From Candidatus Thiodiazotropha endoloripes (GTDB lineage Bacteria; Pseudomonadota; Gammaproteobacteria; Chromatiales; Chromatiaceae), in the NCBI GenBank assembly GCA_001709035.1, contig LVKA01000016.1:310001-374000 (forward strand): 64,000 bases of DNA, written 5' to 3'. Of this stretch, positions 1 through 64,000 are shown in pieces. Within the stretch, counting starts at the first letter, position 1, and each line of letters opens with the position of its first letter. The position numbers were made by a program, and so were the translations under genes. The notes under the pieces are model-generated. The model was not told the origin of the DNA. It worked only from the letters and a program-made list of their open reading frames with translations, and did not search any database.

Positions 1-2
1 GG

Positions 3-1847
3 GCCAAGCAGAGTGATCCGGAAGCCGAGCGGATCACCGTGGCCAACTACAACCTGCCCAAACCCAGCCGCTTCTTCACAAGGCTTGCATCCATCCTGGA
101 AACCGAACCGACTGTTGCCAGAATCACAGCCGCTGCTATCAAGCCCACACAGACCGACACACTGCCAGACCAAACAGATTCAACCACAACGGATCCCAGT
201 TGCCGTACCAACGATCAATCGGCCGCCGTAGAAGCGATCATCCATGTGGTCAAAGGCCATGGCAAACGGCCGCTGGTACTCAGCTCCGACCGGGGACGCG
301 GTAAATCCTCAGCCCTGGGGATCGCCGCCGCCCGGCTTCTCCAGAACGGCTACAAGCGCATCCTGGTAACCGCCACACGACAGGCTGCGGTGGAAACCCT
401 GTTCGCCATGGCAGCCCTTGAACTGGGGATGGAACAACAGGGAGCGGATACCCTACACCACCTGCATGGCGAAATTGAGTATGTCGCCCCGGATCGATTG
501 ATCCTGGAGCAGCCCAAGGGAGATCTTCTGCTGGTGGATGAAGCAGCCACCATCCCCACGCCCCAACTCAAAAAACTGCTGGCCCACTACCCCCGTATCA
601 CCTTCGCCACCACAGTGCATGGCTATGAAGGCACCGGCCTGGGATTCAACCACCGATTTAAAAAACACCTCGACCAGCAACGCCCCCAGTGGCGGGAGAT
701 TCAGCTCAAGACACCGATCCGTTGGGCATCCAATGATCCCCTGGAACAGCTGGTCTTCAGAATGCTGGCCCTGGATGCAGAACCGGCGCAGATTAATTCG
801 GACCTGAGCCTGGATAAGAACCAGCTCTGCGTAACATTTCCCAGCCAGAAGCAGCTGATGGAAGATGAACAGCAGCTGCAACAGTTCTTCGGCCTGCTGG
901 TCCTGGCCCACTACCGGACCACACCGAGGGATCTCTGGCATCTGCTGGACGGACCGAATCTGCAACCGGTGGTTGTGAAACATCGACAACAGATCATCGC
1001 CGTCGCCCTGCTCGCTTCTGAAGGGAAATTCTCTACGGAACTCGCAGAACAGATCTGGCTCGGTCGACGACGCCCCCGAGGACACTTACTGGCCCAATCA
1101 CTCTCCGCCCATCTGGGTTTGAGAACGGCGTCGACTCTGAAGGGATTGCGGATCATGAGAATTGCCGTGCATCCTGCCCTACAAAACAGAGGCCTTGGTC
1201 AACAACTGCTTAATGCGATACAAAATTACGCCACTGATCAGGCGTATGACTATCTAGGTGTCAGTTTTGGTGCTGAGGCGAGACTGATTCGATTCTGGCA
1301 GGCCAACGGCATGAAAGCCGTAAGGCTGGGTATCCACCCGGGAGCAAGTAGCAGTCAGCAATCGGTAATGCATATCCAGGCCCTGAGTAGTAGAGGCGAA
1401 TCGATGCTGAAACAAGCTAGAACCAGCTATGCCAGACAACTGCCAGCACTGCTTGCAGAGCCACTGAGTCAAGTCTCATCCGAGTTGCTCGTACTCCTGC
1501 TCAAGGGGCTTGAAACACCCCCCGTGTCGGATCTGACAGAACAGGAGTGGTTGGATGCGATTGCTTACGCTTTTGGCAATCGGGGATATGACTATACCCA
1601 GAGCACCATTCAGACACTCGCCTTAAATGCACTTGTCGATGGGCTGTTAGATGACGCGGAGAACAGCCTGTTGATTAAACGAGTGCTACAAAAACAGGTA
1701 TGGAATGATTGCACGAGAGCACTTGATCTCTCCGGTAAGAAAACCGCAGATTCAAAGATACGTAAAACCTTGCAGAAGGTTGTTTCTCATTATGCTGACA
1801 GTGCAACCTCTGATCTAGTTTGTAAGATCAAAAGGATATCTGATTAA
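3..1847 (+). CDS. tmcA: tRNA(Met) cytidine acetyltransferase TmcA, 5' end cut by window edge
   Basis: TmcA acetylates the wobble cytidine (ac4C34) of elongator tRNA-Met using acetyl-CoA and ATP. Reading from the GTG at 39 as residue 1, a Walker A-like loop SDRGRGKSS lies at about 83-91 and a DEAATIP Walker B box at 167-173, so the helicase-like ATPase module is intact. A GNAT acetyl-CoA loop (AVHPALQNRGLGQQL) lies near 375-390, followed by the tRNA-binding tail. The frame stays open to the first base of the window. About 600 residues are visible against roughly 670 in the E. coli enzyme, so the true start is probably upstream and the GTG at 39 is internal. It is the last gene before the foreign-looking cassette on the opposite strand. 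Identity is confident; the start is unknown. Confidence 0.93.
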   Translation, partial: AKQSDPEAERITVANYNLPKPSRFFTRLASILETEPTVARITAAAIKPTQTDTLPDQTDSTTTDPSCRTNDQSAAVEAIIHVVKGHGKRPLVLSSDRGRGKSSALGIAAARLLQNGYKRILVTATRQAAVETLFAMAALELGMEQQGADTLHHLHGEIEYVAPDRLILEQPKGDLLLVDEAATIPTPQLKKLLAHYPRITFATTVHGYEGTGLGFNHRFKKHLDQQRPQWREIQLKTPIRWASNDPLEQLVFRMLALDAEPAQINSDLSLDKNQLCVTFPSQKQLMEDEQQLQQFFGLLVLAHYRTTPRDLWHLLDGPNLQPVVVKHRQQIIAVALLASEGKFSTELAEQIWLGRRRPRGHLLAQSLSAHLGLRTASTLKGLRIMRIAVHPALQNRGLGQQLLNAIQNYATDQAYDYLGVSFGAEARLIRFWQANGMKAVRLGIHPGASSSQQSVMHIQALSSRGESMLKQARTSYARQLPALLAEPLSQVSSELLVLLLKGLETPPVSDLTEQEWLDAIAYAFGNRGYDYTQSTIQTLALNALVDGLLDDAENSLLIKRVLQKQVWNDCTRALDLSGKKTADSKIRKTLQKVVSHYADSATSDLVCKIKRISD

Positions 1848-1961
1848 TTCTCTTTTCTTCGCCCGGTGAATGCCAACTCACTCAGAGGCACATGTGAATA
1901 TCGCTTCATTTCCTCATGCCATATATTACTTCCAATATGATAATGCATGACTTTTTTCATT

Positions 1962-1988
1962 GACTGCTTTCGGCCATAAGCGGACATT
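1962..1988 (-). repeat. short repeat-like sequence at the left edge of the defence cassette
   Basis: Read on the minus strand this stretch begins AATGTCCGCTT and continues with GGCCGAAAGC. A sequence starting with the same 11 bases and similar beyond lies on the plus strand at 7313-7340, on the other side of the three-gene cassette, so the two copies are inverted relative to each other. From memory, related short sequences are dispersed in gammaproteobacterial genomes; this was not checked. Confidence 0.45.
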
Positions 1989-2003
1989 AGAATAGTATTT
2001 TAC

Positions 2004-3350
2004 TTAAGCTATTTGAGGTTTCAGATCACCTTCCAACATAGCTATACAAAACCGGAGGCTGTAGCCATTTAAGCGGTGATTGGGCCAAGCATCCTTTTCA
2101 AAGGACACGCTATACAGGTCATAGATATCATCCATATTTTCTTCACTGATAATCGCCTCTTTTATCTTTTCAGGAAGGATCTGATTGGTGCTTTTTTGAA
2201 ATAATGTCTCGACAACATCAAGCATCTTTTCTCGGGCTATATCTGCATCCTTGCTATCATTTACATTCACGGTCACTTTCAAGGATCGTGCAGAACGGCT
2301 ATTCCCATCGATATAATAAGCGAAATTTGCTTTTATAATCCCATCCCCAAATTCTACATATGGAGCTGAAGCAAACCAGTCTCCTTGCAATTCCTTATAA
2401 TGCCCTGTTTCTACACCTTGATTTTTAAGAAATTCTTGTGCCTCATATGGCGACCACCCTTCAGTTTTTGAAACGGAAGGCGGGTTTCTCTCAACCCTTC
2501 GCATGGCGCTGAAATCCTGCCACGCTTTGAGTACATCCCGAAGATTATTGATATCCCGAACTTGAAGCATCCATACCCACCGCTCAAGGTCTTTAATATG
2601 GAAGTTGAATACAATAAGAGCAAAAGCTTTAGTAAATCGTTTTACCCATTTGTCTTTTACGGAAAACTGCAACGTCACAAATATATTCTCATAGGTTGTG
2701 TAAACCACTAGAAAGAAAATTAACGGCAGGTAGGCCAACGTTAAAAATGGAGGAAGCAAAAAATCTTCGGCAGTTTCCGGTTTTGCAAACTCTGAAAAAT
2801 TTGTGACTAATTCATATAGCGCATAAATAATCAGAGAAAGTCCAAAAATCGACAAAATCATTCCGAACAGGTTTTCAACACTCTTATACATTTTATCTGC
2901 TTGAGAAAAAGCATGCAGCATAGTGATGAAAACCAACACTGGAAACAGAATTAATTCCGCCCAGAATGGAAGCACATAAAACCCGATCAGAAATTCGACC
3001 AATGCAATAAGTTTTATATTGTCTAATACGGTCTTCTTAAATAACCCGCTGTTATTCTTGTATTTCTCAAGGTCAAAAAATGACAGGAAAGCCACAGCAA
3101 AAAACCAGATCATCGTGTTTTTAAGCTGCCCGATATGCCAGAGATCAATTTCGTGGAGACAATAGACTAGAAAAGAAACATAAAATAATGCCAAGAAGAG
3201 TAGCGCTTGAATCTTCCAGACAAAGAAGGATTGGATAACATCTACCAATGGCCCCCTGACTTCTCGCATTCTTGGCGACAGCCCTAAATAAAGTGCTAAG
3301 GCTGTAAACCATATCAATATTGACCACTCCCTATTATTCAGTACATCCAT
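2004..3350 (-). CDS. unrecognised multi-pass membrane protein, third gene of the defence cassette
   Basis: I do not recognise this 448-residue protein. The N-terminal half is strongly hydrophobic, with about seven likely membrane segments near residues 8-25, 42-64, 78-94, 111-127, 130-147, 160-182 and 198-218. From about residue 226 it is a soluble, charged domain that would face the cytoplasm or periplasm. No nuclease, TIR, protease or nucleotide-binding motif is evident. The ATG at 3350 is preceded by AAGG and lies only 18 nt after the helicase gene stop, so the three minus-strand genes are probably one operon. Base composition is A+T rich like the two upstream genes. By context it could be a membrane effector or accessory protein of the OLD/UvrD pair; that is inference only. 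Confidence 0.75.
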   Translation of the reverse strand: MDVLNNREWSILIWFTALALYLGLSPRMREVRGPLVDVIQSFFVWKIQALLFLALFYVSFLVYCLHEIDLWHIGQLKNTMIWFFAVAFLSFFDLEKYKNNSGLFKKTVLDNIKLIALVEFLIGFYVLPFWAELILFPVLVFITMLHAFSQADKMYKSVENLFGMILSIFGLSLIIYALYELVTNFSEFAKPETAEDFLLPPFLTLAYLPLIFFLVVYTTYENIFVTLQFSVKDKWVKRFTKAFALIVFNFHIKDLERWVWMLQVRDINNLRDVLKAWQDFSAMRRVERNPPSVSKTEGWSPYEAQEFLKNQGVETGHYKELQGDWFASAPYVEFGDGIIKANFAYYIDGNSRSARSLKVTVNVNDSKDADIAREKMLDVVETLFQKSTNQILPEKIKEAIISEENMDDIYDLYSVSFEKDAWPNHRLNGYSLRFCIAMLEGDLKPQIA

Positions 3351-3368
3351 TACCTTGAAAACTCATGT

Positions 3369-5249
3369 TCATACTAGCTGAATTATCCACCCATGCTGCT
3401 CTAGCTGCGTCCTTACATCAGGCTGAATTCGGTCCTGGTGAGCCGCCATACAAAGGAGCCTACGAGGTCTGCTAGCGGCTACGTAAAGCTGTCTGGCAAA
3501 TTTTTGCTTCCGCGGTCCGGAAATTGCCCCGTTTTGCGTGAACGCCAACCTTCCGGATAGCGTCTCTAGATCATACTGGTGATTTTTTGTCTCCAGTACC
3601 AACGTCGCATCATGTGTTTCACCTTTCACAGAATGGATCGTTCCGATTTCTATTTCACGACCGGAAGCTGAGCGATATAAATTCGCCGTTCCAGCCTGGG
3701 AAATAACGTTATCGTCGTCATTGCTCTCTGAATAGACCAAATATTCTTTCACCGGCCCCTGTTCACCGTCAATTCCCAGTACAGACAACAACTTAGTGCA
3801 TTGTGCCTCCCAGAGTTCCTTTGAGGGGGTTCCATCCATAATCCAGGACGTAAGCAGACATTTAAACTCTTCGTGTACTCCCGTGGTCCTTAAATGGCTA
3901 CCAAGACTGGTCGCGGAATAGTGCCTTGTATAGTCTCCGACGCTTTCAGTAATGCCGCCTCTACGTAACAAATCCAGTACGCACTGCATGAGTAGTGCGT
4001 ATTGAAAGGCCGCATCAGCTTCCGTCGCCCACCACTCACGTGATACCGCCTCAATGAGCAACTGGGGCCTCGGTGTCTTAACGGATTTTGTTCTATCGTA
4101 ACCAGGCCAATACTCGCTGATAAAGCCACCCTGGCCTTCTGTGCCTCCCACGGCCTTTGCACAACGAGACTGGTTGTTTATCTCCAACGCATCGAGCAAT
4201 TCGCAAAATCTCTCCAACACATTTTCTTTTGTCGCATCTGTGTAGAGAAATATAGTGTGAGGGGTATTATCTGAAGCCTCTCTAAACGATTGAAGTTCGC
4301 CTATCCCTGTGACACTCAGACCGGATATCTTGGCAGCTATATCTACCGGAAATCTATGTGTGCTTTTGAGGGGAACAAGCGCGCCATTGCCATTGAAAGT
4401 CTCATTCGGACTCTCTCCACCCATATTGTCGAAAATGGCCTGGTCCGGATCACCCAACCTTTGCAGCATAACATCATCGCAAAGAAACAATTCGTTAATG
4501 AGATCCTCCTGATATTTTTGTGTATCTTGCATTTCGTCCACGAGGACATAGGAAAAACGTTTTCTGATCGCGCTTACAACCTCGCTATTCTCTTGTATGC
4601 ACTGCTTTGCAAAGTAGTACATCTCTGAGTAAAAAAAGTATCCCCGGTCAAGCCGTTCAAGAAATACTTCCACAAGATTCTTATAAGAAGGTTTGGTCGA
4701 TTCATTTCTGAAGCCTGGAACCTGAACCTCCCCAGTCTCATGGTGAATCTTAAGATCGGATATAGATGCGTACTTCTTGTTAGCTAGAAAGGTCCTTGTT
4801 CCATAACTAATCCGGCTTCCCATCAACGACGCGCAGGCATCATCATCTATACGGACAGGATTCATCTCAGTTGATCGCAAATAGGGTGATGCCAAATATC
4901 TGTTAATAAACTCCTGAATAGTTCCAATAAAGTTGGGGTACTGCGTGAGCCGAAGGCCCGAAGGGTGGCTCTCAATTCGAGCGATAATTTCATTACGGGC
5001 GACGTTGGTATGCGTCAGAACGCATACTCCCGAGTCCGCAGACCTCAGCTTCTTTTCTAGAATGAGAAGCTTGGCCGCAACAATCGTCGTCTTTCCGCTA
5101 CCCGGACAGGCCTGAATATCGTCCCAGGACTTGATAATAACCCGCCTATCGTCGTCAAATTCGAGAGTCATCGACGGGTCTGAAAGCCTTTGGTTGTAGT
5201 CCTGGAGGAACTCGTCGATATCGTTATCAGTAATCTCTAGCTCAGGCAC
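3369..5249 (-). CDS. UvrD/Rep-family superfamily 1 helicase, GajB-like
   Basis: A 626-residue SF1A helicase. Motif I is ACPGSGKT (47-54), motif II VLVDEMQD (235-242), motif III GDPDQAIF (266-273), motif V GTIHSVKGET (536-545) and motif VI QLYVAASRPRRLL (587-599). The stretch before motif I is short and lacks the usual LNxxQ Q-motif of UvrD and Rep. The start is the GTG at 5249, placed directly after the TAG of the OLD gene with a strong AGGAGG seven bases upstream; the two genes are surely co-translated. A class 2 OLD nuclease next to a UvrD-like helicase is the hallmark of Gabija. At 626 residues it is longer than the roughly 490-residue GajB that founded the family, so it is called GajB-like and not GajB. 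Confidence 0.85.
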   Translation of the reverse strand: MPELEITDNDIDEFLQDYNQRLSDPSMTLEFDDDRRVIIKSWDDIQACPGSGKTTIVAAKLLILEKKLRSADSGVCVLTHTNVARNEIIARIESHPSGLRLTQYPNFIGTIQEFINRYLASPYLRSTEMNPVRIDDDACASLMGSRISYGTRTFLANKKYASISDLKIHHETGEVQVPGFRNESTKPSYKNLVEVFLERLDRGYFFYSEMYYFAKQCIQENSEVVSAIRKRFSYVLVDEMQDTQKYQEDLINELFLCDDVMLQRLGDPDQAIFDNMGGESPNETFNGNGALVPLKSTHRFPVDIAAKISGLSVTGIGELQSFREASDNTPHTIFLYTDATKENVLERFCELLDALEINNQSRCAKAVGGTEGQGGFISEYWPGYDRTKSVKTPRPQLLIEAVSREWWATEADAAFQYALLMQCVLDLLRRGGITESVGDYTRHYSATSLGSHLRTTGVHEEFKCLLTSWIMDGTPSKELWEAQCTKLLSVLGIDGEQGPVKEYLVYSESNDDDNVISQAGTANLYRSASGREIEIGTIHSVKGETHDATLVLETKNHQYDLETLSGRLAFTQNGAISGPRKQKFARQLYVAASRPRRLLCMAAHQDRIQPDVRTQLEQHGWIIQLV

Positions 5250-7205
5250 CTACTCGCCTCCTGTATCGGTTGCTGCTGTAGCAGTTTCCTCGGCAACGGG
5301 AGGCGTGCTGAACGGTTCGGTAACATAAGCGATAGCGTCCTTAATGTACGCGGGCATCTTATCCAGAAGTCGATTTTTACCATCCGCATCCGAATAGTCT
5401 TCAATCAGTTTCTGGCTTAGGCGGTATGCCACATCGGTCTTGAGGCTGCTTGATTCAATGAGCCCGTATATTTTTATGGCCCGCAGTTCCGGTTCAGCAG
5501 GGAGGTCCGCGAAGGCCGGATCATCCTCGCCCTTTACGAGGTCATATATATCTTCTGCGAGACCGCTTCGGATAAGGCAGTATTCAAATGTCCACTCATC
5601 AGAAACGAAAACTTTCGTATTTTGTAAGTCAACTAGGGTGAGCTTTGCTTCTTCATGCAAGACTTCGAATGACTGGAGTGACTTTTTCTTGTCAACTACG
5701 GCAGTTCCAAAAGTCACGCCATCAGAGCCTAACCGGGGCAACCAGAAATGCTTGTTCCTGGACTTGAGCGTCTTGAATCCCACATCCTCATTGACGGCGC
5801 TATCGGCAGCTTCCGGCCAAAGATCAATGTCTCTGAGACAGGCAACGCGAATGGGCAGCTTTGGTGTGTCGGTGCTCAGAGTAGCCCTTCTAAGGAATAT
5901 TTTTGCATATCGGATGTAAGCGGTGTTTCCAACATTGACCACGCTTACACCATAATCCTCCAGAGGCCTACCGAGAAGATTTGAAATCGTAGGAAGCAAA
6001 ATGTTCTCACCATCACCCTCTACAACTAGAACTGACTTCGCGAAGAACAAATTCGACTTCGTTACGTCGAGAAACTTCTCAAGAAAAACATAGTCTTCCG
6101 GATTGAGCAATGTTTCGCTTTTTGTTAGAGGAAACGCGGCCCCATTTGAAACCAGGATCATGCTTTCAAGGGGCGCTTTAGAAGCCAAATTGGGGCTATG
6201 GGTGGTAAGGATAGTCTGAAATGTAGCTGAGTTGGTGTCCGAGTAGATATCTCTGATAAATTTTAAAAGCTTCATTTGTAACTGCGGGTGCAAGTGAGCC
6301 TCGGGCTCTTCGATTAACAAGAGCGGGAAGTCACTTTTCTCCTGCTCAAGCAATATCAACTCTGTAGCCATGAAGAGGATATTGCTATATCCAAGCCCTT
6401 GCATGGGCTTTGACACATCAAGTACCAAACTCAAGCGTTGCAAAATATCCTGAAACGCACGCTCTCGCTCTAGAGAGTTCAGCGTGTCAAATTCCTGACT
6501 GCCAAGCATTTGAATGGACAAATCAAATTTGTCCGTATTGAAAGTAAGCTCTCTAACGTAGCGGTCAATATCTGACCGATTATCTTTTAACCCCTGATTA
6601 TTCTTCGCTTCACTACTCGCTTCGATCAATCCCTTGAGCAACGCCTCGAAATGAACTCCATCACGTTTGAAGTGCTTCGAAGAGGAGAGTATTTGTGCAA
6701 GCCTAGAACCTCGACCAGAGGACAGCTCCGCCTCGGCATCTCTAAGCGGCTTCAAATACGTTGACGAAAGATAATCCCGAATTTCTCTTTCGATAGAGAG
6801 ACCGTCACCATTTATCCCTGACCTCAACTCTGTCCGTATTAAGCGGTTTCCCCGCCTAATCACTTCGGTACGGCGTGCGGTCAAAGTCACATATAAGACG
6901 GAATGTCTTACACCTTCATCCCGTTCTTCATGTGTAAGATGCTCTACAAAGGTACGGGCCTGATCTGGCGTAATGCTGTCAAACTTGAGTTTGATTGAAA
7001 AAGTGTCGGAAGAATTATTGAAATCGGATTCGGCTATGCGGGTCCATTCCGCTGAATTCGTATCCAGAGTGAGCCGTATGGCATCAATTAGCGCAGTTTT
7101 GCCGGAATTGTTTTCGCCGACAAGTACGTTAAGCCCTGGGTTCAAAGATAATTTTAAACTTTCAAATATCCTAAAGTTCAGAATATGTAGTTCAGAAACA
7201 TACAT
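5250..7205 (-). CDS. OLD-family ATPase/TOPRIM endonuclease, GajA-like
   Basis: An ABC-type ATPase fused to a TOPRIM nuclease domain. Counting from the ATG at 7205, Walker A GENNSGKT is at 30-37, a signature-like LGYSN region near 271-275, Walker B LLLIEEPEAHLHP at 295-307 and the H-loop TTHSP at 334-338. The TOPRIM domain shows VVEGDGE (394-400) and RDID (458-461), the expected acidic metal ligands. The tail after about residue 640 is Thr/Ala-rich and disordered-looking. The ATG at 7205 is preferred over the one at 7253 because AGGGA lies about nine bases upstream and homologues begin right at the beta strand MYVSELHI. At 651 residues it is larger than the about 578-residue GajA. It heads a three-gene operon with a helicase and a membrane protein. 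Phage defence by DNA cleavage is inferred from family. Confidence 0.85.
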   Translation of the reverse strand: MYVSELHILNFRIFESLKLSLNPGLNVLVGENNSGKTALIDAIRLTLDTNSAEWTRIAESDFNNSSDTFSIKLKFDSITPDQARTFVEHLTHEERDEGVRHSVLYVTLTARRTEVIRRGNRLIRTELRSGINGDGLSIEREIRDYLSSTYLKPLRDAEAELSSGRGSRLAQILSSSKHFKRDGVHFEALLKGLIEASSEAKNNQGLKDNRSDIDRYVRELTFNTDKFDLSIQMLGSQEFDTLNSLERERAFQDILQRLSLVLDVSKPMQGLGYSNILFMATELILLEQEKSDFPLLLIEEPEAHLHPQLQMKLLKFIRDIYSDTNSATFQTILTTHSPNLASKAPLESMILVSNGAAFPLTKSETLLNPEDYVFLEKFLDVTKSNLFFAKSVLVVEGDGENILLPTISNLLGRPLEDYGVSVVNVGNTAYIRYAKIFLRRATLSTDTPKLPIRVACLRDIDLWPEAADSAVNEDVGFKTLKSRNKHFWLPRLGSDGVTFGTAVVDKKKSLQSFEVLHEEAKLTLVDLQNTKVFVSDEWTFEYCLIRSGLAEDIYDLVKGEDDPAFADLPAEPELRAIKIYGLIESSSLKTDVAYRLSQKLIEDYSDADGKNRLLDKMPAYIKDAIAYVTEPFSTPPVAEETATAATDTGGE

Positions 7206-7312
7206 TACCGATATCCCTAATATTAATTTAGACCGTCTTCTCCGGCCAGGCATCTATGTTGCTTAGCCGTCAGCTTTTATGACCAAGGTGTACTTCACTC
7301 GAGGGCTCAACC

Positions 7313-7340
7313 AATGTCCGCTTTGGGTCGCTTGCGGACA
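7313..7340 (+). repeat. short repeat-like sequence at the right edge of the defence cassette
   Basis: Begins AATGTCCGCTT like the minus-strand copy at 1962-1988. It also contains its own inverted arms TGTCCGC (7315-7321) and GCGGACA (7334-7340) around a 12-base loop. It lies 108 bases upstream of the OLD gene start and just beyond the end of the HExxH gene. Confidence 0.45.
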
Positions 7341-7358
7341 ATTTCATTACTCAACTTA

Positions 7359-8147
7359 TCATAAACTTCGCGGCACATAAGCCACCTCCTTCAACTCAGC
7401 AATCGCATTGCTACGATCAAGTTCATCCAATGCCCTCTTGATATACCCTTTCACATTCACATCACAGTGAGGAAAAGCAATTTCCGGCTCTAACCCTTTA
7501 AGACGCAGAAAGATTGCCAGTGCATAGCTGTGCTCGGCCTCCGTAAGATAACCGCCGCCAGACGTTTGCCAGCCAACCGCATCCACGCTTGCGTGTTGCC
7601 GGAAATTGAAAGCGGCGTTTGCCTGGAAAATACCGAACCCCAGAAAGGTAGCGCCAATATCTGTAGCAAACTCCCAGTTTTCCCATCCGCCGGGAGGTGG
7701 TTCTGGTGCTGTGCCGGTGAGATAGTGGGACAACTCATGAGCGAAGGTCGCCACCATTTGGGTTGGATCATCGGTGAGTTTTGGGTTGTAGGTGATCGTG
7801 GCTTGGTTATTCTCATTTACCGAGAAGGTGCCGAGGGGGCTTTGCTCCACGTTTTGCACGGTTAAAGTCGGGGCAACCCGTAGATTAGGATCTTCCTCCT
7901 GAACCTGGAGGGTTACCGGCCAGTTCTCCAATCCGGCGTATTTCATCACTTGTTTTAACGTGGTCTGGGCAGCGGATTCATTTGAGTCGACGATGGAAGG
8001 AAAATAGTCACTTGTGGGGAGAACGAGTTGGGCTTCTTTATAGAAATCGTTCCCTCCGAAATGGGTCAGCAGCCATCTGTAACACTCGATTTGAAACCGA
8101 GTGTCTTGTTCGGTGAGTAACGGCTTTTTACGAAAGGGATTCCACAC
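7359..8147 (-). CDS. uncharacterised protein with HExxH zinc-metallopeptidase motif
   Basis: I cannot name a family. About 262 residues with a clear HELSH motif near residue 140 (context ATFAHELSHYL), the zinc-binding signature of gluzincin-type metallopeptidases. A third ligand is not obvious; a downstream EAEHSYA segment about 70 residues later is a candidate. There is no signal peptide or membrane segment, so it is probably cytoplasmic. The GTG at 8147 is chosen because AAGGA sits eight bases before it; a TTG two codons upstream is too close to that site. It runs in the same direction as the defence cassette but is separated from it by 153 bases with a repeat-like sequence, so it is probably not part of it. 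A candidate promoter lies at 8223-8252. Confidence 0.7.
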   Translation of the reverse strand: MWNPFRKKPLLTEQDTRFQIECYRWLLTHFGGNDFYKEAQLVLPTSDYFPSIVDSNESAAQTTLKQVMKYAGLENWPVTLQVQEEDPNLRVAPTLTVQNVEQSPLGTFSVNENNQATITYNPKLTDDPTQMVATFAHELSHYLTGTAPEPPPGGWENWEFATDIGATFLGFGIFQANAAFNFRQHASVDAVGWQTSGGGYLTEAEHSYALAIFLRLKGLEPEIAFPHCDVNVKGYIKRALDELDRSNAIAELKEVAYVPRSL

Positions 8148-8222
8148 GGTCAAATTCCTTTTTACTCATGATTGTTGTTTTCCCGAGTTCCCCTGCCCTG
8201 TTGGGTATTTATTTAGACGTTC

Positions 8223-8252
8223 TATATAACACCCAATTTAGGACAATATCAA
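8223..8252 (-). promoter_or_regulatory. candidate sigma-70 promoter of the HExxH gene
   Basis: On the minus strand TTGATA (8252-8247) and TATATA (8228-8223) are separated by 18 bases, giving a leader of roughly 70 nt to the GTG at 8147. The match is fair, not strong. Confidence 0.4.
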
Positions 8253-8570
8253 TCACTTAGCTTCCTGCCTTTCTACTCCTCTATTCGCGCAATAAGCCTG
8301 GGGCCACTCCCTCTTAATCCCCGTCCCGGCACGAGCGAGAAGCGCAGGCAAAAGCCGATCAGCGGGCCTGACTGTTTGAGCGATAGCGAGTTTCAGGCCC
8401 GCCGGTTTTTGCCGAGCATCGCAGCGGACCCGAAGGGGCGTGACGGCCGGGCGCTCTGTCTGTTGGTTACTTATCTTTTGGCGCAAAAGAAAAGTGACTC
8501 GCCCAGGAGGGCGAAACAGGGAGTTTCCGACACGAGATTAAGAACGAGTGGCTACACCATCGAATAGCCA
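8253..8570. repeat. structured non-coding, repeat-like element
   Basis: This gap between the HExxH gene and the antiporter carries no credible gene. It holds a perfect 10-bp inverted repeat, GCGGGCCTGA at 8362-8371 and its complement at 8393-8402, followed by a run of T at 8406-8410. A second hairpin, TCTTTTG-GCG-CAAAAGA, lies at 8474-8490. From memory, the phrase around the second hairpin resembles dispersed repeats that yield spurious short frames in proteobacterial genomes. Copy number cannot be judged from one window. Confidence 0.4.
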
Positions 8571-8578
8571 AATTGACA

Positions 8579-9994
8579 TCATGACTTATGTGACAATCGA
8601 TACGCCAGCACAATCGGTGCTGCAAAGGTGGTCACGATCACCATAATGATCACCGTCGCAAACAGATCCGCAGACAAGACACCCAGACTCAAACCCACAT
8701 TCGCAAATACAATACCGACTTCACCACGAGGCACCATCGCCCAACCGACGGTATTTTTGTCCACACCCGGCCCTGCTGCCCAACCGGAGACATACTTGCC
8801 TACGATCGCCGCAACGGATACAGCCAGTGCAATACTCAGTATGGTCGGATTCGCCACCAGTGACGCCAGATCGACCTGCATGCCCGTGTAGAAGAAGAAC
8901 ACCGGCACGATAAAGATCACAAAACCATGTATAAGGTCTTCAATGTGCTTGTCGCTGTGTTTGTTGATGGTGGCTTCCAGAATGCGGCGCGATTCCTTCT
9001 CACACTTGGTGTCGTTGTGAAACAGCCGCTCACGCAACTCCATGATCGCTTCCGGCTCCTTGAAGTAGCGGAAGTGTACCGGATCGAGTGCCAGCCCCAC
9101 TGCGTAGGCGCCAACGATCATCTCTAATCCGACTGAGTAGGCAAGCACCGCAAACACGATGCCTATGCCCATCACGAAGGCCGCCTTCATCTCCAGGCTG
9201 TCCTCCAGCCGGCTCACCCAATAGCTGAGGCCCGGCGCGATGCTCTGACCGAACAGAATGGCCACCGCGAACAACAGGATCGCTTTGGCGATGATGACAA
9301 ACATGCTGCCGATACCAACTGCTTCGGCGTCACCGCTGGTGGCGGCCAGTGATGATACGAAAGCGAGGATCACAAGACCCAGTACATCGTCGATGACGGC
9401 TGCGGAGCGCACCATGATTGACTCCGTGGAGTCCTTCTGCCCCAGGTCCTCAAACGTTCGTGTGGTGATGGCGATGGAGGTGGCGGAGAGTGCCGCACCG
9501 AAGAACAGGTAGACCACATCGGACTGCCCCGGCATCAGTACCGCCAGGGTGACGTAGCCAAGCACCATCGGTGCAACCACCCCGACGATGGCAACCGCCA
9601 GGGAGCGGAGCCCGACGCTCATGATGTCTTCAATGTTCGATTCGAGGCCGATCTTGAACAGCAACAGGACGACGGCGTATTCTGCAATGATGCGGATGAA
9701 TTCGGTGGTCTTGATCGGTTCCAGCCAGTCGAGACCGGTCATCAGCGCGAAATTGCCGGCAACGATGCCGGCGGTTATGCAGCCCAGAACTGCTGGAATA
9801 TTGATCAGCTTGAACAGACTGGCGAAGGCCCGGGCAAGTACCATGGCCACGGCAAACCAGATGAAGGATTGCAGGATGACTTCGTGAGCACCACCTCCGT
9901 GTTCAGCGCTGTGCTCTCCCTGGTTGAGCCAGAGGAGTACAACCACAGACACTGTGAGTAGCAGTATCTGGAACGAGCGTTTAGAGACGGGCAT
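8579..9994 (-). CDS. CPA2-family cation:proton antiporter (Na+/H+ exchanger domain)
   Basis: An inner-membrane antiporter of the monovalent cation:proton antiporter-2 family, exchanging Na+ or K+ for protons. From the ATG at 9994 it is 471 residues with about 12-13 hydrophobic segments across the whole length. The paired acidic residues of the ion site are seen in AAVIDDVLGLVIL (D202-D203). A charged loop around 325-365, rich in Glu and Lys, splits the membrane domain. There is no C-terminal TrkA-N domain, so this is not a KefB/KefC type. The start at 9994 is supported by AAAGGAG seven to eight bases upstream; an in-frame ATG seven codons earlier has no such site. Ion specificity cannot be told from sequence. 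Confidence 0.85.
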   Translation of the reverse strand: MPVSKRSFQILLLTVSVVVLLWLNQGEHSAEHGGGAHEVILQSFIWFAVAMVLARAFASLFKLINIPAVLGCITAGIVAGNFALMTGLDWLEPIKTTEFIRIIAEYAVVLLLFKIGLESNIEDIMSVGLRSLAVAIVGVVAPMVLGYVTLAVLMPGQSDVVYLFFGAALSATSIAITTRTFEDLGQKDSTESIMVRSAAVIDDVLGLVILAFVSSLAATSGDAEAVGIGSMFVIIAKAILLFAVAILFGQSIAPGLSYWVSRLEDSLEMKAAFVMGIGIVFAVLAYSVGLEMIVGAYAVGLALDPVHFRYFKEPEAIMELRERLFHNDTKCEKESRRILEATINKHSDKHIEDLIHGFVIFIVPVFFFYTGMQVDLASLVANPTILSIALAVSVAAIVGKYVSGWAAGPGVDKNTVGWAMVPRGEVGIVFANVGLSLGVLSADLFATVIIMVIVTTFAAPIVLAYRLSHKS

Positions 9995-10384
9995 GTACAG
10001 CTCCTTTCCAGTCACAGAATTTTAGTTACCTTAGCATGACAAAGCAGCTTAAACCACGGATTGCAAAGGTATGAACGGCGTATGACTGTTTGTTATGTTA
10101 TCGGTCCGGAATGCCAAGACTTGATGGCCTCTGGGAGATAAATAACAGGCAATTTCTGCTACCCCCCCTCACCCAATTAGCTGCAGGGCCATCCCCTCTC
10201 AGTCTGCTACCGTGAACCGGTAAGCGGTCACTGCTGTCCGGAATGGATTCCGATCATCTGGGTGAAAGGATGCAGCGGTTGATTTTGAAGGGTATTAGCC
10301 ATGGCAGTGACTCATAAACGAAGATTCATAATCCGGATAAGTCAATCTTAAACAGACCTGGATGGTGCTTACTCAAACCTTTTT
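9995..10384. other. gene-free interval upstream of the antiporter
   Basis: I see no credible coding frame, RNA gene or clear promoter pair in this stretch. It should hold the antiporter promoter on the minus strand. Confidence 0.5.
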
Positions 10385-10445
10385 GGTGGGGCATGGCCCC
10401 ACCCTACACGCTGAACTCTATGGTAGGGTGGGGCCATGCCCCACC
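10385..10445. repeat. double-hairpin palindromic repeat (REP/BIME- or MITE-like)
   Basis: Perfect 23-bp inverted arms at 10385-10407 and 10423-10445 enclose a 15-base spacer. Each arm is itself a hairpin, GGTGGGGC-ATG-GCCCCACC and its mirror, so the element can fold as two small hairpins or one large cruciform. It stands alone in the gap between the antiporter and the radical SAM gene, with no transposase nearby. Confidence 0.7.
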
Positions 10446-10631
10446 TATTTCCCAAACAGCGGTGGGTACACGTCGGTATGAGACAATCAATCGAAGCAAT
10501 ATGGAATCAATCACCCAAGTGATTAGCGGGCTTTCGCGGTACTTTGTGTCCATTCGCGGCTAAAAAAACCAGAGAAAAGACCTTTTCGATAACTCGGGCA
10601 TTGGTCAGGAGTCGATGTTCAACAGAGCGCT
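10446..10631. other. gene-free interval downstream of the radical SAM gene
   Basis: Nothing supportable was found here. No convincing terminator was found for the minus-strand radical SAM gene that ends at 10632. Confidence 0.45.
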
Positions 10632-12092
10632 TCAACTTTCGTTTTCGAGGGCCGGTTTGCGGATCAGATTGGTGACTTTGTATTTAGCAAAATGGGCACC
10701 GAACTTGATCAAGCGGACCATGTGCTGCGGGTAGAGCAGCGACAGCCAGGTATAGTGCCAGCTGATCGAGGGTCGCCGGTAGAAGGAGACCAGCATCTCC
10801 CGATAGTGTTTGTCCAGTTCGTCGATGCTGATCCCTTCCGGGGACCAGAGGAAGTTCATGCCGTTCATCTTCTCCCAGTGGTCGTCACGGATGTTCGAAC
10901 CATACAGGTCGTAGTAGATGGGCGAGCCCGGATAGGGGGTGAACTTGGTCAGGTTCATGATGGTCATGGGGATGTTGCGCACGAACTGCTTGGTCTCTTC
11001 GATGGAGTCCACCGTCTCACCCGGGTAACCGAGCATGAAAAGTCCCTTGGTGCGGATGCCTGCAGCGGCGGTCATTTTCACCGCCCGTTCCGAATCCTTG
11101 ACCTTGGCGGACTTGACCATCTTCTCCAGCATCTCCTGGGAACCGCTCTCCAGGCCAAAGCTGATCTCCCAGCAGCCTGCCTGTTTCATCAGCGCCAGCA
11201 CATCCTCATGCACCGTATCGACCCGGGAGGTACAGGACCAGGTCATGTTGAGCCCCTCTTCGATGAGGATTTTGCAGAACTCAGAGGCCCGCTTGCGGCT
11301 CGCCAGGAACAGGTCGTCGACGAACATCACATGGCGGATGCCGTAGGTCTGCTTGAGATGTCGCATCATCTCAACCACCTTGGCCGGGGAGTAGTAACGG
11401 ACCCGGTCGCCAAAGGTCGAGGTGTCGCAGAATTTACAGTGGAAAGGACAGCCGCGGGAGGCGGCGATGGTGGCCACCGGGCCACGGGGATAGTCGTAGA
11501 TGGCCGGCTTGTAGGCCTGGGGGAAATCGGGCAGCAGATCCCAGGCCGGCATCGGCAGGTAATCCAGATCCCGGTTGATTGCCCGGCCCTGGGTCTGGTT
11601 GATGAACGGGCCGTCCCGATAGATCAGTTCAGGCACCTCGGTGAGCTTGCCCTCCCCTTCGATGGCCCGCAGCAGGTCCATCAGGGTCTTCTCCCCTTCA
11701 CCGGTTACCGCATAGTCGAACTGACTGAACCGCTCCATGGTCTCACGCCCCATGGAGGAGACGTGAGGACCGCCGATGATGATCACCGTCTCCGGCAGCT
11801 TCTCCTTGATCGATTTGGCGATCTCTGCGGTATTCCAGACACCGACGGTGAACAGGGTGATGCCCACATAGGCGGGCGCTCTTTCCACCACCCACTCCAC
11901 CACCCCCTCGATGGTGAGGTTCATGATGTTGCTTTCGATGATCTCCGGCTCGTAACCGTGTTCTCTCACCTCGGCCGCCAGATACATCAATCCCAACGAG
12001 GGGGAGTTGTTGGTGATCTCCTTGACGAACTCATACCCCTTGGCGATGGAGTCATAGGGGGGGTTGATGAAGGTGATTTTGCGATTTGACAT
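10632..12092 (-). CDS. B12-binding-domain radical SAM protein
   Basis: A 486-residue enzyme with an N-terminal cobalamin-binding-like Rossmann domain (about residues 5-145, with IIIGGPH at 104-110). The radical SAM core is marked by CPFHCKFC, whose three cysteines C215, C219 and C222 bind the 4Fe-4S cluster in the CX3CX2C pattern. GLESGSQEML and LGYPGET further on are typical of this class. The C-terminal 100 residues contain Trp/Tyr-rich helices. Members of this class methylate or rearrange unactivated carbons in lipids, hopanoids, cofactors or natural products. The substrate cannot be told here because no biosynthetic neighbours exist. The gene stands alone, and no strong ribosome-binding site precedes the ATG. 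Confidence 0.85.
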   Translation of the reverse strand: MSNRKITFINPPYDSIAKGYEFVKEITNNSPSLGLMYLAAEVREHGYEPEIIESNIMNLTIEGVVEWVVERAPAYVGITLFTVGVWNTAEIAKSIKEKLPETVIIIGGPHVSSMGRETMERFSQFDYAVTGEGEKTLMDLLRAIEGEGKLTEVPELIYRDGPFINQTQGRAINRDLDYLPMPAWDLLPDFPQAYKPAIYDYPRGPVATIAASRGCPFHCKFCDTSTFGDRVRYYSPAKVVEMMRHLKQTYGIRHVMFVDDLFLASRKRASEFCKILIEEGLNMTWSCTSRVDTVHEDVLALMKQAGCWEISFGLESGSQEMLEKMVKSAKVKDSERAVKMTAAAGIRTKGLFMLGYPGETVDSIEETKQFVRNIPMTIMNLTKFTPYPGSPIYYDLYGSNIRDDHWEKMNGMNFLWSPEGISIDELDKHYREMLVSFYRRPSISWHYTWLSLLYPQHMVRLIKFGAHFAKYKVTNLIRKPALENES

Positions 12093-12220
12093 GTTCAGAG
12101 TTGGAATTCGCCGGGCGTCAGTGCCTTAACAGTGACTAGTTTACCTTAAATATCGGCAATACTGAGGTCATTAACACATCAAAATATCGTGTGATTCGCT
12201 TTGAACAGCCGACAGCTGAC

Positions 12221-12249
12221 TTGACGAATGGCGTGATTCAAACTATATT
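12221..12249 (+). promoter_or_regulatory. candidate sigma-70 promoter of the small gene at 12282
   Basis: TTGACG (12221-12226) and TATATT (12244-12249) are separated by exactly 17 bases; both boxes match consensus at five of six positions. The predicted start site is about 25-30 bases before the ATG at 12282. Confidence 0.6.
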
Positions 12250-12281
12250 AGTAATTAATTATATACTTTTTGGTGTTTATC

Positions 12282-12410
12282 ATGAATGATATGTTGCTGT
12301 TTAGCTGTGCCGAGCTGAGGGAACTGGTGGAAACCAATCCCGATGAGATTGAAGTGATCGTTGAGATGATGATCGAAGCGGAAGCCGACCTCTGCCGGGA
12401 GAACAGTTGA
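12282..12410 (+). CDS. small acidic protein of unknown function, 42 residues
   Basis: Encodes 42 residues starting MNDMLLFSCAELRELVETN, with a Glu/Asp-rich C-terminal helix and two cysteines (C9 and C38). No family is recognised. Support is contextual: a well-spaced promoter at 12221-12249, a GGTG ribosome-binding site about seven bases before the ATG, and a strong bidirectional terminator beginning 49 bases after the stop make a self-contained transcription unit of about 230 nt. It could instead be a small regulatory RNA with a fortuitous frame. It is convergent with sat. Confidence 0.45.
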   Translation: MNDMLLFSCAELRELVETNPDEIEVIVEMMIEAEADLCRENS

Positions 12411-12450
12411 TCTGAAGATTTTTAAAGCGTCTCCATAATAAGCTTGCAAC

Positions 12451-12485
12451 AAAAAAAATGCCCGCATAAAGCGGGCAATTTTTTT
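12451..12485. terminator. bidirectional rho-independent terminator between the small gene and sat
   Basis: The stem TGCCCGC/GCGGGCA (12459-12465 and 12471-12477) has a five-base loop. It is flanked by eight A on the left and a T-rich run on the right, so it can work for sat on the minus strand and for the small gene on the plus strand. Confidence 0.85.
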
Positions 12486-12501
12486 CTTATCGAGTCAATT
12501 G

Positions 12502-13689
12502 TTATTTTATTGACTGGTAGTAATCCATCAGGATCTGAGCCACCTCAGGACGGGAGAACTCTTTGGGAGGCGCAATGCCCTGTCCCAGCATCTCACGCAC
12601 CTTGGTGCCGGACAGCAGTACGAAATCCTCTTTGCTGTGATCCGGTGCTTCACACATCATCACAACCTTGTTGAGTTTCTTCGAGTAAGCGGTGTGGTCG
12701 GCCTTGAAGATCTCGATCTCCATGGCGCCGGCCGGCACTTCGTTCTCAAAGATGGTCTGCGCATCGAAGGCACCATAGTAGTCACCCACACCGGCGTGAT
12801 CACGGCCGATGATGAAATGGGTGGCGCCCATGTTCTGACGGAAGTAGGCGTGCAGAACCGCTTCTCTGGGGCCGGCATAGAGCATGTCGAAACCATAACC
12901 GGTCACCATCGCACTGTTCGGCGGGAAGTAGAGCTCGACCATCTTGCGGATGGCGGCATCACGCACCGGTGCAGGAATATCACCCTTCTTCAGCTTACCC
13001 AGCAGCATGTGGATCACCAGGCCGTCACAGCCGAGACGATCCATGGCGATGTGGCACAGCTCTTCGTGGGCCAGATGCATGGGGTTACGGGTCTGGAAGG
13101 CGACGATCTTGCTCCAACCGCGCTCCTGGATCTCGTTGCGGATCTCTACCGCGGTGCGGAAGGTATCCGGGAAATCAGCCTGGAAGTAGGAGAAATTCAG
13201 TACCTGGATCGGACCGGACAGGGCAATACGGCCCTGGCCGTTGAACGCCGCCACACCGGGATGCTCGGCATCGTCAGTACCGTAGACCTTATCGGTCATC
13301 TCGGCCATCTGCTCATCGCTGACGGTTTCGATGGCTTCGATGTCCATCACCGCCAGGACAGGATTGCCTTCCATGTTCGGATCTCTGAGGGCAATGCGTT
13401 TGGCGTCACCGATTGCATCGATACTCTCGAGCAGACAGAGTACAGGCACTGGGAAGAAGCTGCCATCGGTGAGGGTCATCTTCTCAGCGGCACCCATCGC
13501 ATCAGCGACCGACATGTAGCCTTTCAGCGGGTTGAAGTAGCCTGCACCCATCATCACCGCATTACCGGCGGCCTGGGAGCTGATCACTACGGAAGGCAGT
13601 GATTCAGCCTCATGGGAGAGACTGTGGTGGGTATCCGGGTCATAGACAAACAAAGGTTGTAGTTCTGTTGAACCAACGGGGTTGATCAT
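12502..13689 (-). CDS. sat: sulfate adenylyltransferase (ATP sulfurylase), dissimilatory type
   Basis: Sat interconverts ATP plus sulfate with adenosine 5'-phosphosulfate plus pyrophosphate. In sulfur oxidisers it runs in reverse, making ATP from APS produced by APS reductase. This is the 395-residue single-chain homo-oligomeric form, not the CysDN form. The nucleotide loop QTRNPMHLAHE (about 196-206) carries the HxxH pair, and GRDHAG follows near 294. A SGTKVREML segment near 355 completes the active-site region; no APS kinase domain is fused. AAGGAGA sits about 10 bases before the ATG. No apr, dsr or sox genes lie in the window, so the direction of catalysis is inferred. Confidence 0.96.
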   Translation of the reverse strand: MINPVGSTELQPLFVYDPDTHHSLSHEAESLPSVVISSQAAGNAVMMGAGYFNPLKGYMSVADAMGAAEKMTLTDGSFFPVPVLCLLESIDAIGDAKRIALRDPNMEGNPVLAVMDIEAIETVSDEQMAEMTDKVYGTDDAEHPGVAAFNGQGRIALSGPIQVLNFSYFQADFPDTFRTAVEIRNEIQERGWSKIVAFQTRNPMHLAHEELCHIAMDRLGCDGLVIHMLLGKLKKGDIPAPVRDAAIRKMVELYFPPNSAMVTGYGFDMLYAGPREAVLHAYFRQNMGATHFIIGRDHAGVGDYYGAFDAQTIFENEVPAGAMEIEIFKADHTAYSKKLNKVVMMCEAPDHSKEDFVLLSGTKVREMLGQGIAPPKEFSRPEVAQILMDYYQSIK

Positions 13690-14050
13690 GACGTTTCTTC
13701 TCCTTCGCTTAGATCACTAAATTCTTATGGCCGATTCGCCTCGTCACCGAGGGCAGTTCGGTTCTGCCGATTTTGTCGTCAGTGGATTCGATCGATTGGC
13801 CCCTTCATTGATCTGTTTTAATTTCTTGAAAAGAGCCGTAAGCCACTGTTTTTTATTTAATTGTATGAGCAAGTATGCTCACACCAATACTCAAACAGCC
13901 CATACCCTACCACAACCAGGAGTTATCCAACCCAAGTTATTTTTTATGTGCTCAGCAAAATATCTGCTCGCCCCGTTTAATCGGGCCATTCCCAGGTGTG
14001 GTGTTGCGGGGGATTGATTGAAAGTGGCGGTCTGTCGCCGTAAACCACAG
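13690..14050. other. gene-free interval upstream of sat and downstream of recD
   Basis: This holds the sat leader and presumably its promoter on the minus strand, but no convincing -35/-10 pair was found. A 6-bp inverted repeat, TGAGCA-AGTA-TGCTCA, lies at 13866-13881 in an A+T-rich stretch. Confidence 0.4.
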
Positions 14051-15913
14051 CTAGGAGAGCCGTTTGAGCCGATCACTGAGGCCACTCTGGCGCTGCATAC
14101 CTCTCAGTAAGGCGGTTTTGAAAACCGTTTCCGGGCCAACCAGAATGAACCGCTGCTTGGCGCGGGTGACGGCGGTATAGACCAGCTCACGGCAGAGCAC
14201 CGGTGAGTCCTGCTTCGGCAGATGAAACAGCACCCGCTGGAATTCCGACCCCTGACTTTTGTGCACGGTGAGGGCGTAGACGGTTTCACAGTAGGGCAAG
14301 CGGGATGGTGAGACCCAGCGAACAGCACCGTCGGCCCCATTGAAAGCGACCGACAGCTCACCGGAGCCGTCCGGATGGGGCAGCACGATCCCGGTCTCAC
14401 CGTTGTAGAGATTGAGCTGATAGTCGTTGCGGGTCAGCATCACCGGTCGCCCTACATACCAGCTTGCCTGTTGGGGAATGACCCCCTGCGCTCTCAGCCG
14501 ACCGGTGATACCCTGGTTGAGCTGTATCACACCCGCCGGACCTTCCCGCAACGCCGCCAGGATACGAAAGGCATGCAGCTGTTCGAACAGCGCCTCGACG
14601 GAATCACCCCGCTCGATCGCCTGGCCGAGTTGGGCAAAATGGGCCGCTCCGAGGGCCAGTGTCTCGGCCTCATCGGCCAACCAGGTCAACTCATCCTCCG
14701 GGGTTCCCTGCTGAATCAGATGGATCGCTTGATCAGCCTCTGCCCGGTTGATCGCCGATGCCAGACAACCGATCGGGCTCTCGGCGCTGAAGCGGTAGCT
14801 GTGGTGCAGCAGCACCACCCGATCCTGCAGCGAATTGTCAGATCGGGGTAGCGGTTCAATCGGCTGACCGGTGATTTGCGCCAAGGTGGCGGCCGATTCA
14901 GCACTCGGCCCTTCGCAACCGGCACAGATATCCCCCAATACCGCACCCGCCTCTACCGAAGCGAGCTGATCCCGATCCCCCAGCAGGATCAGTCTGGCCT
15001 GGCTGGGCAGTGCGTCCAGCAGCTTGGCCATCAGCGCCACATCCACCATCGAGGCCTCATCCAGGATCAGCACATCCAGTAACAGGGGATTCTCTGCATA
15101 GTGTCGAAAACCGGTTCCCTGATTTGTGACACCCAGCAGCCGATGCAGTGTGGAGGCCTGTTCAGGTATCTTTTCCTGCTCTTCTGCCGACAGGGGCAGG
15201 CGGAGTTTGGCGTCACGGATCGATTGCTGCAGCCGCGCCGCCGCCATGCCGGTTGGTGCGGCCAGCCCGATGCGCAGCGCACTCCCGCCGGGCTGTTGGC
15301 GCAGCAGAGCCAGAATTCGTACCACGGTCGAGGTTTTGCCGGTCCCCGGACCGCCGGAGATCACTGTCAGATTCGACAGCAGGGCATTGGCTGCCGCAAC
15401 CTGCTGCCAATCGGTAACAAGATCTTCTACCGGCTGAAACAACGGCTTCAGGCTAGCGCTCAGCTGCACCCTGTCGACCATGGCCCCATGGTCTGAAGCG
15501 CGTTGCAGCAGTGCGCTCGCCAGGCGTTGCTCATAGTCCCAATATCGATGCAGATAGAGCCTCTGCTGATCGTCGAGCACCAGCGGCTGTCGACTGCCCG
15601 GACTGCCGACCACACCACTGTCAAGTAATGCTGAGCGCCACTCATCGAGTGGCGGCGTTCTGAGTGTTGGGTCGATCCCGGGCAGCAGTGCCCGCTGTGC
15701 ATGCTGATCCAAATCGAGGCAGACGTGCCCCTCATCGGTCGCCCGGCAGGTCAGGGCAATCGCCAGAGCCAGTTGCAGCGACGGTTGATCCGCCTCCTGC
15801 AGCAGGAACATCGCCAGTTGGCAGTCCAGATCCTCCAGCAGATTGTGGTCTCGCAGCCGTTTCAGTTGGGCCGCTGTCTGTTCGAACGGGTGCTGCTCGG
15901 ACCCGGCTGTCAT
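14051..15913 (-). CDS. recD: exodeoxyribonuclease V subunit alpha, RecD helicase
   Basis: RecD is the 5'-3' motor of the RecBCD enzyme that processes double-strand breaks up to Chi. The N-terminal RecD domain (about 1-150) precedes the helicase core. Walker A is GGPGTGKT (187-194), and LDEASMVD supplies motif II. VYALTVHKSQGSEF and YTAVTRAKQRFILVG are motifs V and VI of SF1B helicases. At 620 residues it is close to the E. coli 608. Its ATG overlaps the recB stop by four bases, so the two are translationally coupled; it is the last gene of the recC-recB-recD operon. Confidence 0.96.
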   Translation of the reverse strand: MTAGSEQHPFEQTAAQLKRLRDHNLLEDLDCQLAMFLLQEADQPSLQLALAIALTCRATDEGHVCLDLDQHAQRALLPGIDPTLRTPPLDEWRSALLDSGVVGSPGSRQPLVLDDQQRLYLHRYWDYEQRLASALLQRASDHGAMVDRVQLSASLKPLFQPVEDLVTDWQQVAAANALLSNLTVISGGPGTGKTSTVVRILALLRQQPGGSALRIGLAAPTGMAAARLQQSIRDAKLRLPLSAEEQEKIPEQASTLHRLLGVTNQGTGFRHYAENPLLLDVLILDEASMVDVALMAKLLDALPSQARLILLGDRDQLASVEAGAVLGDICAGCEGPSAESAATLAQITGQPIEPLPRSDNSLQDRVVLLHHSYRFSAESPIGCLASAINRAEADQAIHLIQQGTPEDELTWLADEAETLALGAAHFAQLGQAIERGDSVEALFEQLHAFRILAALREGPAGVIQLNQGITGRLRAQGVIPQQASWYVGRPVMLTRNDYQLNLYNGETGIVLPHPDGSGELSVAFNGADGAVRWVSPSRLPYCETVYALTVHKSQGSEFQRVLFHLPKQDSPVLCRELVYTAVTRAKQRFILVGPETVFKTALLRGMQRQSGLSDRLKRLS

Positions 15914-18900
15914 GACAGCTCTCCGATCATCTCATCCATGGCGTTGATGAAGTCGACCGGTGGCCGCTCCTGCACGATGCCCATACCCTGCTCCCCTTCT
16001 GGACGCATACCTCTCAGGAAGAGATAGAAGACACCACCGACGTGTTTTTCATAGTCATAGTTGGGAATTCGCAGCCGCAGATAGCGATGCAGCGCCAGGG
16101 TGTAGAGCACATACTGCAGCGGATAGTGGTGTGAGGCCATGGCTTCTGTCAGGGCCTGCTGGTGGTAGGCCGGGTAGTCGGTGCCGAGCCAGTTCGATTT
16201 GTAATCCGCTAGAAAATACTGGCCCTGAGATTCAAAAATCAGGTCGATATAGCCTTTCAGATAGCCATCCACGCTGTCGCGCCCCAAACCGCCCAGACCG
16301 GCAATCAGCCCAGGGGCATGACTGAACCGGGTGCGTTCCGCCAGCTGGCTTATCTGCCGGGTATTGAAGGCGCTCACCGGAAACTGAAAGGCCATCTCGT
16401 TGAGACGCTGGCTCGGGGTTATCTGGCCCAGGTGCAGCCCGCTTTCGGTCAGTGGGGTGGCCAGTAAGCGCTGCATCCATGGCACCACCACCTCACGCCA
16501 CTGCAGGTCGATGCCGTAGAGCAACAGCTTCTCTTCAACCAACTGCTCCATTGCACTCCGGTCCGTTTGCTGGAAGTCGAGGTTTTCCAGAATCGCATGC
16601 AGACAGCTGCCGGGACCGGCACCTCTGGGGAAACCATGCACATCGAGCCGTGACTCGAACTCCAGGGTGGTGCTGTCGCTCGCCTCGATGCCGTCATGAT
16701 CCGGCAGATCCTCCGGCAGGCCGGCGATCAGGGATGAGAAACTGGCGACCTGCTGATGTTTGGGCAGCGCTTTGCTGAAACGTCTGGCCGGGATCAGTTC
16801 AGGGGGCAGTGGCAGGGACATCTGCCCTGCCACTTCAAAGCCGGGCATCGGCGTGACGGAAACGGTCGATCCCGCCGAGGCCGCCAATGCACTCAGCTGG
16901 GCGTCATCATCGGCGGGCTGCAGCGCCTTGGCGGTCGACAGCCAATCGCTCAACTGATGTGGCGGTTGTGCACTGCCTCGGCTGTGCAGCAGCCAGCAGA
17001 GCGCTCCATGACGATTCTGTTTGGTCAAACCCCAGGGGAGATAGCAGCGGTAGCGGGATCGGGTCAGTGCCACGTAGGCCAGCCGGATGTTCTCCGCCAG
17101 GTTCTCCTGCTGGCGATAGCCCCGGTTCTGCTCCATATTCAATGAGCCCAGTTCAAGCACCGCCGCATCGTTGTCCAGTGGGTCGTGAAACAGAAACGGC
17201 CAGTCACTGCGCTTCTCCGGGGATTCGTCCCACAGATAGGGGCAGAAGACGATGCCGTATTCCAGACCTTTACTGTGGTGCAGCGTGTCGATTTTCACCA
17301 GATCCCCATCGCTCTCCAGACGCAGCAAACACTCCTCATCCTGGGAGCTGGATTGGCGCTGCTGTGCGAACCACTTCAGCAGCCCCTCCATGCCGGGGCG
17401 TTGGCTGTTTTCATGCTGTTGCAGCAGCTCCAGCAGATGGTAGAGATTGGTCAGACGACGCTCGCCATCGTGATACTCGAGCATCCGGCTCTCCATGCTG
17501 AACTCGGTCATCAGGCCCCGGATCATGACCATGAAGCCACTGCTGCGCCAGACCTGATGATATTCGAAGAAGTGCCGGGTGATCTGACTCTGCAGCGGTT
17601 CGTCTTCATTCAGGCGATCGATCTCAGCACCGTTCCAGCCAAACAGCGGGGTTGCCAGGGCCCCACGCACAACCGCTTCCCGGTGCGGCTCAAGCAACGC
17701 AATCAAGACCCGCTCCAGCGCCTCGGCCTCTGCGCTCCAATAGACACTCTGCTGACTGCTGCGTACGCTGGCGATGCCTTTGGCGGCCAGTGCTACGGCC
17801 AGACAACTGGCTTGCGAGTGGGTTCGCACCAGGATGGCGATATCACTGCCGAGCAACCGCCTTGAGCCGATTCTGACCTGCCTTGAATCATCCACAGAAA
17901 GCAGACTGGCGATCTCTGCCGCGGTGGTTTCTGCGACGGATTGACGCAGTGTCTCAACCGATAAGCCCTCCTCAGCAGGCAAACGCCAGATCTGCAGCGC
18001 CGCACTCGGCCTGCCCTGCTCGGTCAGCTGATCCCGGGGCCGCTCGGCCGCCTCGGTGGGCTGGAAGCCGATTCGGTGGTCGTAGAAAGGACGGGGTGAA
18101 AAACCGAACAGGGTGTTGATCGCCTGCACCATATCGGGGGTGGAGCGCCAGTTGGTATCCAGGGTGTGGCGTCGCCCCCCGGCACCCTCCCGGGCTTGCA
18201 GATAGGTGTAGATATCGGCGCCGCGAAAACTGTAGATCGCCTGTTTGGGATCGCCGACCAGAATCAGGGGCTGTTCCGATTCTGCGTAGATCCGATGCAG
18301 GATCTCATACTGAATCGGATCGGTATCCTGAAACTCATCCACCAGTGCGACCTGATAGCGGTTGCGCAGCAGACCGCACAGCTGCCCCGACTGATCCTTT
18401 TGCAGCGCCTCATGAAGCTGCAGCAGCAGATCGTCATAGGACCACTCCCCCGCCTCCACCTGGCGACGGGGCAACTCCTGCTGCAGGTAGTGGTAGAGGC
18501 GGGCCTGCCAGGCCACCTTGGCCTGATGGAAGGCAGCCACACACTGCTCAGAGAGGGGCAGATAGTCCGCCAGGGCATTGAAAAACCGATTTTCCGGCGC
18601 TGTTTTGCCCTTCTTCACCGCCTGAGCGATCACCTCCGGGGTAAAACGGATCACCTTATCGAAGGGGGCCTCATAGAGAGTACCGTTGAGCCACAGATCC
18701 ATCCGTGCACACCAACCTGCCAGCCAGTCGGCGCGATAGCCTTTCAGCACCTGCTTGTCGCTCAGCAGTTTCTCAACCTGTTCCCTTTCGGCATACCAGC
18801 AGGCGCGCAACTGCTGTTGTGCCTGTTCAGCCTGCTGCTCCAAGCCGACCAGATTGTCGGGCCATGCAGCACCACTCACCCGGAGATAGGGCTTGCCCAG

Positions 18901-19482
18901 CGCCGGTTTGACTCTCGCGAGCAGTTGATCCGGAGTGGCGATCCACCCCTGCAGGGCGCTGAAGAAGTGTCTTGGCAGACTGGACATCTCGAGACGCCAG
19001 AAATCATCCGCGATCTGTTGCAGTCGTTCCGCCTGATCGGGGACCAGCGCGGTGGTGAAGGATTGCCCGCTTTCGAAGGCGAATTCCGTCAGCACCCGTT
19101 GGCAGAATCCGTGGATGGTGAAAATCGTTGCCCGATCGAAACTGGCCAGGGCCAGATCGAGCTGGCGTATCGCCAGGGATCTGTCGGCCACTTTTTCATC
19201 GATCGTCTGGAACAGCGGATCCGGGGTATCGGCCGCCTGAAACCACTGCCTGGCTTCAACAATCCGTTGACGTATCCGGGTTTTCAGCTCAGCGGTTGCC
19301 GCCTTGGTATAGGTCATCACAAGGATCGACTGGGGCATCAACCCCTGCTCCAGCAGCAGCCTCAGATAGAGACTGGAGAGGGTGTGGGTCTTACCGGTAC
19401 CCGCACTGGCCTCGACCAGATTGACCCCCTGCAGAGAAAAGCGTTCGATCATCATGCCTGAATCTGCCGCCACTACTGCCAC
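15910..19482 (-). CDS. recB: exodeoxyribonuclease V subunit beta, RecB helicase/nuclease
   Basis: RecB is the 3'-5' helicase and sole nuclease of RecBCD, and it loads RecA after Chi. EASAGTGKT near residues 24-32 is motif I, VDEFQDTDP is motif II, VGDPKQAIYSFRGAD motif III and VALTRSRYRCYLPW motif VI. The C-terminal nuclease domain has GYIDLIFE and ADYKSNWLG (near 1090), giving the catalytic D-D-K set. Length 1190 matches the 1180 of E. coli. The GTG at 19482 lies inside the end of recC; an ATG pair nine to ten codons further in is an alternative start. It is continuous with recC because the ptr gene found between them in E. coli is absent. Confidence 0.96.
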   Translation of the reverse strand: MAVVAADSGMMIERFSLQGVNLVEASAGTGKTHTLSSLYLRLLLEQGLMPQSILVMTYTKAATAELKTRIRQRIVEARQWFQAADTPDPLFQTIDEKVADRSLAIRQLDLALASFDRATIFTIHGFCQRVLTEFAFESGQSFTTALVPDQAERLQQIADDFWRLEMSSLPRHFFSALQGWIATPDQLLARVKPALGKPYLRVSGAAWPDNLVGLEQQAEQAQQQLRACWYAEREQVEKLLSDKQVLKGYRADWLAGWCARMDLWLNGTLYEAPFDKVIRFTPEVIAQAVKKGKTAPENRFFNALADYLPLSEQCVAAFHQAKVAWQARLYHYLQQELPRRQVEAGEWSYDDLLLQLHEALQKDQSGQLCGLLRNRYQVALVDEFQDTDPIQYEILHRIYAESEQPLILVGDPKQAIYSFRGADIYTYLQAREGAGGRRHTLDTNWRSTPDMVQAINTLFGFSPRPFYDHRIGFQPTEAAERPRDQLTEQGRPSAALQIWRLPAEEGLSVETLRQSVAETTAAEIASLLSVDDSRQVRIGSRRLLGSDIAILVRTHSQASCLAVALAAKGIASVRSSQQSVYWSAEAEALERVLIALLEPHREAVVRGALATPLFGWNGAEIDRLNEDEPLQSQITRHFFEYHQVWRSSGFMVMIRGLMTEFSMESRMLEYHDGERRLTNLYHLLELLQQHENSQRPGMEGLLKWFAQQRQSSSQDEECLLRLESDGDLVKIDTLHHSKGLEYGIVFCPYLWDESPEKRSDWPFLFHDPLDNDAAVLELGSLNMEQNRGYRQQENLAENIRLAYVALTRSRYRCYLPWGLTKQNRHGALCWLLHSRGSAQPPHQLSDWLSTAKALQPADDDAQLSALAASAGSTVSVTPMPGFEVAGQMSLPLPPELIPARRFSKALPKHQQVASFSSLIAGLPEDLPDHDGIEASDSTTLEFESRLDVHGFPRGAGPGSCLHAILENLDFQQTDRSAMEQLVEEKLLLYGIDLQWREVVVPWMQRLLATPLTESGLHLGQITPSQRLNEMAFQFPVSAFNTRQISQLAERTRFSHAPGLIAGLGGLGRDSVDGYLKGYIDLIFESQGQYFLADYKSNWLGTDYPAYHQQALTEAMASHHYPLQYVLYTLALHRYLRLRIPNYDYEKHVGGVFYLFLRGMRPEGEQGMGIVQERPPVDFINAMDEMIGELS

Positions 19483-22400
19483 TCCAGATGCTGCATCAGA
19501 GGTTGCAGCAGTGTCAGGCTGGTCTCTGAGAAAGCCTGATGATTCAGGGCATGGCCCTGGTAGAGCAGTTGATTGTAGGGTTTACTCGCGTCACCACTAT
19601 GGTGGCTGCTGCCGAACCACTTTCTCTCCGCCTCCTTTTGCGCCTTCTCCGGGTCTCCCTGCAGATAGCGTTCAACAAACTGCCAGGAGGTGCCCGGATA
19701 GAATGGCAAGGGGGTCTGCATGCCGGTTTGATAGGCCTGCATCAGCTTCTGCAGATGCTCCTCAGGCTGATCGACCGGGGTGAAACGGCCATCCCGCTCA
19801 GCCTCCAGCAAGCGGGTCTCCAGACTGACCCCTTCGGGGCGCAACTGATTCAGTACCAGATGCCGAATCCACGCTCTGAGCAAGTGGTATGGATAGAGCC
19901 CGGCCGTGTTGTAGACCAGCAGACCAGACTGGTTGACCGTTCGCAGATAACCACTCAGGCGGTTCTGTTCAAAAGGGATCTCCACGACCAATGGCGCTTC
20001 CAGCCTCTCCCCCTGGCAGTCGGCAACCCGGCTGCTCATCGACTGAGCCCTGTCCAGCATTGCTTCGAATGCCAGCCTGCCCGCCTGACCATGTGGTAAC
20101 AGACCGCGACCGTCGAACAGTTCAAACAGCGGCTCAGCCGGCTGCTCCTGGAGCAGTAGATCCACCATCTGATGTTCCAGATCACTCTGCTCGAAACGGT
20201 CGTAGGCAAACCGCTCCCGCTCCTCCGGCAGCTGTGCAGCCGCCTCCAGATTGATGCCCAAGCGAAGCCGGGCAAACTGTCGTTGGGGATTCTCAAAAAA
20301 CTGTATCAGCTGATCCAGCTCGATCACCTGCTGTGACTCCGTAGCCGGCAGCGGCTGTTCAACCAGCGGAAGATCGACCGCCCTGCCCCGACCGACCGTC
20401 ATGGCCGCTTCGCGCATCTCTGTTGAGTAGCTGAACAGATCGCTGCCGCTGCGGAAATAGTCCGGCGAGAAAGGTTGCAACGGGTGTCGCTGGCTGATCC
20501 GGGCAAGGCCGGTTTCACCAACCATCTGCTGCAGACAGTCCCGTAGCTCCTCGACCACCACAGAGGCCGGCATCGGCATGTTGTCCCGCTGACTCTGGCC
20601 ACAGTAGCTGATGATCAAACGCTGCCGGGCCGACAGCAGGGTTTCGAGAAACAGATAACGGTCGTCCACCCGGCGGGATCGATCCCCGTTGCGGAACTCC
20701 CGCCGCATCAGATCGAACCCCAAATCCTGTGGCTGACGTGGAAACTGGCCATCGTTCATCCCCAGCAGACAGATCACCCGGAACGGCAGGCTGCGCATTG
20801 GCGCCAGCGCACAGATATTGACACCACCACCCAGAAAGCCCCGCTCCACCGGCTGCTCAAACAGTTCGCTCAATCGATGTCTGACCAGCGCCAGGGAGAG
20901 GCTCGCCTGGTAGCCCGCATCACCAGTCTCCTCCACCAGCTGTTCGATACAGCTTCGCACCCCGATCAGATCCTGTTCCGTGTTGCTCTCCACGGCAAAG
21001 AAGCGTTCGATCGTATCGGTCAGCCTTCTCTGCCACTGCAGTGGTGTCGCTGACTCGGCAAAAACCGACTCCAGTTCGAACACCGCCTCGGTGAATGCCA
21101 GCAGACCTCCCAGCCACTGGCTGTCTGATCCCTCCACTGCGTCCAATGGATAGACGCCACGCCACAGGCTCTCCCCGTGATCGGCCAGGGCATAGCCCAG
21201 CATCAGTTGACGCAACCCGGCCCGCCAAGTGTTGCGATCCTCTTCCGGCAGGCCGAAATCCACTTTGTTGGCACCGTCCCGTCCCCAACGGATGGATGCC
21301 TGCTGCAGCCACTGGGTCACCTTTTCCAGACCCGCCTCATCGAGCCCAAAACGCGCTCTGACAGCAGCTTGTTCCAGCAGCGCCAGCAGCTCGGTGACCC
21401 CATAGCGGGAGCCAGGCAGGGATAACAGACTCAGCAGGCCTTCAGCGAGCGGATTACTCCGCTGGATCGAGTGATCGCTGATCCGATAGGGAATTTTCGG
21501 ACGCTCTCCCGGGGCAGCAAAGACCGCTTCCAGCAGGGGTGCGTAGCGCTCGATATCGGTTGTCATGACCAGGATCTCATCAGGCCGCAGGCCGGGAAGG
21601 TCATCCAGCGCCGCCAGCAGCTGATCATAGAGCACTTCAGCCTCGCGCATCGGACTGTGGCAGAGCTGAAAGCTGATGGAGTCGTCCGCTTCAGCGCCAG
21701 CCTCCGGTGGTTCGAGATTCAGTATCTGGTTCTGTAATCGATGCAGCAGGCTCCCATCAGGCTGCATCGTGAAGGCCTCCTCACTGCCGGGATCCATTTC
21801 GTTGATCGCGGCAAAAAAGTCCCTCCCCTGACGCCCCAGGGTGGCCAGCAAGGGGTGTCCCAGGTCGAGATAGAGATCCTCACCCGAGGCCGCCAGGGAG
21901 AATCGGGCCTGCTCCTCCGGGGTGACAATCTCTGCCCAATGAGCCTGGCACGGATTGAGCAGAAACAGATGCACATCGATCCAGTTGGCAAGATAGCGAA
22001 TGATCTCCAGGTAGCCCGGCGAGAGTGAAGGCACTCCGAAGATGCACACCCTGGGATTGCACGCATTGAGTGGCTTAGCCGTGTCGATCGACTGAAACAG
22101 CTGTTGCTGAAAATGGACCCAGTGTCTGCTCTCCTGGTCCACCAGCTTACGCCAGAGATCCGCCTGCCAGTGGTCACCGGGCACGGCAGACTCACCGGCC
22201 TGCCAGGCGTGAATCCAATCGGGACGATAGAGTAGATATTGATCAAACAGCCGGGCAAGCTGCTGAGACAACTGAAAGCGGCGCAAATCCCCACCATCCG
22301 AGAGATAATCCCCGATCGCGGCATAATCAGGCTGCCCGCTGAGACTGGCCAGCAGCTGGTGTATACGCCAAGCGAGATGTTTTGGTTGATAGCTGTCTTG

Positions 22401-22643
22401 ATGAGGCACATCGGGCAACAGCTGTTCAAACAGCTGCCAGAGGAAGTTTGCCGGCAGGGGAAACTCCAGATTGGCGCTGATCCCCAGTTGAGATGCAATC
22501 CGCTGTGAAAGCCAACGCCCCATTCCGGGATGCTGAACCACGATCTGTTCGCTCTGCAGAGGGGATAGAGCTGGGGTAGCCAGCACCTCGGCCAGCTGCC
22601 GCGCCAGAATTTCAAGTTGGTTGGATTGGTAGAGTCTCAACAT
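19473..22643 (-). CDS. recC: exodeoxyribonuclease V subunit gamma, RecC
   Basis: RecC scaffolds RecBCD, splits the DNA ends and recognises Chi through an inactivated helicase-like fold. The 1056-residue chain starts with a typical RecC N-terminus (LYQSNQLEILARQL) and the QHPGMGRWLSQRIA segment. MTTDIERYAPLLEAVF and GMNDGQFPRQ are characteristic, and no functional Walker motif is present, as expected. It is somewhat shorter than the E. coli protein (1122). The C-terminus overlaps recB by 10 bases. It is the first gene of the recCBD operon; the HDOD gene lies 67 bases upstream on the same strand and might share transcription. Confidence 0.95.
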   Translation of the reverse strand: MLRLYQSNQLEILARQLAEVLATPALSPLQSEQIVVQHPGMGRWLSQRIASQLGISANLEFPLPANFLWQLFEQLLPDVPHQDSYQPKHLAWRIHQLLASLSGQPDYAAIGDYLSDGGDLRRFQLSQQLARLFDQYLLYRPDWIHAWQAGESAVPGDHWQADLWRKLVDQESRHWVHFQQQLFQSIDTAKPLNACNPRVCIFGVPSLSPGYLEIIRYLANWIDVHLFLLNPCQAHWAEIVTPEEQARFSLAASGEDLYLDLGHPLLATLGRQGRDFFAAINEMDPGSEEAFTMQPDGSLLHRLQNQILNLEPPEAGAEADDSISFQLCHSPMREAEVLYDQLLAALDDLPGLRPDEILVMTTDIERYAPLLEAVFAAPGERPKIPYRISDHSIQRSNPLAEGLLSLLSLPGSRYGVTELLALLEQAAVRARFGLDEAGLEKVTQWLQQASIRWGRDGANKVDFGLPEEDRNTWRAGLRQLMLGYALADHGESLWRGVYPLDAVEGSDSQWLGGLLAFTEAVFELESVFAESATPLQWQRRLTDTIERFFAVESNTEQDLIGVRSCIEQLVEETGDAGYQASLSLALVRHRLSELFEQPVERGFLGGGVNICALAPMRSLPFRVICLLGMNDGQFPRQPQDLGFDLMRREFRNGDRSRRVDDRYLFLETLLSARQRLIISYCGQSQRDNMPMPASVVVEELRDCLQQMVGETGLARISQRHPLQPFSPDYFRSGSDLFSYSTEMREAAMTVGRGRAVDLPLVEQPLPATESQQVIELDQLIQFFENPQRQFARLRLGINLEAAAQLPEERERFAYDRFEQSDLEHQMVDLLLQEQPAEPLFELFDGRGLLPHGQAGRLAFEAMLDRAQSMSSRVADCQGERLEAPLVVEIPFEQNRLSGYLRTVNQSGLLVYNTAGLYPYHLLRAWIRHLVLNQLRPEGVSLETRLLEAERDGRFTPVDQPEEHLQKLMQAYQTGMQTPLPFYPGTSWQFVERYLQGDPEKAQKEAERKWFGSSHHSGDASKPYNQLLYQGHALNHQAFSETSLTLLQPLMQHLEWQ

Positions 22644-22710
22644 GAGACCCTATTCTACCCTGGTTGGGGCTCAAATCCTGAGTCTTATTAAATCCTTGAC
22701 GAATCCGCGC

Positions 22711-23595
22711 TCAGCTCTTGGTCAGCTGGGTTTCACGCATACGCGCTTTCAGCTTGGGCGCCAATACCACGTCCATGATCTCCAGCACCTTATCGGGAAC
22801 CGCTTCCAGGTAGCTGTCAATCCCTTGCGGTTGCAGACCGGTGATCTGCCAGACCCCCTCATCGAGCTGTTCACAAATCTCTTCATGGGAGTAACCGTTC
22901 AGATCCGCATCGGCGATCGCTGCCGAGATATGCAGCAGGGAAGTTTCCAGTTGATGGGTCTTGGTGGTTGAAGGCTTGTGATGGCAGGCCACCACATCGA
23001 TGATGCTCTCAGGCAGTTTCCACTTCCTCAACAGGGCCTCGCCCACAGCCATATGGGTAAATCCCAGAACCTCCTGTTCAGTTTCCGCCAGCAGACCATA
23101 TTCACCCCCGGTGATCAGCAGAATATCCCTGGCCTCCTGGGGTAGCTTGAGATAGATGGCGAGGCGACCGATATCGTGCAGAACCCCCATAACAAACAGC
23201 CGCTCACTGTGCAGCACGTTACAATGACCGGCCAATTCTCCCGCCACCACCCCAGTCGTGATGGAATAGCGCCAATACTCCGCCATATCCACCAGATCTG
23301 AGGGTATACCGGTGAATACTCTGGCTGCTGTGGTCGCCATCACCAGGTTGCGCAACTCTTCCGTACCGATTACGGTAATCGCCCGGGAGATGGTATCCAC
23401 GGGTGCCTGCATGCCAAAAAAAGCACTGTTCACAACCCTCAGCAGACGGGCTGAAAGATCCGAATCCTGAGCAATCAGATCACCCAGGGTCAATGCCGAA
23501 TAGTTCGGTGCATCGATCAAGCGATTCACTTTTACACAGACATCGGGTAAAGAGACCAGCTTATCAAGCTCAATCACAAGTTGTTGCGGAGTCAT
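22711..23595 (-). CDS. HDOD-domain signalling protein
   Basis: A 294-residue protein consisting of one HDOD domain (about 10-215), a degenerate HD phosphohydrolase fold used in signalling and cell-cycle or motility control. Visible are LVSLPDVCVKVNRLI at the N-terminus, LLRVVNSAFFG, and GVLHDIGRLAIYL with an intact HD pair. ACHHKP closes the domain. The C-terminal 75 residues are unique. No output domain such as GGDEF or receiver is attached. The ATG at 23595 is preferred over a GTG three codons upstream because GAGG lies eight bases before it. HDOD proteins often act with c-di-GMP systems; nearby PilZ and DUF1631 genes fit that loosely. Confidence 0.85.
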   Translation of the reverse strand: MTPQQLVIELDKLVSLPDVCVKVNRLIDAPNYSALTLGDLIAQDSDLSARLLRVVNSAFFGMQAPVDTISRAITVIGTEELRNLVMATTAARVFTGIPSDLVDMAEYWRYSITTGVVAGELAGHCNVLHSERLFVMGVLHDIGRLAIYLKLPQEARDILLITGGEYGLLAETEQEVLGFTHMAVGEALLRKWKLPESIIDVVACHHKPSTTKTHQLETSLLHISAAIADADLNGYSHEEICEQLDEGVWQITGLQPQGIDSYLEAVPDKVLEIMDVVLAPKLKARMRETQLTKS

Positions 23596-23780
23596 GCCTC
23601 GCACCTCATCAGGTAATTACCCAGCCAACCATAAAGCAATCAATTTGCTGATTTTAAAAGGTTTAATAGATATTCTCCGAAACCTAAATGGTTTATAAAG
23701 CTATCCTCTATCATTAGTTAGCGACATAATGACAGGAAGCTTGATCAAGATAGTAAGAAAATTCAGGAGTATGCAGTCAG

Positions 23781-24002
23781 ATGCCATTTTTCATTTTCAA
23801 AGTCAGAGCGGATCAGACCCTAGAGTTTCTCGAGGAAGAGGAGAAGTACAAACCGGCGCGGGAAAAGGTCAGAACGCTTCGCGCCGCCCATCAGGAGGAG
23901 GATGGCGCCACCTATCGGATGGTATTCGCAAAAACCATCGGCCAAGGGGAGACCTTGCTCGCACCGAGTAATAACGACGACAGAATCATAGGTGATGATT
24001 GA
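23781..24002 (+). CDS. small hypothetical protein, 73 residues
   Basis: No recognised family. It is a soluble, highly charged protein starting MPFFIFKVRADQTLEFLEE, with an N-terminal beta-strand-like segment, a Glu/Lys-rich helix and a C-terminal acidic tail. An AGGAG lies 11 bases before the ATG. It lies 186 bases upstream of the DUF1631 gene on the same strand, so they may be co-transcribed. The balanced composition and ribosome-binding site suggest a real gene. Confidence 0.6.
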   Translation: MPFFIFKVRADQTLEFLEEEEKYKPAREKVRTLRAAHQEEDGATYRMVFAKTIGQGETLLAPSNNDDRIIGDD

Positions 24003-24188
24003 AAAACCAACACACGGGAAAGAGCGCGCTTCACGGATGTTCACGAAAGATAATATTCATCTAATGAGTTCTTCATGCTAATCTTTGTCGGATAGCGCTT
24101 TACTCAGAACTTGGTATGCTTGCAGCGGGATAAAATGTAATAAGATGCTGGCAACCTTACCAACTATCCATTGAAGGACCCGTCCATC

Positions 24189-26573
24189 GTGTCTACTCAA
24201 GACAGAAAAAACAGATATCAGAGTCAGTTCCAACCACTGCTCAATCGTTGCAGGGATACTGCCCTTGTCTATATCAATGCATTGATGACGGAGCTGTTCA
24301 ATAACACCGACAAAGCACTCACGAGCTTCGCCCAGAAAGCTGAAACCAACGAGGTGCAGAACCGCTTTTTCGAAGCCATGGCGATGATCCGTAACCGTCA
24401 TGGCCTGGTGGAGCATGAGTTCCGTGAGCTGATAAATGAGGGTTTTGACAAGTTCTGGCGTGATCAGCCTGAGATCGACGGTTTCTCAAGCCTGGAAGAG
24501 GATACCGAACTTGAACTGGTCGACCAGGAGGCGATGGACGTCAACACCGCGCTGGAAAACATGATCAGCCGCACCGTCGGTCAACACCGCGCCCAGCTCT
24601 ATGCCCTGGGCCAGAGACTGAGTGTGGTCAGTGGTGGACATAGCGTCAAACACAAACAGATTCCCTCCGGCCCACATCATCTGGCGCATGCCTTCAATGA
24701 AGCCATCGACGCCCTCGGCCTGGAATCACGAATCAAAGTCATCATTCTGGCCCTGTTCGACAAATATGTATTGAAGCAGCTCGGCTCCATCTATGACGAC
24801 TTCAACAACAGCCTGAAAGAGGCTGGTGTGCTACCCCACTTGCGCCCCTCCATTCAGAAATCACCGGATTCCGAGCGGGGTGACTCTGAAGAGAAGGATG
24901 AGGAGCATGCGGAAACCGCCACAGAACAGACCCAGGAAGAGTTGGGCGAAGAGCTGTTTGGCTCGATTCTGGAGATGATGGCAAACCGCAGGCGGGTATC
25001 GCCTGAAAAGACCCAGGCCAAGGCCGCCGCCGCGCAGGCCGCCGGCAGACAACCCGGTGCATCACCACCCGCCAGCCAGGAGAACCTGGTCAGCGCCCTC
25101 GACAATATTCAGCCGGAAAAACGTTTCGAATATGTACCGGATGTGAATGCGCCTGGCAATGTGATTGCCAACATCGAGATCGACGAGCAGTTTCTCAGCC
25201 GGGTTAAACACACCCTGGCCGAGGAGCGGCACAAACTCTATGCAGAGGTTGGTGCAGACCGGCTTGAAGCAGCCGATGAGGACACCATCGACCTGGTGGG
25301 CATGCTGTTTGAGTACATGCTCAACGATCCTGTTCTACCCGCGGTGGCGAAAGCCCTGATCAGTCATCTGCATACCCCATATCTGAAGGTTGCGATCATC
25401 GATCGGAAGCTGTTGACCGACAGCAGCCACGAGGCCAGACAACTGCTTGATGCCCTGGTTGAAGCGGGCAGTCACTGGATCGACGAACGGAATCTGAAAC
25501 GGGGCATCTACCCCGATATGCAGAATGTGGTCGACCGGGTTCTGAAGGAGTTTTCCGACAATGTCAGTCTGTTCGGCACGCTGCTGGAGAACTTCAAGAA
25601 GCGTATGGATGAGTTCCGTCGCAAATCGGACATCCTCGAGAAGCGTGCCCAGGATTCCATCAAGGGCCGTGAGAAGCTGAACATTGCACGACAGCGCGCC
25701 TCCCAGGAGATGAAAGCACGCTCCTTCAGTGAGCACCTGCCAAAACCGGCCAAAGAGTTTCTTGAGCAGACCTGGGTAGACAAACTGATCTTCGTGCTGC
25801 TGCGCCATCCTGATGGGGAGATGAGTGAAGATTGGAAGGAAGCCTTGCGTATCGCCGATGAGATTGCCTGGGCTTTCGAACCTAAATCGGACAAAGAGCG
25901 TGAAGAGCTGGAGCAGAGTCTGCCGGACCTGCGTAAGGCCATCGAACAGGGATTAGCCACGTTGGGCGGCTTCCATCAAGAAAAGAGTCAGACTCTGTTC
26001 GGCTTGTTGAGCAGTGCGCAATCCACATCCATTGCCTCGGAACTGGCACTCAAACAAGCACCGAAAAAACCAGAACCGGCGCAACCCAAACAGGCAGAAA
26101 AGGTAGCAGAGGCAGAAGAAACCGCGGCCAAGCCTCAGCTGAAGGCAGTCCCGAGCAAGCCTGCTGTCAGTGAAGCCGATGCGGAAGCCGCATCGGGCGA
26201 CGAAGAGATCCCCGAAGACGAAGCCGCCATGATGGAGAAATTGCGTAAGATTCGCTTCGGTACCTGGTTTGAAATTCACGATGCACAGAGCGGCGAATCG
26301 AAGAAGGTCAAACTCTCCTGGCTCAGCCCGCTGACCGCTTCATGCATGTTTGTCGACCGTGCGGGTGTGCAGACCGCCATCAAACCATTGAGGACCCTTG
26401 CTCAAGAGATTCTAAGTGGTGAATCCACCATTCTGGAAGACAGTGGCGACCCATTTGTCGAAAGAACCCTGCATGCCATCCGGCGCATGCTGCAGCGCTC
26501 ACTGAAAACCACAGAAGATATCGCCAGTGAGCTGATTGATGACGAGGAGAATGATGGGAAAGAAGCCCGTTAA
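24189..26573 (+). CDS. DUF1631-family protein
   Basis: A large (about 794 residues) cytoplasmic, mostly helical protein of the DUF1631 family, sometimes mislabelled thymidine phosphorylase. The family-typical N-terminus (LNRCRDTALVYINALM, then LFNNTDKALTSFAQKAE) and the KVIILALFDKYVLKQLGSIYDDFN segment are clear. Low-complexity linkers lie at about 225-300 (acidic, then Ala-rich) and 620-690 (Ala/Lys/Glu-rich). The last 110 residues form a compact domain, RKIRFGTWFEIHDAQSGESKK onward, that looks like a divergent PilZ-type beta barrel without the RxxxR motif. The GTG at 24189 is preferred, with GAAGGA about 10 bases upstream; a TTG six codons earlier has no site. The next gene is a PilZ protein 46 bases downstream. 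Function is unknown. Confidence 0.85.
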   Translation: MSTQDRKNRYQSQFQPLLNRCRDTALVYINALMTELFNNTDKALTSFAQKAETNEVQNRFFEAMAMIRNRHGLVEHEFRELINEGFDKFWRDQPEIDGFSSLEEDTELELVDQEAMDVNTALENMISRTVGQHRAQLYALGQRLSVVSGGHSVKHKQIPSGPHHLAHAFNEAIDALGLESRIKVIILALFDKYVLKQLGSIYDDFNNSLKEAGVLPHLRPSIQKSPDSERGDSEEKDEEHAETATEQTQEELGEELFGSILEMMANRRRVSPEKTQAKAAAAQAAGRQPGASPPASQENLVSALDNIQPEKRFEYVPDVNAPGNVIANIEIDEQFLSRVKHTLAEERHKLYAEVGADRLEAADEDTIDLVGMLFEYMLNDPVLPAVAKALISHLHTPYLKVAIIDRKLLTDSSHEARQLLDALVEAGSHWIDERNLKRGIYPDMQNVVDRVLKEFSDNVSLFGTLLENFKKRMDEFRRKSDILEKRAQDSIKGREKLNIARQRASQEMKARSFSEHLPKPAKEFLEQTWVDKLIFVLLRHPDGEMSEDWKEALRIADEIAWAFEPKSDKEREELEQSLPDLRKAIEQGLATLGGFHQEKSQTLFGLLSSAQSTSIASELALKQAPKKPEPAQPKQAEKVAEAEETAAKPQLKAVPSKPAVSEADAEAASGDEEIPEDEAAMMEKLRKIRFGTWFEIHDAQSGESKKVKLSWLSPLTASCMFVDRAGVQTAIKPLRTLAQEILSGESTILEDSGDPFVERTLHAIRRMLQRSLKTTEDIASELIDDEENDGKEAR

Positions 26574-26619
26574 TGTGGAGCTTTTTTATCATCAACCCAA
26601 TGGGCCCTAAGGAGTAACC

Positions 26620-26964
26620 ATGCAAGAACAACGTCAATCCCCCCGTAAAGTGGCTGATCAGGTTTTAGAGATTCAGGATCAGGTCACCGGCAATACACTG
26701 GGGCGCATTGTCAATATCAGTGCTGAAGGCTTCATGTTACTCAGCCAGGAACCGATGCTGATCGGCACCGTCTACCAGTTGAATCTGTTTGATCCCTCAT
26801 TTCAGGAGACGCAGAAGCCGGTGGCATTCAGTGCAGAAGCGGTATGGACTACCGAAGCCTCCCATCCGGAGAGCTTCTGGAGCGGTTTTCGCATCACCGA
26901 GATCTCGAGCGACGATGTGCTCTACATCGATCGATTGATTCTGGAGTGGAACTCTGAGCAGTAA
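26620..26964 (+). CDS. PilZ-domain c-di-GMP-binding protein
   Basis: A 114-residue stand-alone PilZ domain. The two c-di-GMP contact motifs are present: R-Q-S-P-R at 5-9 (RxxxR) and NISAEG at 32-37 ([D/N]xSxxG), so binding is expected. AAGGAG lies before the ATG. It directly follows the DUF1631 gene with a 46-base gap, which suggests one transcript and a functional link. Stand-alone PilZ proteins act as adaptors in motility, pilus or exopolysaccharide control; the target here is not evident. Confidence 0.9.
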   Translation: MQEQRQSPRKVADQVLEIQDQVTGNTLGRIVNISAEGFMLLSQEPMLIGTVYQLNLFDPSFQETQKPVAFSAEAVWTTEASHPESFWSGFRITEISSDDVLYIDRLILEWNSEQ

Positions 26965-27053
26965 CGCTAGAGTCAATTATCACGAATGGGATTTACATGA
27001 TGCACTGCCCTGAGTGGCGGTGTGGCGAGTCGGCGATATCGATTTAATTCGAA

Positions 27054-27689
27054 TCAGTTCAGCATCGCCAAACGATTACGCTCGAATTCGTTCAGCACTT
27101 TCTTCACATATTTCTGGGTCTCAGGATAGGGCGGAATCTGTTTACCGTACTTGAGCACCGCATTCTCACCGGCATTATAAGCCGCAAGTGCCAGCTTGAT
27201 GTCATACTCAAACATTCTCAGCAGGTCCTTAAGGTAGGTTGCCCCACCCCGCAGATTCTGCCGGGGATCGTAGGAATTTTCCACACCATACCGTTTTGCC
27301 GTTGCCGGCATCAGTTGCATCAGCCCCTGCGCCCCTTTGTGTGAGACAGCTTTGGGATCGTAAGCCGATTCCACCCTGACAATGGCATGCAGGAGTCCGG
27401 GATGGAGATGCAGCTGTTTCGCGATATCATCGATGTACGGTGAGACTTCAGCCTTGTTTTGCCTAAACTTTTTCATACTGAAGCGGCCTTTGCGGCTCTG
27501 CTTCTTGCCGCTGCGCCAGAGCAGCCGGTAGTTACCCTTCATGGGTTTGTCAGTGAAGTGGATACCCCCCCTGGAATCCTTGTACTTGTAGATTTCCGCT
27601 TCGGCACTCAGGGGCACGACAAAAACAAGCCCCGCCAGGAACAGGGTTCCCAGGCACTCTCTGGCTGTTTTCATCGTCAATAGCGTCAC
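27054..27689 (-). CDS. periplasmic lytic transglycosylase with DUF4124 and SLT domains
   Basis: Cleaves the MurNAc-GlcNAc bond of peptidoglycan. A signal peptide (hydrophobic about 12-28, cleavage after SAEA near 31) is followed by a short DUF4124-like segment [17 protein letters not shown]. The SLT domain (about 83-205) has the catalytic Glu107 in [22 protein letters not shown] and [13 protein letters not shown] are the other two family motifs. The GTG at 27689 has AAGGA six bases upstream, whereas the ATG five codons later has none. It is convergent with the PilZ gene and is a stand-alone enzyme. Confidence 0.93.
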
Positions 27690-27777
27690 GGCTGATCCTT
27701 GAGTCGTTCAGTTACCTAAGGTGTCGGCGCTGGCAATTGAAACTTGAAATTGCCGATCGGGCCGCACCGGTATCGAT

Positions 27778-28266
27778 TCACGCCCCACAACACTTCTTGT
27801 ACTTTTTACCACTGCCACAGGGACAGGGATCGTTTCTGCCGACTTTCGGCTGTTTGCGCACCTCGGTCTGCGGAGCCACCAGTTCACCGTCGACAAAATA
27901 CCAGCTGCCTTCCTGTTTGATGAAGCGGCTGATTTCGTGATGGGGCCGAACCATCCCCTGCTCTTTGTAGGTGGCGATAAACTCCACACTCCCCTGCTCG
28001 TCATCTGCACCACCGGCTGATGAGTCGACCACCTCCAATTTCAGCCATTCGGAGTTCTCCGCCCAACGCCGGGTGGCATTGACGTCATGGTCGTGACGGT
28101 GGTCCGGATGCAGGGATTGATGCAGGAACTCCGGATTATTGACAACAAAAGCGCAATAGCGCGCCCGCATCAGCGCTTCTGCGGTATCCGCTTGTGCATT
28201 GCCTTCCAGGATCGGTCCACAGCAAGCATCGAAATCAACACCGGACCCGCAATAACATTCTGCCAT
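27778..28266 (-). CDS. ychJ: YchJ-family SEC-C metal-binding protein (UPF0225)
   Basis: A 162-residue protein with two cysteine-rich zinc motifs flanking an NTF2-like core. The N-terminal motif is CYCGSG...CCG and the C-terminal SEC-C motif is [13 protein letters not shown]. The core has the family segments [11 protein letters not shown] and [23 protein letters not shown] precedes the ATG. This is a UPF0225 protein of unknown function, related by its SEC-C motif to the SecA zinc tail. It lies between the transglycosylase and hrpA genes, all on the minus strand, but with gaps that suggest separate transcription. Confidence 0.92.
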
Positions 28267-28716
28267 TTATACTCTCCAAACTCGTGCGTCAAATCACCGG
28301 GCAGACATGGCCTCTGAGTTACAGAGTCTGCTTCCATCCGGGGTAAGTTGGGAATGAAAGATACCATGAGGCATCCATTGCACCAAGAAAGTGAGTGATT
28401 CAGAAGCTCAGCAGCGAGCGGTCGATGTGGCACAAAACCTGTCGGACTCCAGCCTGACCAGACCAGAGCAAACCAAGCTATGCTGTTGTTGCAATTGGGG
28501 AAATAAAAAAGGCGGGTATTCAACCCACCTTAATGCCTCTATCCTCGAGGCGCGAGACTGGAATGCGGAACGGCCCCTTGTTGAAAGACCCTGTTATCAA
28601 TTTACCGGTTTAGAGACCTTCAGGGATCGCTCCTAACGGTTGCAATAATATCGGTTGATTTTGACCAATTGATGACCGCCGGATAACGCTTTGATGAAAC
28701 TCTACTGAAGCGGCAA
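28267..28716. other. gene-free interval between ychJ and hrpA
   Basis: No credible gene is seen. It contains the likely hrpA terminator at 28501-28529 and must hold the ychJ promoter on the minus strand, which I could not place. Confidence 0.5.
28501..28529 (-). terminator. rho-independent terminator downstream of hrpA
   Basis: On the minus strand the stem GGTGGGT (28529-28523) pairs with ACCCGCC (28517-28511) with one G-U pair, and six T follow. It lies about 190 bases after the hrpA stop. Confidence 0.6.
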
Positions 28717-31700
28717 TCAGAGCCCCAGCTCCCGGGCACGCTTGGACAATCTTTTTACCGAGACAGGATACTTGGTACCCAGCTCCTGGGCGAAAAGGGA
28801 GACTCTCAACTCCTCCAGTCCCCAGCGGATCTCCTCGATGCGCTGATCCGTTCTGGTCTCCTTTCGACACAACTCATCCCACTGTTTCCACTTCTGCAGC
28901 AACTCCGCCATCTCAGCCATCCGCTGTTGATCCCTGGCCGCGGCATGACTCAGCTTTTCAGCCCGCATCAATAATCCTTTGAGGTATCTGGGGTACTCCT
29001 TCAACTGATTCTCAGGTATCTGTTGCAGAAAGCCCTGATAGACCAGGCGATCAAGCTGCTCCCGCATATCCATCACCGATTTCATCCAGTTGATCTGATT
29101 GATCCCATGAATGGTGCGATGGGCTTGATGATAGACCTCGAAGATCTTCAGCAGCTGTTCACAAAGTGTATTCGAATTGCTCATCAACTCGACCTTGCAG
29201 GCTTGATAACGGGATTCGAAACTCTCCCTATCCCGGATTTCCGCCTGCCCGTCGAGAAAAGTCTGATCAAACACCTTGATCACCAGCTCATCCTCGAGGT
29301 TTTTATTGCCGGAGCCGGCCACTCCCTGAATCGGTGGTGGGACCTTGGCATAAAGCAGTCGCATGCGATCCAGGTTGGTCAGATTTTTGCGCAGATAGCG
29401 GGTCTCTTTGGAGAGCTTGATCATCAGCAGGCGTCGTACCCCTGCCTTATGCAGCCGGCGGGCATTGAATTCCGCATCCAGCAAGCGGATTGAGACACTC
29501 TCCCCATCGTCGATCAGGGCCGGGTAACCCTGTAGCTGGATGCCACCCTGGGCAACCGACATCCGCTGCGGTAGCGGTGGAAAGTCCCAGCTCTTGATTC
29601 CGCTCTGTTCCAATTCCGGGGAACTGAGTTGACGATGCTCTGCCCTGCTCTGGGTGGCATGACGTTTTTTCAAACCCGTCAGATCGCGACTGGACTCCAG
29701 CCCTTTGCCAGCCTCGTCAACGACTTTGAGCCGCATCTGCAGGTGTTCGGGTATCTCAGTTTGACTCCAGGCGTCCTCAGGAACATGAACACCTGTCAGC
29801 TCTTTCAGTCGTTCGCCAAGCACTTGCACCAGCGGTCGATCGCTGGGCGAGATACCTTTGAGACAGGCATCGGCAAAATCAGGCACCGGTACAAAGGAGC
29901 GGCGAAGTGCCTTCGGCAGCCCCCGGATCAGCGTGATCGCCCGCTCACGCAACAGGCCGGGCACCAGCCACTGCAGGCGGGCGTCACTGACCTGGTTCAG
30001 CACATCCTGAGGCACCACCAGGGTTACCCCATCGGTTTGACTGCCCGGTTCAAAGTGGTACTCCAGGGGCAGCTGCATGCCATTCAGGTTGAATCGATCG
30101 GGAAACAGCTCGGCTGAAACCTGCTGTGAGGTATCCCGCATCAGGTCCTGCTCTCTCAGATAGAGCCGTTTCGGCTGCTTTTTAGTCTGGTTACGCAGCC
30201 ATTTTTCAAATCCCGGGGTGGTGCAGATACCCTCTGGGATCCGCTGATCGTAAAAGCTGTAGATGCGCTCCTCATCCACCAGAATATCCCGTCGCCGCGA
30301 CTTGGCTTCCAAGGCATGGATGTCGGCAATCAGCTCCTGATTGTGTCGCCAGAACGGGGCACGGGTATGAAAATCCCCGTCCACCAGGGCAGAGCGTATG
30401 AAGATCTCTCTGGCCACCAGCGGATCCACCGGACTGAAATTGATCTTTCTGCGGGGCACGATGGTGATGCCGAACAGGGTCACCTTCTCATAACCGGCCA
30501 CCTGTCCCCGCCGCTTCTCCCAGTGGGGCTCCGAGTAGCTGCGCTTCAACAAATGACCGGCCGACGTTTCGATCCACTCCGGTTGTATCTGGGCGATGTT
30601 TCTGCCATACAGCTTACTGGTCTCCACCAGTTCTGCGGCCAGCACCCACTTGGGCTGCTTCTTGAAAAGCCCGGATCCCGGGTAGATAAAAAAGTGGCTG
30701 TTTCGTGCTCCTAGGTAGTCATGGGATTTGCCTTTGAATCCGATATGACTCAGCAGACCGCTGAGCAGTGCCATATGGATCTCCTGGTAACCCGCTTCCG
30801 CACTGTTCTCGCGATACCCCATCTCGTGCATCTGGCCACGTAACTGGGCATGGATGTCGTGCCACTCCTGCAGCCGGTTCCAGGAGAGGAAGTGCTGTTT
30901 GCACCAGCTATGAAATTTTCTTTTCGAAAGATGCTTGCGCTGGGACTCGACCTCCTGCCACAAACTCAAATAGCCCATGAAATCCGATTGCTCATGTTGA
31001 TGCTTGGCGTGCGCTTGATCAGCCTGCTGCCGCTTCTCCACGGGCCGGTCACGGGGATCTTGCACACTCAGAGCGGCGGCGATCACCATCACTTCATTAA
31101 GACAGTGGTGGTGTGCCGCCTCCAGCAGCATTCTGCCGATTCGCGGATCAACCGGCAGGCGTGAGAGCTGGCGCCCCAATCGGGTGACCCGGCGATCCCC
31201 ATCCACGGCGCCGATCTCCTCCAGCACCCGGTAGCCATCCTTGATCAGACGATTATCCGGCGGATCGATAAAGGGAAACTGACTGATATCCCCCAACCCC
31301 AGCAGCTTCATCTGCAGGATGACCGAAGCCAGATTGGTTCGCTGTATCTCGGGTTCGGTAAAGGCTGGGCGGTCGTCGAAATCCTGTTCGCTGTAGAGAC
31401 GGATACAGATGCCGGCAGCTACCCGTCCACAACGCCCCTTGCGTTGATTGGCGGATGCCTGGGAGACCCGTTCGATCGGCAGGCGCTGCACCTTGCTGCG
31501 ATGGCTGTAGCGACTGATGCGGGCAAATCCGGTATCGATCACGTAGCGGATACCGGGCACCGTCAGTGAGGTCTCGGCCACGTTGGTGGACAGAACGATG
31601 CGTCGACTGGTATGGGACTTGAAGACCCGTGCCTGCTCCTGGGCGCTTAGCCGGGCGTAGAGGGGCACCAGTTCCGTGGCCTTCAGTTTGTGCTTGCGCA

Positions 31701-32649
31701 GATTCTCAGCGGTCTCGCGAATCTCCCGTTCGCCACTGAGAAATACCAGGATGTCCCCCTGGGAGTGTCTTGAGAGCTCATCCACTGCGTCCACGATCCC
31801 CTGCTGCATCGGATCGTCACGCTCATTTTCCGGCTCCTCCTCCTGGCACCGATAGTGGACCTCTACCGGGTAGGTACGTCCGGATACCTCGATGATTGGC
31901 GCCTGGCTGAAGTGTTCGGCAAAGCGTTCAGGATCGATGGTTGCGGAGGTAACGATCAGCTTCAGCTCCGGGCGTTTCGGCAGCAGCTGTTTCAAATAGC
32001 CGAGGATGAAATCGATATTCAGACTCCGCTCATGGGCTTCATCGATGATCAGGGTATCGTATTGGTTGAGATAGGGATCCTGCTGAATCTCTGCCAGCAG
32101 GATACCGTCGGTCATCAGTTTGATGTGGGTATTCGGTCCTACCCGGTCGCTGAAGCGCACCTTGTAGCCCACATGTTCACCGGTCTTGGAGTCGAGCTCA
32201 GAAGCCACCCTGGCCGCCAGTGAGCGGGCCGCCATACGCCGGGGCTGGGTATGACCGATATAGCCTGAGACTCCTCTACCGAGGCTGAGGCAGATCTTCG
32301 GCAATTGCGTCGATTTGCCGGATCCGGTCTCACCACACAGAATCACCACCTGGTTTGCCGCAATCAGCGTCTTGATCTCATCAAGACGCTGACTGACCGG
32401 CAGCTCGGCGGGAAATGCAGGCACCGGCAGGTTTGCCTGGCGTTGCTGCAGACGCTGTTGTGATGCCCTGATCTGCTGCACAAGCTTCAGCGCTGCCTGG
32501 CTGTAATCGGCACCACTGGCCAGTCGCTTTTTCACCCCTTTCAGGCGCTGCCTGAAGCGGTGGCGATCCGCCAGCATGCAGAGCTCCAGCTCTGCCGGAT
32601 CCGGTAGATCATCCATCAGGGGTGATTTGTTGTGTAAGCTTTCGTGCAT
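28717..32649 (-). CDS. hrpA: ATP-dependent RNA helicase HrpA (DEAH box)
   Basis: HrpA is an SF2 DEAH-box RNA helicase; in E. coli it rescues stalled or collided ribosomes and affects mRNA processing. At 1310 residues it matches the 1300 of E. coli. Walker A is GETGSGKST (106-114), followed by IIDEAHERS near 200, VTSATID as motif III and QRKGRCGRVAAGICIRLYSE as motif VI. The helicase-associated and OB-fold domains and the long C-terminal DUF3418 region fill the rest. No strong ribosome-binding site is seen before the ATG. It is transcribed alone. Confidence 0.96.
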   Translation of the reverse strand: MHESLHNKSPLMDDLPDPAELELCMLADRHRFRQRLKGVKKRLASGADYSQAALKLVQQIRASQQRLQQRQANLPVPAFPAELPVSQRLDEIKTLIAANQVVILCGETGSGKSTQLPKICLSLGRGVSGYIGHTQPRRMAARSLAARVASELDSKTGEHVGYKVRFSDRVGPNTHIKLMTDGILLAEIQQDPYLNQYDTLIIDEAHERSLNIDFILGYLKQLLPKRPELKLIVTSATIDPERFAEHFSQAPIIEVSGRTYPVEVHYRCQEEEPENERDDPMQQGIVDAVDELSRHSQGDILVFLSGEREIRETAENLRKHKLKATELVPLYARLSAQEQARVFKSHTSRRIVLSTNVAETSLTVPGIRYVIDTGFARISRYSHRSKVQRLPIERVSQASANQRKGRCGRVAAGICIRLYSEQDFDDRPAFTEPEIQRTNLASVILQMKLLGLGDISQFPFIDPPDNRLIKDGYRVLEEIGAVDGDRRVTRLGRQLSRLPVDPRIGRMLLEAAHHHCLNEVMVIAAALSVQDPRDRPVEKRQQADQAHAKHQHEQSDFMGYLSLWQEVESQRKHLSKRKFHSWCKQHFLSWNRLQEWHDIHAQLRGQMHEMGYRENSAEAGYQEIHMALLSGLLSHIGFKGKSHDYLGARNSHFFIYPGSGLFKKQPKWVLAAELVETSKLYGRNIAQIQPEWIETSAGHLLKRSYSEPHWEKRRGQVAGYEKVTLFGITIVPRRKINFSPVDPLVAREIFIRSALVDGDFHTRAPFWRHNQELIADIHALEAKSRRRDILVDEERIYSFYDQRIPEGICTTPGFEKWLRNQTKKQPKRLYLREQDLMRDTSQQVSAELFPDRFNLNGMQLPLEYHFEPGSQTDGVTLVVPQDVLNQVSDARLQWLVPGLLRERAITLIRGLPKALRRSFVPVPDFADACLKGISPSDRPLVQVLGERLKELTGVHVPEDAWSQTEIPEHLQMRLKVVDEAGKGLESSRDLTGLKKRHATQSRAEHRQLSSPELEQSGIKSWDFPPLPQRMSVAQGGIQLQGYPALIDDGESVSIRLLDAEFNARRLHKAGVRRLLMIKLSKETRYLRKNLTNLDRMRLLYAKVPPPIQGVAGSGNKNLEDELVIKVFDQTFLDGQAEIRDRESFESRYQACKVELMSNSNTLCEQLLKIFEVYHQAHRTIHGINQINWMKSVMDMREQLDRLVYQGFLQQIPENQLKEYPRYLKGLLMRAEKLSHAAARDQQRMAEMAELLQKWKQWDELCRKETRTDQRIEEIRWGLEELRVSLFAQELGTKYPVSVKRLSKRARELGL

Positions 32650-32745
32650 CTGCCCGATTCTGTTGAGCTTTGAATAACCTTAAATCGCTACCCTTACAGG
32701 GCCATATCATCACCCTGGGTAACCATAAAACCAATCTGCCATAAC

Positions 32746-32775
32746 GAAAAAAGCGGGCCGAAGCCCGCTGTTTTT
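32746..32775. terminator. rho-independent terminator downstream of pntB
   Basis: The stem AGCGGGC (32752-32758) and GCCCGCT (32763-32769) has a CGAA loop on the plus strand, which is a stable TTCG loop on the minus strand. Six T follow on the minus strand and five T on the plus strand. Confidence 0.85.
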
Positions 32776-32791
32776 GCACCTCTGGCCGGTC

Positions 32792-34192
32792 TCAATGACC
32801 GCCCCCTTTAAGTGCAGAAACCATGCCCTCTATCGTATCCTTGGCATCGCCAAAGATCAGAGAGGTATTATCCTGATAGAAGAGCAGGTTATCCACCCCG
32901 GAATAACCGGGACTCATGGAGCGCTTGAGGAAATAGACCTGTCGTGACTTGGAGGCATCCAGAATCGGCATGCCGTAGATGGGACTGGAGGAGTCCGATT
33001 TGGCGGCCGGATTGACCACGTCGTTGGCGCCAACCACCAGGGTCACATCCGAGGTTGGGAATTCCGGATTGATCTCCTCCATCTCCTGCACGTGATCGTA
33101 GGGAATATCCGCTTCCGCCAACAGTACATTCATGTGGCCGGGCATACGACCCGCCACTGGATGAATGGCGAATTTAACCTCGACGTTGCGCGCTTCGAGC
33201 AGCTCCATCATCTCTTTCAAGGCATGCTGGGCCTGGGCTACCGCCATACCGTACCCGGGGACGATGATGACCTTGCCCGCATCCTCCATCCAGTAGATGG
33301 CATCCTCCACCGAGGCGGACTTCACACCTTTCTGCGCCGCCTGCCCTGCCGCACTGGCTTCGCCGCCGCTTTCACTGCCGAAGCCACCGAACACTACATT
33401 GATGATCGAACGGTTCATCGCCCGGCACATGATGTAGGAGAGGATGGCACCGGAAAAACCGACCAGGGCGCCAACGATGATCAACAACAGATTACCCAGG
33501 GTGAAACCGGTCGCCGCCGCAGCCCATCCGGAGTAGCTGTTGAGCATTGAGATAATCACCGGCATATCCGCCCCGCCGATCGGAATGATCAGGGTAAAAC
33601 CGAGCACGAAGGCCAGCAGGGTCATCAGCACCAGTGAGGTCATGCTCTCGGTCATGCCGAAATGGATGCCCAACAGGATGGTGGACACACCGATCGCGGC
33701 ATTCAGCATATGCTGACCTTTGAACTTGACCGGCGCACCACTGACCAGGCCTTGCAGTTTGGCGAATGCCACCACCGAGCCGGAGAAGGTGATCGCACCA
33801 ATGATAATGCCGGCGGACAACTCACCCATCATCACCGGGTTGAGTGTGCCGGCGGCATCGTGATTGAGATAGGTGCCGATTGCCACCAGGACAGCGGCCA
33901 TACCCACAAAACTGTGCAATGCAGCAACCAGCTGGGGCATTGCGGTCATCTCAACCCTGGCCGCGACAACGGAGCCGATCAATGCACCGGCGGCTACACC
34001 GGCGACGATGAAACCGTAGGATTGAACTTCGCTGCCAAACAGGGTGGCCAGTATGGCAATCGCCATACCGATCATACCGAGATAGTTGCCGCGTCTTGCC
34101 GAAGCGGGATGTGTCAGGCTTTTCAGGGCCAGAATGAAAAGAACCGCTGATATCAGGTAAGCGATCGACTGTGTATTTGCTGAAATCTCCAT
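32792..34192 (-). CDS. pntB: NAD(P)+ transhydrogenase subunit beta
   Basis: The beta subunit of the proton-translocating transhydrogenase, which drives NADPH formation from NADH with the proton gradient. The first about 270 residues form nine hydrophobic helices (domain II). The C-terminal 180 residues are the NADP(H)-binding domain III with IIVPGYGMAVAQAQHAL and HPVAGRMPGHMNVLLAEA, both family signatures. Length 466 equals that of E. coli PntB (462). It is the last gene of pntAA-pntAB-pntB, 11 bases after pntAB, and is followed by a strong terminator. Confidence 0.97.
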   Translation of the reverse strand: MEISANTQSIAYLISAVLFILALKSLTHPASARRGNYLGMIGMAIAILATLFGSEVQSYGFIVAGVAAGALIGSVVAARVEMTAMPQLVAALHSFVGMAAVLVAIGTYLNHDAAGTLNPVMMGELSAGIIIGAITFSGSVVAFAKLQGLVSGAPVKFKGQHMLNAAIGVSTILLGIHFGMTESMTSLVLMTLLAFVLGFTLIIPIGGADMPVIISMLNSYSGWAAAATGFTLGNLLLIIVGALVGFSGAILSYIMCRAMNRSIINVVFGGFGSESGGEASAAGQAAQKGVKSASVEDAIYWMEDAGKVIIVPGYGMAVAQAQHALKEMMELLEARNVEVKFAIHPVAGRMPGHMNVLLAEADIPYDHVQEMEEINPEFPTSDVTLVVGANDVVNPAAKSDSSSPIYGMPILDASKSRQVYFLKRSMSPGYSGVDNLLFYQDNTSLIFGDAKDTIEGMVSALKGGGH

Positions 34193-34203
34193 TGCTCAGG
34201 TTC

Positions 34204-34491
34204 TCACTTATCTTTTTTCTTGAACATGGCTAGCATGCGATTGGTTACCAGAAATCCGCCGAAGACATTGATTGAGGCCAAAAGCACCGCAATAAAGCCA
34301 AAAATCTCTGCCGCCGTGCCAACCGATTCGAGACCGGTAACCAGCAGTGCACCGACGATGATAATTCCGGATATCGCATTGGTCAGTGCCACCAGCGGTG
34401 TATGCAGTGACGGGGTTACCCCCCAGATCACCCAGTAGCCGATGAAGCAGGAGAGAACAAATACATATAGTGCGACTAGTGTGTCAGGCAT
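34204..34491 (-). CDS. pntAB: NAD(P)+ transhydrogenase subunit alpha, part 2 (membrane part)
   Basis: A 95-residue membrane piece of the alpha subunit, with three hydrophobic helices (about 5-25, 33-53 and 60-85) that complete domain II with PntB. The segments [21 protein letters not shown] and FLVTNRML are diagnostic. The alpha subunit is split into two genes here, as in Rhodospirillum and many proteobacteria, not fused as in E. coli. Confidence 0.95.
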
Positions 34492-34552
34492 AGGATCACT
34501 CTTTATCGTTATTTGTTGAATTGCGCTTTTCTAATCACCTTGTGATCGATCA

Positions 34553-35647
34553 TCACTCAGGCTTAAGACGCATAGCCGATGTGATCTCGTCCTCTTCCAG
34601 ATCTTTCAGGACCAGACCCTCATCCGTTTTATCCACCATGATATTCAATAGGTTCATTATGTTGCCTCCGTAGAAGGCGCTGGCATCCGATGGCACCATC
34701 GACGGGTAGTTGGTATGCCCAACCAGAGTGACACCATGCTTGACCACCACCTCGTCAGCCTCGGTCAGCGGACAATTGCCTCCATTGGCAGCCGCCAGGT
34801 CGATGACCACTGAGCCCTCACGCATGTTTTTGATCACCTCTTCGGTCACCAGGGTTGGTGCGGGACGACAGGGGATCAGTGCGGTGGTGATGATGATGTG
34901 GGCTTTACTCAGCTCATCGGCCAACGCCTGCTGCTGTTTTGCCTTGGCCTCGTCGGACAACTCTTTTGCATAGCCACCTTCACCCGAGCCACTCTCCCCA
35001 ATATCCAGCTCGATCGCTTTGGCACCGAGGGATTCGATCTGCTCTTTGGTTTCAGGCCGGATGTCGTAGGCGAACACTTCTGCACCCAGCCTTTTCGCCG
35101 TGGCGATGGCCTGCAGACCAGCAACGCCGGCGCCCAGTACAACCAGTCTTGCCGGTTTAGCCGAGCCTGCCGAAGTCATCATAAGAGGGAGAAAGCGTCC
35201 GTAATGAGCACCCGCTTCAATCACCGCACGATAGCCGGCAATATTGCTTTGAGAGGACAAGGCATCCATAGCCTGGGCTCTGGAGATCCGGGGTATCCGC
35301 TCCATCGCGAGAAACACAACCTCTTTCTCAAGAATCTGCTTGAGGGTCTCATCCTGATCACAGGATTCAATATGCGATATCAGAATCGCCCCGTTCGGCA
35401 GATCGGCCACCTCATCGGCCGATGGTTTGCGTACCCGTACCAGAATGTCCGCTTTCAGCGCATCTGCCGCTGAAACAATCTGCGCACCCGCCTCGCTGTA
35501 CAGGGCATCGGAAAAATGGGCATTCTCGCCGGCACCTTCCGTGACATCGACTTCAAAGCCTTTCGCGATCAGTTTTTTTGTAATGTCAGGTGACAGAGCA
35601 ACCCTGTGCTCACCTACCACCGACTCCTTTAACAGGCCTATTTTCAT
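34553..35647 (-). CDS. pntAA: NAD(P)+ transhydrogenase subunit alpha, part 1 (NAD-binding)
   Basis: Soluble domain I of the transhydrogenase, 364 residues, related to alanine dehydrogenase. It binds NAD(H) through the Rossmann loop VVLGAGVAGLQAIATAKRLGA near 170-190. The start MKIGLLKESVVGEHRVALSPD and VIDLAAANGGNCPLTE are typical. It is the first gene of the pnt operon, with pntAB 61 bases downstream. The operon supplies NADPH, useful for carbon fixation in an autotroph. Confidence 0.96.
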   Translation of the reverse strand: MKIGLLKESVVGEHRVALSPDITKKLIAKGFEVDVTEGAGENAHFSDALYSEAGAQIVSAADALKADILVRVRKPSADEVADLPNGAILISHIESCDQDETLKQILEKEVVFLAMERIPRISRAQAMDALSSQSNIAGYRAVIEAGAHYGRFLPLMMTSAGSAKPARLVVLGAGVAGLQAIATAKRLGAEVFAYDIRPETKEQIESLGAKAIELDIGESGSGEGGYAKELSDEAKAKQQQALADELSKAHIIITTALIPCRPAPTLVTEEVIKNMREGSVVIDLAAANGGNCPLTEADEVVVKHGVTLVGHTNYPSMVPSDASAFYGGNIMNLLNIMVDKTDEGLVLKDLEEDEITSAMRLKPE

Positions 35648-35705
35648 GTTTTTTTACTCAGCCAAATTTATGTCTAATGAAATCATATACTTCAGATTGC
35701 GCTGC

Positions 35706-35734
35706 ATTATCCAGCCAAACAGAGGACTTCACAA
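35706..35734 (-). promoter_or_regulatory. candidate sigma-70 promoter of the pnt operon
   Basis: On the minus strand TTGTGA (35734-35729) and GATAAT (35711-35706) are 17 bases apart. The -10 matches at five of six positions and the -35 at four. The predicted leader before pntAA is about 50 nt. Confidence 0.4.
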
Positions 35735-35888
35735 GTTGCACCCAGCCCTTGCCAAGCCGTTGTAAGAGGGGGTCGAATCCAGCATAGTCCAAAAAAATTA
35801 AAATTAATTAACTTTTTAATTTCAGTATGTTATGGATAAAATCATTCATATCCCAGCACAAAAAACAGGCTTTAACAAGGGGATAAAA

Positions 35889-36043
35889 ACAAGTGGTTTT
35901 CAGTGGATGTAATCGTTTATTTTGGGATTATTTTCACAATTTTAGCAGTATTTAATACACCTTGAATCAGGCAAATACGGCTTTTCACTTCAGTATGGTC
36001 TGCTCAGATCGAAACACAAGTGGTGATTTTCAGTCGATATAAC
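35889..36043. repeat. diverged direct repeat upstream of the pnt operon
   Basis: Copy 1 (35889-35913) starts ACAAGTGG, then TTTTCAGTGGATGTAA. Copy 2 (36016-36043) starts ACAAGTGG, then TGATTTTCAGTCGATATAA. They differ by a 3-base insertion and two substitutions, are in the same orientation and 127 bases apart. Confidence 0.5.
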
Positions 36044-36185
36044 TGAATCATCCTTTCAACCCAGAAAGCCGTGCGGATGTGCCGCGTGCAGAACAGGACT
36101 GAGTGATTGCACAGAGTGAAAACCTGGGCACACCGATACCCAGGGTATGAGTAGACTCGTGTTAACCGGCCCTAAGTATGCCGGG

Positions 36186-37109
36186 TTAATAGTAGGTGCC
36201 GTAATAGTTGGAACCTTTGTCTTCCCGGCTTTTGTTCAACACCAGACCGATCGCCTTTTCCTGATCCAGTCGGGAGAGGGAGTCCTTAATGGCATCCACA
36301 GGTGTTTCACCGGCCTCGACAACCAACAGGATCTGTCCCATATGCTGATTCAGCACGGCCGCTTCACTGGTCGCCAGAATCGGTGATGAATCGAAAATGA
36401 TGATCCGGTCGCTGTAGCGACTGGACAACTCATCCAGTAGTCGCTCCATCTCTTTACTGGCCAGCAGCTCGGTTGATTTTTCAGACCGGTGACCCGCTGC
36501 GATTAATTTCAAACGGGGTATTTGAGTGTGAATGATGACATCACTCACATTGCACTCTTTGTTACTCAACAGATCGATCAGACCCGGGTCATTTTCGATT
36601 CCGAGCAGACGGCTCAGTGAGTATTTCAGCACATCCCCATCGATCAGCAGTACCGTAGTATCCATTTCAGTCGCGATACTCAGGGCCAGATTCATTGCGG
36701 TAAAGGTTTTGCCTTCGGACGGGAGCGAGCTGGCGATGGAGACCAGGTTACCATGGAAAATCGGAGCAGCCCCCTTTCCCAACGCATTGCGAATCAACGG
36801 CCTTTTGATGATCCGGTACTCTTCAGAGAGTTGCTTATTGCCGGAGTGTGGCACGATGAACCCGTTGCTGGAGAGCGCTTCATAGTCGAGGTTGATTCGT
36901 TTTGCCTCTTCACTGCTCTCCTTGACGGTCTCCTGCACGGCTGGAGAAACCTTCTCTTCCACAGGCTGGGAAGCAGCGACCGTTTCGCTTGGAGCCACCT
37001 CGGGCGTTGCCGTTTTCTCCGGCTCAACCTCCACAGCTGGCCGATCCACAGGCTTCTTCCCAGCTTTGGATTTCTCGAGACGTTCAATCGCTTTTTCTAT
37101 GCTGCTCAT
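36186..37109 (-). CDS. XrtA/PEP-CTERM-associated tyrosine autokinase (BY-kinase)
   Basis: A 307-residue cytoplasmic bacterial tyrosine kinase of the CpsD/CapB type that occurs in exopolysaccharide/PEP-CTERM loci. The first about 75 residues are a Pro/Glu-rich linker. Walker A is ASSLPSEGKT (126-135), Walker A' LLIDGDV (154-160), and IIIFDSSPIL is the Walker B-like strand. The C-terminal tyrosine cluster YYGTYY (302-307) is the autophosphorylation site. It normally partners with a Wzz-like chain-length protein in the inner membrane, but no such gene is adjacent here. It is the last gene of the minus-strand block, 55 bases after the exporter. Confidence 0.9.
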   Translation of the reverse strand: MSSIEKAIERLEKSKAGKKPVDRPAVEVEPEKTATPEVAPSETVAASQPVEEKVSPAVQETVKESSEEAKRINLDYEALSSNGFIVPHSGNKQLSEEYRIIKRPLIRNALGKGAAPIFHGNLVSIASSLPSEGKTFTAMNLALSIATEMDTTVLLIDGDVLKYSLSRLLGIENDPGLIDLLSNKECNVSDVIIHTQIPRLKLIAAGHRSEKSTELLASKEMERLLDELSSRYSDRIIIFDSSPILATSEAAVLNQHMGQILLVVEAGETPVDAIKDSLSRLDQEKAIGLVLNKSREDKGSNYYGTYY

Positions 37110-37164
37110 TTAAACCAATTCCAATTCAATAGCACCTAGTCTGAATATAGCCCTGGTCGATCAA

Positions 37165-37812
37165 TTAAAACCAGGTTTCCGGAATGATCAGCACATCACC
37201 CGGCATCATTCTGACATTGGCTGAAATATCACCGTCACGAATCAGATCATCCAGTCTGACCCGATATTCAGACATTTTACCCTCGATTTTACGCACGATC
37301 TTAGCTCTGTTACCTGAAGCGAATTCAGTCAAACCGCCAACTTCGATAATCACATCCAGCAGGGTCATGCCTTCACGGAACGGAAGGGACTGGGGCTCGG
37401 ATGCCTGTCCGACGACACGAACCTGTTCGGTATAGCGACCGATAAACTCCCGTACGCTGACGGTGACCTTGGGGTTTTTGACAAACTTGGAGAGCCTGGC
37501 CTCCAGATGTCTAGCCAACTCTGTTGGGGTTTTGCCACTGGCCTGCAGATCTTCCACCAAGGGGGTGGTTATCAGGCCATCGGGACGAACCACCACATCG
37601 GTCGTCAGCTCCTGGTCTCCCCAGACAAAAACATTCAGGGTATCGCCTGGGCCAATCAGGTAGAGTGGCGAAGAGGTAGAGGTCGCACCGGTCGACCCGC
37701 CGCCGGCTGAATTGGCCGCATTCATTTCAGGGGTGCTTGAGCATGCCGTCAACAGCATCAGTCCGATCGCCGCGAAGAAGCTTGTAATTTTCATATAATC
37801 TACTGATAACAT
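37165..37812 (-). CDS. XrtA/PEP-CTERM exopolysaccharide export lipoprotein (Wza-like)
   Basis: An outer-membrane polysaccharide export protein. From the ATG at 37812 (AGGA about eight bases upstream) it is 215 residues. The signal peptide ends in a lipobox LLTAC, giving a lipoprotein with Cys near residue 24. A Ser/Gly linker precedes the Poly_export domain (YLIGPGDTLNVFVWGDQELT), followed by a SLBB domain with VRVVGQASEPQSLPFREGMTLL. The ending MPGDVLIIPETWF is typical of the PEP-CTERM-locus exporters. Short length without the extra SLBB repeats of Wza is normal for this family. It lies 77 bases downstream of prsT. Confidence 0.9.
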   Translation of the reverse strand: MLSVDYMKITSFFAAIGLMLLTACSSTPEMNAANSAGGGSTGATSTSSPLYLIGPGDTLNVFVWGDQELTTDVVVRPDGLITTPLVEDLQASGKTPTELARHLEARLSKFVKNPKVTVSVREFIGRYTEQVRVVGQASEPQSLPFREGMTLLDVIIEVGGLTEFASGNRAKIVRKIEGKMSEYRVRLDDLIRDGDISANVRMMPGDVLIIPETWF

Positions 37813-37889
37813 AACACTTTCCTGTAATTTTCGAGTTCGAGAACTGTTCCCGGTTCTTGTTACTGGGGCCTGTTCACAGCAATCCATGA

Positions 37890-40685
37890 CTAGCCATTCG
37901 CAGATGATAACTCACTTAATAGCTGCTTGGCTTCACTGGATTCTTCAAATTGTTGGTTATTATCCAGAATTGCCTGGAGAATTTCCCGCGCCTCTTTGTT
38001 TCGACCTTCAGCCTTCAGCACGGCTGCGTAGTGATAGCGGATGGATGGATCAGAGGCTCTGTGCATAATTGGCTCAAGCAAGTTCAGAGCTGATTTGGAA
38101 TCCCCCTCCCGATAGGTCAGCCAGGCATAGGTATCGATCACCGCCAGGGACGAATCACCAACACGATCATAGGCCCTGCGGGCATAATCGAGCCCTTTCT
38201 CCGGGTGCTTCTCGTAAACAAGCAATGCCGCATTATTCAGGGCGATTACATTATCCGGTTCATCAGATAATAGTTCATCATAGAGTTTTATTGCGTCTTC
38301 CGGCTTTTTGTAGGTCTGTAGAATCATCGCCAGTGCCAGTTTCGCCTGCTTGTCTCCACCAGGCTGGGACTTGATTCTCTGTTTCAATACCTCTGTAGCG
38401 GCATTCACATTGCCATTCATGGCGTACATGTCGGCTAGCTTTCTATAGAGATAAAACGGCGCATCTGGTGTTAGATTTTTCTTCAGGAGTGAAATGGCCG
38501 ACTGTGGCCTGTCTTTGGCCTGCAGCACTCCAGCACTCAACACCACACCGAGATGTTTGTTATTGGCGTCAACACTCAGCTGCTTGGCTACCGCCTCAGC
38601 GACCTCGTACTGTTCACTCTCCAGCGCCAACTTGTACTTCAGCAGCTTACCCTTTTGCGGCAATGGATTGAGACCATCGAGGGTCGACATGGCGGCGGCA
38701 TAATCCCCCTGCTTTCTCTGCAGGTCGGCCAATTGCAGATAGGCCTCCTGGTTTTGCGGATTCAATTGGATCATTCGCTCAATTGTCGCCCCCGCCTGTT
38801 GATAATTACCCGATTGCTGATTCATCTCCACAATCATCGAGAGAATGGTCGAGTTCTCAGTTTCGAGGAGTGCTTTGTTTTGCAGGTACTTTGCGGCCTT
38901 TTCCGGTTGTTTGGTTCGCAGGTAGTAACGGCTGATGATAATGATCGGTAGTGTCGGGTTGCGTGAAGATGTTGCGGCCCGGTCAAGCCAATTCAACGCC
39001 TCTCTCTGCTGACCGGAGCGTTCGCTGATTTGCGCCAGTAACAGCAAGGCGTGAGTATTCTCCGGGTCAGTCGCCAGTACCAGATCGAGTCGATCACTGC
39101 CCTCACTCAATCGGCCATCCTCAAGGTCCATCCGACCAAGCGCCACCAGGGCCGGTACATAGGCTCTGTTCACCTCCACCGCACTGCGCAGATTCTCTCT
39201 CGCTTCATGCCGGTTACCGGATTGCAACTCAATCACGGCACGAAGGTAATAGTCTATTGTTGACAGGTCCTGGTTTTCGGCAAACACTTGATCAGACTTG
39301 TTTCTGGCCGCTGCGAGGTCCTGTTTCTTCAGATAAGAGAGTATCAACAGATTGGTGGTGCTCTTACCGGACGTACTGTCCATCTGTTCAAGTTCTGCTA
39401 TGGCGTCATCCACCGCACCCTGACTCAGGTAGAGCTTCGCCAACTCCTGTCGGATCTGAGTGCTTTCAGGATGGGATTTGACCGCCTTTTTCAGATATTC
39501 GACGCCTTGCAGAAAGTCACCGGATTGACTGGCGGCTGCACCGATCATCGAGAGCAGTTGGTGATCCTTCTGCTGATCACTCGAGGATTTGAGGATGGAG
39601 AGGGCTTCCTGGGGTTTATTCAACCGCAGTTTGATCTCACCGAGTAATTTTCTCGCCTGGAGATGAGTCGGTACCTGATTGACGTAGCGCGACAGCAGAA
39701 CATTCGCCTGTTCCAGGTTGTTCTCGGCAAAGTGGGTTGCCCCCAATAGCAATACCGTCGGCAAGTGATTTGGCAAGGCGTTGTGCGCATCCGTTAACTC
39801 TGTTTTCGCCAAGTCATACTTTTTGTCAATGTAGTAGTGCAGACCCGATAAATAGACAACGATCGGATGGCTGCTGAACTCAACTTTGAGCTCATCAAGA
39901 TACTGTTTGCTCTCAGTGAATCTGGTTTTCAGTACCAGCAGTTGAATCAATGAAGTCTGAGTGAGAAATCGTTCCTGCTTGGAATCATCCAGTCGATCGA
40001 GTGAAACCGCCCGCTTCAGAGACTCTATCGCATGATCGAACTGCTGCAACTTGGACTGGATACCACCCAGAGTCCGCCAAGCCTGTGGATTCTTGCCATC
40101 GAGCACAATCGCTTTGTTGAGAAATTCAATCGCCTGCTCATCCCGATCACGCATACTTGCCGCTTTAGCGCGAACCACCATCGCATCCACATTTCCGGCA
40201 TCCGCCTGCAGCAGCGTCTCAGCCATATTGTCGGCTTTTTCAGGCTGACGCAGATGGATGTAGGCATTGGCAACAGTCTGATTCAGGGGACGCTGTTCCA
40301 GAGTGTTAAAATTACCCGCCTCATATTGCTCAACAATCTGCTCGAATTTACCCTGTAAACGCCATGCATCGAGAACGATCTGATGAACTTTGGGGTCTCC
40401 TTTTTCCGCTTCAGTAACACTGTTGATCTCCTTTTCAGCTGCGATTCCATCGCCCAGTTGCAAATAGGTTTTTGCCAACAGTATCCGGCCTGCCTGATGT
40501 TTTCCATTCGTTCGCAGAAGATTTTTGAGTTCGATAATCGCTTTGTTAAACTCCTGATTGGAATAGCTGGTGAATGCGTTCTGATATCTCTCCTCTTCAC
40601 TCACGCCACCGGAACAGCCCGCGAGCAGTATCAGTGTGAGTATCAGCGTAACGATAGTTGTCGATCCACCCTTGTAGACGGCCAT
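37890..40685 (-). CDS. prsT: PEP-CTERM system TPR-repeat lipoprotein PrsT
   Basis: A 931-residue lipoprotein: a signal peptide with lipobox LLAGC (Cys near 24), then many tetratricopeptide repeats covering nearly the whole chain, for example residues with AWRTLGGIQSKLQQFDHAIESLKRA-like spacing of 34. PrsT is one of three genes (with prsK and prsR) that mark XrtA exopolysaccharide systems. It is presumed to be a periplasmic or outer-membrane scaffold for polymer synthesis or export. AGGAG is positioned well before the ATG. A 322-base leader region with nested hairpins precedes it, so it has its own promoter or a structured leader. Confidence 0.92.
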   Translation of the reverse strand: MAVYKGGSTTIVTLILTLILLAGCSGGVSEEERYQNAFTSYSNQEFNKAIIELKNLLRTNGKHQAGRILLAKTYLQLGDGIAAEKEINSVTEAEKGDPKVHQIVLDAWRLQGKFEQIVEQYEAGNFNTLEQRPLNQTVANAYIHLRQPEKADNMAETLLQADAGNVDAMVVRAKAASMRDRDEQAIEFLNKAIVLDGKNPQAWRTLGGIQSKLQQFDHAIESLKRAVSLDRLDDSKQERFLTQTSLIQLLVLKTRFTESKQYLDELKVEFSSHPIVVYLSGLHYYIDKKYDLAKTELTDAHNALPNHLPTVLLLGATHFAENNLEQANVLLSRYVNQVPTHLQARKLLGEIKLRLNKPQEALSILKSSSDQQKDHQLLSMIGAAASQSGDFLQGVEYLKKAVKSHPESTQIRQELAKLYLSQGAVDDAIAELEQMDSTSGKSTTNLLILSYLKKQDLAAARNKSDQVFAENQDLSTIDYYLRAVIELQSGNRHEARENLRSAVEVNRAYVPALVALGRMDLEDGRLSEGSDRLDLVLATDPENTHALLLLAQISERSGQQREALNWLDRAATSSRNPTLPIIIISRYYLRTKQPEKAAKYLQNKALLETENSTILSMIVEMNQQSGNYQQAGATIERMIQLNPQNQEAYLQLADLQRKQGDYAAAMSTLDGLNPLPQKGKLLKYKLALESEQYEVAEAVAKQLSVDANNKHLGVVLSAGVLQAKDRPQSAISLLKKNLTPDAPFYLYRKLADMYAMNGNVNAATEVLKQRIKSQPGGDKQAKLALAMILQTYKKPEDAIKLYDELLSDEPDNVIALNNAALLVYEKHPEKGLDYARRAYDRVGDSSLAVIDTYAWLTYREGDSKSALNLLEPIMHRASDPSIRYHYAAVLKAEGRNKEAREILQAILDNNQQFEESSEAKQLLSELSSANG

Positions 40686-41007
40686 TAATTTCTCCTATCA
40701 ATCCAAGAATTGTTATCCCGGCACCTTAATCGGGCCATCTTCAACCGAAATACAGTTGCCTGCAGTCAGGCATCGAAATGCCGCTGTTCCACCGGGCAAC
40801 AGGTTTGTTTACACTTTTTAATGACTGGCGCAACGACCTGTCTTTTTACTGAAAAACACAAAACATCAGTGATTTCAGAATCTCCTTGCCCCTCATTATG
40901 GCGCTTGACTGGCAAGTATCCACTCTCTGTCACTCACCTCCGATTCAAGAACATTCCCGAAGCCTGGAAAGGATCCTGTTGAGTTGCCGGTATTTACTGG
41001 TACTGCG
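40686..41007. other. interval between prsR and prsT with nested inverted repeats
   Basis: No gene. GTTGCC (40755-40760) pairs with GGCAAC (40795-40800). Inside, GCCTG/CAGGC (40758-40762, 40767-40771) and GGCAT/ATGCC (40769-40773, 40778-40782) form two alternatives that share bases. I searched for a sigma-54 -24/-12 box on the minus strand and found none convincing. Confidence 0.4.
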
Positions 41008-42369
41008 CTATTTTAATCCGTATTTATTAACCAGATCGTAGAGCGTGGGCCGGCTGACGCCAAGCAGATCAGCCGCCTTTGACACATTCCCACCCACATA
41101 ACTCATCGCCCTGATTATCGCCCTGGCTTCTGCATGCTCTCTGACCTCTCGCAAATTGATCGGCATATTCTCTTCGCCATCAGCGTTGAGCTGCAGTTCC
41201 CCGGGTGTAATCAATTGATCATCCGCCATCACCACTGCGCGTTTTATGCGATTTTCAAGTTCCCGCACATTACCTGGCCAGTGATAAGCATCTATCGCTT
41301 GCAATGCATCGGTTGTAAATCCGTTGACTTTGGAGTTGTTCTGCTTGGCGTACTTGGTCATGAATGACCAGGCCAACAGCACCGCATCCCCCGCCCTGTT
41401 ACGTAACGGAGGAATATCGATTATGATCTCACTGATCCGGTAGTAGAGATCCTCACGAAATTCACCACTGGATATCTTCTCTTCAAGGTTCTGATTGGTG
41501 GCACAGACGACTCTGACATCCACCGGTATCTCTTCATGTCCACCCAGTCTTTCAATCACACGTTCTTGGAGAAAGCGCAGCATTTTTGCCTGCAGACCGA
41601 TCGGCATATCTCCGATCTCATCCAGAAAAAGTGTCCCGCCATTGGCGGATTCAATCTTACCGATGGTGCGTTTGGACGCCCCGGTGAAGGCGCCCTTTTC
41701 ATACCCATAGAGCTCACTTTCAAGTAGGTTTTCCGGAATCGAGGCGCAGTTGATGGCAGCGAACTTCTGCTCACCCCGGTCACTCAGACCATGAATTGCT
41801 CTTGCCAGGACCTCTTTACCGGTGCCACTCTCCCCCAGCAGCAGCGCTGTAATGTTTGTCGGGCTGACTTTCTCTATGACCCGGCAAAGTTCGATCATTT
41901 CAGGACTGTTCGCCACCACACCATCCAAGGGTGAGTAGCGCTGCATCTTGTTGAGCCCCCGGTTCTCCTCCTCAAGTTCATGGACATGATAGGCACGTTC
42001 GATGATCACCTTGAGCACATCCGGATCGATCGGTTTTTGGTAGAAATCGTAGGCACCGAGATCGATCGCCTTCAGCGCATTCTCCCGGTCGTCATTTCCA
42101 GTCACCACAATGATCTTCGTCTGAGGCATCAGACTGAGAATTTCCTGCAGGGTGGCGAAGCCCTCACTGACATTGGTAGGGTCCGGGGGTAAGCCGAGAT
42201 CCAGGGTCACAACCGGAGCGGTCGTCTTTCTCAACAGATTGATTGCGCTAGCACGATCCCCGGCAATCTGTACATCATAGCCGTCAAAGCTCCATTTCAA
42301 CTGGCTCTGCAAACCCGGGTCGTCTTCAACAATGATCAGCGGTTTTAATTGATTATTGGCTTTACTCAC
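41008..42369 (-). CDS. prsR: PEP-CTERM-box response regulator PrsR, sigma-54 activator
   Basis: A 453-residue NtrC-type transcription factor. The receiver domain (about 10-125) has the acidic pair E15-D16 and phospho-acceptor D57. The AAA+ domain carries GESGTGKE (179-186), a GAFTGA loop near 240 that contacts sigma-54, and LFLDEIGDMP as Walker B. The C-terminal Fis-type helix-turn-helix is GNVSKAADLLGVSRPTLYDLV. PrsR activates sigma-54 promoters of PEP-CTERM protein and exopolysaccharide genes. It follows prsK by four bases and is its cognate regulator. Confidence 0.95.
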   Translation of the reverse strand: MSKANNQLKPLIIVEDDPGLQSQLKWSFDGYDVQIAGDRASAINLLRKTTAPVVTLDLGLPPDPTNVSEGFATLQEILSLMPQTKIIVVTGNDDRENALKAIDLGAYDFYQKPIDPDVLKVIIERAYHVHELEEENRGLNKMQRYSPLDGVVANSPEMIELCRVIEKVSPTNITALLLGESGTGKEVLARAIHGLSDRGEQKFAAINCASIPENLLESELYGYEKGAFTGASKRTIGKIESANGGTLFLDEIGDMPIGLQAKMLRFLQERVIERLGGHEEIPVDVRVVCATNQNLEEKISSGEFREDLYYRISEIIIDIPPLRNRAGDAVLLAWSFMTKYAKQNNSKVNGFTTDALQAIDAYHWPGNVRELENRIKRAVVMADDQLITPGELQLNADGEENMPINLREVREHAEARAIIRAMSYVGGNVSKAADLLGVSRPTLYDLVNKYGLK

Positions 42370-42373
42370 GCAA

Positions 42374-44479
42374 TTACGCCTCTACAGTAGCATCTGACTG
42401 CCGGTCTGCTGCAGTCCCTGATTTAACAAGTGGAATGGATATGGTGAAACAAGTGCCCTCACCAAGCTGGCTATTCACTGTCAGGCTGCCATTCAGGGAG
42501 TTAACATACTCCCGGGTTTCATAGACGCCGATTCCCATTCCTGCATTTCCCTTGGTTGTTTGAAAGGGCCGAAACAATCGCTCTTTGATAAACTTATCCT
42601 CCATCCCTGATCCGTTGTCCTGAATGGTAATAATCGCATTCTGATCGATTCTCTCGACGGACACCATCACCTCACCGTCCTTAGCGGTCGCTTCCTGAGC
42701 ATTCTTAATCATATGAATCATAATGGCGGTGAAACGATCTTTATCTGCAACAATCTCTAAATAGTTGTCTTTGATCTTCAACTGCGGTTTCGGCTGATAG
42801 GCAAACAGTTCATTAACCGCCTGTGCCACTGACTCCTCAATATAGAACTGTTTCGTTTCTGTCGACTCAAATCTACCTTGTCGCAATTGTGCCAACAATT
42901 TGCCCATTTTGTTGACTGCATTGCCAATGGTTCTAACCGCATCATCCATGAACGCCGGATTGTTTTTGTGTCGTTCTGCATTTTTCACAACCAGTTCGAG
43001 TTGCGCGATCAGGTTCTTTAAATCGTGCACAACAAAGGCAGACAATCGGTTGAAGGCCTCAAATTGATTGGCTCGGTTCAACGCCTCAGAGGCCTGCAGA
43101 AGTGCCAGATAGCCGCCCGCCTGTTTCGCGGCAGCTTTGATCAGATCCCGATCCTCCCAGTTGATCGAGGGTAGTGAATGGGAACGGATAAGCAGTGCAA
43201 ATCCTATCAAGGCTTCGTGATGTTTGATAGGTACGATTAACCAGGCGTCATGAATCTTCGCCAGACTCTGATCAAGGGCCAGATTGTCATAACGTTCAGG
43301 GTATCTGTTCAATTCATCGATATCGATGATCCAGTCGCTACGCTGAAAATAGGCAATTAATTCGCTCTCCGCCTGCAGATCCAGGGAAATATCGTCGACC
43401 TGCCAACGACTGGTACAGTGGTATCGCCCATCGTCACCCAAGGTCCAGAGATAACCGCCACGGGACTCCACGGAATCGGATATCGCCTGCACAACTCTGG
43501 GCAGTATCTGGCCGCCACCGGGTCCTTCCGCGAGGGTTTGAACCACTCTCAACCACTCGTCCCGCCAATCGTACTTGTAACTAAAAAAGTGTTTATTGAC
43601 AAAAACTTTCAGCTTGGCTCTCAGTGATCCTGAAAAGAGCACGACGGCCAGAAAGCAGACCCCGGCGAACACAAATGCGATTTGTGTCGCTTTACCCCAG
43701 CTGCCACCGTAATAGCGAATGTAATAACCCACCGCCGCCATCAGCACCAGGTAGCTGCCGGCAACCAGCATGGTTGTGGCATGAAACACCACCTGCCTGG
43801 AGACAAATACCCGCACAGACCAGCTGGGATTACGGGTCGCGGCAATCGCCACAAAGGGAGCAACCAGTGAACTGGTAAAGCCTCTGGCCTGCCACAACGC
43901 GGAATCCACCTGTACGAACATCAACGCGTCGGCATAGAGAAACAGATCATAGACAAACAGTATGCCCATACCGAAATAGAGATACTTAACCGACCAGCGC
44001 ATATCCGGCCGGGTACTGCGGTAGAGTTGCTCGATCAACACCAGACCGGCAATCGCAAACCCCAAATGTCCGATCAGTTGAAAGCTTGCAGTACCTCCCC
44101 AGTTACGCACCCAGGGAAAAAACTGGGCTGATAGCTCAACACCCAACAGCAGAGCGGAGACGGAAAAGATCGTGACTGGTGCGTATCTGAGCAGGCCATC
44201 ATCTCCACCTGCCGCTGACTTGAGAATAGACAAGAGTCTCAGCAGAAAGGCAAACCAGGCAATATTTTTTGCAATTTCAAATAGTTGGTACGTATTGGCA
44301 GTAAGAGCCGACTCCTGAACCTGAAAAGCGATCGCAGTCAGCGCCCAACAGGCGGATGTGGTCGAGGCAATCAGCAGATAAGTCCCTTCGATACGCCCAC
44401 GCCAACTGGTCAGTAGAAGCACACTGAATATCAGAAACAGTGTCGCCGAAAATCCATAGCCGATTATTCCGATAGTCAA
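42374..44479 (-). CDS. prsK: PEP-CTERM system histidine kinase PrsK
   Basis: A 701-residue membrane sensor kinase. The first about 300 residues carry some nine hydrophobic helices, then comes a GAF-like domain (about 315-460). The phospho-acceptor box is FVVHDLKN (His near 484). The ATPase domain has the N box HMIKNAQEA (near 585), DNGSGM and GMGIGVYETREYV. It starts with TTG at 44479, supported by GAGGA seven bases upstream and by the hydrophobic residues that follow at once; no ATG lies near. It heads prsK-prsR and is divergent from the type II secretion operon. The signal sensed is unknown. Confidence 0.93.
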   Translation of the reverse strand: MTIGIIGYGFSATLFLIFSVLLLTSWRGRIEGTYLLIASTTSACWALTAIAFQVQESALTANTYQLFEIAKNIAWFAFLLRLLSILKSAAGGDDGLLRYAPVTIFSVSALLLGVELSAQFFPWVRNWGGTASFQLIGHLGFAIAGLVLIEQLYRSTRPDMRWSVKYLYFGMGILFVYDLFLYADALMFVQVDSALWQARGFTSSLVAPFVAIAATRNPSWSVRVFVSRQVVFHATTMLVAGSYLVLMAAVGYYIRYYGGSWGKATQIAFVFAGVCFLAVVLFSGSLRAKLKVFVNKHFFSYKYDWRDEWLRVVQTLAEGPGGGQILPRVVQAISDSVESRGGYLWTLGDDGRYHCTSRWQVDDISLDLQAESELIAYFQRSDWIIDIDELNRYPERYDNLALDQSLAKIHDAWLIVPIKHHEALIGFALLIRSHSLPSINWEDRDLIKAAAKQAGGYLALLQASEALNRANQFEAFNRLSAFVVHDLKNLIAQLELVVKNAERHKNNPAFMDDAVRTIGNAVNKMGKLLAQLRQGRFESTETKQFYIEESVAQAVNELFAYQPKPQLKIKDNYLEIVADKDRFTAIMIHMIKNAQEATAKDGEVMVSVERIDQNAIITIQDNGSGMEDKFIKERLFRPFQTTKGNAGMGIGVYETREYVNSLNGSLTVNSQLGEGTCFTISIPLVKSGTAADRQSDATVEA

Positions 44480-44992
44480 TCAGTCATCCTCAAGGGTACT
44501 TAGTTGTGTCTATACTCAATGAACTTTTACTCGCTGACAGAGACTTACAACTGTGGGTTTTATTATCCCGGTAATCACTGAGATCCTGTATACCCTCTAT
44601 TGAAGTGAGTAATAGTATTTGGCATTTGTGATGGACTACCCCAAATGCAGCAGTCTTTGTTGTTTTCGGCAAATCACAACGAACAATGTTCGATTTAAGC
44701 CGACTACCGGTTACCCAATCACTCTTCAGTATAGGGTCTTGCAGAAACTGAACTCATGAGGCTGTCGTCTATACTGCCGATTGAAGCAGATCCGGCGATT
44801 GATTATTGTTTGGATACTATCGCCAAAATGATGCTGATTCCGCTTCAAGAGCCTCTATAGTACACAAAGATAGTGAAACGATTCACCCTGTCAGCGTGAT
44901 TTTTAACGGGAATCTGGATTCCTACACATATTCCCAGGATAATGGCCCACTTTTACGACAAATCAACACGGATAATGACACGGATTTATCTT
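44480..44992. other. divergent regulatory interval between prsK and gspG
   Basis: About 500 bases without a credible gene. It must contain promoters in both directions. TATA-like hexamers occur (for example TATACT near 44772 on plus, TATAGA near 44515 on minus), but none has a good -35 partner. Confidence 0.4.
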
Positions 44993-45481
44993 ATGACCAT
45001 CAATGCAGTCTCCTCTCTTCCTGCCCCTAAAGCAGCCACTTGCCATCACTGGGCTGAATTAAATAAATCAAAGAAAATCAATGGCTTCACACTAATCGAA
45101 GTCATGGTGGTGGTGGTCATACTGAGTATCCTTGCGGCGATTGTTGTGCCGAAAATCATGGATCGCCCTGAACAGGCCCGTATCACCAAAGCCAAGAGCG
45201 ATATTAGGGCGCTGGAAGCGGCTCTGAACCTCTATCGTCTGGATAACATGATCTACCCAACCACCGAGCAGGGACTTGAGGCTCTGGTAAGCAAGCCCAC
45301 CGACTCTCCAGAACCAAGAAACTGGAAGGAAGGCGGCTATCTCGATCGATTGCCCAGTGATCCCTGGGGTAATGGCTATCTTTACCTGAGTCCCGGAACC
45401 CAAGGTACGGTGGATATCTATACTACAGGCCTGGACATGCAATCGACAGATGATGACATCGGTAACTGGAATCTGGATTGA
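44993..45481 (+). CDS. gspG: type II secretion major pseudopilin GspG
   Basis: The major pseudopilin of the T2SS. The prepilin cleavage site is G/FTLIEVMVVVVILSILAAIVVP, with Glu at +5. DPWGNGYLYLSPG and the calcium-site region TTGLDMQSTDDDIGNW are the GspG signature. The mature protein is about 132 residues. The leader is unusually long: 31 residues from the ATG at 44993, or 37 and 48 from in-frame ATGs at 44975 and 44942. None has a strong ribosome-binding site; the last has AGGA only three bases away. It is the first gene of an 11-gene locus. Identity is sure, start is not. Confidence 0.93.
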   Translation: MTINAVSSLPAPKAATCHHWAELNKSKKINGFTLIEVMVVVVILSILAAIVVPKIMDRPEQARITKAKSDIRALEAALNLYRLDNMIYPTTEQGLEALVSKPTDSPEPRNWKEGGYLDRLPSDPWGNGYLYLSPGTQGTVDIYTTGLDMQSTDDDIGNWNLD

Positions 45482-45525
45482 CACAGCCCCGAAAGATCAA
45501 TCGTAAGCCTGAGGGAGCTTGGCCA

Positions 45526-46029
45526 ATGCGAAGCGCCAAAGGATTGGGCATGGGCTTTACCCTGATCGAGGTGATGGTGGTGGTGGTCATCATCGGCATA
45601 CTGATCAACTATGTGGCAATCTCATTCGGGCGCAATGCCCCGGGAGACCAGCTCAGGGATGAAGCCCAGCGACTCAACAGCCTGCTTGAGCTGGCCAGTG
45701 AAGAGGCGTTGCTCAGGTCGATGTTGATCGGGGTGGATATCACCGAAGAGAGTTATGGCTTCCTCAGCCTCAACGAGGGGGAGTGGGAAGCGGTATCCGA
45801 CAACCTGTTTCGAGAGCGTCAACTGCCCCCAGGAGTTGAGATCAGCGTTGCCACCGCACTGCCCGAAGGGGATGACGAAGAGAAGAGAACGCCTGAGATT
45901 ATCCTCCTGAACAGTGGAGAGATGACCACATTCGAGCTGAAAGTCAGCTCTGAACAGGTTGAAAGTTACTACCGGTTGACAGGCAATGAACTTGGAGAGC
46001 TCTCCCTGGAACATGTCTCACCCTACTAA
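45526..46029 (+). CDS. gspH: type II secretion minor pseudopilin GspH
   Basis: A 167-residue minor pseudopilin. The leader MRSAKGLGMG ends at the cleavage site before FTLIEVMVVVVIIGIL, with Glu+5. The rest shows the GspH fold (EAQRLNSLLELASEEALLRS, then SYGFLSLNEGEW). The ATG at 45526 is chosen because GAGGGAG lies eight bases upstream; an upstream TTG at 45478 would overlap gspG. It caps the pseudopilus tip with GspI, J and K. Confidence 0.9.
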   Translation: MRSAKGLGMGFTLIEVMVVVVIIGILINYVAISFGRNAPGDQLRDEAQRLNSLLELASEEALLRSMLIGVDITEESYGFLSLNEGEWEAVSDNLFRERQLPPGVEISVATALPEGDDEEKRTPEIILLNSGEMTTFELKVSSEQVESYYRLTGNELGELSLEHVSPY

Positions 46030-46441
46030 ACCACACTCCACTACTACCCACCCCTCCAGGACTGCACCAGGCAGTCGCAATCAGGGCTTTACCCTGCTGG
46101 AGATTCTGATTGCACTGGCGATTCTGGCGATTGCACTGACCTCGATCATCTCAGTGGCTTCCAACCAATCGGTCAATGTCGCCTATTTGCGTGACAAGAC
46201 CCTGGCCCATTGGGTTGCCATGAACCAGATGACAGAGCTGCAGGTCACCAATCAATGGCCCGCGACCGGCTCGAAAAAGGGTAAAGAGGAGATGGGACTG
46301 AAGGAATGGCACTGGCAACGAGAGGTCAGCAAGACACCGGATGATCGTGTCAGACAGGTGGAGATCCGGGTCTTTCGCAACAAGGACGATGAGAACAGTG
46401 TAACCCGACTGGTGAGCTTTCTTTCACAACCGATCAAATGA
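46013..46441 (+). CDS. gspI: type II secretion minor pseudopilin GspI
   Basis: A 142-residue minor pseudopilin with cleavage at QG/FTLLEILIALAILAIAL and Glu+5. VAYLRDKTLAHWVAMNQMTELQ is a strong GspI signature. The ATG at 46013 overlaps the end of gspH by 17 bases; an ATG nine codons upstream is the alternative. It nucleates the tip complex. Confidence 0.92.
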   Translation: MSHPTKPHSTTTHPSRTAPGSRNQGFTLLEILIALAILAIALTSIISVASNQSVNVAYLRDKTLAHWVAMNQMTELQVTNQWPATGSKKGKEEMGLKEWHWQREVSKTPDDRVRQVEIRVFRNKDDENSVTRLVSFLSQPIK

Positions 46442-47130
46442 AACCTCTGGCACATAAACTACGAGACCATCAACCGCGAAACACGCCCTGTTCCGCTGGA
46501 TTCACCCTGCTGGAACTGCTGATTGCCATCACCGTTTTCGCCATTATGGCGACCTTCGCCTACTCGGGCCTCAAGGTGGTACTGGATTCTGAAAATCAAA
46601 CCAGCCAATACAGCAAACGCATGTCTCAATTGCAGCTGGCGATGAACCTGATGCAGCGGGATATCGAGCAGGCGATTGAAAGGCCAATCCGGGATCAGCA
46701 TGGTGACGAAGTCGGCGCTTTCGTTAGTGGTGGTTTCGCCGGCACACTGCTCGAGCTGACCCGGGACGGCTATGCCAACCCAATGAAGCTGCCTCGCAGT
46801 AATCTGCAGCGGGTGGGTTACCAGTTGGAAGAGCAGACCCTCTATCGCCTGACCTGGAGAATTCTGGACAGAGCCCAGGATAGTGAACCCCACCGCTACC
46901 AACTGATCGATAATATTGAGGAACTTGAGCTGGTCTATTATGACAAGGAGATGAAAAAACAGAGTCAGTGGCCACCTGAAAAGTTTGATTTCGATTCAGG
47001 AGAGAAACCCGGTCTTCCCACGGCGGTGGAAGTCAAGATGGAACTCAAGGACTGGGGTAAGATCAGACGCCTGTTTGCCCTGGTGAGGCCCATTCCGGAT
47101 GAACAACAGGAGCAGGGAAAAAAACAGTAA
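46438..47130 (+). CDS. gspJ: type II secretion minor pseudopilin GspJ
   Basis: A 230-residue pseudopilin. The cleavage site is AG/FTLLELLIAITVFAIMA, with Glu+5. LQLAMNLMQRDIEQAIERPIRD and LVYYDKEM are GspJ-typical. It overlaps gspI by four bases (ATGA) and gspK by one, so translation is coupled. Confidence 0.93.
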   Translation: MKPLAHKLRDHQPRNTPCSAGFTLLELLIAITVFAIMATFAYSGLKVVLDSENQTSQYSKRMSQLQLAMNLMQRDIEQAIERPIRDQHGDEVGAFVSGGFAGTLLELTRDGYANPMKLPRSNLQRVGYQLEEQTLYRLTWRILDRAQDSEPHRYQLIDNIEELELVYYDKEMKKQSQWPPEKFDFDSGEKPGLPTAVEVKMELKDWGKIRRLFALVRPIPDEQQEQGKKQ

Positions 47131-48116
47131 TGGCGACACTCAATAAGCGTCCATCCCAACAACAAGGAATCGCCCTGATCACCGCCATCGTGATTGTCGC
47201 CATGGCATCGATCGCTGCCGTGGCAATGACCCACAACCTGCAGCTCAATATTCGTCGAACCGGCAATATCCAGGCAGCGGACCAGTCCTACTACTACACC
47301 CTGGGCAGTGAAGCCTGGTCCAGAGGCATGCTGATCAGGGACTTGCTGGATGATGACTCCAAGGAGTACGACTCCCTCGATGAGAACTGGGCGATCGAAC
47401 TTCCCCCCACTCCGGTGGAAGGGGGTGAGGTACAGGCCGTTACCACCGACCTGCAAAGTCGGTTCAACCTGAACAATCTCTATGTGGAAGCAGAAGCGGA
47501 ACCGCAGGTCAAACAGGAAGCCGCCGTCCAACTGGCCATATTTCAACGTATTCTTGCAGCTCTCGAACTACCGGAGTCGATCGCCCAGGCAACCCAGGAC
47601 TGGCTCGACAGTGACATCAAGACCTCTTTCCCAGATGGTGCTGAAGATATTGAATACCTGGGACAGGAACCGGCCTACCGAACGGCCAATGGCTATATGG
47701 CCAGCCACACTGAGCTAAGACTGATCAAGGATATCGATCAGGAGAGTTACGACATACTGGCGCCACATGTCGTTGCTCTACCGGTTAAAACCCCGATCAA
47801 TGTCAACACAGCCGACCAGATTGTGTTGAAAAGCCTGCTCAACGAGCTCTCGGATGGGCATGCAGAGCAACTGATCAGTGAGCGAGAAGAGAACCCGTTC
47901 AAAGAGACGGCATCCTTTATTGAAAGACTTAGAGAACTTTTGGATAAAAATAAAGTAAAATCTGAAGAGATAGAGCCATTGATCTCAGTAGACAGTCACT
48001 TTTTTCAACTGGAGACGGTTGTACGCATGGAAAATATCAGCCAAAGATTGGTCAGCCGCCTGTACCAAGGCAGTGAGGATGTGGTTGTCATATCCCGAAC
48101 CACCGGGGTCTATTGA
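47130..48116 (+). CDS. gspK: type II secretion minor pseudopilin GspK
   Basis: A 328-residue largest tip pseudopilin. The hydrophobic helix follows QQG/IALITAIVIVAMASIAAVAM. As known for GspK it lacks Glu at +5, which allows it to sit at the tip. A large alpha-helical insert with helix-hairpin-helix-like repeats follows: TPINVNTADQIVLKSLL and SFIERLRELLDKN. Its stop overlaps the gspL start. Confidence 0.93.
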   Translation: MATLNKRPSQQQGIALITAIVIVAMASIAAVAMTHNLQLNIRRTGNIQAADQSYYYTLGSEAWSRGMLIRDLLDDDSKEYDSLDENWAIELPPTPVEGGEVQAVTTDLQSRFNLNNLYVEAEAEPQVKQEAAVQLAIFQRILAALELPESIAQATQDWLDSDIKTSFPDGAEDIEYLGQEPAYRTANGYMASHTELRLIKDIDQESYDILAPHVVALPVKTPINVNTADQIVLKSLLNELSDGHAEQLISEREENPFKETASFIERLRELLDKNKVKSEEIEPLISVDSHFFQLETVVRMENISQRLVSRLYQGSEDVVVISRTTGVY

Positions 48117-49342
48117 TGGCCGAGCATCTTATTCTGCACTGTCACGATGCATCCTGTAAGCAGGTCTCCTGGTCTTTTCGTGGCGCTAGTGGCAGCGAGC
48201 CGGGAACCGGCACCCTGGAACAGGCCGCTCAACAGGCGAAAGGCAGACGCACTCTGGTGCTGGTTCCTGCATCCGAAATCCTGATCACATCCGTCAACAT
48301 ACCAACCCGAAATCGCCAGCGTCTGTTGCAAGCGATACCTTTCTCTTTGGAGAACGAGCTTACTGAGGATATCGATGAACTCCATTTTGCCGCCGGCATC
48401 ATGGATAGCGATAACATCACTCCGGTTGCCGTTGTTGCCAGAAGTCGGCTTGAAGCGTGGCTTGAAAAATTGGAGTCGGCCGGTATCGAACCACTCGGTC
48501 TCTATCCGGATATGCTCGGGCTACCGATGGAGAATGACGCCTGGTGTCTCTACCAGAGCGACCATCAGTTACAGATTCGCACCCAGACCAACCTGGGATA
48601 CAGTGTCGATGGCGTCAATGGTGGAGAGTTTTTAAAACTGGCACTGCAGCAGGCTGGGGAATCGGCTCCACACAAATTGACCCTCTACCGTCTTAACGGC
48701 AGCCGTACAGAACTGGACCTGGAGACGATCGCACCAGACTGCGAGATCATCACCAGGGAGATAGAACACCCGGGTGAATTAACCAACCTGCTGGCTGAAA
48801 ACCTGCATCAGAAACAGCTATTGAATCTTTTGCAAGGGGAGTATCTCAGGGTCGACAAGACAACCCTGCAGTGGAAGCGCTGGCTACCCGCGGCAGTTTT
48901 GGCGCTGGTATTCGTTGGCCTCTCGATTGGCTCGTCGATTCAGCAATACAACCAGTACGACAACCAAAGCAAATTGCTGCATGCTCAGATCAGGGAGACT
49001 TTTCAGCAGGCCTTTCCGGAGGTGAAGCGAATTGTCGATCCCAGAGCACAAATGGAGCAGCGTCTGAAATCCCTGCAACGAGGTCAATCCGGAAGCTTCG
49101 CCCAATTTGCCAGCCTGTTCGTACCCTCGGCAAGCGTCATTAAAAACAGCCCGAACACTACCCTGCAAAACATCAGCTTTCGCGATGGCCAACTCAATTT
49201 GCAACTGACCATCAAAGAGCTGCAAGCCCTCGAGACCCTGAAGAAGACGATCGAGAAAAAACAGCTGACTGTCGAAATCCGCTCTGCCAATGCGGCGGAT
49301 AACCAAGTCACCTCCCATCTGAGAATCACCGGAGGATCCTGA
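48116..49342 (+). CDS. gspL: type II secretion inner-membrane platform protein GspL
   Basis: A 408-residue bitopic protein: a cytoplasmic actin-like domain (about 1-250) that binds GspE, one membrane helix near 258-278 (LPAAVLALVFVGLSIGS), and a periplasmic ferredoxin-like domain. The TTG just before the ATG at 48116 belongs to the overlap with gspK. With GspM it anchors the ATPase to the platform. Confidence 0.9.
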   Translation: MAEHLILHCHDASCKQVSWSFRGASGSEPGTGTLEQAAQQAKGRRTLVLVPASEILITSVNIPTRNRQRLLQAIPFSLENELTEDIDELHFAAGIMDSDNITPVAVVARSRLEAWLEKLESAGIEPLGLYPDMLGLPMENDAWCLYQSDHQLQIRTQTNLGYSVDGVNGGEFLKLALQQAGESAPHKLTLYRLNGSRTELDLETIAPDCEIITREIEHPGELTNLLAENLHQKQLLNLLQGEYLRVDKTTLQWKRWLPAAVLALVFVGLSIGSSIQQYNQYDNQSKLLHAQIRETFQQAFPEVKRIVDPRAQMEQRLKSLQRGQSGSFAQFASLFVPSASVIKNSPNTTLQNISFRDGQLNLQLTIKELQALETLKKTIEKKQLTVEIRSANAADNQVTSHLRITGGS

Positions 49343-49827
49343 TGAAGCAGTGGTGGCTGAGTAAAACCCCGCAAGAACATCTGGCCATGATTATTGGTGG
49401 CACGGCTGTGCTGCTGTTGTTGATCTACCTGATTGTATGGCGCCCCTTCCAGCAGAGCCTTGAGCAGAAAGCCTTATTGGTGAAGAGCCAGGAATCGACT
49501 CTGCAATGGATGAAAGACAATGCGGACCTGGTGAGAAACATGCGCAACAACCAACCCGGTAAAGGCGCAGCCAGCAACGAAGCACTGCTGACACTGGTCG
49601 ACAGGACAGCCAAACGGGTGCAGTTGAGGCAGCAGATCAAGCGTATCAAGCCCCAGGGTGACGATGCGGTTCAGCTGTGGGTCGAACAGGCCTCTTTTGA
49701 CGCCCTGATTCGCTGGCTGGGTCAGATGACCCAGGAGCATGCATTGAATATCGAATCACTCAATATCGATCGAGAGGATGCTCCAGGGCTGATCAATGCC
49801 CGGGTGGTCCTGCAGCGCGGAGGATAG
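49342..49827 (+). CDS. gspM: type II secretion platform protein GspM
   Basis: A 161-residue bitopic protein with one membrane helix (about 14-31) and a periplasmic coiled-coil plus ferredoxin-like domain. WMKDNADLVRNMR is GspM-typical. GGAGGATCCTG before the ATG is a strong ribosome-binding site; the start overlaps the gspL stop by one base. Confidence 0.9.
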   Translation: MKQWWLSKTPQEHLAMIIGGTAVLLLLIYLIVWRPFQQSLEQKALLVKSQESTLQWMKDNADLVRNMRNNQPGKGAASNEALLTLVDRTAKRVQLRQQIKRIKPQGDDAVQLWVEQASFDALIRWLGQMTQEHALNIESLNIDREDAPGLINARVVLQRGG

Positions 49828-49833
49828 AAGGTA

Positions 49834-50589
49834 ATGAAGTGGTGGAGTTATCTGCTGATCGGTCTCGGGGCCTATCTGCTGATCATGGTGATCAGCCTGC
49901 CGGCAGAGCATGTCCTGGGCTGGACGGCAGGCAACGATAAGAAAACTCCTTTCACCTACGGCACCATCAAAGGAAGCCTGTGGCGTGGCAAGATGGAGGC
50001 GTTGACCGTGAATGGTGTTCCCCTCGACAAACTCAAATGGCGCTTCTCTCCAAGTGAATTGCTATTCGGTCGTCTCGGCTTTGACGTTCAGATCAATCAT
50101 GCGGGTCAGGAACTGGAAGCAGATGTTGCGAAAGGATTTGGCAATGAGATCCAAATTGAGGATATCAGTGGCGTGATTCAGGCTGCGATCATTCCTCAGT
50201 TGATCAATATGGCACAAATCGGGGTTGACGGTAACGTTAACCTGAACCTCCAACAGATCACTCTGTCAGACAATCAGATCATCTATGCGGAAGGCGAGGT
50301 GCAGTGGCTGGACTCAGCCCTGAAAAGCCCGTTCGCACTCAAGGTTGGCGATCTTAAGGCTGATCTTGAAACGGATGATTCAGGAGCAGTCCGGGCAAAA
50401 ATCAAAGACTTGGGAGGACCTACCGCCGTGGATGGGGAGCTCAGTCTGACACTGGACGGAAACTTCCAGGTCAATGGCCAGATCAAACCGGGAACAGATT
50501 CCGATCCCCGACTTGGCGGTGCCCTGAATGCAATCAGCAAACGCAAACCTGATGGCAGCTACCAGATCGCCTACAGCGCGCGGCTTTGA
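49834..50589 (+). CDS. gspN: type II secretion protein GspN
   Basis: A 251-residue protein with an N-terminal membrane anchor (about 6-22) and a periplasmic beta-rich domain (GTIKGSLWRGKMEALTVNG is the family hallmark). It is an accessory T2SS component present in only some systems; the role is not settled. The following 200 bases separate it from gspD, so it may be the last gene of a gspG-N transcript. Confidence 0.87.
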   Translation: MKWWSYLLIGLGAYLLIMVISLPAEHVLGWTAGNDKKTPFTYGTIKGSLWRGKMEALTVNGVPLDKLKWRFSPSELLFGRLGFDVQINHAGQELEADVAKGFGNEIQIEDISGVIQAAIIPQLINMAQIGVDGNVNLNLQQITLSDNQIIYAEGEVQWLDSALKSPFALKVGDLKADLETDDSGAVRAKIKDLGGPTAVDGELSLTLDGNFQVNGQIKPGTDSDPRLGGALNAISKRKPDGSYQIAYSARL

Positions 50590-50646
50590 AGCATGTGCAC
50601 TGTTTCATACTACTGTTTTGAACCGGTAGGCCAATGGGCTAACATC

Positions 50647-50655
50647 TGCTATTAT
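50647..50655 (+). promoter_or_regulatory. candidate extended -10 promoter for gspDEF
   Basis: TGC-TATTAT is an extended -10 element (TGnTATAAT-like). No clear -35 box lies at the right spacing. It could allow gspDEF to be expressed apart from gspG-N. Confidence 0.3.
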
Positions 50656-50684
50656 GGAATGGATTACATATTCAACATAAACCC

Positions 50685-50789
50685 ATGATGGATAAAGAAT
50701 TTCACAACTATTTCCCTGACCTGTCACAAACCAGTGACCTGAATTGGATCAGGCTTGTTGCAGAGAGTGCTAGGGGACAGCTTCAATGA
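50685..50789 (+). CDS. possible 34-residue peptide coupled to gspD
   Basis: A short frame begins MMDKEFHNYFPDLSQTSD and ends with TGA inside the gspD ATG-ATG start (CAATGATG), so the two could be translationally coupled. The segment resembles loosely the first residues of Crp/Fnr-type cNMP domains, so it might be a remnant. It may equally be a chance frame in the gspD leader. Confidence 0.25.
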   Translation: MMDKEFHNYFPDLSQTSDLNWIRLVAESARGQLQ

Positions 50790-52795
50790 TGACCATTTCG
50801 GCCAATAAATTCATGGACAGATCAGTTCCGCTCCAGCACAAAATTCGCCATGCGCTGCTTCTGTGCTGCTGCATGATTCTATTGAACTTTGCGACGATCA
50901 CGCCCACTCAAGCCGAGCAGATCACCCTGAATCTGAACAACGCGGATATCGAAGCCCTGATCAAAACGGTTTCAGAACATACCGGCAAGAACTTCGTCAT
51001 CGATCCACGGGTCAAAGGCAAGGTCACGGTGATATCCGCCCACCCGATGGATCGGAATGAGTTCTATGAGGTCTTTCTGTCGATCCTAGAGGTTCATGGT
51101 TTTTCAACCATTCCCAGTGGCGAGGTAATCAAGATCGTTCCCGATGTAAAAGCCAAACAGGGTGGCATTCCCACCCTGGCGAGAGCCGGCTCGCTGCCAG
51201 GGGATCAAATCGTCACGCGGATTATTCAGGTGAAGAATGTCACCTCGGCCCAACTGGTCCCCATCCTGCGTCCGCTGATTCCCCAGGAGGGGCACCTGGC
51301 GGCCTACCCGGACACCAATGTACTGATCATCTCTGACCGACGCCGCAATGTGGACCGTCTGATGAGAATCATCGAACAGATCGATCAAGTCAGTGACAGC
51401 TCCATTGAGGTCATCACACTGCAGCACGCCTCCTCAGCGGAAGTGGTACGGATTCTGGAAAGTCTCAAACCGACGGCTGCCAAGGGTGCCTCCAGATCGG
51501 CCTCAAAGATGGTCGCCGATGAACGCACCAACAGCATCCTGATTAGCGGCGACCCGACTGAACGCCTACGGGCACGGGTGGTGATCGAACATCTGGATAC
51601 CCCGTTTGATAACGAGGGTAACGCCCAGGTCGTGTATCTGAAATACGCCAATGCCGTAGACCTGGTTAACGTACTGACCGGGGTTAGTGAAAACATCGAT
51701 GAGGGTGGTCAGGGTAAAGCGGCAAAGGGGAAAAGCAAACCCAAGGTGCCGGTCAACATACAGGCTGATGAAGCCTCGAATGCCTTGATCATTACTGCGC
51801 CACCGGATGTTTTCCACTCCCTGCAGGCAATCATCCGTAAACTGGATATCCGTCGCGCCCAGGTTCTGGTCGAGGCAATCATTGCTGAAGTCTCCTATGA
51901 CAAGGCCAAAAGTCTGGGTGTGCAGTGGGTGGTCGATGGCACACCGGATGGTCAGGGCCCGGTTGGTGTGATCAATCTGGGTTCACCGACCATTACGGAC
52001 GTCTACAACTCGGTGGTTGCCGGCGCCGGTGTACCACTGGGCCCCGGCACCTCGATCGGCCTGGGCCGATTTGACAGCGACCGGGTCAATTTCGCGGCTC
52101 TGATACAGGCACTGGAGAGTGATACCACCAGCAATATTCTCTCTACCCCCAGCCTGACCACACTGGATAATCAGGAAGCGGAGATTGTGATCGGTCAGAA
52201 TGTGCCGTTCATAACCGGCTCCTACAGTTCCACCGGTGGCACCAGCAATTCGGTCAATCCGTTCCAAACCGTGCAGCGTGAGGATGTGGGTCTGACACTC
52301 AAGGTCAAACCTCAGATCAACGAAGGCAACTCCATTCAGCTCGAGATTGAACAGGAGATCTCCAGCATCAATGCCTCAGCAAGTACCGGCACCAGCGATA
52401 TCGTCACCAACAAGCGCACCATCAAAACCGTGGTGATGGTGGAAGATGGCGCGACAATCGTACTTGGCGGACTGATCCAGGAAGACCTTCAACAGACCGA
52501 AGAGAAAGTCCCCCTGCTTGGCGACATTCCTCTGTTAGGCGCCCTCTTCCGCTCCAACAAGACCTCCAAGGTCAAACGAAATCTGATGGTCTTTCTCAGG
52601 CCGGTAGTGTTGAGGGATGCCGCGATCAGTTCCCAGATTGCCAGTGAAAAGTACAACTACTTCCGCGCTCAGCAGCTTAAAATGAAGCAGGAAGGCGTCA
52701 ATCTGATGGATGATGAGGAGACACCGATCATACCACCCCGGTTTGGTACTTTCGCTCCACCTTTCGAGGGTGAGCCGACAGAGCCGGAACTCTGA
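50786..52795 (+). CDS. gspD: type II secretion outer-membrane secretin GspD
   Basis: A 669-residue secretin. The signal peptide has a long charged n-region and ends near TQA/EQ (about 43). N0 (ITLNLNNADIEALIKTVSEHTGK) and N1-N3 domains follow to about 350, with a Lys/Gly-rich linker near 305-320. The C-terminal secretin domain has VPFITGSYSSTGG, the gate region, and EEKVPLLGDIPLLGALFR, the membrane signature. GGGGA lies before the ATG; the second ATG at 50789 is an equal choice. No pilotin-type S-domain is evident. gspD heads a D-E-F group. Confidence 0.95.
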   Translation: MMTISANKFMDRSVPLQHKIRHALLLCCCMILLNFATITPTQAEQITLNLNNADIEALIKTVSEHTGKNFVIDPRVKGKVTVISAHPMDRNEFYEVFLSILEVHGFSTIPSGEVIKIVPDVKAKQGGIPTLARAGSLPGDQIVTRIIQVKNVTSAQLVPILRPLIPQEGHLAAYPDTNVLIISDRRRNVDRLMRIIEQIDQVSDSSIEVITLQHASSAEVVRILESLKPTAAKGASRSASKMVADERTNSILISGDPTERLRARVVIEHLDTPFDNEGNAQVVYLKYANAVDLVNVLTGVSENIDEGGQGKAAKGKSKPKVPVNIQADEASNALIITAPPDVFHSLQAIIRKLDIRRAQVLVEAIIAEVSYDKAKSLGVQWVVDGTPDGQGPVGVINLGSPTITDVYNSVVAGAGVPLGPGTSIGLGRFDSDRVNFAALIQALESDTTSNILSTPSLTTLDNQEAEIVIGQNVPFITGSYSSTGGTSNSVNPFQTVQREDVGLTLKVKPQINEGNSIQLEIEQEISSINASASTGTSDIVTNKRTIKTVVMVEDGATIVLGGLIQEDLQQTEEKVPLLGDIPLLGALFRSNKTSKVKRNLMVFLRPVVLRDAAISSQIASEKYNYFRAQQLKMKQEGVNLMDDEETPIIPPRFGTFAPPFEGEPTEPEL

Positions 52796-52810
52796 CCGGT
52801 AGCGTAAGCC

Positions 52811-54379
52811 ATGTCTGACACGACAACCTCAAATCCACTACAGGACGCATTGAACCCGGTGTCCGAACTGCTTTCCGAAGATCCGGAAAGCCTACCACCC
52901 CAGGAGCCAAGTCAGCTGCCTTATGCTTACGCAAGACGGCATGGCGCTGTGGTGGTGCTTAATGATCAGACAGGTGAGTACGAGTTACTCTACAAAACCG
53001 GAGTTTCGATTTTAGTACTGAATGAAATTCGCCGGCTCTATGGTCAACCCCTGGTCTTCAAACAGATCGATGAGGAGAGTCTGGAGAGACAGCTCTCGCT
53101 GATCTATGAGTCGGGCTCCAAACAATCGAGCCAGATCATGGAGACCATGGGCGATGATATGGATCTCGATCATGCCGCCCAGGCGCTCAACCAGCCGGAA
53201 GATCTGCTGGGCAGTGACGATGATGCTCCTATTATCCGATTGATCAATGCCCTGTTTACCGAGGCGATCAAAGAGCAGGCTTCAGATATCCATATCGAAC
53301 CCTATGAAAACCGCCTGGTGGTGCGCTTCCGGGTCGACGGGGTATTGCGTGAAGTCCTCTCGCCTCCTCGCAATGTCTCTTCTTTCCTGGTTTCCCGCAT
53401 CAAGGTCATGGCGCAGCTCGATATCGCTGAAAAACGCATTCCCCAGGATGGCCGGATCTCTTTGAAAGTAGGGAACCGCCCAGTGGATGTGCGTGTCTCA
53501 ACCCTACCCTCCAGCTATGGCGAACGGGTGGTATTGCGTCTACTCGACAAACAGGCGGGCCGGCTCGATCTGGAACACCTGGGCATGGCCAGAGATCTGC
53601 TGGAACAGGTCGATCCCGGCGTGATTCGGCGTCCTCACGGCATCTTTCTGGTCACCGGCCCCACCGGCTCGGGTAAAACAACCACCCTGTATGCCGCTTT
53701 GAGCCGACTCAATACCCAGAGCCGTAACATCGTCACCGTGGAAGATCCGATCGAGTATTATCTCGACGGCATTGGACAGACCCAGGTGAACAACAAGGTT
53801 GATCTCACCTTTGCCCGCGGCCTAAGGGCGATTCTCCGCCAGGATCCGGATGTGGTGATGGTTGGTGAGATTCGTGACCTGGAAACCGCACAAATTGCGG
53901 TACAGGCCAGTTTGACCGGTCATATGGTGATGTCGAGCCTGCATACCAACACGGCAATCGGCAGCATCTCCCGCCTCAGGGATATGGGAGTGGAACCGTT
54001 CCTGCTCTCCTCCAGTTTGATCGGTGTACTGGCCCAGCGTCTGGTACGCACACTATGCCCTCACTGTAAGGAGCCCTACAGCGCCAGCCAGCAGGAGCTG
54101 GAACTGATGGAGCAACCAAGCAGTGAGTCAGTCACGATCTACTCCGCCAAAGGGTGTGAAAAGTGTCATAACCACGGCTATGCGGGCAGAACCGGCATCT
54201 ATGAGCTGATCACCATCGACGAGAGCCTGCGCAACATGATTCACAAGGGCAGCGGTGAGATGGAGATGCTGGAACACGCCAGGAACTTCACCGACAGCAT
54301 TCGCCAGGATGGCATGAAGCGGGTTCTCGATGGTGATACCACCATCGATGAGATCATCCGTGTGACCCAGGAAGGATAG
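52811..54379 (+). CDS. gspE: type II secretion ATPase GspE
   Basis: A 522-residue hexameric ATPase that powers the pseudopilus. The N-terminal N1E domain binds GspL. GPTGSGKTTTLYA (near 283-295) is Walker A, VGEIRDLETAQIAVQASLTGH is the Walker B and His-box region, and ASDIHIEPYENRLVVRFRVDG is the family N2 signature. The zinc-binding tetracysteine CPHC (near 416) and CEKC (near 451) are intact, as in T2SS and not twitching ATPases. Confidence 0.96.
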   Translation: MSDTTTSNPLQDALNPVSELLSEDPESLPPQEPSQLPYAYARRHGAVVVLNDQTGEYELLYKTGVSILVLNEIRRLYGQPLVFKQIDEESLERQLSLIYESGSKQSSQIMETMGDDMDLDHAAQALNQPEDLLGSDDDAPIIRLINALFTEAIKEQASDIHIEPYENRLVVRFRVDGVLREVLSPPRNVSSFLVSRIKVMAQLDIAEKRIPQDGRISLKVGNRPVDVRVSTLPSSYGERVVLRLLDKQAGRLDLEHLGMARDLLEQVDPGVIRRPHGIFLVTGPTGSGKTTTLYAALSRLNTQSRNIVTVEDPIEYYLDGIGQTQVNNKVDLTFARGLRAILRQDPDVVMVGEIRDLETAQIAVQASLTGHMVMSSLHTNTAIGSISRLRDMGVEPFLLSSSLIGVLAQRLVRTLCPHCKEPYSASQQELELMEQPSSESVTIYSAKGCEKCHNHGYAGRTGIYELITIDESLRNMIHKGSGEMEMLEHARNFTDSIRQDGMKRVLDGDTTIDEIIRVTQEG

Positions 54380-54385
54380 CCCGCC

Positions 54386-55597
54386 TTGGATGCCTTTGAA
54401 TATGTAGCACTCGATCCGAGCGGTAAGGAGAAGCGTGGTGTTCTTGAGGGTGACAGCCCAAGACAGGTACGCCAGCAACTGCGGGAATCGGGGCTGACCC
54501 CCCTCTCTATCGATTCCGCAAGCGGCACCGCCACACAGAGCAAGAGCAAGCTGTTTCAGCGTCAGATCAATGCCATGGAACTGGCTCTGATCACCCGCCA
54601 GATGGCCACCCTGCTACGCTCAGGACTCCCCCTTGAGCATGTCCTGAAAACCACCGCCCAGCAAACGGACAAACGTCATGTGGAGCGCACCCTGCTGGCG
54701 GTACGGGCCAAGGTCCTGGAAGGCAGAACCCTGGCGGACGGCCTCAAGGATTTCCCCAAAACCTTCCCGGAAGTCTATATCCAGACCGTCTCCTCAGGGG
54801 AGGAGTCCGGCCATCTTGAAGTGGTCTTGGAGAGACTGGCGGACTACACCGAGCAGCGCCAGCAGATGCGTCAGAAGACCATCTTCGCCCTCTTCTACCC
54901 GGCACTGCTGACCATCGTCTCTCTGCTGATTGTCGGCGGTCTGCTGACCTATATCGTACCCCAGGTCACCCGGGTGTTCGAATCCATGTCCGCCGAACTC
55001 CCCTGGATTACCCAGGCATTGATGTCCACCAGTGACACCTTGCGCAGCTACGGGGTTCCGATCTTCGTGACGCTGCTGGCGCTCGGTCTGTTTTTCAGCT
55101 ATCTGCTGAAGAAACCCGGCCCCAAGCGCTGGTGGCATCGCACCCTGCTGCGCATCCCCCTGGTGGGGCGTCTCGTGCGGACCGCGAATGCGGCCCGTTT
55201 CTCCAGAACCCTGAGCATCATGGCCGCAAGCAGCGTGCCGATTCTCGATTCGATGCGCATCGCTTCCCAGGTCCTGACCAATCTGCCGATGCGCAGCGCC
55301 GTCGAGGAAGCCACTTTAAGGGTTCGTGAAGGGGCCAGTCTCTATCAGGCCCTGGACAAAACCGGATACTTCCCGCCGATGACCCTCAGTCTGCTCGCCA
55401 GCGGTGAATCGAGTGGCAACCTGGAAGGTATGCTGGAGCGTTCCGCCGATATCCAGGAGCGAGAGATAGAAACCCTGGTCTCCACGATTCAGGGACTGTT
55501 CGAACCTATACTCATCCTGGTCATGGGTGGTATTGTGCTGGTCATCGTACTGGCTATACTGCTGCCTATTTTCGATCTTAACCAATTGGTAGCCTGA
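54386..55597 (+). CDS. gspF: type II secretion inner-membrane platform protein GspF
   Basis: A 403-residue polytopic protein with two GspF domains (about 70-190 and 270-395) and three membrane helices (about 168-190, 220-240 and 370-395). SGEESGHLEVVLERLADYTEQR and the second copy SGESSGNLEGMLERSADIQERE are clear internal repeats. It starts with TTG at 54386, with AAGGA about nine bases upstream; protein homology begins right there (DAFEYVALD). Confidence 0.95.
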   Translation: MDAFEYVALDPSGKEKRGVLEGDSPRQVRQQLRESGLTPLSIDSASGTATQSKSKLFQRQINAMELALITRQMATLLRSGLPLEHVLKTTAQQTDKRHVERTLLAVRAKVLEGRTLADGLKDFPKTFPEVYIQTVSSGEESGHLEVVLERLADYTEQRQQMRQKTIFALFYPALLTIVSLLIVGGLLTYIVPQVTRVFESMSAELPWITQALMSTSDTLRSYGVPIFVTLLALGLFFSYLLKKPGPKRWWHRTLLRIPLVGRLVRTANAARFSRTLSIMAASSVPILDSMRIASQVLTNLPMRSAVEEATLRVREGASLYQALDKTGYFPPMTLSLLASGESSGNLEGMLERSADIQEREIETLVSTIQGLFEPILILVMGGIVLVIVLAILLPIFDLNQLVA

Positions 55598-55601
55598 CTC
55601 T

Positions 55602-55946
55602 ATGGAATTTCCTAGCAAACCAATACGCACACTGCCACTCATCATTGCGCTCTGTTTAGCCATTCTGAGTGGTTGTGCAACCTCCCCGGATCCTTCAGTG
55701 GATGAAACGGCGCTTATCCTGACTGAAGCTCACAAGGCCTACAACGCCAAAGAGTATAAGAGGGTCTTTCAACTGCTGTTTCCCCTCGCAGCTGCCGGTA
55801 ATGACAAGGCGCAATACGCCCTGGGCTACCTCTTCTATCATGGTATGGGAGTCGAAAAGAATGAACGCCAGGCGATGCACTGGGTTCAGCAGGCCGCCGC
55901 CCAGGGAAACCGCAAAGCAATCCAGGCGTTGACCCCAGTACAATAA
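55602..55946 (+). CDS. small lipoprotein with Sel1/TPR-like repeat
   Basis: A 114-residue protein with a signal peptide and lipobox LSGC (Cys near 25). One or two Sel1-like repeats follow (LAAAGNDKAQYALGYLFYHGMGV, then AMHWVQQAAAQGNRKAIQAL). It starts four bases after gspF, so it belongs to the T2SS transcript. Position and lipoprotein nature suggest an accessory such as a secretin pilotin, but there is no sequence similarity to known pilotins that I can see. Confidence 0.8.
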   Translation: MEFPSKPIRTLPLIIALCLAILSGCATSPDPSVDETALILTEAHKAYNAKEYKRVFQLLFPLAAAGNDKAQYALGYLFYHGMGVEKNERQAMHWVQQAAAQGNRKAIQALTPVQ

Positions 55947-55973
55947 GAATCGGCTGATAGCCGCGTCGACGGA

Positions 55974-57359
55974 TCAGATCACTTTGGAAAAACTGCCCTG
56001 AGAGGCCTTGCTGTTCAGGTAGATATCGAACTGCATACAGATGTTGCGAATCAACAGACGCCCTCTGGGTAGCACGTTGATGGCCCCATCCTCGATGCTG
56101 ATCAGACCGTCCTCCACCATCTCCTGCAGGCGCTCCAGTTCTTCCGCGAAATAGTCTCTGAAATCGATCTCCCAGCTGGCCTCCACATCCCCAATATTGA
56201 GGGTGTAGTGGCAGATCAAACGAGTGATTACATCGCGCCGGATCAGGTCATCCCGGGTCAACGTCACACCACGAAATACCGCCAGTCTTCCTGCGTCGAT
56301 ACGCTCATAGTATTCATCCAGGCTACGCATGTTCTGCGCATAACTAGGCCCGACCATACCGATGGAAGTTGCACCCAATCCGATCAGATCGCAGTCCGCA
56401 TGGGTCGAGTAACCCTGAAAGTTTCGATACAGAGTGCCATCCTCCTGAGCTTTCACCAACTCATCATCCGGTTTGGCAAAGTGATCCATGCCGACATAGA
56501 TATAACCGGCATCCGACAGCTTATCGATGGTCATCTGCAAAATGTCGAGTTTCTCCTGCGGCGCTGGCAACTCATCGGCATTGATGCGCCGTTGCGGTTT
56601 AAAGCGTTCCGGTAGATGGGCGTAGTTGAATACCGACAGCCGATCCGGATCCACCTCAAGAATCTCATCCAGGGTTGCAGAAAAGCTGTTCAGACTCTGA
56701 TGGGGCAGACCGTAGATGAGATCGATACTGGTGGAACGAAATCCCTCATCCCTGGCAGCCTGCAGCACCTGCAGGGTCTCCTGCTTGCTCTGCAATCGAT
56801 TGACCGCCTTCTGGACATTGGCATCGAAATCCTGCACCCCCAGGCTCATCCGATTGAAACCCAGCTCGCGTAACAGCTTAATGGTATCCCCTTTAGCTTC
56901 TCTGGGATCGATCTCAATGGAGTATTCACCGCTGTCATCATCCAGCAGGGTGAAAGACTCCCGGGTCTTGTTCATCAATTGCCGCATCTCATCATGACTG
57001 ATGAAGGTCGGGGTTCCACCGCCCCAGTGAAGCTGGGTCACCACTCTGGAGTCGTCGAACAGCTCTGACTGCATACGCAACTCTTCATGAACCCGGGCCA
57101 GATAGCCTGCGGCCATAGTGCGGTCTTTGGTCGCCACTTTATTGCAGGCACAGTAGAAGCAGACGGTGTCGCAGAAAGGTATGTGGAAATAGAGAGACAA
57201 AGGGCTGCCGCTGGCATTGCTCTGCTGGGCAATACGACGATACTCGGCATCATCATATTTTTCTTCGAACTGGACGGCAGTCGGATATGAGGTATATCGC
57301 GGACCGGTCTGATTGTATTTACCGATCAGTTCCAGGTCGAATTGTGTCGAATGATCCAT
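55974..57359 (-). CDS. hemN: oxygen-independent coproporphyrinogen III oxidase HemN
   Basis: A radical SAM enzyme that converts coproporphyrinogen III to protoporphyrinogen IX without oxygen in haem synthesis. The cluster motif is C63-x3-C67-x2-C70 followed by C72 (CDTVCFYCAC), exactly as in E. coli HemN. WGGGTPTFIS and SIEIDPRE follow. The C-terminal HemN domain is complete, and 461 residues match the 457 of E. coli. It is downstream of a small gene and prmB on the same strand. Confidence 0.96.
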   Translation of the reverse strand: MDHSTQFDLELIGKYNQTGPRYTSYPTAVQFEEKYDDAEYRRIAQQSNASGSPLSLYFHIPFCDTVCFYCACNKVATKDRTMAAGYLARVHEELRMQSELFDDSRVVTQLHWGGGTPTFISHDEMRQLMNKTRESFTLLDDDSGEYSIEIDPREAKGDTIKLLRELGFNRMSLGVQDFDANVQKAVNRLQSKQETLQVLQAARDEGFRSTSIDLIYGLPHQSLNSFSATLDEILEVDPDRLSVFNYAHLPERFKPQRRINADELPAPQEKLDILQMTIDKLSDAGYIYVGMDHFAKPDDELVKAQEDGTLYRNFQGYSTHADCDLIGLGATSIGMVGPSYAQNMRSLDEYYERIDAGRLAVFRGVTLTRDDLIRRDVITRLICHYTLNIGDVEASWEIDFRDYFAEELERLQEMVEDGLISIEDGAINVLPRGRLLIRNICMQFDIYLNSKASQGSFSKVI

Positions 57360-57425
57360 AACCTATCTCTCTAATTGTGTATTTGCGCTAGCCAGGATAT
57401 TGCCGATGCAATACCTCGATTAATA

Positions 57426-57743
57426 CTACTCTGAATCAGCATCGATTCCCTTGCGGTGGGTTTCGTTGATCTGACGCAGCAGTATGGCAAAGGGTATATC
57501 ATCACCATGACGATCAACCAGCCCCATGAACGGGAGATCCTCCCGGTCGAAGTGATACTCCCCATCCAACATCGACTGATGCAACTCCTTGATACCGGAC
57601 TCCAATGGCGCCAGGAATGATGGATAGCTTCCCAGCTCATCCATCTGATAATCATAACAGTCCCTGAGATCACCGACTTCAAACAGTGCCTGTTTCACCC
57701 ATTCAACAAACTCTTCGGCGCTTCTTGCACGTTGCAGACTCAT
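57426..57743 (-). CDS. conserved-looking hypothetical protein, 105 residues
   Basis: No recognised family. It is an acidic, soluble, mainly helical protein (AEEFVEWVKQALFEVGDLRDCYDY at the start; Asp/Glu-rich through LPFMGLVDRHGDDIPFAILLRQI). It lies between prmB (22 bases upstream) and hemN (66 bases downstream), all minus strand, so it is likely in one operon with them. Its tight packing supports it being real. Confidence 0.7.
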   Translation of the reverse strand: MSLQRARSAEEFVEWVKQALFEVGDLRDCYDYQMDELGSYPSFLAPLESGIKELHQSMLDGEYHFDREDLPFMGLVDRHGDDIPFAILLRQINETHRKGIDADSE

Positions 57744-57765
57744 TGCATTTTTCTCTGATATGGAG

Positions 57766-58659
57766 CTAAAACTGCCCGGCGTGTCTGGAGAGGTCCGTAG
57801 CGCTGATCAGAAACACCCCTTCCCCGCCTCTGGCAAAATCGAGCCAGACAAACGGTACCTCGGGATAGATTTCCATTAACAGGGCGGCGCTATTGCCCAC
57901 CTCCATTACCAACACCCCACCGGGTGTCAGGTAGTCAGGTGCCTGATTCAATATCCTTTTGACAATTTCCAGGCCCTGATCATTCGCTTCAAGCGCCATA
58001 TTCGGCTCATGCAGATACTCCGGCGGCAACTCCGCCATCTCGACGGCCCCGACATAGGGGGGATTGGAGAGAATCAGGTCATATTTTACCCCTGGCAATC
58101 CATCAAACAGGTCGGATTCATAGAGGTTGACCTGTTGATTGAGCCCATGCAGAGCGACATTCTCACTGGCGACTGTCAAGGCTGCTGGGGATATATCCGC
58201 CAGATCCACCGGGCAGTCGGGAAGATAAGCTGCGGTTGCTATACCGATGCAACCGCTACCGCAGCAGAGGTCGAGCACCCGCTGCAACTGAGAGGGTTCC
58301 ACCCAGGGAACAAACTCATTCTCGATCAGCTCGGCGATCGGGGAACGTGGGATCAGTACCTGCTCATTGACCCGGAAGCAGAGGCCGGCAAACCAGGCTT
58401 CTCCGGTCAAATAGGGCAACGGCATGCGCTGTTCAATCCGCCGGGTCACCAGGTCGATAACCCGTTCACGCTCCTGCTCAGTCAATCGACTGGAGAACCA
58501 GAATTGGGGAAGATCCGGGGGAAGATGGAGGGCATGCAGAACCAGGGCCGCGGCCTCATCCAGGGCATTATCGGTGCCATGCCCAAAGAACAGCCCGGTT
58601 TCGGAAAAACGGCTGGCTGTCCAACGAATGAAATCGGTAATGGATCTGAGTGATTGCAC
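57766..58659 (-). CDS. prmB: ribosomal protein L3 N5-glutamine methyltransferase PrmB
   Basis: Methylates a glutamine of ribosomal protein uL3 using SAM. A helical N-terminal domain (WTASRFSETGLFFGHGTDNALDEA) matches PrmB, not PrmC. LDLCCGSGCIGIA is SAM motif I and LSNPPYV near 196-202 is the catalytic NPPY loop. The 297 residues compare with 310 in E. coli. The GTG start at 58659 has no clear ribosome-binding site, but homology begins only 10 residues later. Confidence 0.94.
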   Translation of the reverse strand: MQSLRSITDFIRWTASRFSETGLFFGHGTDNALDEAAALVLHALHLPPDLPQFWFSSRLTEQERERVIDLVTRRIEQRMPLPYLTGEAWFAGLCFRVNEQVLIPRSPIAELIENEFVPWVEPSQLQRVLDLCCGSGCIGIATAAYLPDCPVDLADISPAALTVASENVALHGLNQQVNLYESDLFDGLPGVKYDLILSNPPYVGAVEMAELPPEYLHEPNMALEANDQGLEIVKRILNQAPDYLTPGGVLVMEVGNSAALLMEIYPEVPFVWLDFARGGEGVFLISATDLSRHAGQF

Positions 58660-58855
58660 GTAATTTGTCAGATTATCAAACGTACAATCATATCCGATTT
58701 GGCTATCCAGTCATAATCAAAATCTGATTACACTCGGATTTGCCAGGACAGAATCATCAGGAATATCCACAACCACTGAGCGGTGTCGAATGCTGCCTGT
58801 GGCAAAGATCAACCCGACGACTGAGAGCGATACTCTCTGTCGCCGGGTTAGGTAT

Positions 58856-59323
58856 TTATGCTGCCTGGGAGCTGGAGTTCGCAACCACACTCAGATTGCC
58901 CTCTTCCTCATCCTTTTTACCCAGGTTTCTTCTCACCAGGTCTCCCAGCGAGATGTCTGCGAGAAAGTTGAAAATCTCGCTGCTCAGGTCGTCCCACAGG
59001 GTATGGGTCAGACAACGAGCACCACCACTGCAGTTCTGTCTTCCCCCGCAGCGGGTAAATTCCACCCACTCATCTACCGCACAGATGATATTGGCAATGG
59101 AGATCTCATCTGCACTCTTACCCAGATAGTAGCCACCGCCAGGTCCTCTGACGCCACGCACCAGATCTTTGCTTCTGAGGGCAGCAAACAGCTGTTCCAG
59201 ATAGGAGAGGGATATACCCTGGTTTTCAGATATCTCTGCAAGTGTAACCGGACCTTTTTTGCCATTGAGGGCCAGATCCAGCATCGCAGTAACCGCATAA
59301 CGACCTTTTGTTGACAGTCTCAT
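58856..59323 (-). CDS. iscR: Fe-S cluster-sensing regulator IscR (Rrf2 family)
   Basis: An Rrf2-family winged-helix repressor/activator holding a 2Fe-2S cluster. [19 protein letters not shown] is the family start, with the helix-turn-helix through about 60. The cluster ligands C92, C98, C104 and H107 fall at exactly the E. coli positions. GGAG precedes the ATG. Unusually, no iscS, iscU or iscA follows: the next gene, on the same strand, is prmB. Either the isc genes are elsewhere or this copy serves another regulon. Upstream DNA has IscR-like half-sites (59351-59375), which suggests autoregulation. Confidence 0.9.
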
Positions 59324-59350
59324 TGTATTTTCTCCAGAGGTATGAACTCT

Positions 59351-59375
59351 ATTACCTAGTAAATCAGTCGGTATT
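59351..59375. promoter_or_regulatory. candidate IscR type 1 binding site upstream of iscR
   Basis: The right half CAGTCGGTAT fits one half of the E. coli type 1 consensus well, while the left half is degenerate; about 18 of 25 positions agree. A further AGTC/GACT-bearing half-site cluster lies at 59376-59404. The position is 28-52 bases upstream of the iscR start. Confidence 0.35.
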
Positions 59376-59461
59376 TAGACTAAAGTAACTCAGTAATTTA
59401 GTCAACAATTATCCCGAAAAAATAACAATTTTATTGTGAAATTTATTTTTATTCTTATATT

Positions 59462-60613
59462 TCAGGTGTTTACTGTTGTTATTTTGTTTCTGTAAGGGGA
59501 GCTTTCCAGAAGGTTTTTGTGGTAGGCAAGCAATGCGGGAGCTTCTTGATGGAGAAAATGCTCAATTCCACTGTTGAATTCGGGATTGGCAATCCAGTGA
59601 TATGAGTAGGTCAGGGTCGGCATGAACCCCCGCCAGATCTTGTGTTCCCCCTGGGCGCCAGGCTCAAATCGTTTCAGGCCCTGCTCGATTGCATAGCCAA
59701 TTCCCTGGTAATAGCAGGCTTCGAAATGGAGGCTGTCATAGTGTTCCAGACTCCCCCAGTGACGGCCGTAGAGCACGGATCTACTGCGGTAGAGAATGGC
59801 CCCCGCAACACAGCGGGGCCCATCGTAGGCGAATACAAGCACCACTTGCTTACCCATCTTTTCCCCGACCTCCTGAAAGAAACCCTGATTCAACGTGGGC
59901 AGGCTGTAGCGTTCCTCAAAGGTCTTACTGTAGAAATGCGTCATCAGGGCCCACTCGGACTCACTCACCTGATCACCGCTGACCAACCGAAACCGTATCC
60001 CCGCCTGAGCGACTTTGCGTCGTTCATGACGGATGTTTTTACGGCGTTTGGCGGTCAATTGGGAGAGAAAACTGTCAAAGTCCGAGTATCCCGGGTTGCT
60101 CCAATGAAACTGAACCCCCAGCCGTTCATGCATGCCCAGGCGCTTCAGGGTCTCCCCCTCCTCAGGCGCTGTGAACAGCCAGTGCATGGATGAGAGCTTT
60201 AACTGCTTCACCAGACCCAGGGTGGCTTCGACCATCACCCGCTGTACCTGTTCGCTATCAACCGCAGGTTCAACCAACAGGCGATTGCCGTAGGCCGGGG
60301 TATAGGGTGCCGCACTGATCAGTTTCGGGTAGTAGTTCAAACCACTTCGCCTGTAGGCATCGGCCCAGACATGGTCGAACACGAATTCCCCATAGGAGTT
60401 GTCTTTTATATAGAGGGGTGAGACACCAACCAGTTTACCCTGATCACGCACGCTGAGATGCTGCGGTTGCCAGCCAAATCGCTCACCCACACATCCATTG
60501 TGTTCAAGGGCCGAGAGAAATTCGTGCCTGAGAAATGGATTGTCATCCTTTACCAGGCAATTCCACTCTTCTGCTTTGAAGTCATCTATCTGACTATGAA
60601 AAGCGACTTGCAT
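59462..60613 (-). CDS. GNAT-like acyltransferase of the DUF482 / FemAB-like family
   Basis: A 383-residue cytoplasmic protein of the family once called peptidogalycan biosynthesis protein. Family marks are NPFLRHEFLSALE at the N-terminus, SQLTAKRRKNIRHERR in the middle, and YQGIGYAIEQGLKRFEPGAQGEHKIWRGF near the C-terminus. The fold is a double GNAT; the substrate is unknown. The ATG at 60613 is preferred; a TTG 14 codons upstream has no ribosome-binding site. It stands alone between iscR and the HD-GYP gene. Confidence 0.83.
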   Translation of the reverse strand: MQVAFHSQIDDFKAEEWNCLVKDDNPFLRHEFLSALEHNGCVGERFGWQPQHLSVRDQGKLVGVSPLYIKDNSYGEFVFDHVWADAYRRSGLNYYPKLISAAPYTPAYGNRLLVEPAVDSEQVQRVMVEATLGLVKQLKLSSMHWLFTAPEEGETLKRLGMHERLGVQFHWSNPGYSDFDSFLSQLTAKRRKNIRHERRKVAQAGIRFRLVSGDQVSESEWALMTHFYSKTFEERYSLPTLNQGFFQEVGEKMGKQVVLVFAYDGPRCVAGAILYRSRSVLYGRHWGSLEHYDSLHFEACYYQGIGYAIEQGLKRFEPGAQGEHKIWRGFMPTLTYSYHWIANPEFNSGIEHFLHQEAPALLAYHKNLLESSPYRNKITTVNT

Positions 60614-60736
60614 GAATTCGATCCGATCCGGTGATATGGAGATAAAATAGCCCAAGCGGAGAGTTAGGGCCTATTGGATTAATGTTAACAGGCCCTAGGA
60701 AAACTGGTAAATCACAAGGCATCTTGCCGGACCAGG

Positions 60737-60777
60737 ACTCTCCCGAGAGTTGGCTGCGGTAAACCGCAGCAGCTCTC
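60737..60777. repeat. overlapping alternative hairpins downstream of the HD-GYP gene
   Basis: ACTCTC-CC-GAGAGT (60737-60750) and a longer hairpin with core GCTGCGG-TAAA-CCGCAGC (60753-60770) extended by GAGAG/CTCTC (60745-60749, 60773-60777) share the GAGAG arm. There is no T-run, so this is not a classic terminator. Confidence 0.45.
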
Positions 60778-60796
60778 TGGCGGCGGCTGGGAGCAC

Positions 60797-62014
60797 TCAA
60801 TGAGTCAGGAAATCCTCGATGCGGATATTGTACTCTTCGGGAGTGACCGATTTGACGATTCGATCTCCACAACCTGGAGCGGATTCGGTCAGATCCAGAA
60901 CTTCAGGGGGAATCCGTTGCTGCTTGCGAAGGTCGTAAATCACCTTCAGCACCGGATTGAGCAGCGCTTTTTGCGATGATGCGATAACCACAGCCAAACG
61001 TTGGCTCTCCAGGGCCACCAGGCTGCCTACCGGGTATATGCCGACACACTGAATGAATCGCTGCACCAGTTCGGCATCAAAAACACCTTCACCACTCCAC
61101 TCAACCAGTTGACGTAACACCAAACTGGGCAATTTGCCCTTGTGGTAGACCCGGTCTGAGGTAATGGCATCGTAGACATCGACAATTGCAGCCATTTTGC
61201 CGTAGAGACTGATCTCTGCACCTGAGAGTTTTCCAGGGTAACCGGTGCCATTGAGTCGTTCGTGATGTTGCAATATTACCTGTCGTCCCCTTTTCGGTAT
61301 GGTGTCAGCTTCATCGATCAATTTGTAGCCAAAACCCACATGACGGCGCATCACATCGAACTCCAAGTCGGTGAGTCGTCCAGGCTTGTTGAGGATCTTG
61401 TCGGGTACCTGCAATTTACCAATATCATGCAGAATTCCCCCCACACCAAGCTCCCAGATGGTGGACTGATCAAGCTGGAGTTTTTTCGCAAAGGCGATCA
61501 TTAGTGCTGACACACTGACCGAATGCTCAAAGGTGTACTGATCCATCTGGCGAATCCGAGTCAGTCCGAGAAATGCGTCCTGATTTCTGAAGATCGAAGC
61601 CAGCATATCCTCTACCACTGGTGCGACACGCTCAGTGTCGATCTGTTTTCCAAGCCGGGCATCCGCCATGATATCGGTAATCACCCGCCCCGCTTCCTGA
61701 CGCACCTGGTTTGCTTTCGTGATCTCTTCCTCTACTGAGTTTTGCGGTTCACTGGCATTCGCCTTCCGATCCACCACAGCTTCTGTTGTGTCTGTTACTG
61801 CAGGCGGCTCGACGGTTGGCTGTCGTACGATATCCAACCCCTTGTCGGTATCGATGTAGATCGCCTTGATACCCGATTTTCTGATTTTGTTGATATCGGA
61901 TATTTGTTTGATTTTAAATTGATTTCTTAGGAATGGATGATCGACCCACGAGGCTTCAAACTTATGCACGTACATGCCTATCCTGAGCTCACTGGCTTCG
62001 ATCTGTTTGATCAC
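60797..62014 (-). CDS. HD-GYP domain c-di-GMP phosphodiesterase
   Basis: A 405-residue cytoplasmic protein: an N-terminal DUF3391 domain (about 1-130; IDTDKGLDI is typical) and an HD-GYP domain (about 140-330). H164, the HD pair 196-197 in ILHDIGKLQVP, H225 and HHERLNGTGYP (250-260) are all present, so it should hydrolyse c-di-GMP. The start is a GTG with AGGG upstream. The C-terminal 70 residues follow family pattern (PVGSLVALESQRLAVV). It is divergent from the tRNA operon. Together with the PilZ and HDOD genes it points to active c-di-GMP signalling. Confidence 0.93.
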   Translation of the reverse strand: MIKQIEASELRIGMYVHKFEASWVDHPFLRNQFKIKQISDINKIRKSGIKAIYIDTDKGLDIVRQPTVEPPAVTDTTEAVVDRKANASEPQNSVEEEITKANQVRQEAGRVITDIMADARLGKQIDTERVAPVVEDMLASIFRNQDAFLGLTRIRQMDQYTFEHSVSVSALMIAFAKKLQLDQSTIWELGVGGILHDIGKLQVPDKILNKPGRLTDLEFDVMRRHVGFGYKLIDEADTIPKRGRQVILQHHERLNGTGYPGKLSGAEISLYGKMAAIVDVYDAITSDRVYHKGKLPSLVLRQLVEWSGEGVFDAELVQRFIQCVGIYPVGSLVALESQRLAVVIASSQKALLNPVLKVIYDLRKQQRIPPEVLDLTESAPGCGDRIVKSVTPEEYNIRIEDFLTH

Positions 62015-62136
62015 TCGTACAACCCTCTATAACGCTCCCTATTCCTAGTACAGGTTATCGGCTGAAAAGCAGCATAGCTTGAGCACCGCCATGAAACTCA
62101 AACTCTGATTGATCGCAGATTATCTTTCAGAAAAGG

Positions 62137-62164
62137 TTGACAGATCCTCCGCAGAAGCTAGAAT
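62137..62164 (+). promoter_or_regulatory. sigma-70 promoter of the tRNA operon
   Basis: A perfect TTGACA (62137-62142) and TAGAAT (62159-62164, five of six) are 16 bases apart and are followed by a G+C-rich discriminator ACGCCC, typical of stable RNA promoters. The first tRNA starts 19 bases after the -10. Confidence 0.8.
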
Positions 62165-62182
62165 ACGCCCTTCCTGAACGCA

Positions 62183-62258
<76 letters not shown>

Positions 62259-62268
62259 ATTCTAGAAG

Positions 62269-62293
62269 GCCTCGGCACCCCCGAGGCTTTTTT
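62269..62293 (+). terminator. hairpin with T-run between tRNA-Gly and tRNA-Cys
   Basis: The stem GCCTCGG (62269-62275) and CCGAGGC (62281-62287) has a CACCC loop, then six T. It could end the tRNA-Gly transcript or attenuate read-through into the next two tRNAs. Confidence 0.75.
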
Positions 62294-62343
62294 ATGTGCC
62301 GATTCGATTCATCAGGAATAGATGATAGAATTCCGATCATAAT

Positions 62344-62417
62344 GGCTGAGTGGCAGAGTGGTTATGCAGCGGCCTGCAAAGCCGTGGACCTCGGTTCGAT
62401 TCCGGGCTCAGCCTCCA
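62344..62417 (+). tRNA. tRNA-Cys (anticodon GCA)
   Basis: 74 nt, acceptor GGCTGAG/CTCAGCC with discriminator T and encoded CCA, anticodon loop CTGCAAA. The T-arm GGTTCGATTCC is intact. Confidence 0.96.
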
Positions 62418-62454
62418 TCTTTTGATTTAAGATCTGCACAATCAGCGCCAATCT

Positions 62455-62541
62455 GCCCGGGTGGCGAAATTGGTAGACGCAAGAGACTTAAAATCTCTCG
62501 ACCTTCGGGTCGTGCCGGTTCGATTCCGGCCCCGGGCACCA
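62455..62541 (+). tRNA. tRNA-Leu (anticodon TAA)
   Basis: 87 nt class II tRNA with long variable arm (CGACCTTCGGGTCG), acceptor GCCCGGG/CCCGGGC, anticodon loop CTTAAAA giving TAA, and encoded CCA. Confidence 0.96.
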
Positions 62542-62709
62542 TACAGTCCCCGCACTCAATCATCCCCATCAGCCAGACTCAACACCTGCCTACCGATGTA
62601 TCTTGCCTGGCCCAGGAAAATTCTGCGTCGATGAAAGCATTATCCTGGCCTGATTGGCTGCACTGCCAGTGCCGGCACTCTGACCAGGATCAACAGAGTT
62701 CAGTAAAAA

Positions 62710-63138
62710 CTAATACCGGTAGGGCACGGTGATAACGATCACCCCATCCTCCTCGCTTCTACTCATCCCGGATACATCCGCATTACCCGGCAGCCTGAAG
62801 CGACGATTCATCGATGAGGAACTGCTGCTAAAGCTGTAACCCCGTTCGTTTCGGTTTTCGACCCGGTGCGCTTCTTGATTCTTCACCACCAGATAGGGCC
62901 CTGAGACCTCAACCTGAATGGACTCCGGTGCGTACCCCCGGCTCAGGATACGCAGGTGATAGCCCTGCTCATCCTGATAGCGCTGAAATTTTACCGATTT
63001 TTGTGTATGAAAACTGCTCCCCTGAGTCAGTGGAGCCCTGTGACTGGATCCGGATCTGTAGTCAAATGCTTGTGCATCAACAGGTGTAATCAACCATGCA
63101 GTCAGCAGTAGGCCTATGAGTGGAACTCTCTTATTCAT
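62710..63138 (-). CDS. secreted Hsp20/alpha-crystallin-like protein
   Basis: A 142-residue protein with a clear signal peptide (MNKRVPLIGLLLTAWLITPVDAQA, split before FDY near residue 24). The mature part is an alpha-crystallin-type domain: GYHLRILSRGYAPESIQVEV, then a Ser-rich loop, and RRFRLPGNADVSGMS with a final VIVITVPY strand. A GGGAGGTG ribosome-binding site precedes the ATG. Small heat-shock proteins are normally cytoplasmic, so a periplasmic form is notable. The C-terminal IxI anchor motif is lacking; the chain ends PYRY. Confidence 0.8.
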   Translation of the reverse strand: MNKRVPLIGLLLTAWLITPVDAQAFDYRSGSSHRAPLTQGSSFHTQKSVKFQRYQDEQGYHLRILSRGYAPESIQVEVSGPYLVVKNQEAHRVENRNERGYSFSSSSSSMNRRFRLPGNADVSGMSRSEEDGVIVITVPYRY

Positions 63139-63342
63139 CCGTCACCTCCCGTTTCCCAGTCTTACGCTCTGTTAACAAGAACCCGATTCTACCCGTTACA
63201 AGATCAGATCCTGTATACCAACCAGGCCATGAGTATCCCGATACTCAGGCGTGTAAAAATGGCACGGTTCTCAGGCCATGGCCCATCGCTCATCGAGGGC
63301 CGCCTCCAGGCGAAGTCATTTTGTCGCCTCTAACCTATTAGT

Positions 63343-63975
63343 TTAGTCGTTAACCTGTCCTGTAGATCCATCAATCTCAACGTTAGAGATATTACTGCTC
63401 TCCAGGCTGCCACTGACCTGCCGCTTACCCAGCAGGCTCGGCCAGGCCGCTTTGATATAGAGCGCCATCGACCAGAGGGTCAGAATAGCCGCCACATAGA
63501 GCAGCACAAATCCAACCGTGTAGATCGGAATGCCCCACAACGGCTCGCTGAATATCAATAACAGAATCGCCACCATCTGTACCGCAGTTTTGAATTTACC
63601 AATCAGTGATACTGCGACCATGGCCCGCTCACCCAGTTCTGCCATCCACTCACGCAATGCGGAGATGGTGATCTCCCGCCCGATGATAACGGCAGCGGGA
63701 ATGGCGAGCGCTGGCGTCGGCTCGGCCTGCACCAGCAGCAGCAGCGAGACAGCCACCATCAGTTTGTCCGCGACCGGATCAAGGAACGCTCCGAGCGGGG
63801 ATACCTGCCCCCATCGTCTGGCAAGATAACCGTCAAGCCAATCGGTCACTGCCGCTACAGAGAATACAAGCGCACAACTGAGCCTGGCCCACTCAACCGG
63901 CAGATAGAACAGCAACACAAACACAGGAATCAACACAATCCTTAGAAGTGTCAGTATGTTAGGAATGTTCCACAT
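63343..63975 (-). CDS. pgsA: CDP-diacylglycerol-glycerol-3-phosphate 3-phosphatidyltransferase
   Basis: PgsA makes phosphatidylglycerol phosphate at the inner membrane, the committed step to PG and cardiolipin. The CDP-alcohol phosphotransferase motif is complete: D45, D48, G49, A52, R53, G62, D66 and D70. About five hydrophobic helices are seen in 210 residues; E. coli PgsA has 182, the excess being a hydrophilic C-terminal tail (SGSLESSNISN onward). In E. coli pgsA lies just upstream of glyW-cysT-leuZ in the same direction, whereas here the tRNA cluster is convergent with pgsA. Confidence 0.96.
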   Translation of the reverse strand: MWNIPNILTLLRIVLIPVFVLLFYLPVEWARLSCALVFSVAAVTDWLDGYLARRWGQVSPLGAFLDPVADKLMVAVSLLLLVQAEPTPALAIPAAVIIGREITISALREWMAELGERAMVAVSLIGKFKTAVQMVAILLLIFSEPLWGIPIYTVGFVLLYVAAILTLWSMALYIKAAWPSLLGKRQVSGSLESSNISNVEIDGSTGQVND

Positions 63976-64000
63976 CTCGTTCTCAGTCGTTTTTATGTTT

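Follow-up and report, generated by a model that had tools for sequence, protein, structure and literature searches.

Gabija is described as a system of two components in the available portions of a review of OLD proteins (PMC10568477) and of a structure paper (PMC10822852), and the available portion of a preprint proposes linear DNA that RecBCD has not engaged as the target of Gabija (PMC12407980). No membrane gene is described as a third gene of Gabija in the titles and abstract openings of the literature searched, which left subscription papers mostly outside. In the window, by which we mean the 64,000-nucleotide stretch of the Candidatus Thiodiazotropha endoloripes genome analysed here, a Gabija pair is followed by a gene for an undescribed membrane protein, here called MEM. 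A sequence-only reading had taken the three genes together for a possible extended Gabija system. Our analysis favours, with a probability of about two in three, a complete Gabija that forms an exchangeable cassette and carries MEM as a portable membrane add-on, not as a fixed third part.

The Gabija pair and the adjoining membrane gene

The three genes all lie on the minus strand, co-directional as the sequence-only reading had them: gajA (5250..7205), for a class 2 OLD ATPase-TOPRIM nuclease of 651 amino acids; gajB (3369..5249), for a UvrD-like SF1 helicase of 626 amino acids with a GTG start; and MEM (2004..3350), for a protein of 448 amino acids. The TAG of gajA abuts the GTG of gajB, with AGGAGG 7 bases 5' of the GTG, and MEM starts 18 bases after the end of gajB. 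Full-length PADLOC matches for gajA and gajB, and full-length relatives of MEM, establish that the three open reading frames are real genes and not chance ones. MEM is probably co-transcribed with gajB here, since the 18-base gap leaves scant space for a terminator; a promoter-like match (3361-3333) overlaps this gap, and such matches stand at chance level in the region (10 against 10.4 expected). None of the three genes encodes a recombinase. About 7 kb upstream of gajA, and also on the minus strand, the window contains recC, recB and recD (22643-14051).

GajA matches the PADLOC profile PDLC00099 (E 1.2e-204; residues 1-631 on profile positions 1-620 of 626) and GajB matches PDLC00147 (E 6.7e-201; residues 5-625 on positions 5-635 of 637), and the Bacillus cereus chains in the PDB are matched at E values of about 2e-10 for GajA and about 3e-5 for GajB. 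A profile search places AAA_15 and OLD-like_TOPRIM domains in GajA, both above the cut-off, and a motif search locates its Walker A at residues 30-37 and its Walker B at 295-302. The TOPRIM active site of the B. cereus protein is given as E379, G409 and D432/D434 (PMC10781630, available portion); the residues equated with these, by motif context and not by structure, are E396 in VVEGDGE, G426 in VNVGN, and D459 and D461 in RDID. In GajB the motif search found a Walker A at 47-54 and the DExQD-type motif DEMQD at 238-242. The sequence features by which Gabija is recognised are therefore all present: a GajA with an ABC-type ATPase and a TOPRIM domain, the TOPRIM E, G and DxD residues, and an adjoining UvrD-like GajB with Walker A and DExQD. 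Judged by its sequence, gajA-gajB is a complete Gabija pair, apparently intact, and in itself an ordinary one.

PADLOC, the PDB chains and the motifs bear out the earlier suggestion that the OLD-UvrD junction, coupled by AGGAGG, is the Gabija arrangement. Both proteins are indeed larger than their founding members, at 651 and 626 residues compared with 578 and 494 in B. cereus, but their size had also been counted as a mark of extension, and this we reject, as the PADLOC subfamily profiles have 626 and 637 positions and such lengths are normal for these subfamilies. All three genes are, as had been noticed, richer in A+T than their surroundings, with G+C contents of 46.2% (gajA), 47.6% (gajB) and 39.1% (MEM) compared with 50.6–57.9% in the five flanking genes measured. 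The composition of MEM is thus unlike that of the Gabija pair as well as unlike that of the flanks, and the window's lowest-G+C 1.5-kb stretch (1751-3250, 38.5%) lies mostly over this gene, whose low value may be due in part to membrane-protein codons.

Searches against defence-system profiles matched GajA and GajB in PADLOC, and MEM had no match there or in Pfam, NCBIfam, PHROGs or the PDB sequences. An AlphaFold2 model of MEM made with 12 relatives (mean pLDDT 78, pTM 0.58) shows seven long predicted helices within residues up to 230 and a predicted alpha-beta domain at about 300-438, and a simple hydropathy scan shows six membrane stretches. MEM is thus predicted to have six to seven transmembrane helices and a C-terminal alpha-beta domain; its charge pattern suggests an N-outside, C-inside topology if the helices are seven, and six would alter this topology. 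Nine residues are invariant across a 12-row alignment (N5, R7, E8, W14, W71, W82, E132, P200 and L203), and E132 is placed by the model in the fifth long helix. Fold searches with the model returned no PDB structure at E <= 0.001 and a single match in BFVD, to a 155-residue phage protein. The C-terminal domain is found alone in small proteins elsewhere, one of which has a weak likeness to DUF6030, under the Pfam cut-off; three such domain-only proteins (L003, L004 and L007) look secreted, judging by their N-termini.

The site between tmcA and the peptidase gene

The cassette is situated between tmcA and a gene for a putative metallopeptidase of the HExxH type. In the genome of a sister species (G370) the flanking DNA is 95.0% identical over window positions 1-2004 and 93.6% identical over 7313-10424, and the segment between these flanks differs. 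It contains a Gabija of another subtype (GajA, PDLC00093, E 4e-195; GajB, PDLC00143, E 4e-177), with a gene for a GNAT acetyltransferase about 400 bases beyond it, and no MEM. A further genome (G376) has the same right edge, followed by a gene for an Avs4-like protein of 1,753 amino acids (E 5.5e-18, over two partial stretches). On this comparison of genomes the site is an exchange site for defence cassettes. MEM is part of the same exchanged segment as gajA-gajB.

The exchanged segment has an imperfect palindrome at its right edge, AATGTCCGCTTTGGGTCGCTTGCGGACAAT (7313..7342), of a form, GTCCGC-N12-GCGGAC, that is common to the window genome, G370 and G376. The copy at the left edge (1959..1988) is partly decayed in the window and intact in G370, and no copy was found after tmcA in G376. 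In a repeat search the two window copies come out independently as an inverted pair with arms of 30 bases that are 73% complementary. The 5,324 bases between the arms hold scarcely more than the three genes. Of the 12 pairs listed, most of them probably due to chance, this one is the longest. The edge palindrome was also considered as an abundant genome-wide repeat, and this was rejected, as AATGTCCGCTTT occurs three times in the 4.87-Mb genome. Among 22 genomes of the genus, the TTT-type palindrome sequence is confined to this site and to three genomes, G000, G370 (two copies) and G376. A pattern with exact arms, which decayed copies escape, was matched in 14 of the 22, and its count was no higher than that of a reversed-pattern control in 21 of them; the counts in the window's own genome are three and one, respectively.

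Five genomes of the genus were inspected beside the orthologous gene (G371, G761, G759, G763 and G372); the palindrome is absent there, and no defence gene was recognised among open reading frames that were compared only with the genes of the window and of its relatives. An empty site, in which tmcA and the peptidase gene would be immediate neighbours, was not seen in the stretches around tmcA or the peptidase gene from ten relatives. The palindrome may terminate transcription of the peptidase gene, serve as a recombination site, or do both. Sister species that have different Gabija subtypes at one site, between related short palindromes, provide a natural cassette-swap comparison, which also bears on what the third gene contributes to Gabija.

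MEM and its neighbours in other genomes

Counting the central genome each time, MEM was found in four of 369 genomes of the class and four of 398 of the phylum (two of the four having the C-terminal domain only, in both cases), in two of 295 genomes from the order of a Faecalibacterium genome, and in four of 295 from the family of a Roseovarius genome. The family reaches distant bacteria and one archaeal plasmid (L096). Phage records contained no MEM, no viral contig was confirmed in a second scan with A2 or in a scan with GajB, and the Salmonella MEM gene was found in none of the E. coli genomes. Besides the window we gathered 27 MEM loci (L005, L006, L009-L027, L055, L082 and L093-L096), leaving out near-duplicate plasmid records (a second Arcobacter and a second Salmonella) and L092, which duplicates L021. 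The set is biased toward the N-terminal motif, because the genome contigs were scanned with a single N-terminal peptide pattern. In at least ten of the 27 loci MEM is incomplete, through truncation, interruption or the end of a contig, and in L012 no standard start codon lies ahead of the motif.

Co-occurrence of GajA, GajB and MEM was examined by profile searches of six-frame translations of the loci. A GajA and GajB pair is present in one of the 27 other MEM loci, that of Faecalibacterium sp. I4-3-84 (L020), and none of the other GajB loci examined, 16 in all, contains MEM. These comprise 12 of 139 plasmid records (partly chosen for spread), three other genomes and G370; L020, which came to light by way of its MEM gene, is counted outside the 16. 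Two weak matches were not counted as Gabija, namely a GajA profile match (E 6e-11) to a 354-amino-acid open reading frame in the BREX region of L026, and a GajB profile match (E 6e-7) in L011. A variant of the proposed kind would have the membrane gene accompany OLD-UvrD pairs consistently across unrelated genomes, which in these loci it does not, and the earlier suggestion that MEM defines a Gabija variant with a membrane component finds no support in either count. The occurrence of MEM elsewhere, mostly apart from OLD-UvrD pairs, goes in the main against an extended system.

In such an extended Gabija, MEM would be a functional third component, for example a membrane effector opened as GajAB senses phage DNA, and would supply a second, cell-killing arm. 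The short gap of 18 bases between gajB and the co-directional MEM, the exchange of the three genes as one segment, and the second, apparently independent MEM-Gabija neighbourhood in Faecalibacterium all argue for this possibility. However, in L020 the MEM gene lies upstream of a Gabija of another subtype (GajA, PDLC00102; GajB, PDLC00148), and its C-terminal half differs from that of the window's MEM. We built a tree from the membrane part of 22 of the 28 MEM genes, excluding six that are fragmentary or interrupted. The window's MEM groups with the Arcobacter MEM that lies beside an AAA_13 protein (support 0.965), and the Faecalibacterium MEM groups with a clostridial MEM that has no Gabija (support 0.995). 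Since L020 combines another MEM clade with another Gabija subtype, the pairing has probably arisen at least twice and is recurrent, not conserved. With the differing composition of MEM and gajAB also against it, a functional third component seems unlikely to us; the extended system as a whole is not established and is disfavoured by both counts, and what keeps it alive, as a doubtful reading, are the two apparently independent pairings and the exchange in one segment.

The neighbours of MEM are varied. PADLOC was run on selected proteins (10, 8 and 8), some of which are not MEM neighbours. A known or candidate defence gene directly adjoins MEM in seven of the 27 other loci, and the partners are of several unrelated types. 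As the scan covered selected neighbours, what we claim for MEM beside defence genes is recurrence, not statistical enrichment. In a Roseovarius locus (L013) a gene for a PifA-like KAP NTPase lies directly downstream of MEM and is followed by PD-Lambda-4_A; the KAP NTPase beside MEM in L016 is 90.6% identical to this one and is also accompanied by a PD-Lambda-4_A relative, and that in L015 is 93.5% identical to it over 480 residues. On an Arcobacter plasmid (L005) PDC-S06 (AAA_13) is directly upstream of MEM; this AAA ATPase was considered as a GajA and rejected, being AAA_13/PDC-S06. PDC-S21 and PDC-S60 flank a truncated MEM in L014, in L095 a gene for a Mokosh-C-like SF1 helicase ends 4 bases inside MEM, and in L020 the neighbour is Gabija. 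Outside these seven, a truncated MEM lies about 1.7 kb from BrxC in L026.

Other loci have no recognised defence neighbour, for example those of Salmonella (L006) and of genome G256 (L055), with integrase genes nearby, L012, with an adjoining resolvase gene, L009 and L017, in housekeeping surroundings, and the archaeal plasmid. It could be supposed from these that MEM is mobile-element cargo, with for example an exclusion or some other membrane function, unconnected with defence and placed next to gajB by accident. The many MEM genes of this kind, the integrase and resolvase genes near three of them and the two copies among housekeeping genes would fit such a passenger, but the direct adjacency to defence genes in seven loci, with several unrelated partner types, makes it very improbable in our view. 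MEM represents a hitherto undescribed family of membrane proteins, and its recurrence next to unrelated defence NTPases makes it a testable lead.

A probably portable membrane gene behind Gabija, and known systems

The two co-occurrence counts, the varied neighbours of MEM, the pairing with Arcobacter in the tree, the G+C content of MEM unlike that of gajAB, and the replacement in G370 without MEM are the grounds for regarding MEM as a portable addition to an exchangeable Gabija cassette. By homology to characterised Gabija, GajAB would attack invading DNA through its nuclease and helicase. MEM would ride behind gajB, probably on one transcript, and work at the inner membrane independently of GajAB; its likeliest role would be that of an auxiliary membrane effector or of an exclusion protein. 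MEM would be dispensable for GajAB activity, having a role of its own or a helper role and not that of an essential Gabija subunit, and may be seen as a portable membrane gene of defence islands that joined the gajAB operon. Against this, the close spacing on one strand and the single exchanged segment fit a module of three genes selected together, chance may not account for two Gabija neighbours in 28 MEM loci (counting the window), and the orphan MEM copies could be remnants.

A bolder and rather unlikely proposal is that MEM represents a portable effector family docked on unrelated defence ATPases and helicases that sense DNA or NTP, adding to each a second arm that acts at the membrane. 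Its partners would be Gabija (apparently twice independently), the PifA-like KAP NTPases, AAA_13 and the Mokosh-C-like helicase. If this were true, the Gabija of the window, in itself a system that attacks DNA, would gain a second tier through MEM.

A complete Gabija followed by MEM may be compared with four known arrangements. With Gabija of the PDLC00099/PDLC00147 type the window shares full-length proteins, the gajA-gajB order, abutting genes and the ATPase, TOPRIM and helicase motifs; it differs in having a co-directional membrane gene next, which the 16 other GajB loci examined do not have. The class 5 OLD protein Cran1 of the Sulfolobales is likewise an ATPase of the OLD family, and its gene shares a putative operon with that of SiRe_0087, a predicted membrane protein that is likened to MEM by membrane prediction and operon context and not by homology. 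However, the same paper (PMC12796447, available portion) sets Cran1 apart from the GajA-GajB class and reports that it was not antiviral in assays and that the membrane gene of its operon was dispensable; in the window the OLD gene adjoins a full-length gajB, which places it inside the GajA-GajB class. In the Mokosh-C-like locus L095, recognised by a PADLOC MkoC match, MEM directly follows an SF1 helicase gene, as in the window, but the MkoC-like helicase has 1,167 amino acids, the locus has no GajA and the MEM copy is interrupted. In the three loci with PifA-like KAP NTPases (L013, L015 and L016; PADLOC PifA match) a MEM relative again adjoins an NTPase gene, whereas the KAP NTPase takes the place of the OLD-UvrD pair, and MEM lies upstream of its neighbour there and downstream in the window.

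Differing cassettes at one chromosomal site

Related species carry differing defence cassettes at a single chromosomal site, which lies between tmcA and a putative metallopeptidase gene: the window has, at 1959-7342, one Gabija subtype together with the membrane-protein gene MEM, the sister genome G370 (locus L048, 2676-7590) another Gabija subtype plus GNAT, and genome G376 (locus L049, about 4461-9764) an Avs4-like ATPase. A palindrome at the edge of this site is common to all three. The adjoining gene in the window (7359-8153, minus strand) encodes the putative HExxH metallopeptidase, which has a SprT-like match below the Pfam cut-off; relatives at an identity of at least 67% are found in 8 of the 22 genus genomes, the window's own counted.

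MEM and its C-terminal domain in other settings

Relatives of MEM also lie beside other NTPases and helicases. At locus L095 (4446-8956, plus strand) the end of an SF1 helicase gene overlaps the start of an interrupted MEM copy by 4 bases, and the helicase, of 1,167 aa, matches MkoC at E 1e-69. In Roseovarius (locus L013, 9932-17512, plus strand) MEM is followed by a PifA-like KAP NTPase, an arrangement also present in loci L015 and L016, and in L013 and L016 a PD-Lambda-4_A relative comes after the NTPase. A further relative is plasmid-borne in the archaeon Haladaptatus halobius (locus L096, 5929-7308, plus strand). The C-terminal domain of MEM stands alone in small proteins from three loci (L003, 1432-1917; L004, 1273-1917; L007, 5830-6438), which, judged by eye from their sequences, appear to be secreted; that of L007 is weakly DUF6030-like.

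Gabija third genes and neighbouring recBCD

In two related Gabija loci the end of gajB is overlapped by a third gene other than MEM, encoding a 518-aa DUF6883 protein in L053 (4387-5943, minus strand) and a 347-aa protein without a Pfam match in L054 (3970-5013, minus strand). This part of the Gabija family thus has other third genes. In the window, recC, recB and recD (14051-22643, minus strand) share the strand of gajA and are located some 7 kb upstream of it. A preprint proposes that Gabija targets DNA ends not engaged by RecBCD (PMC12407980).
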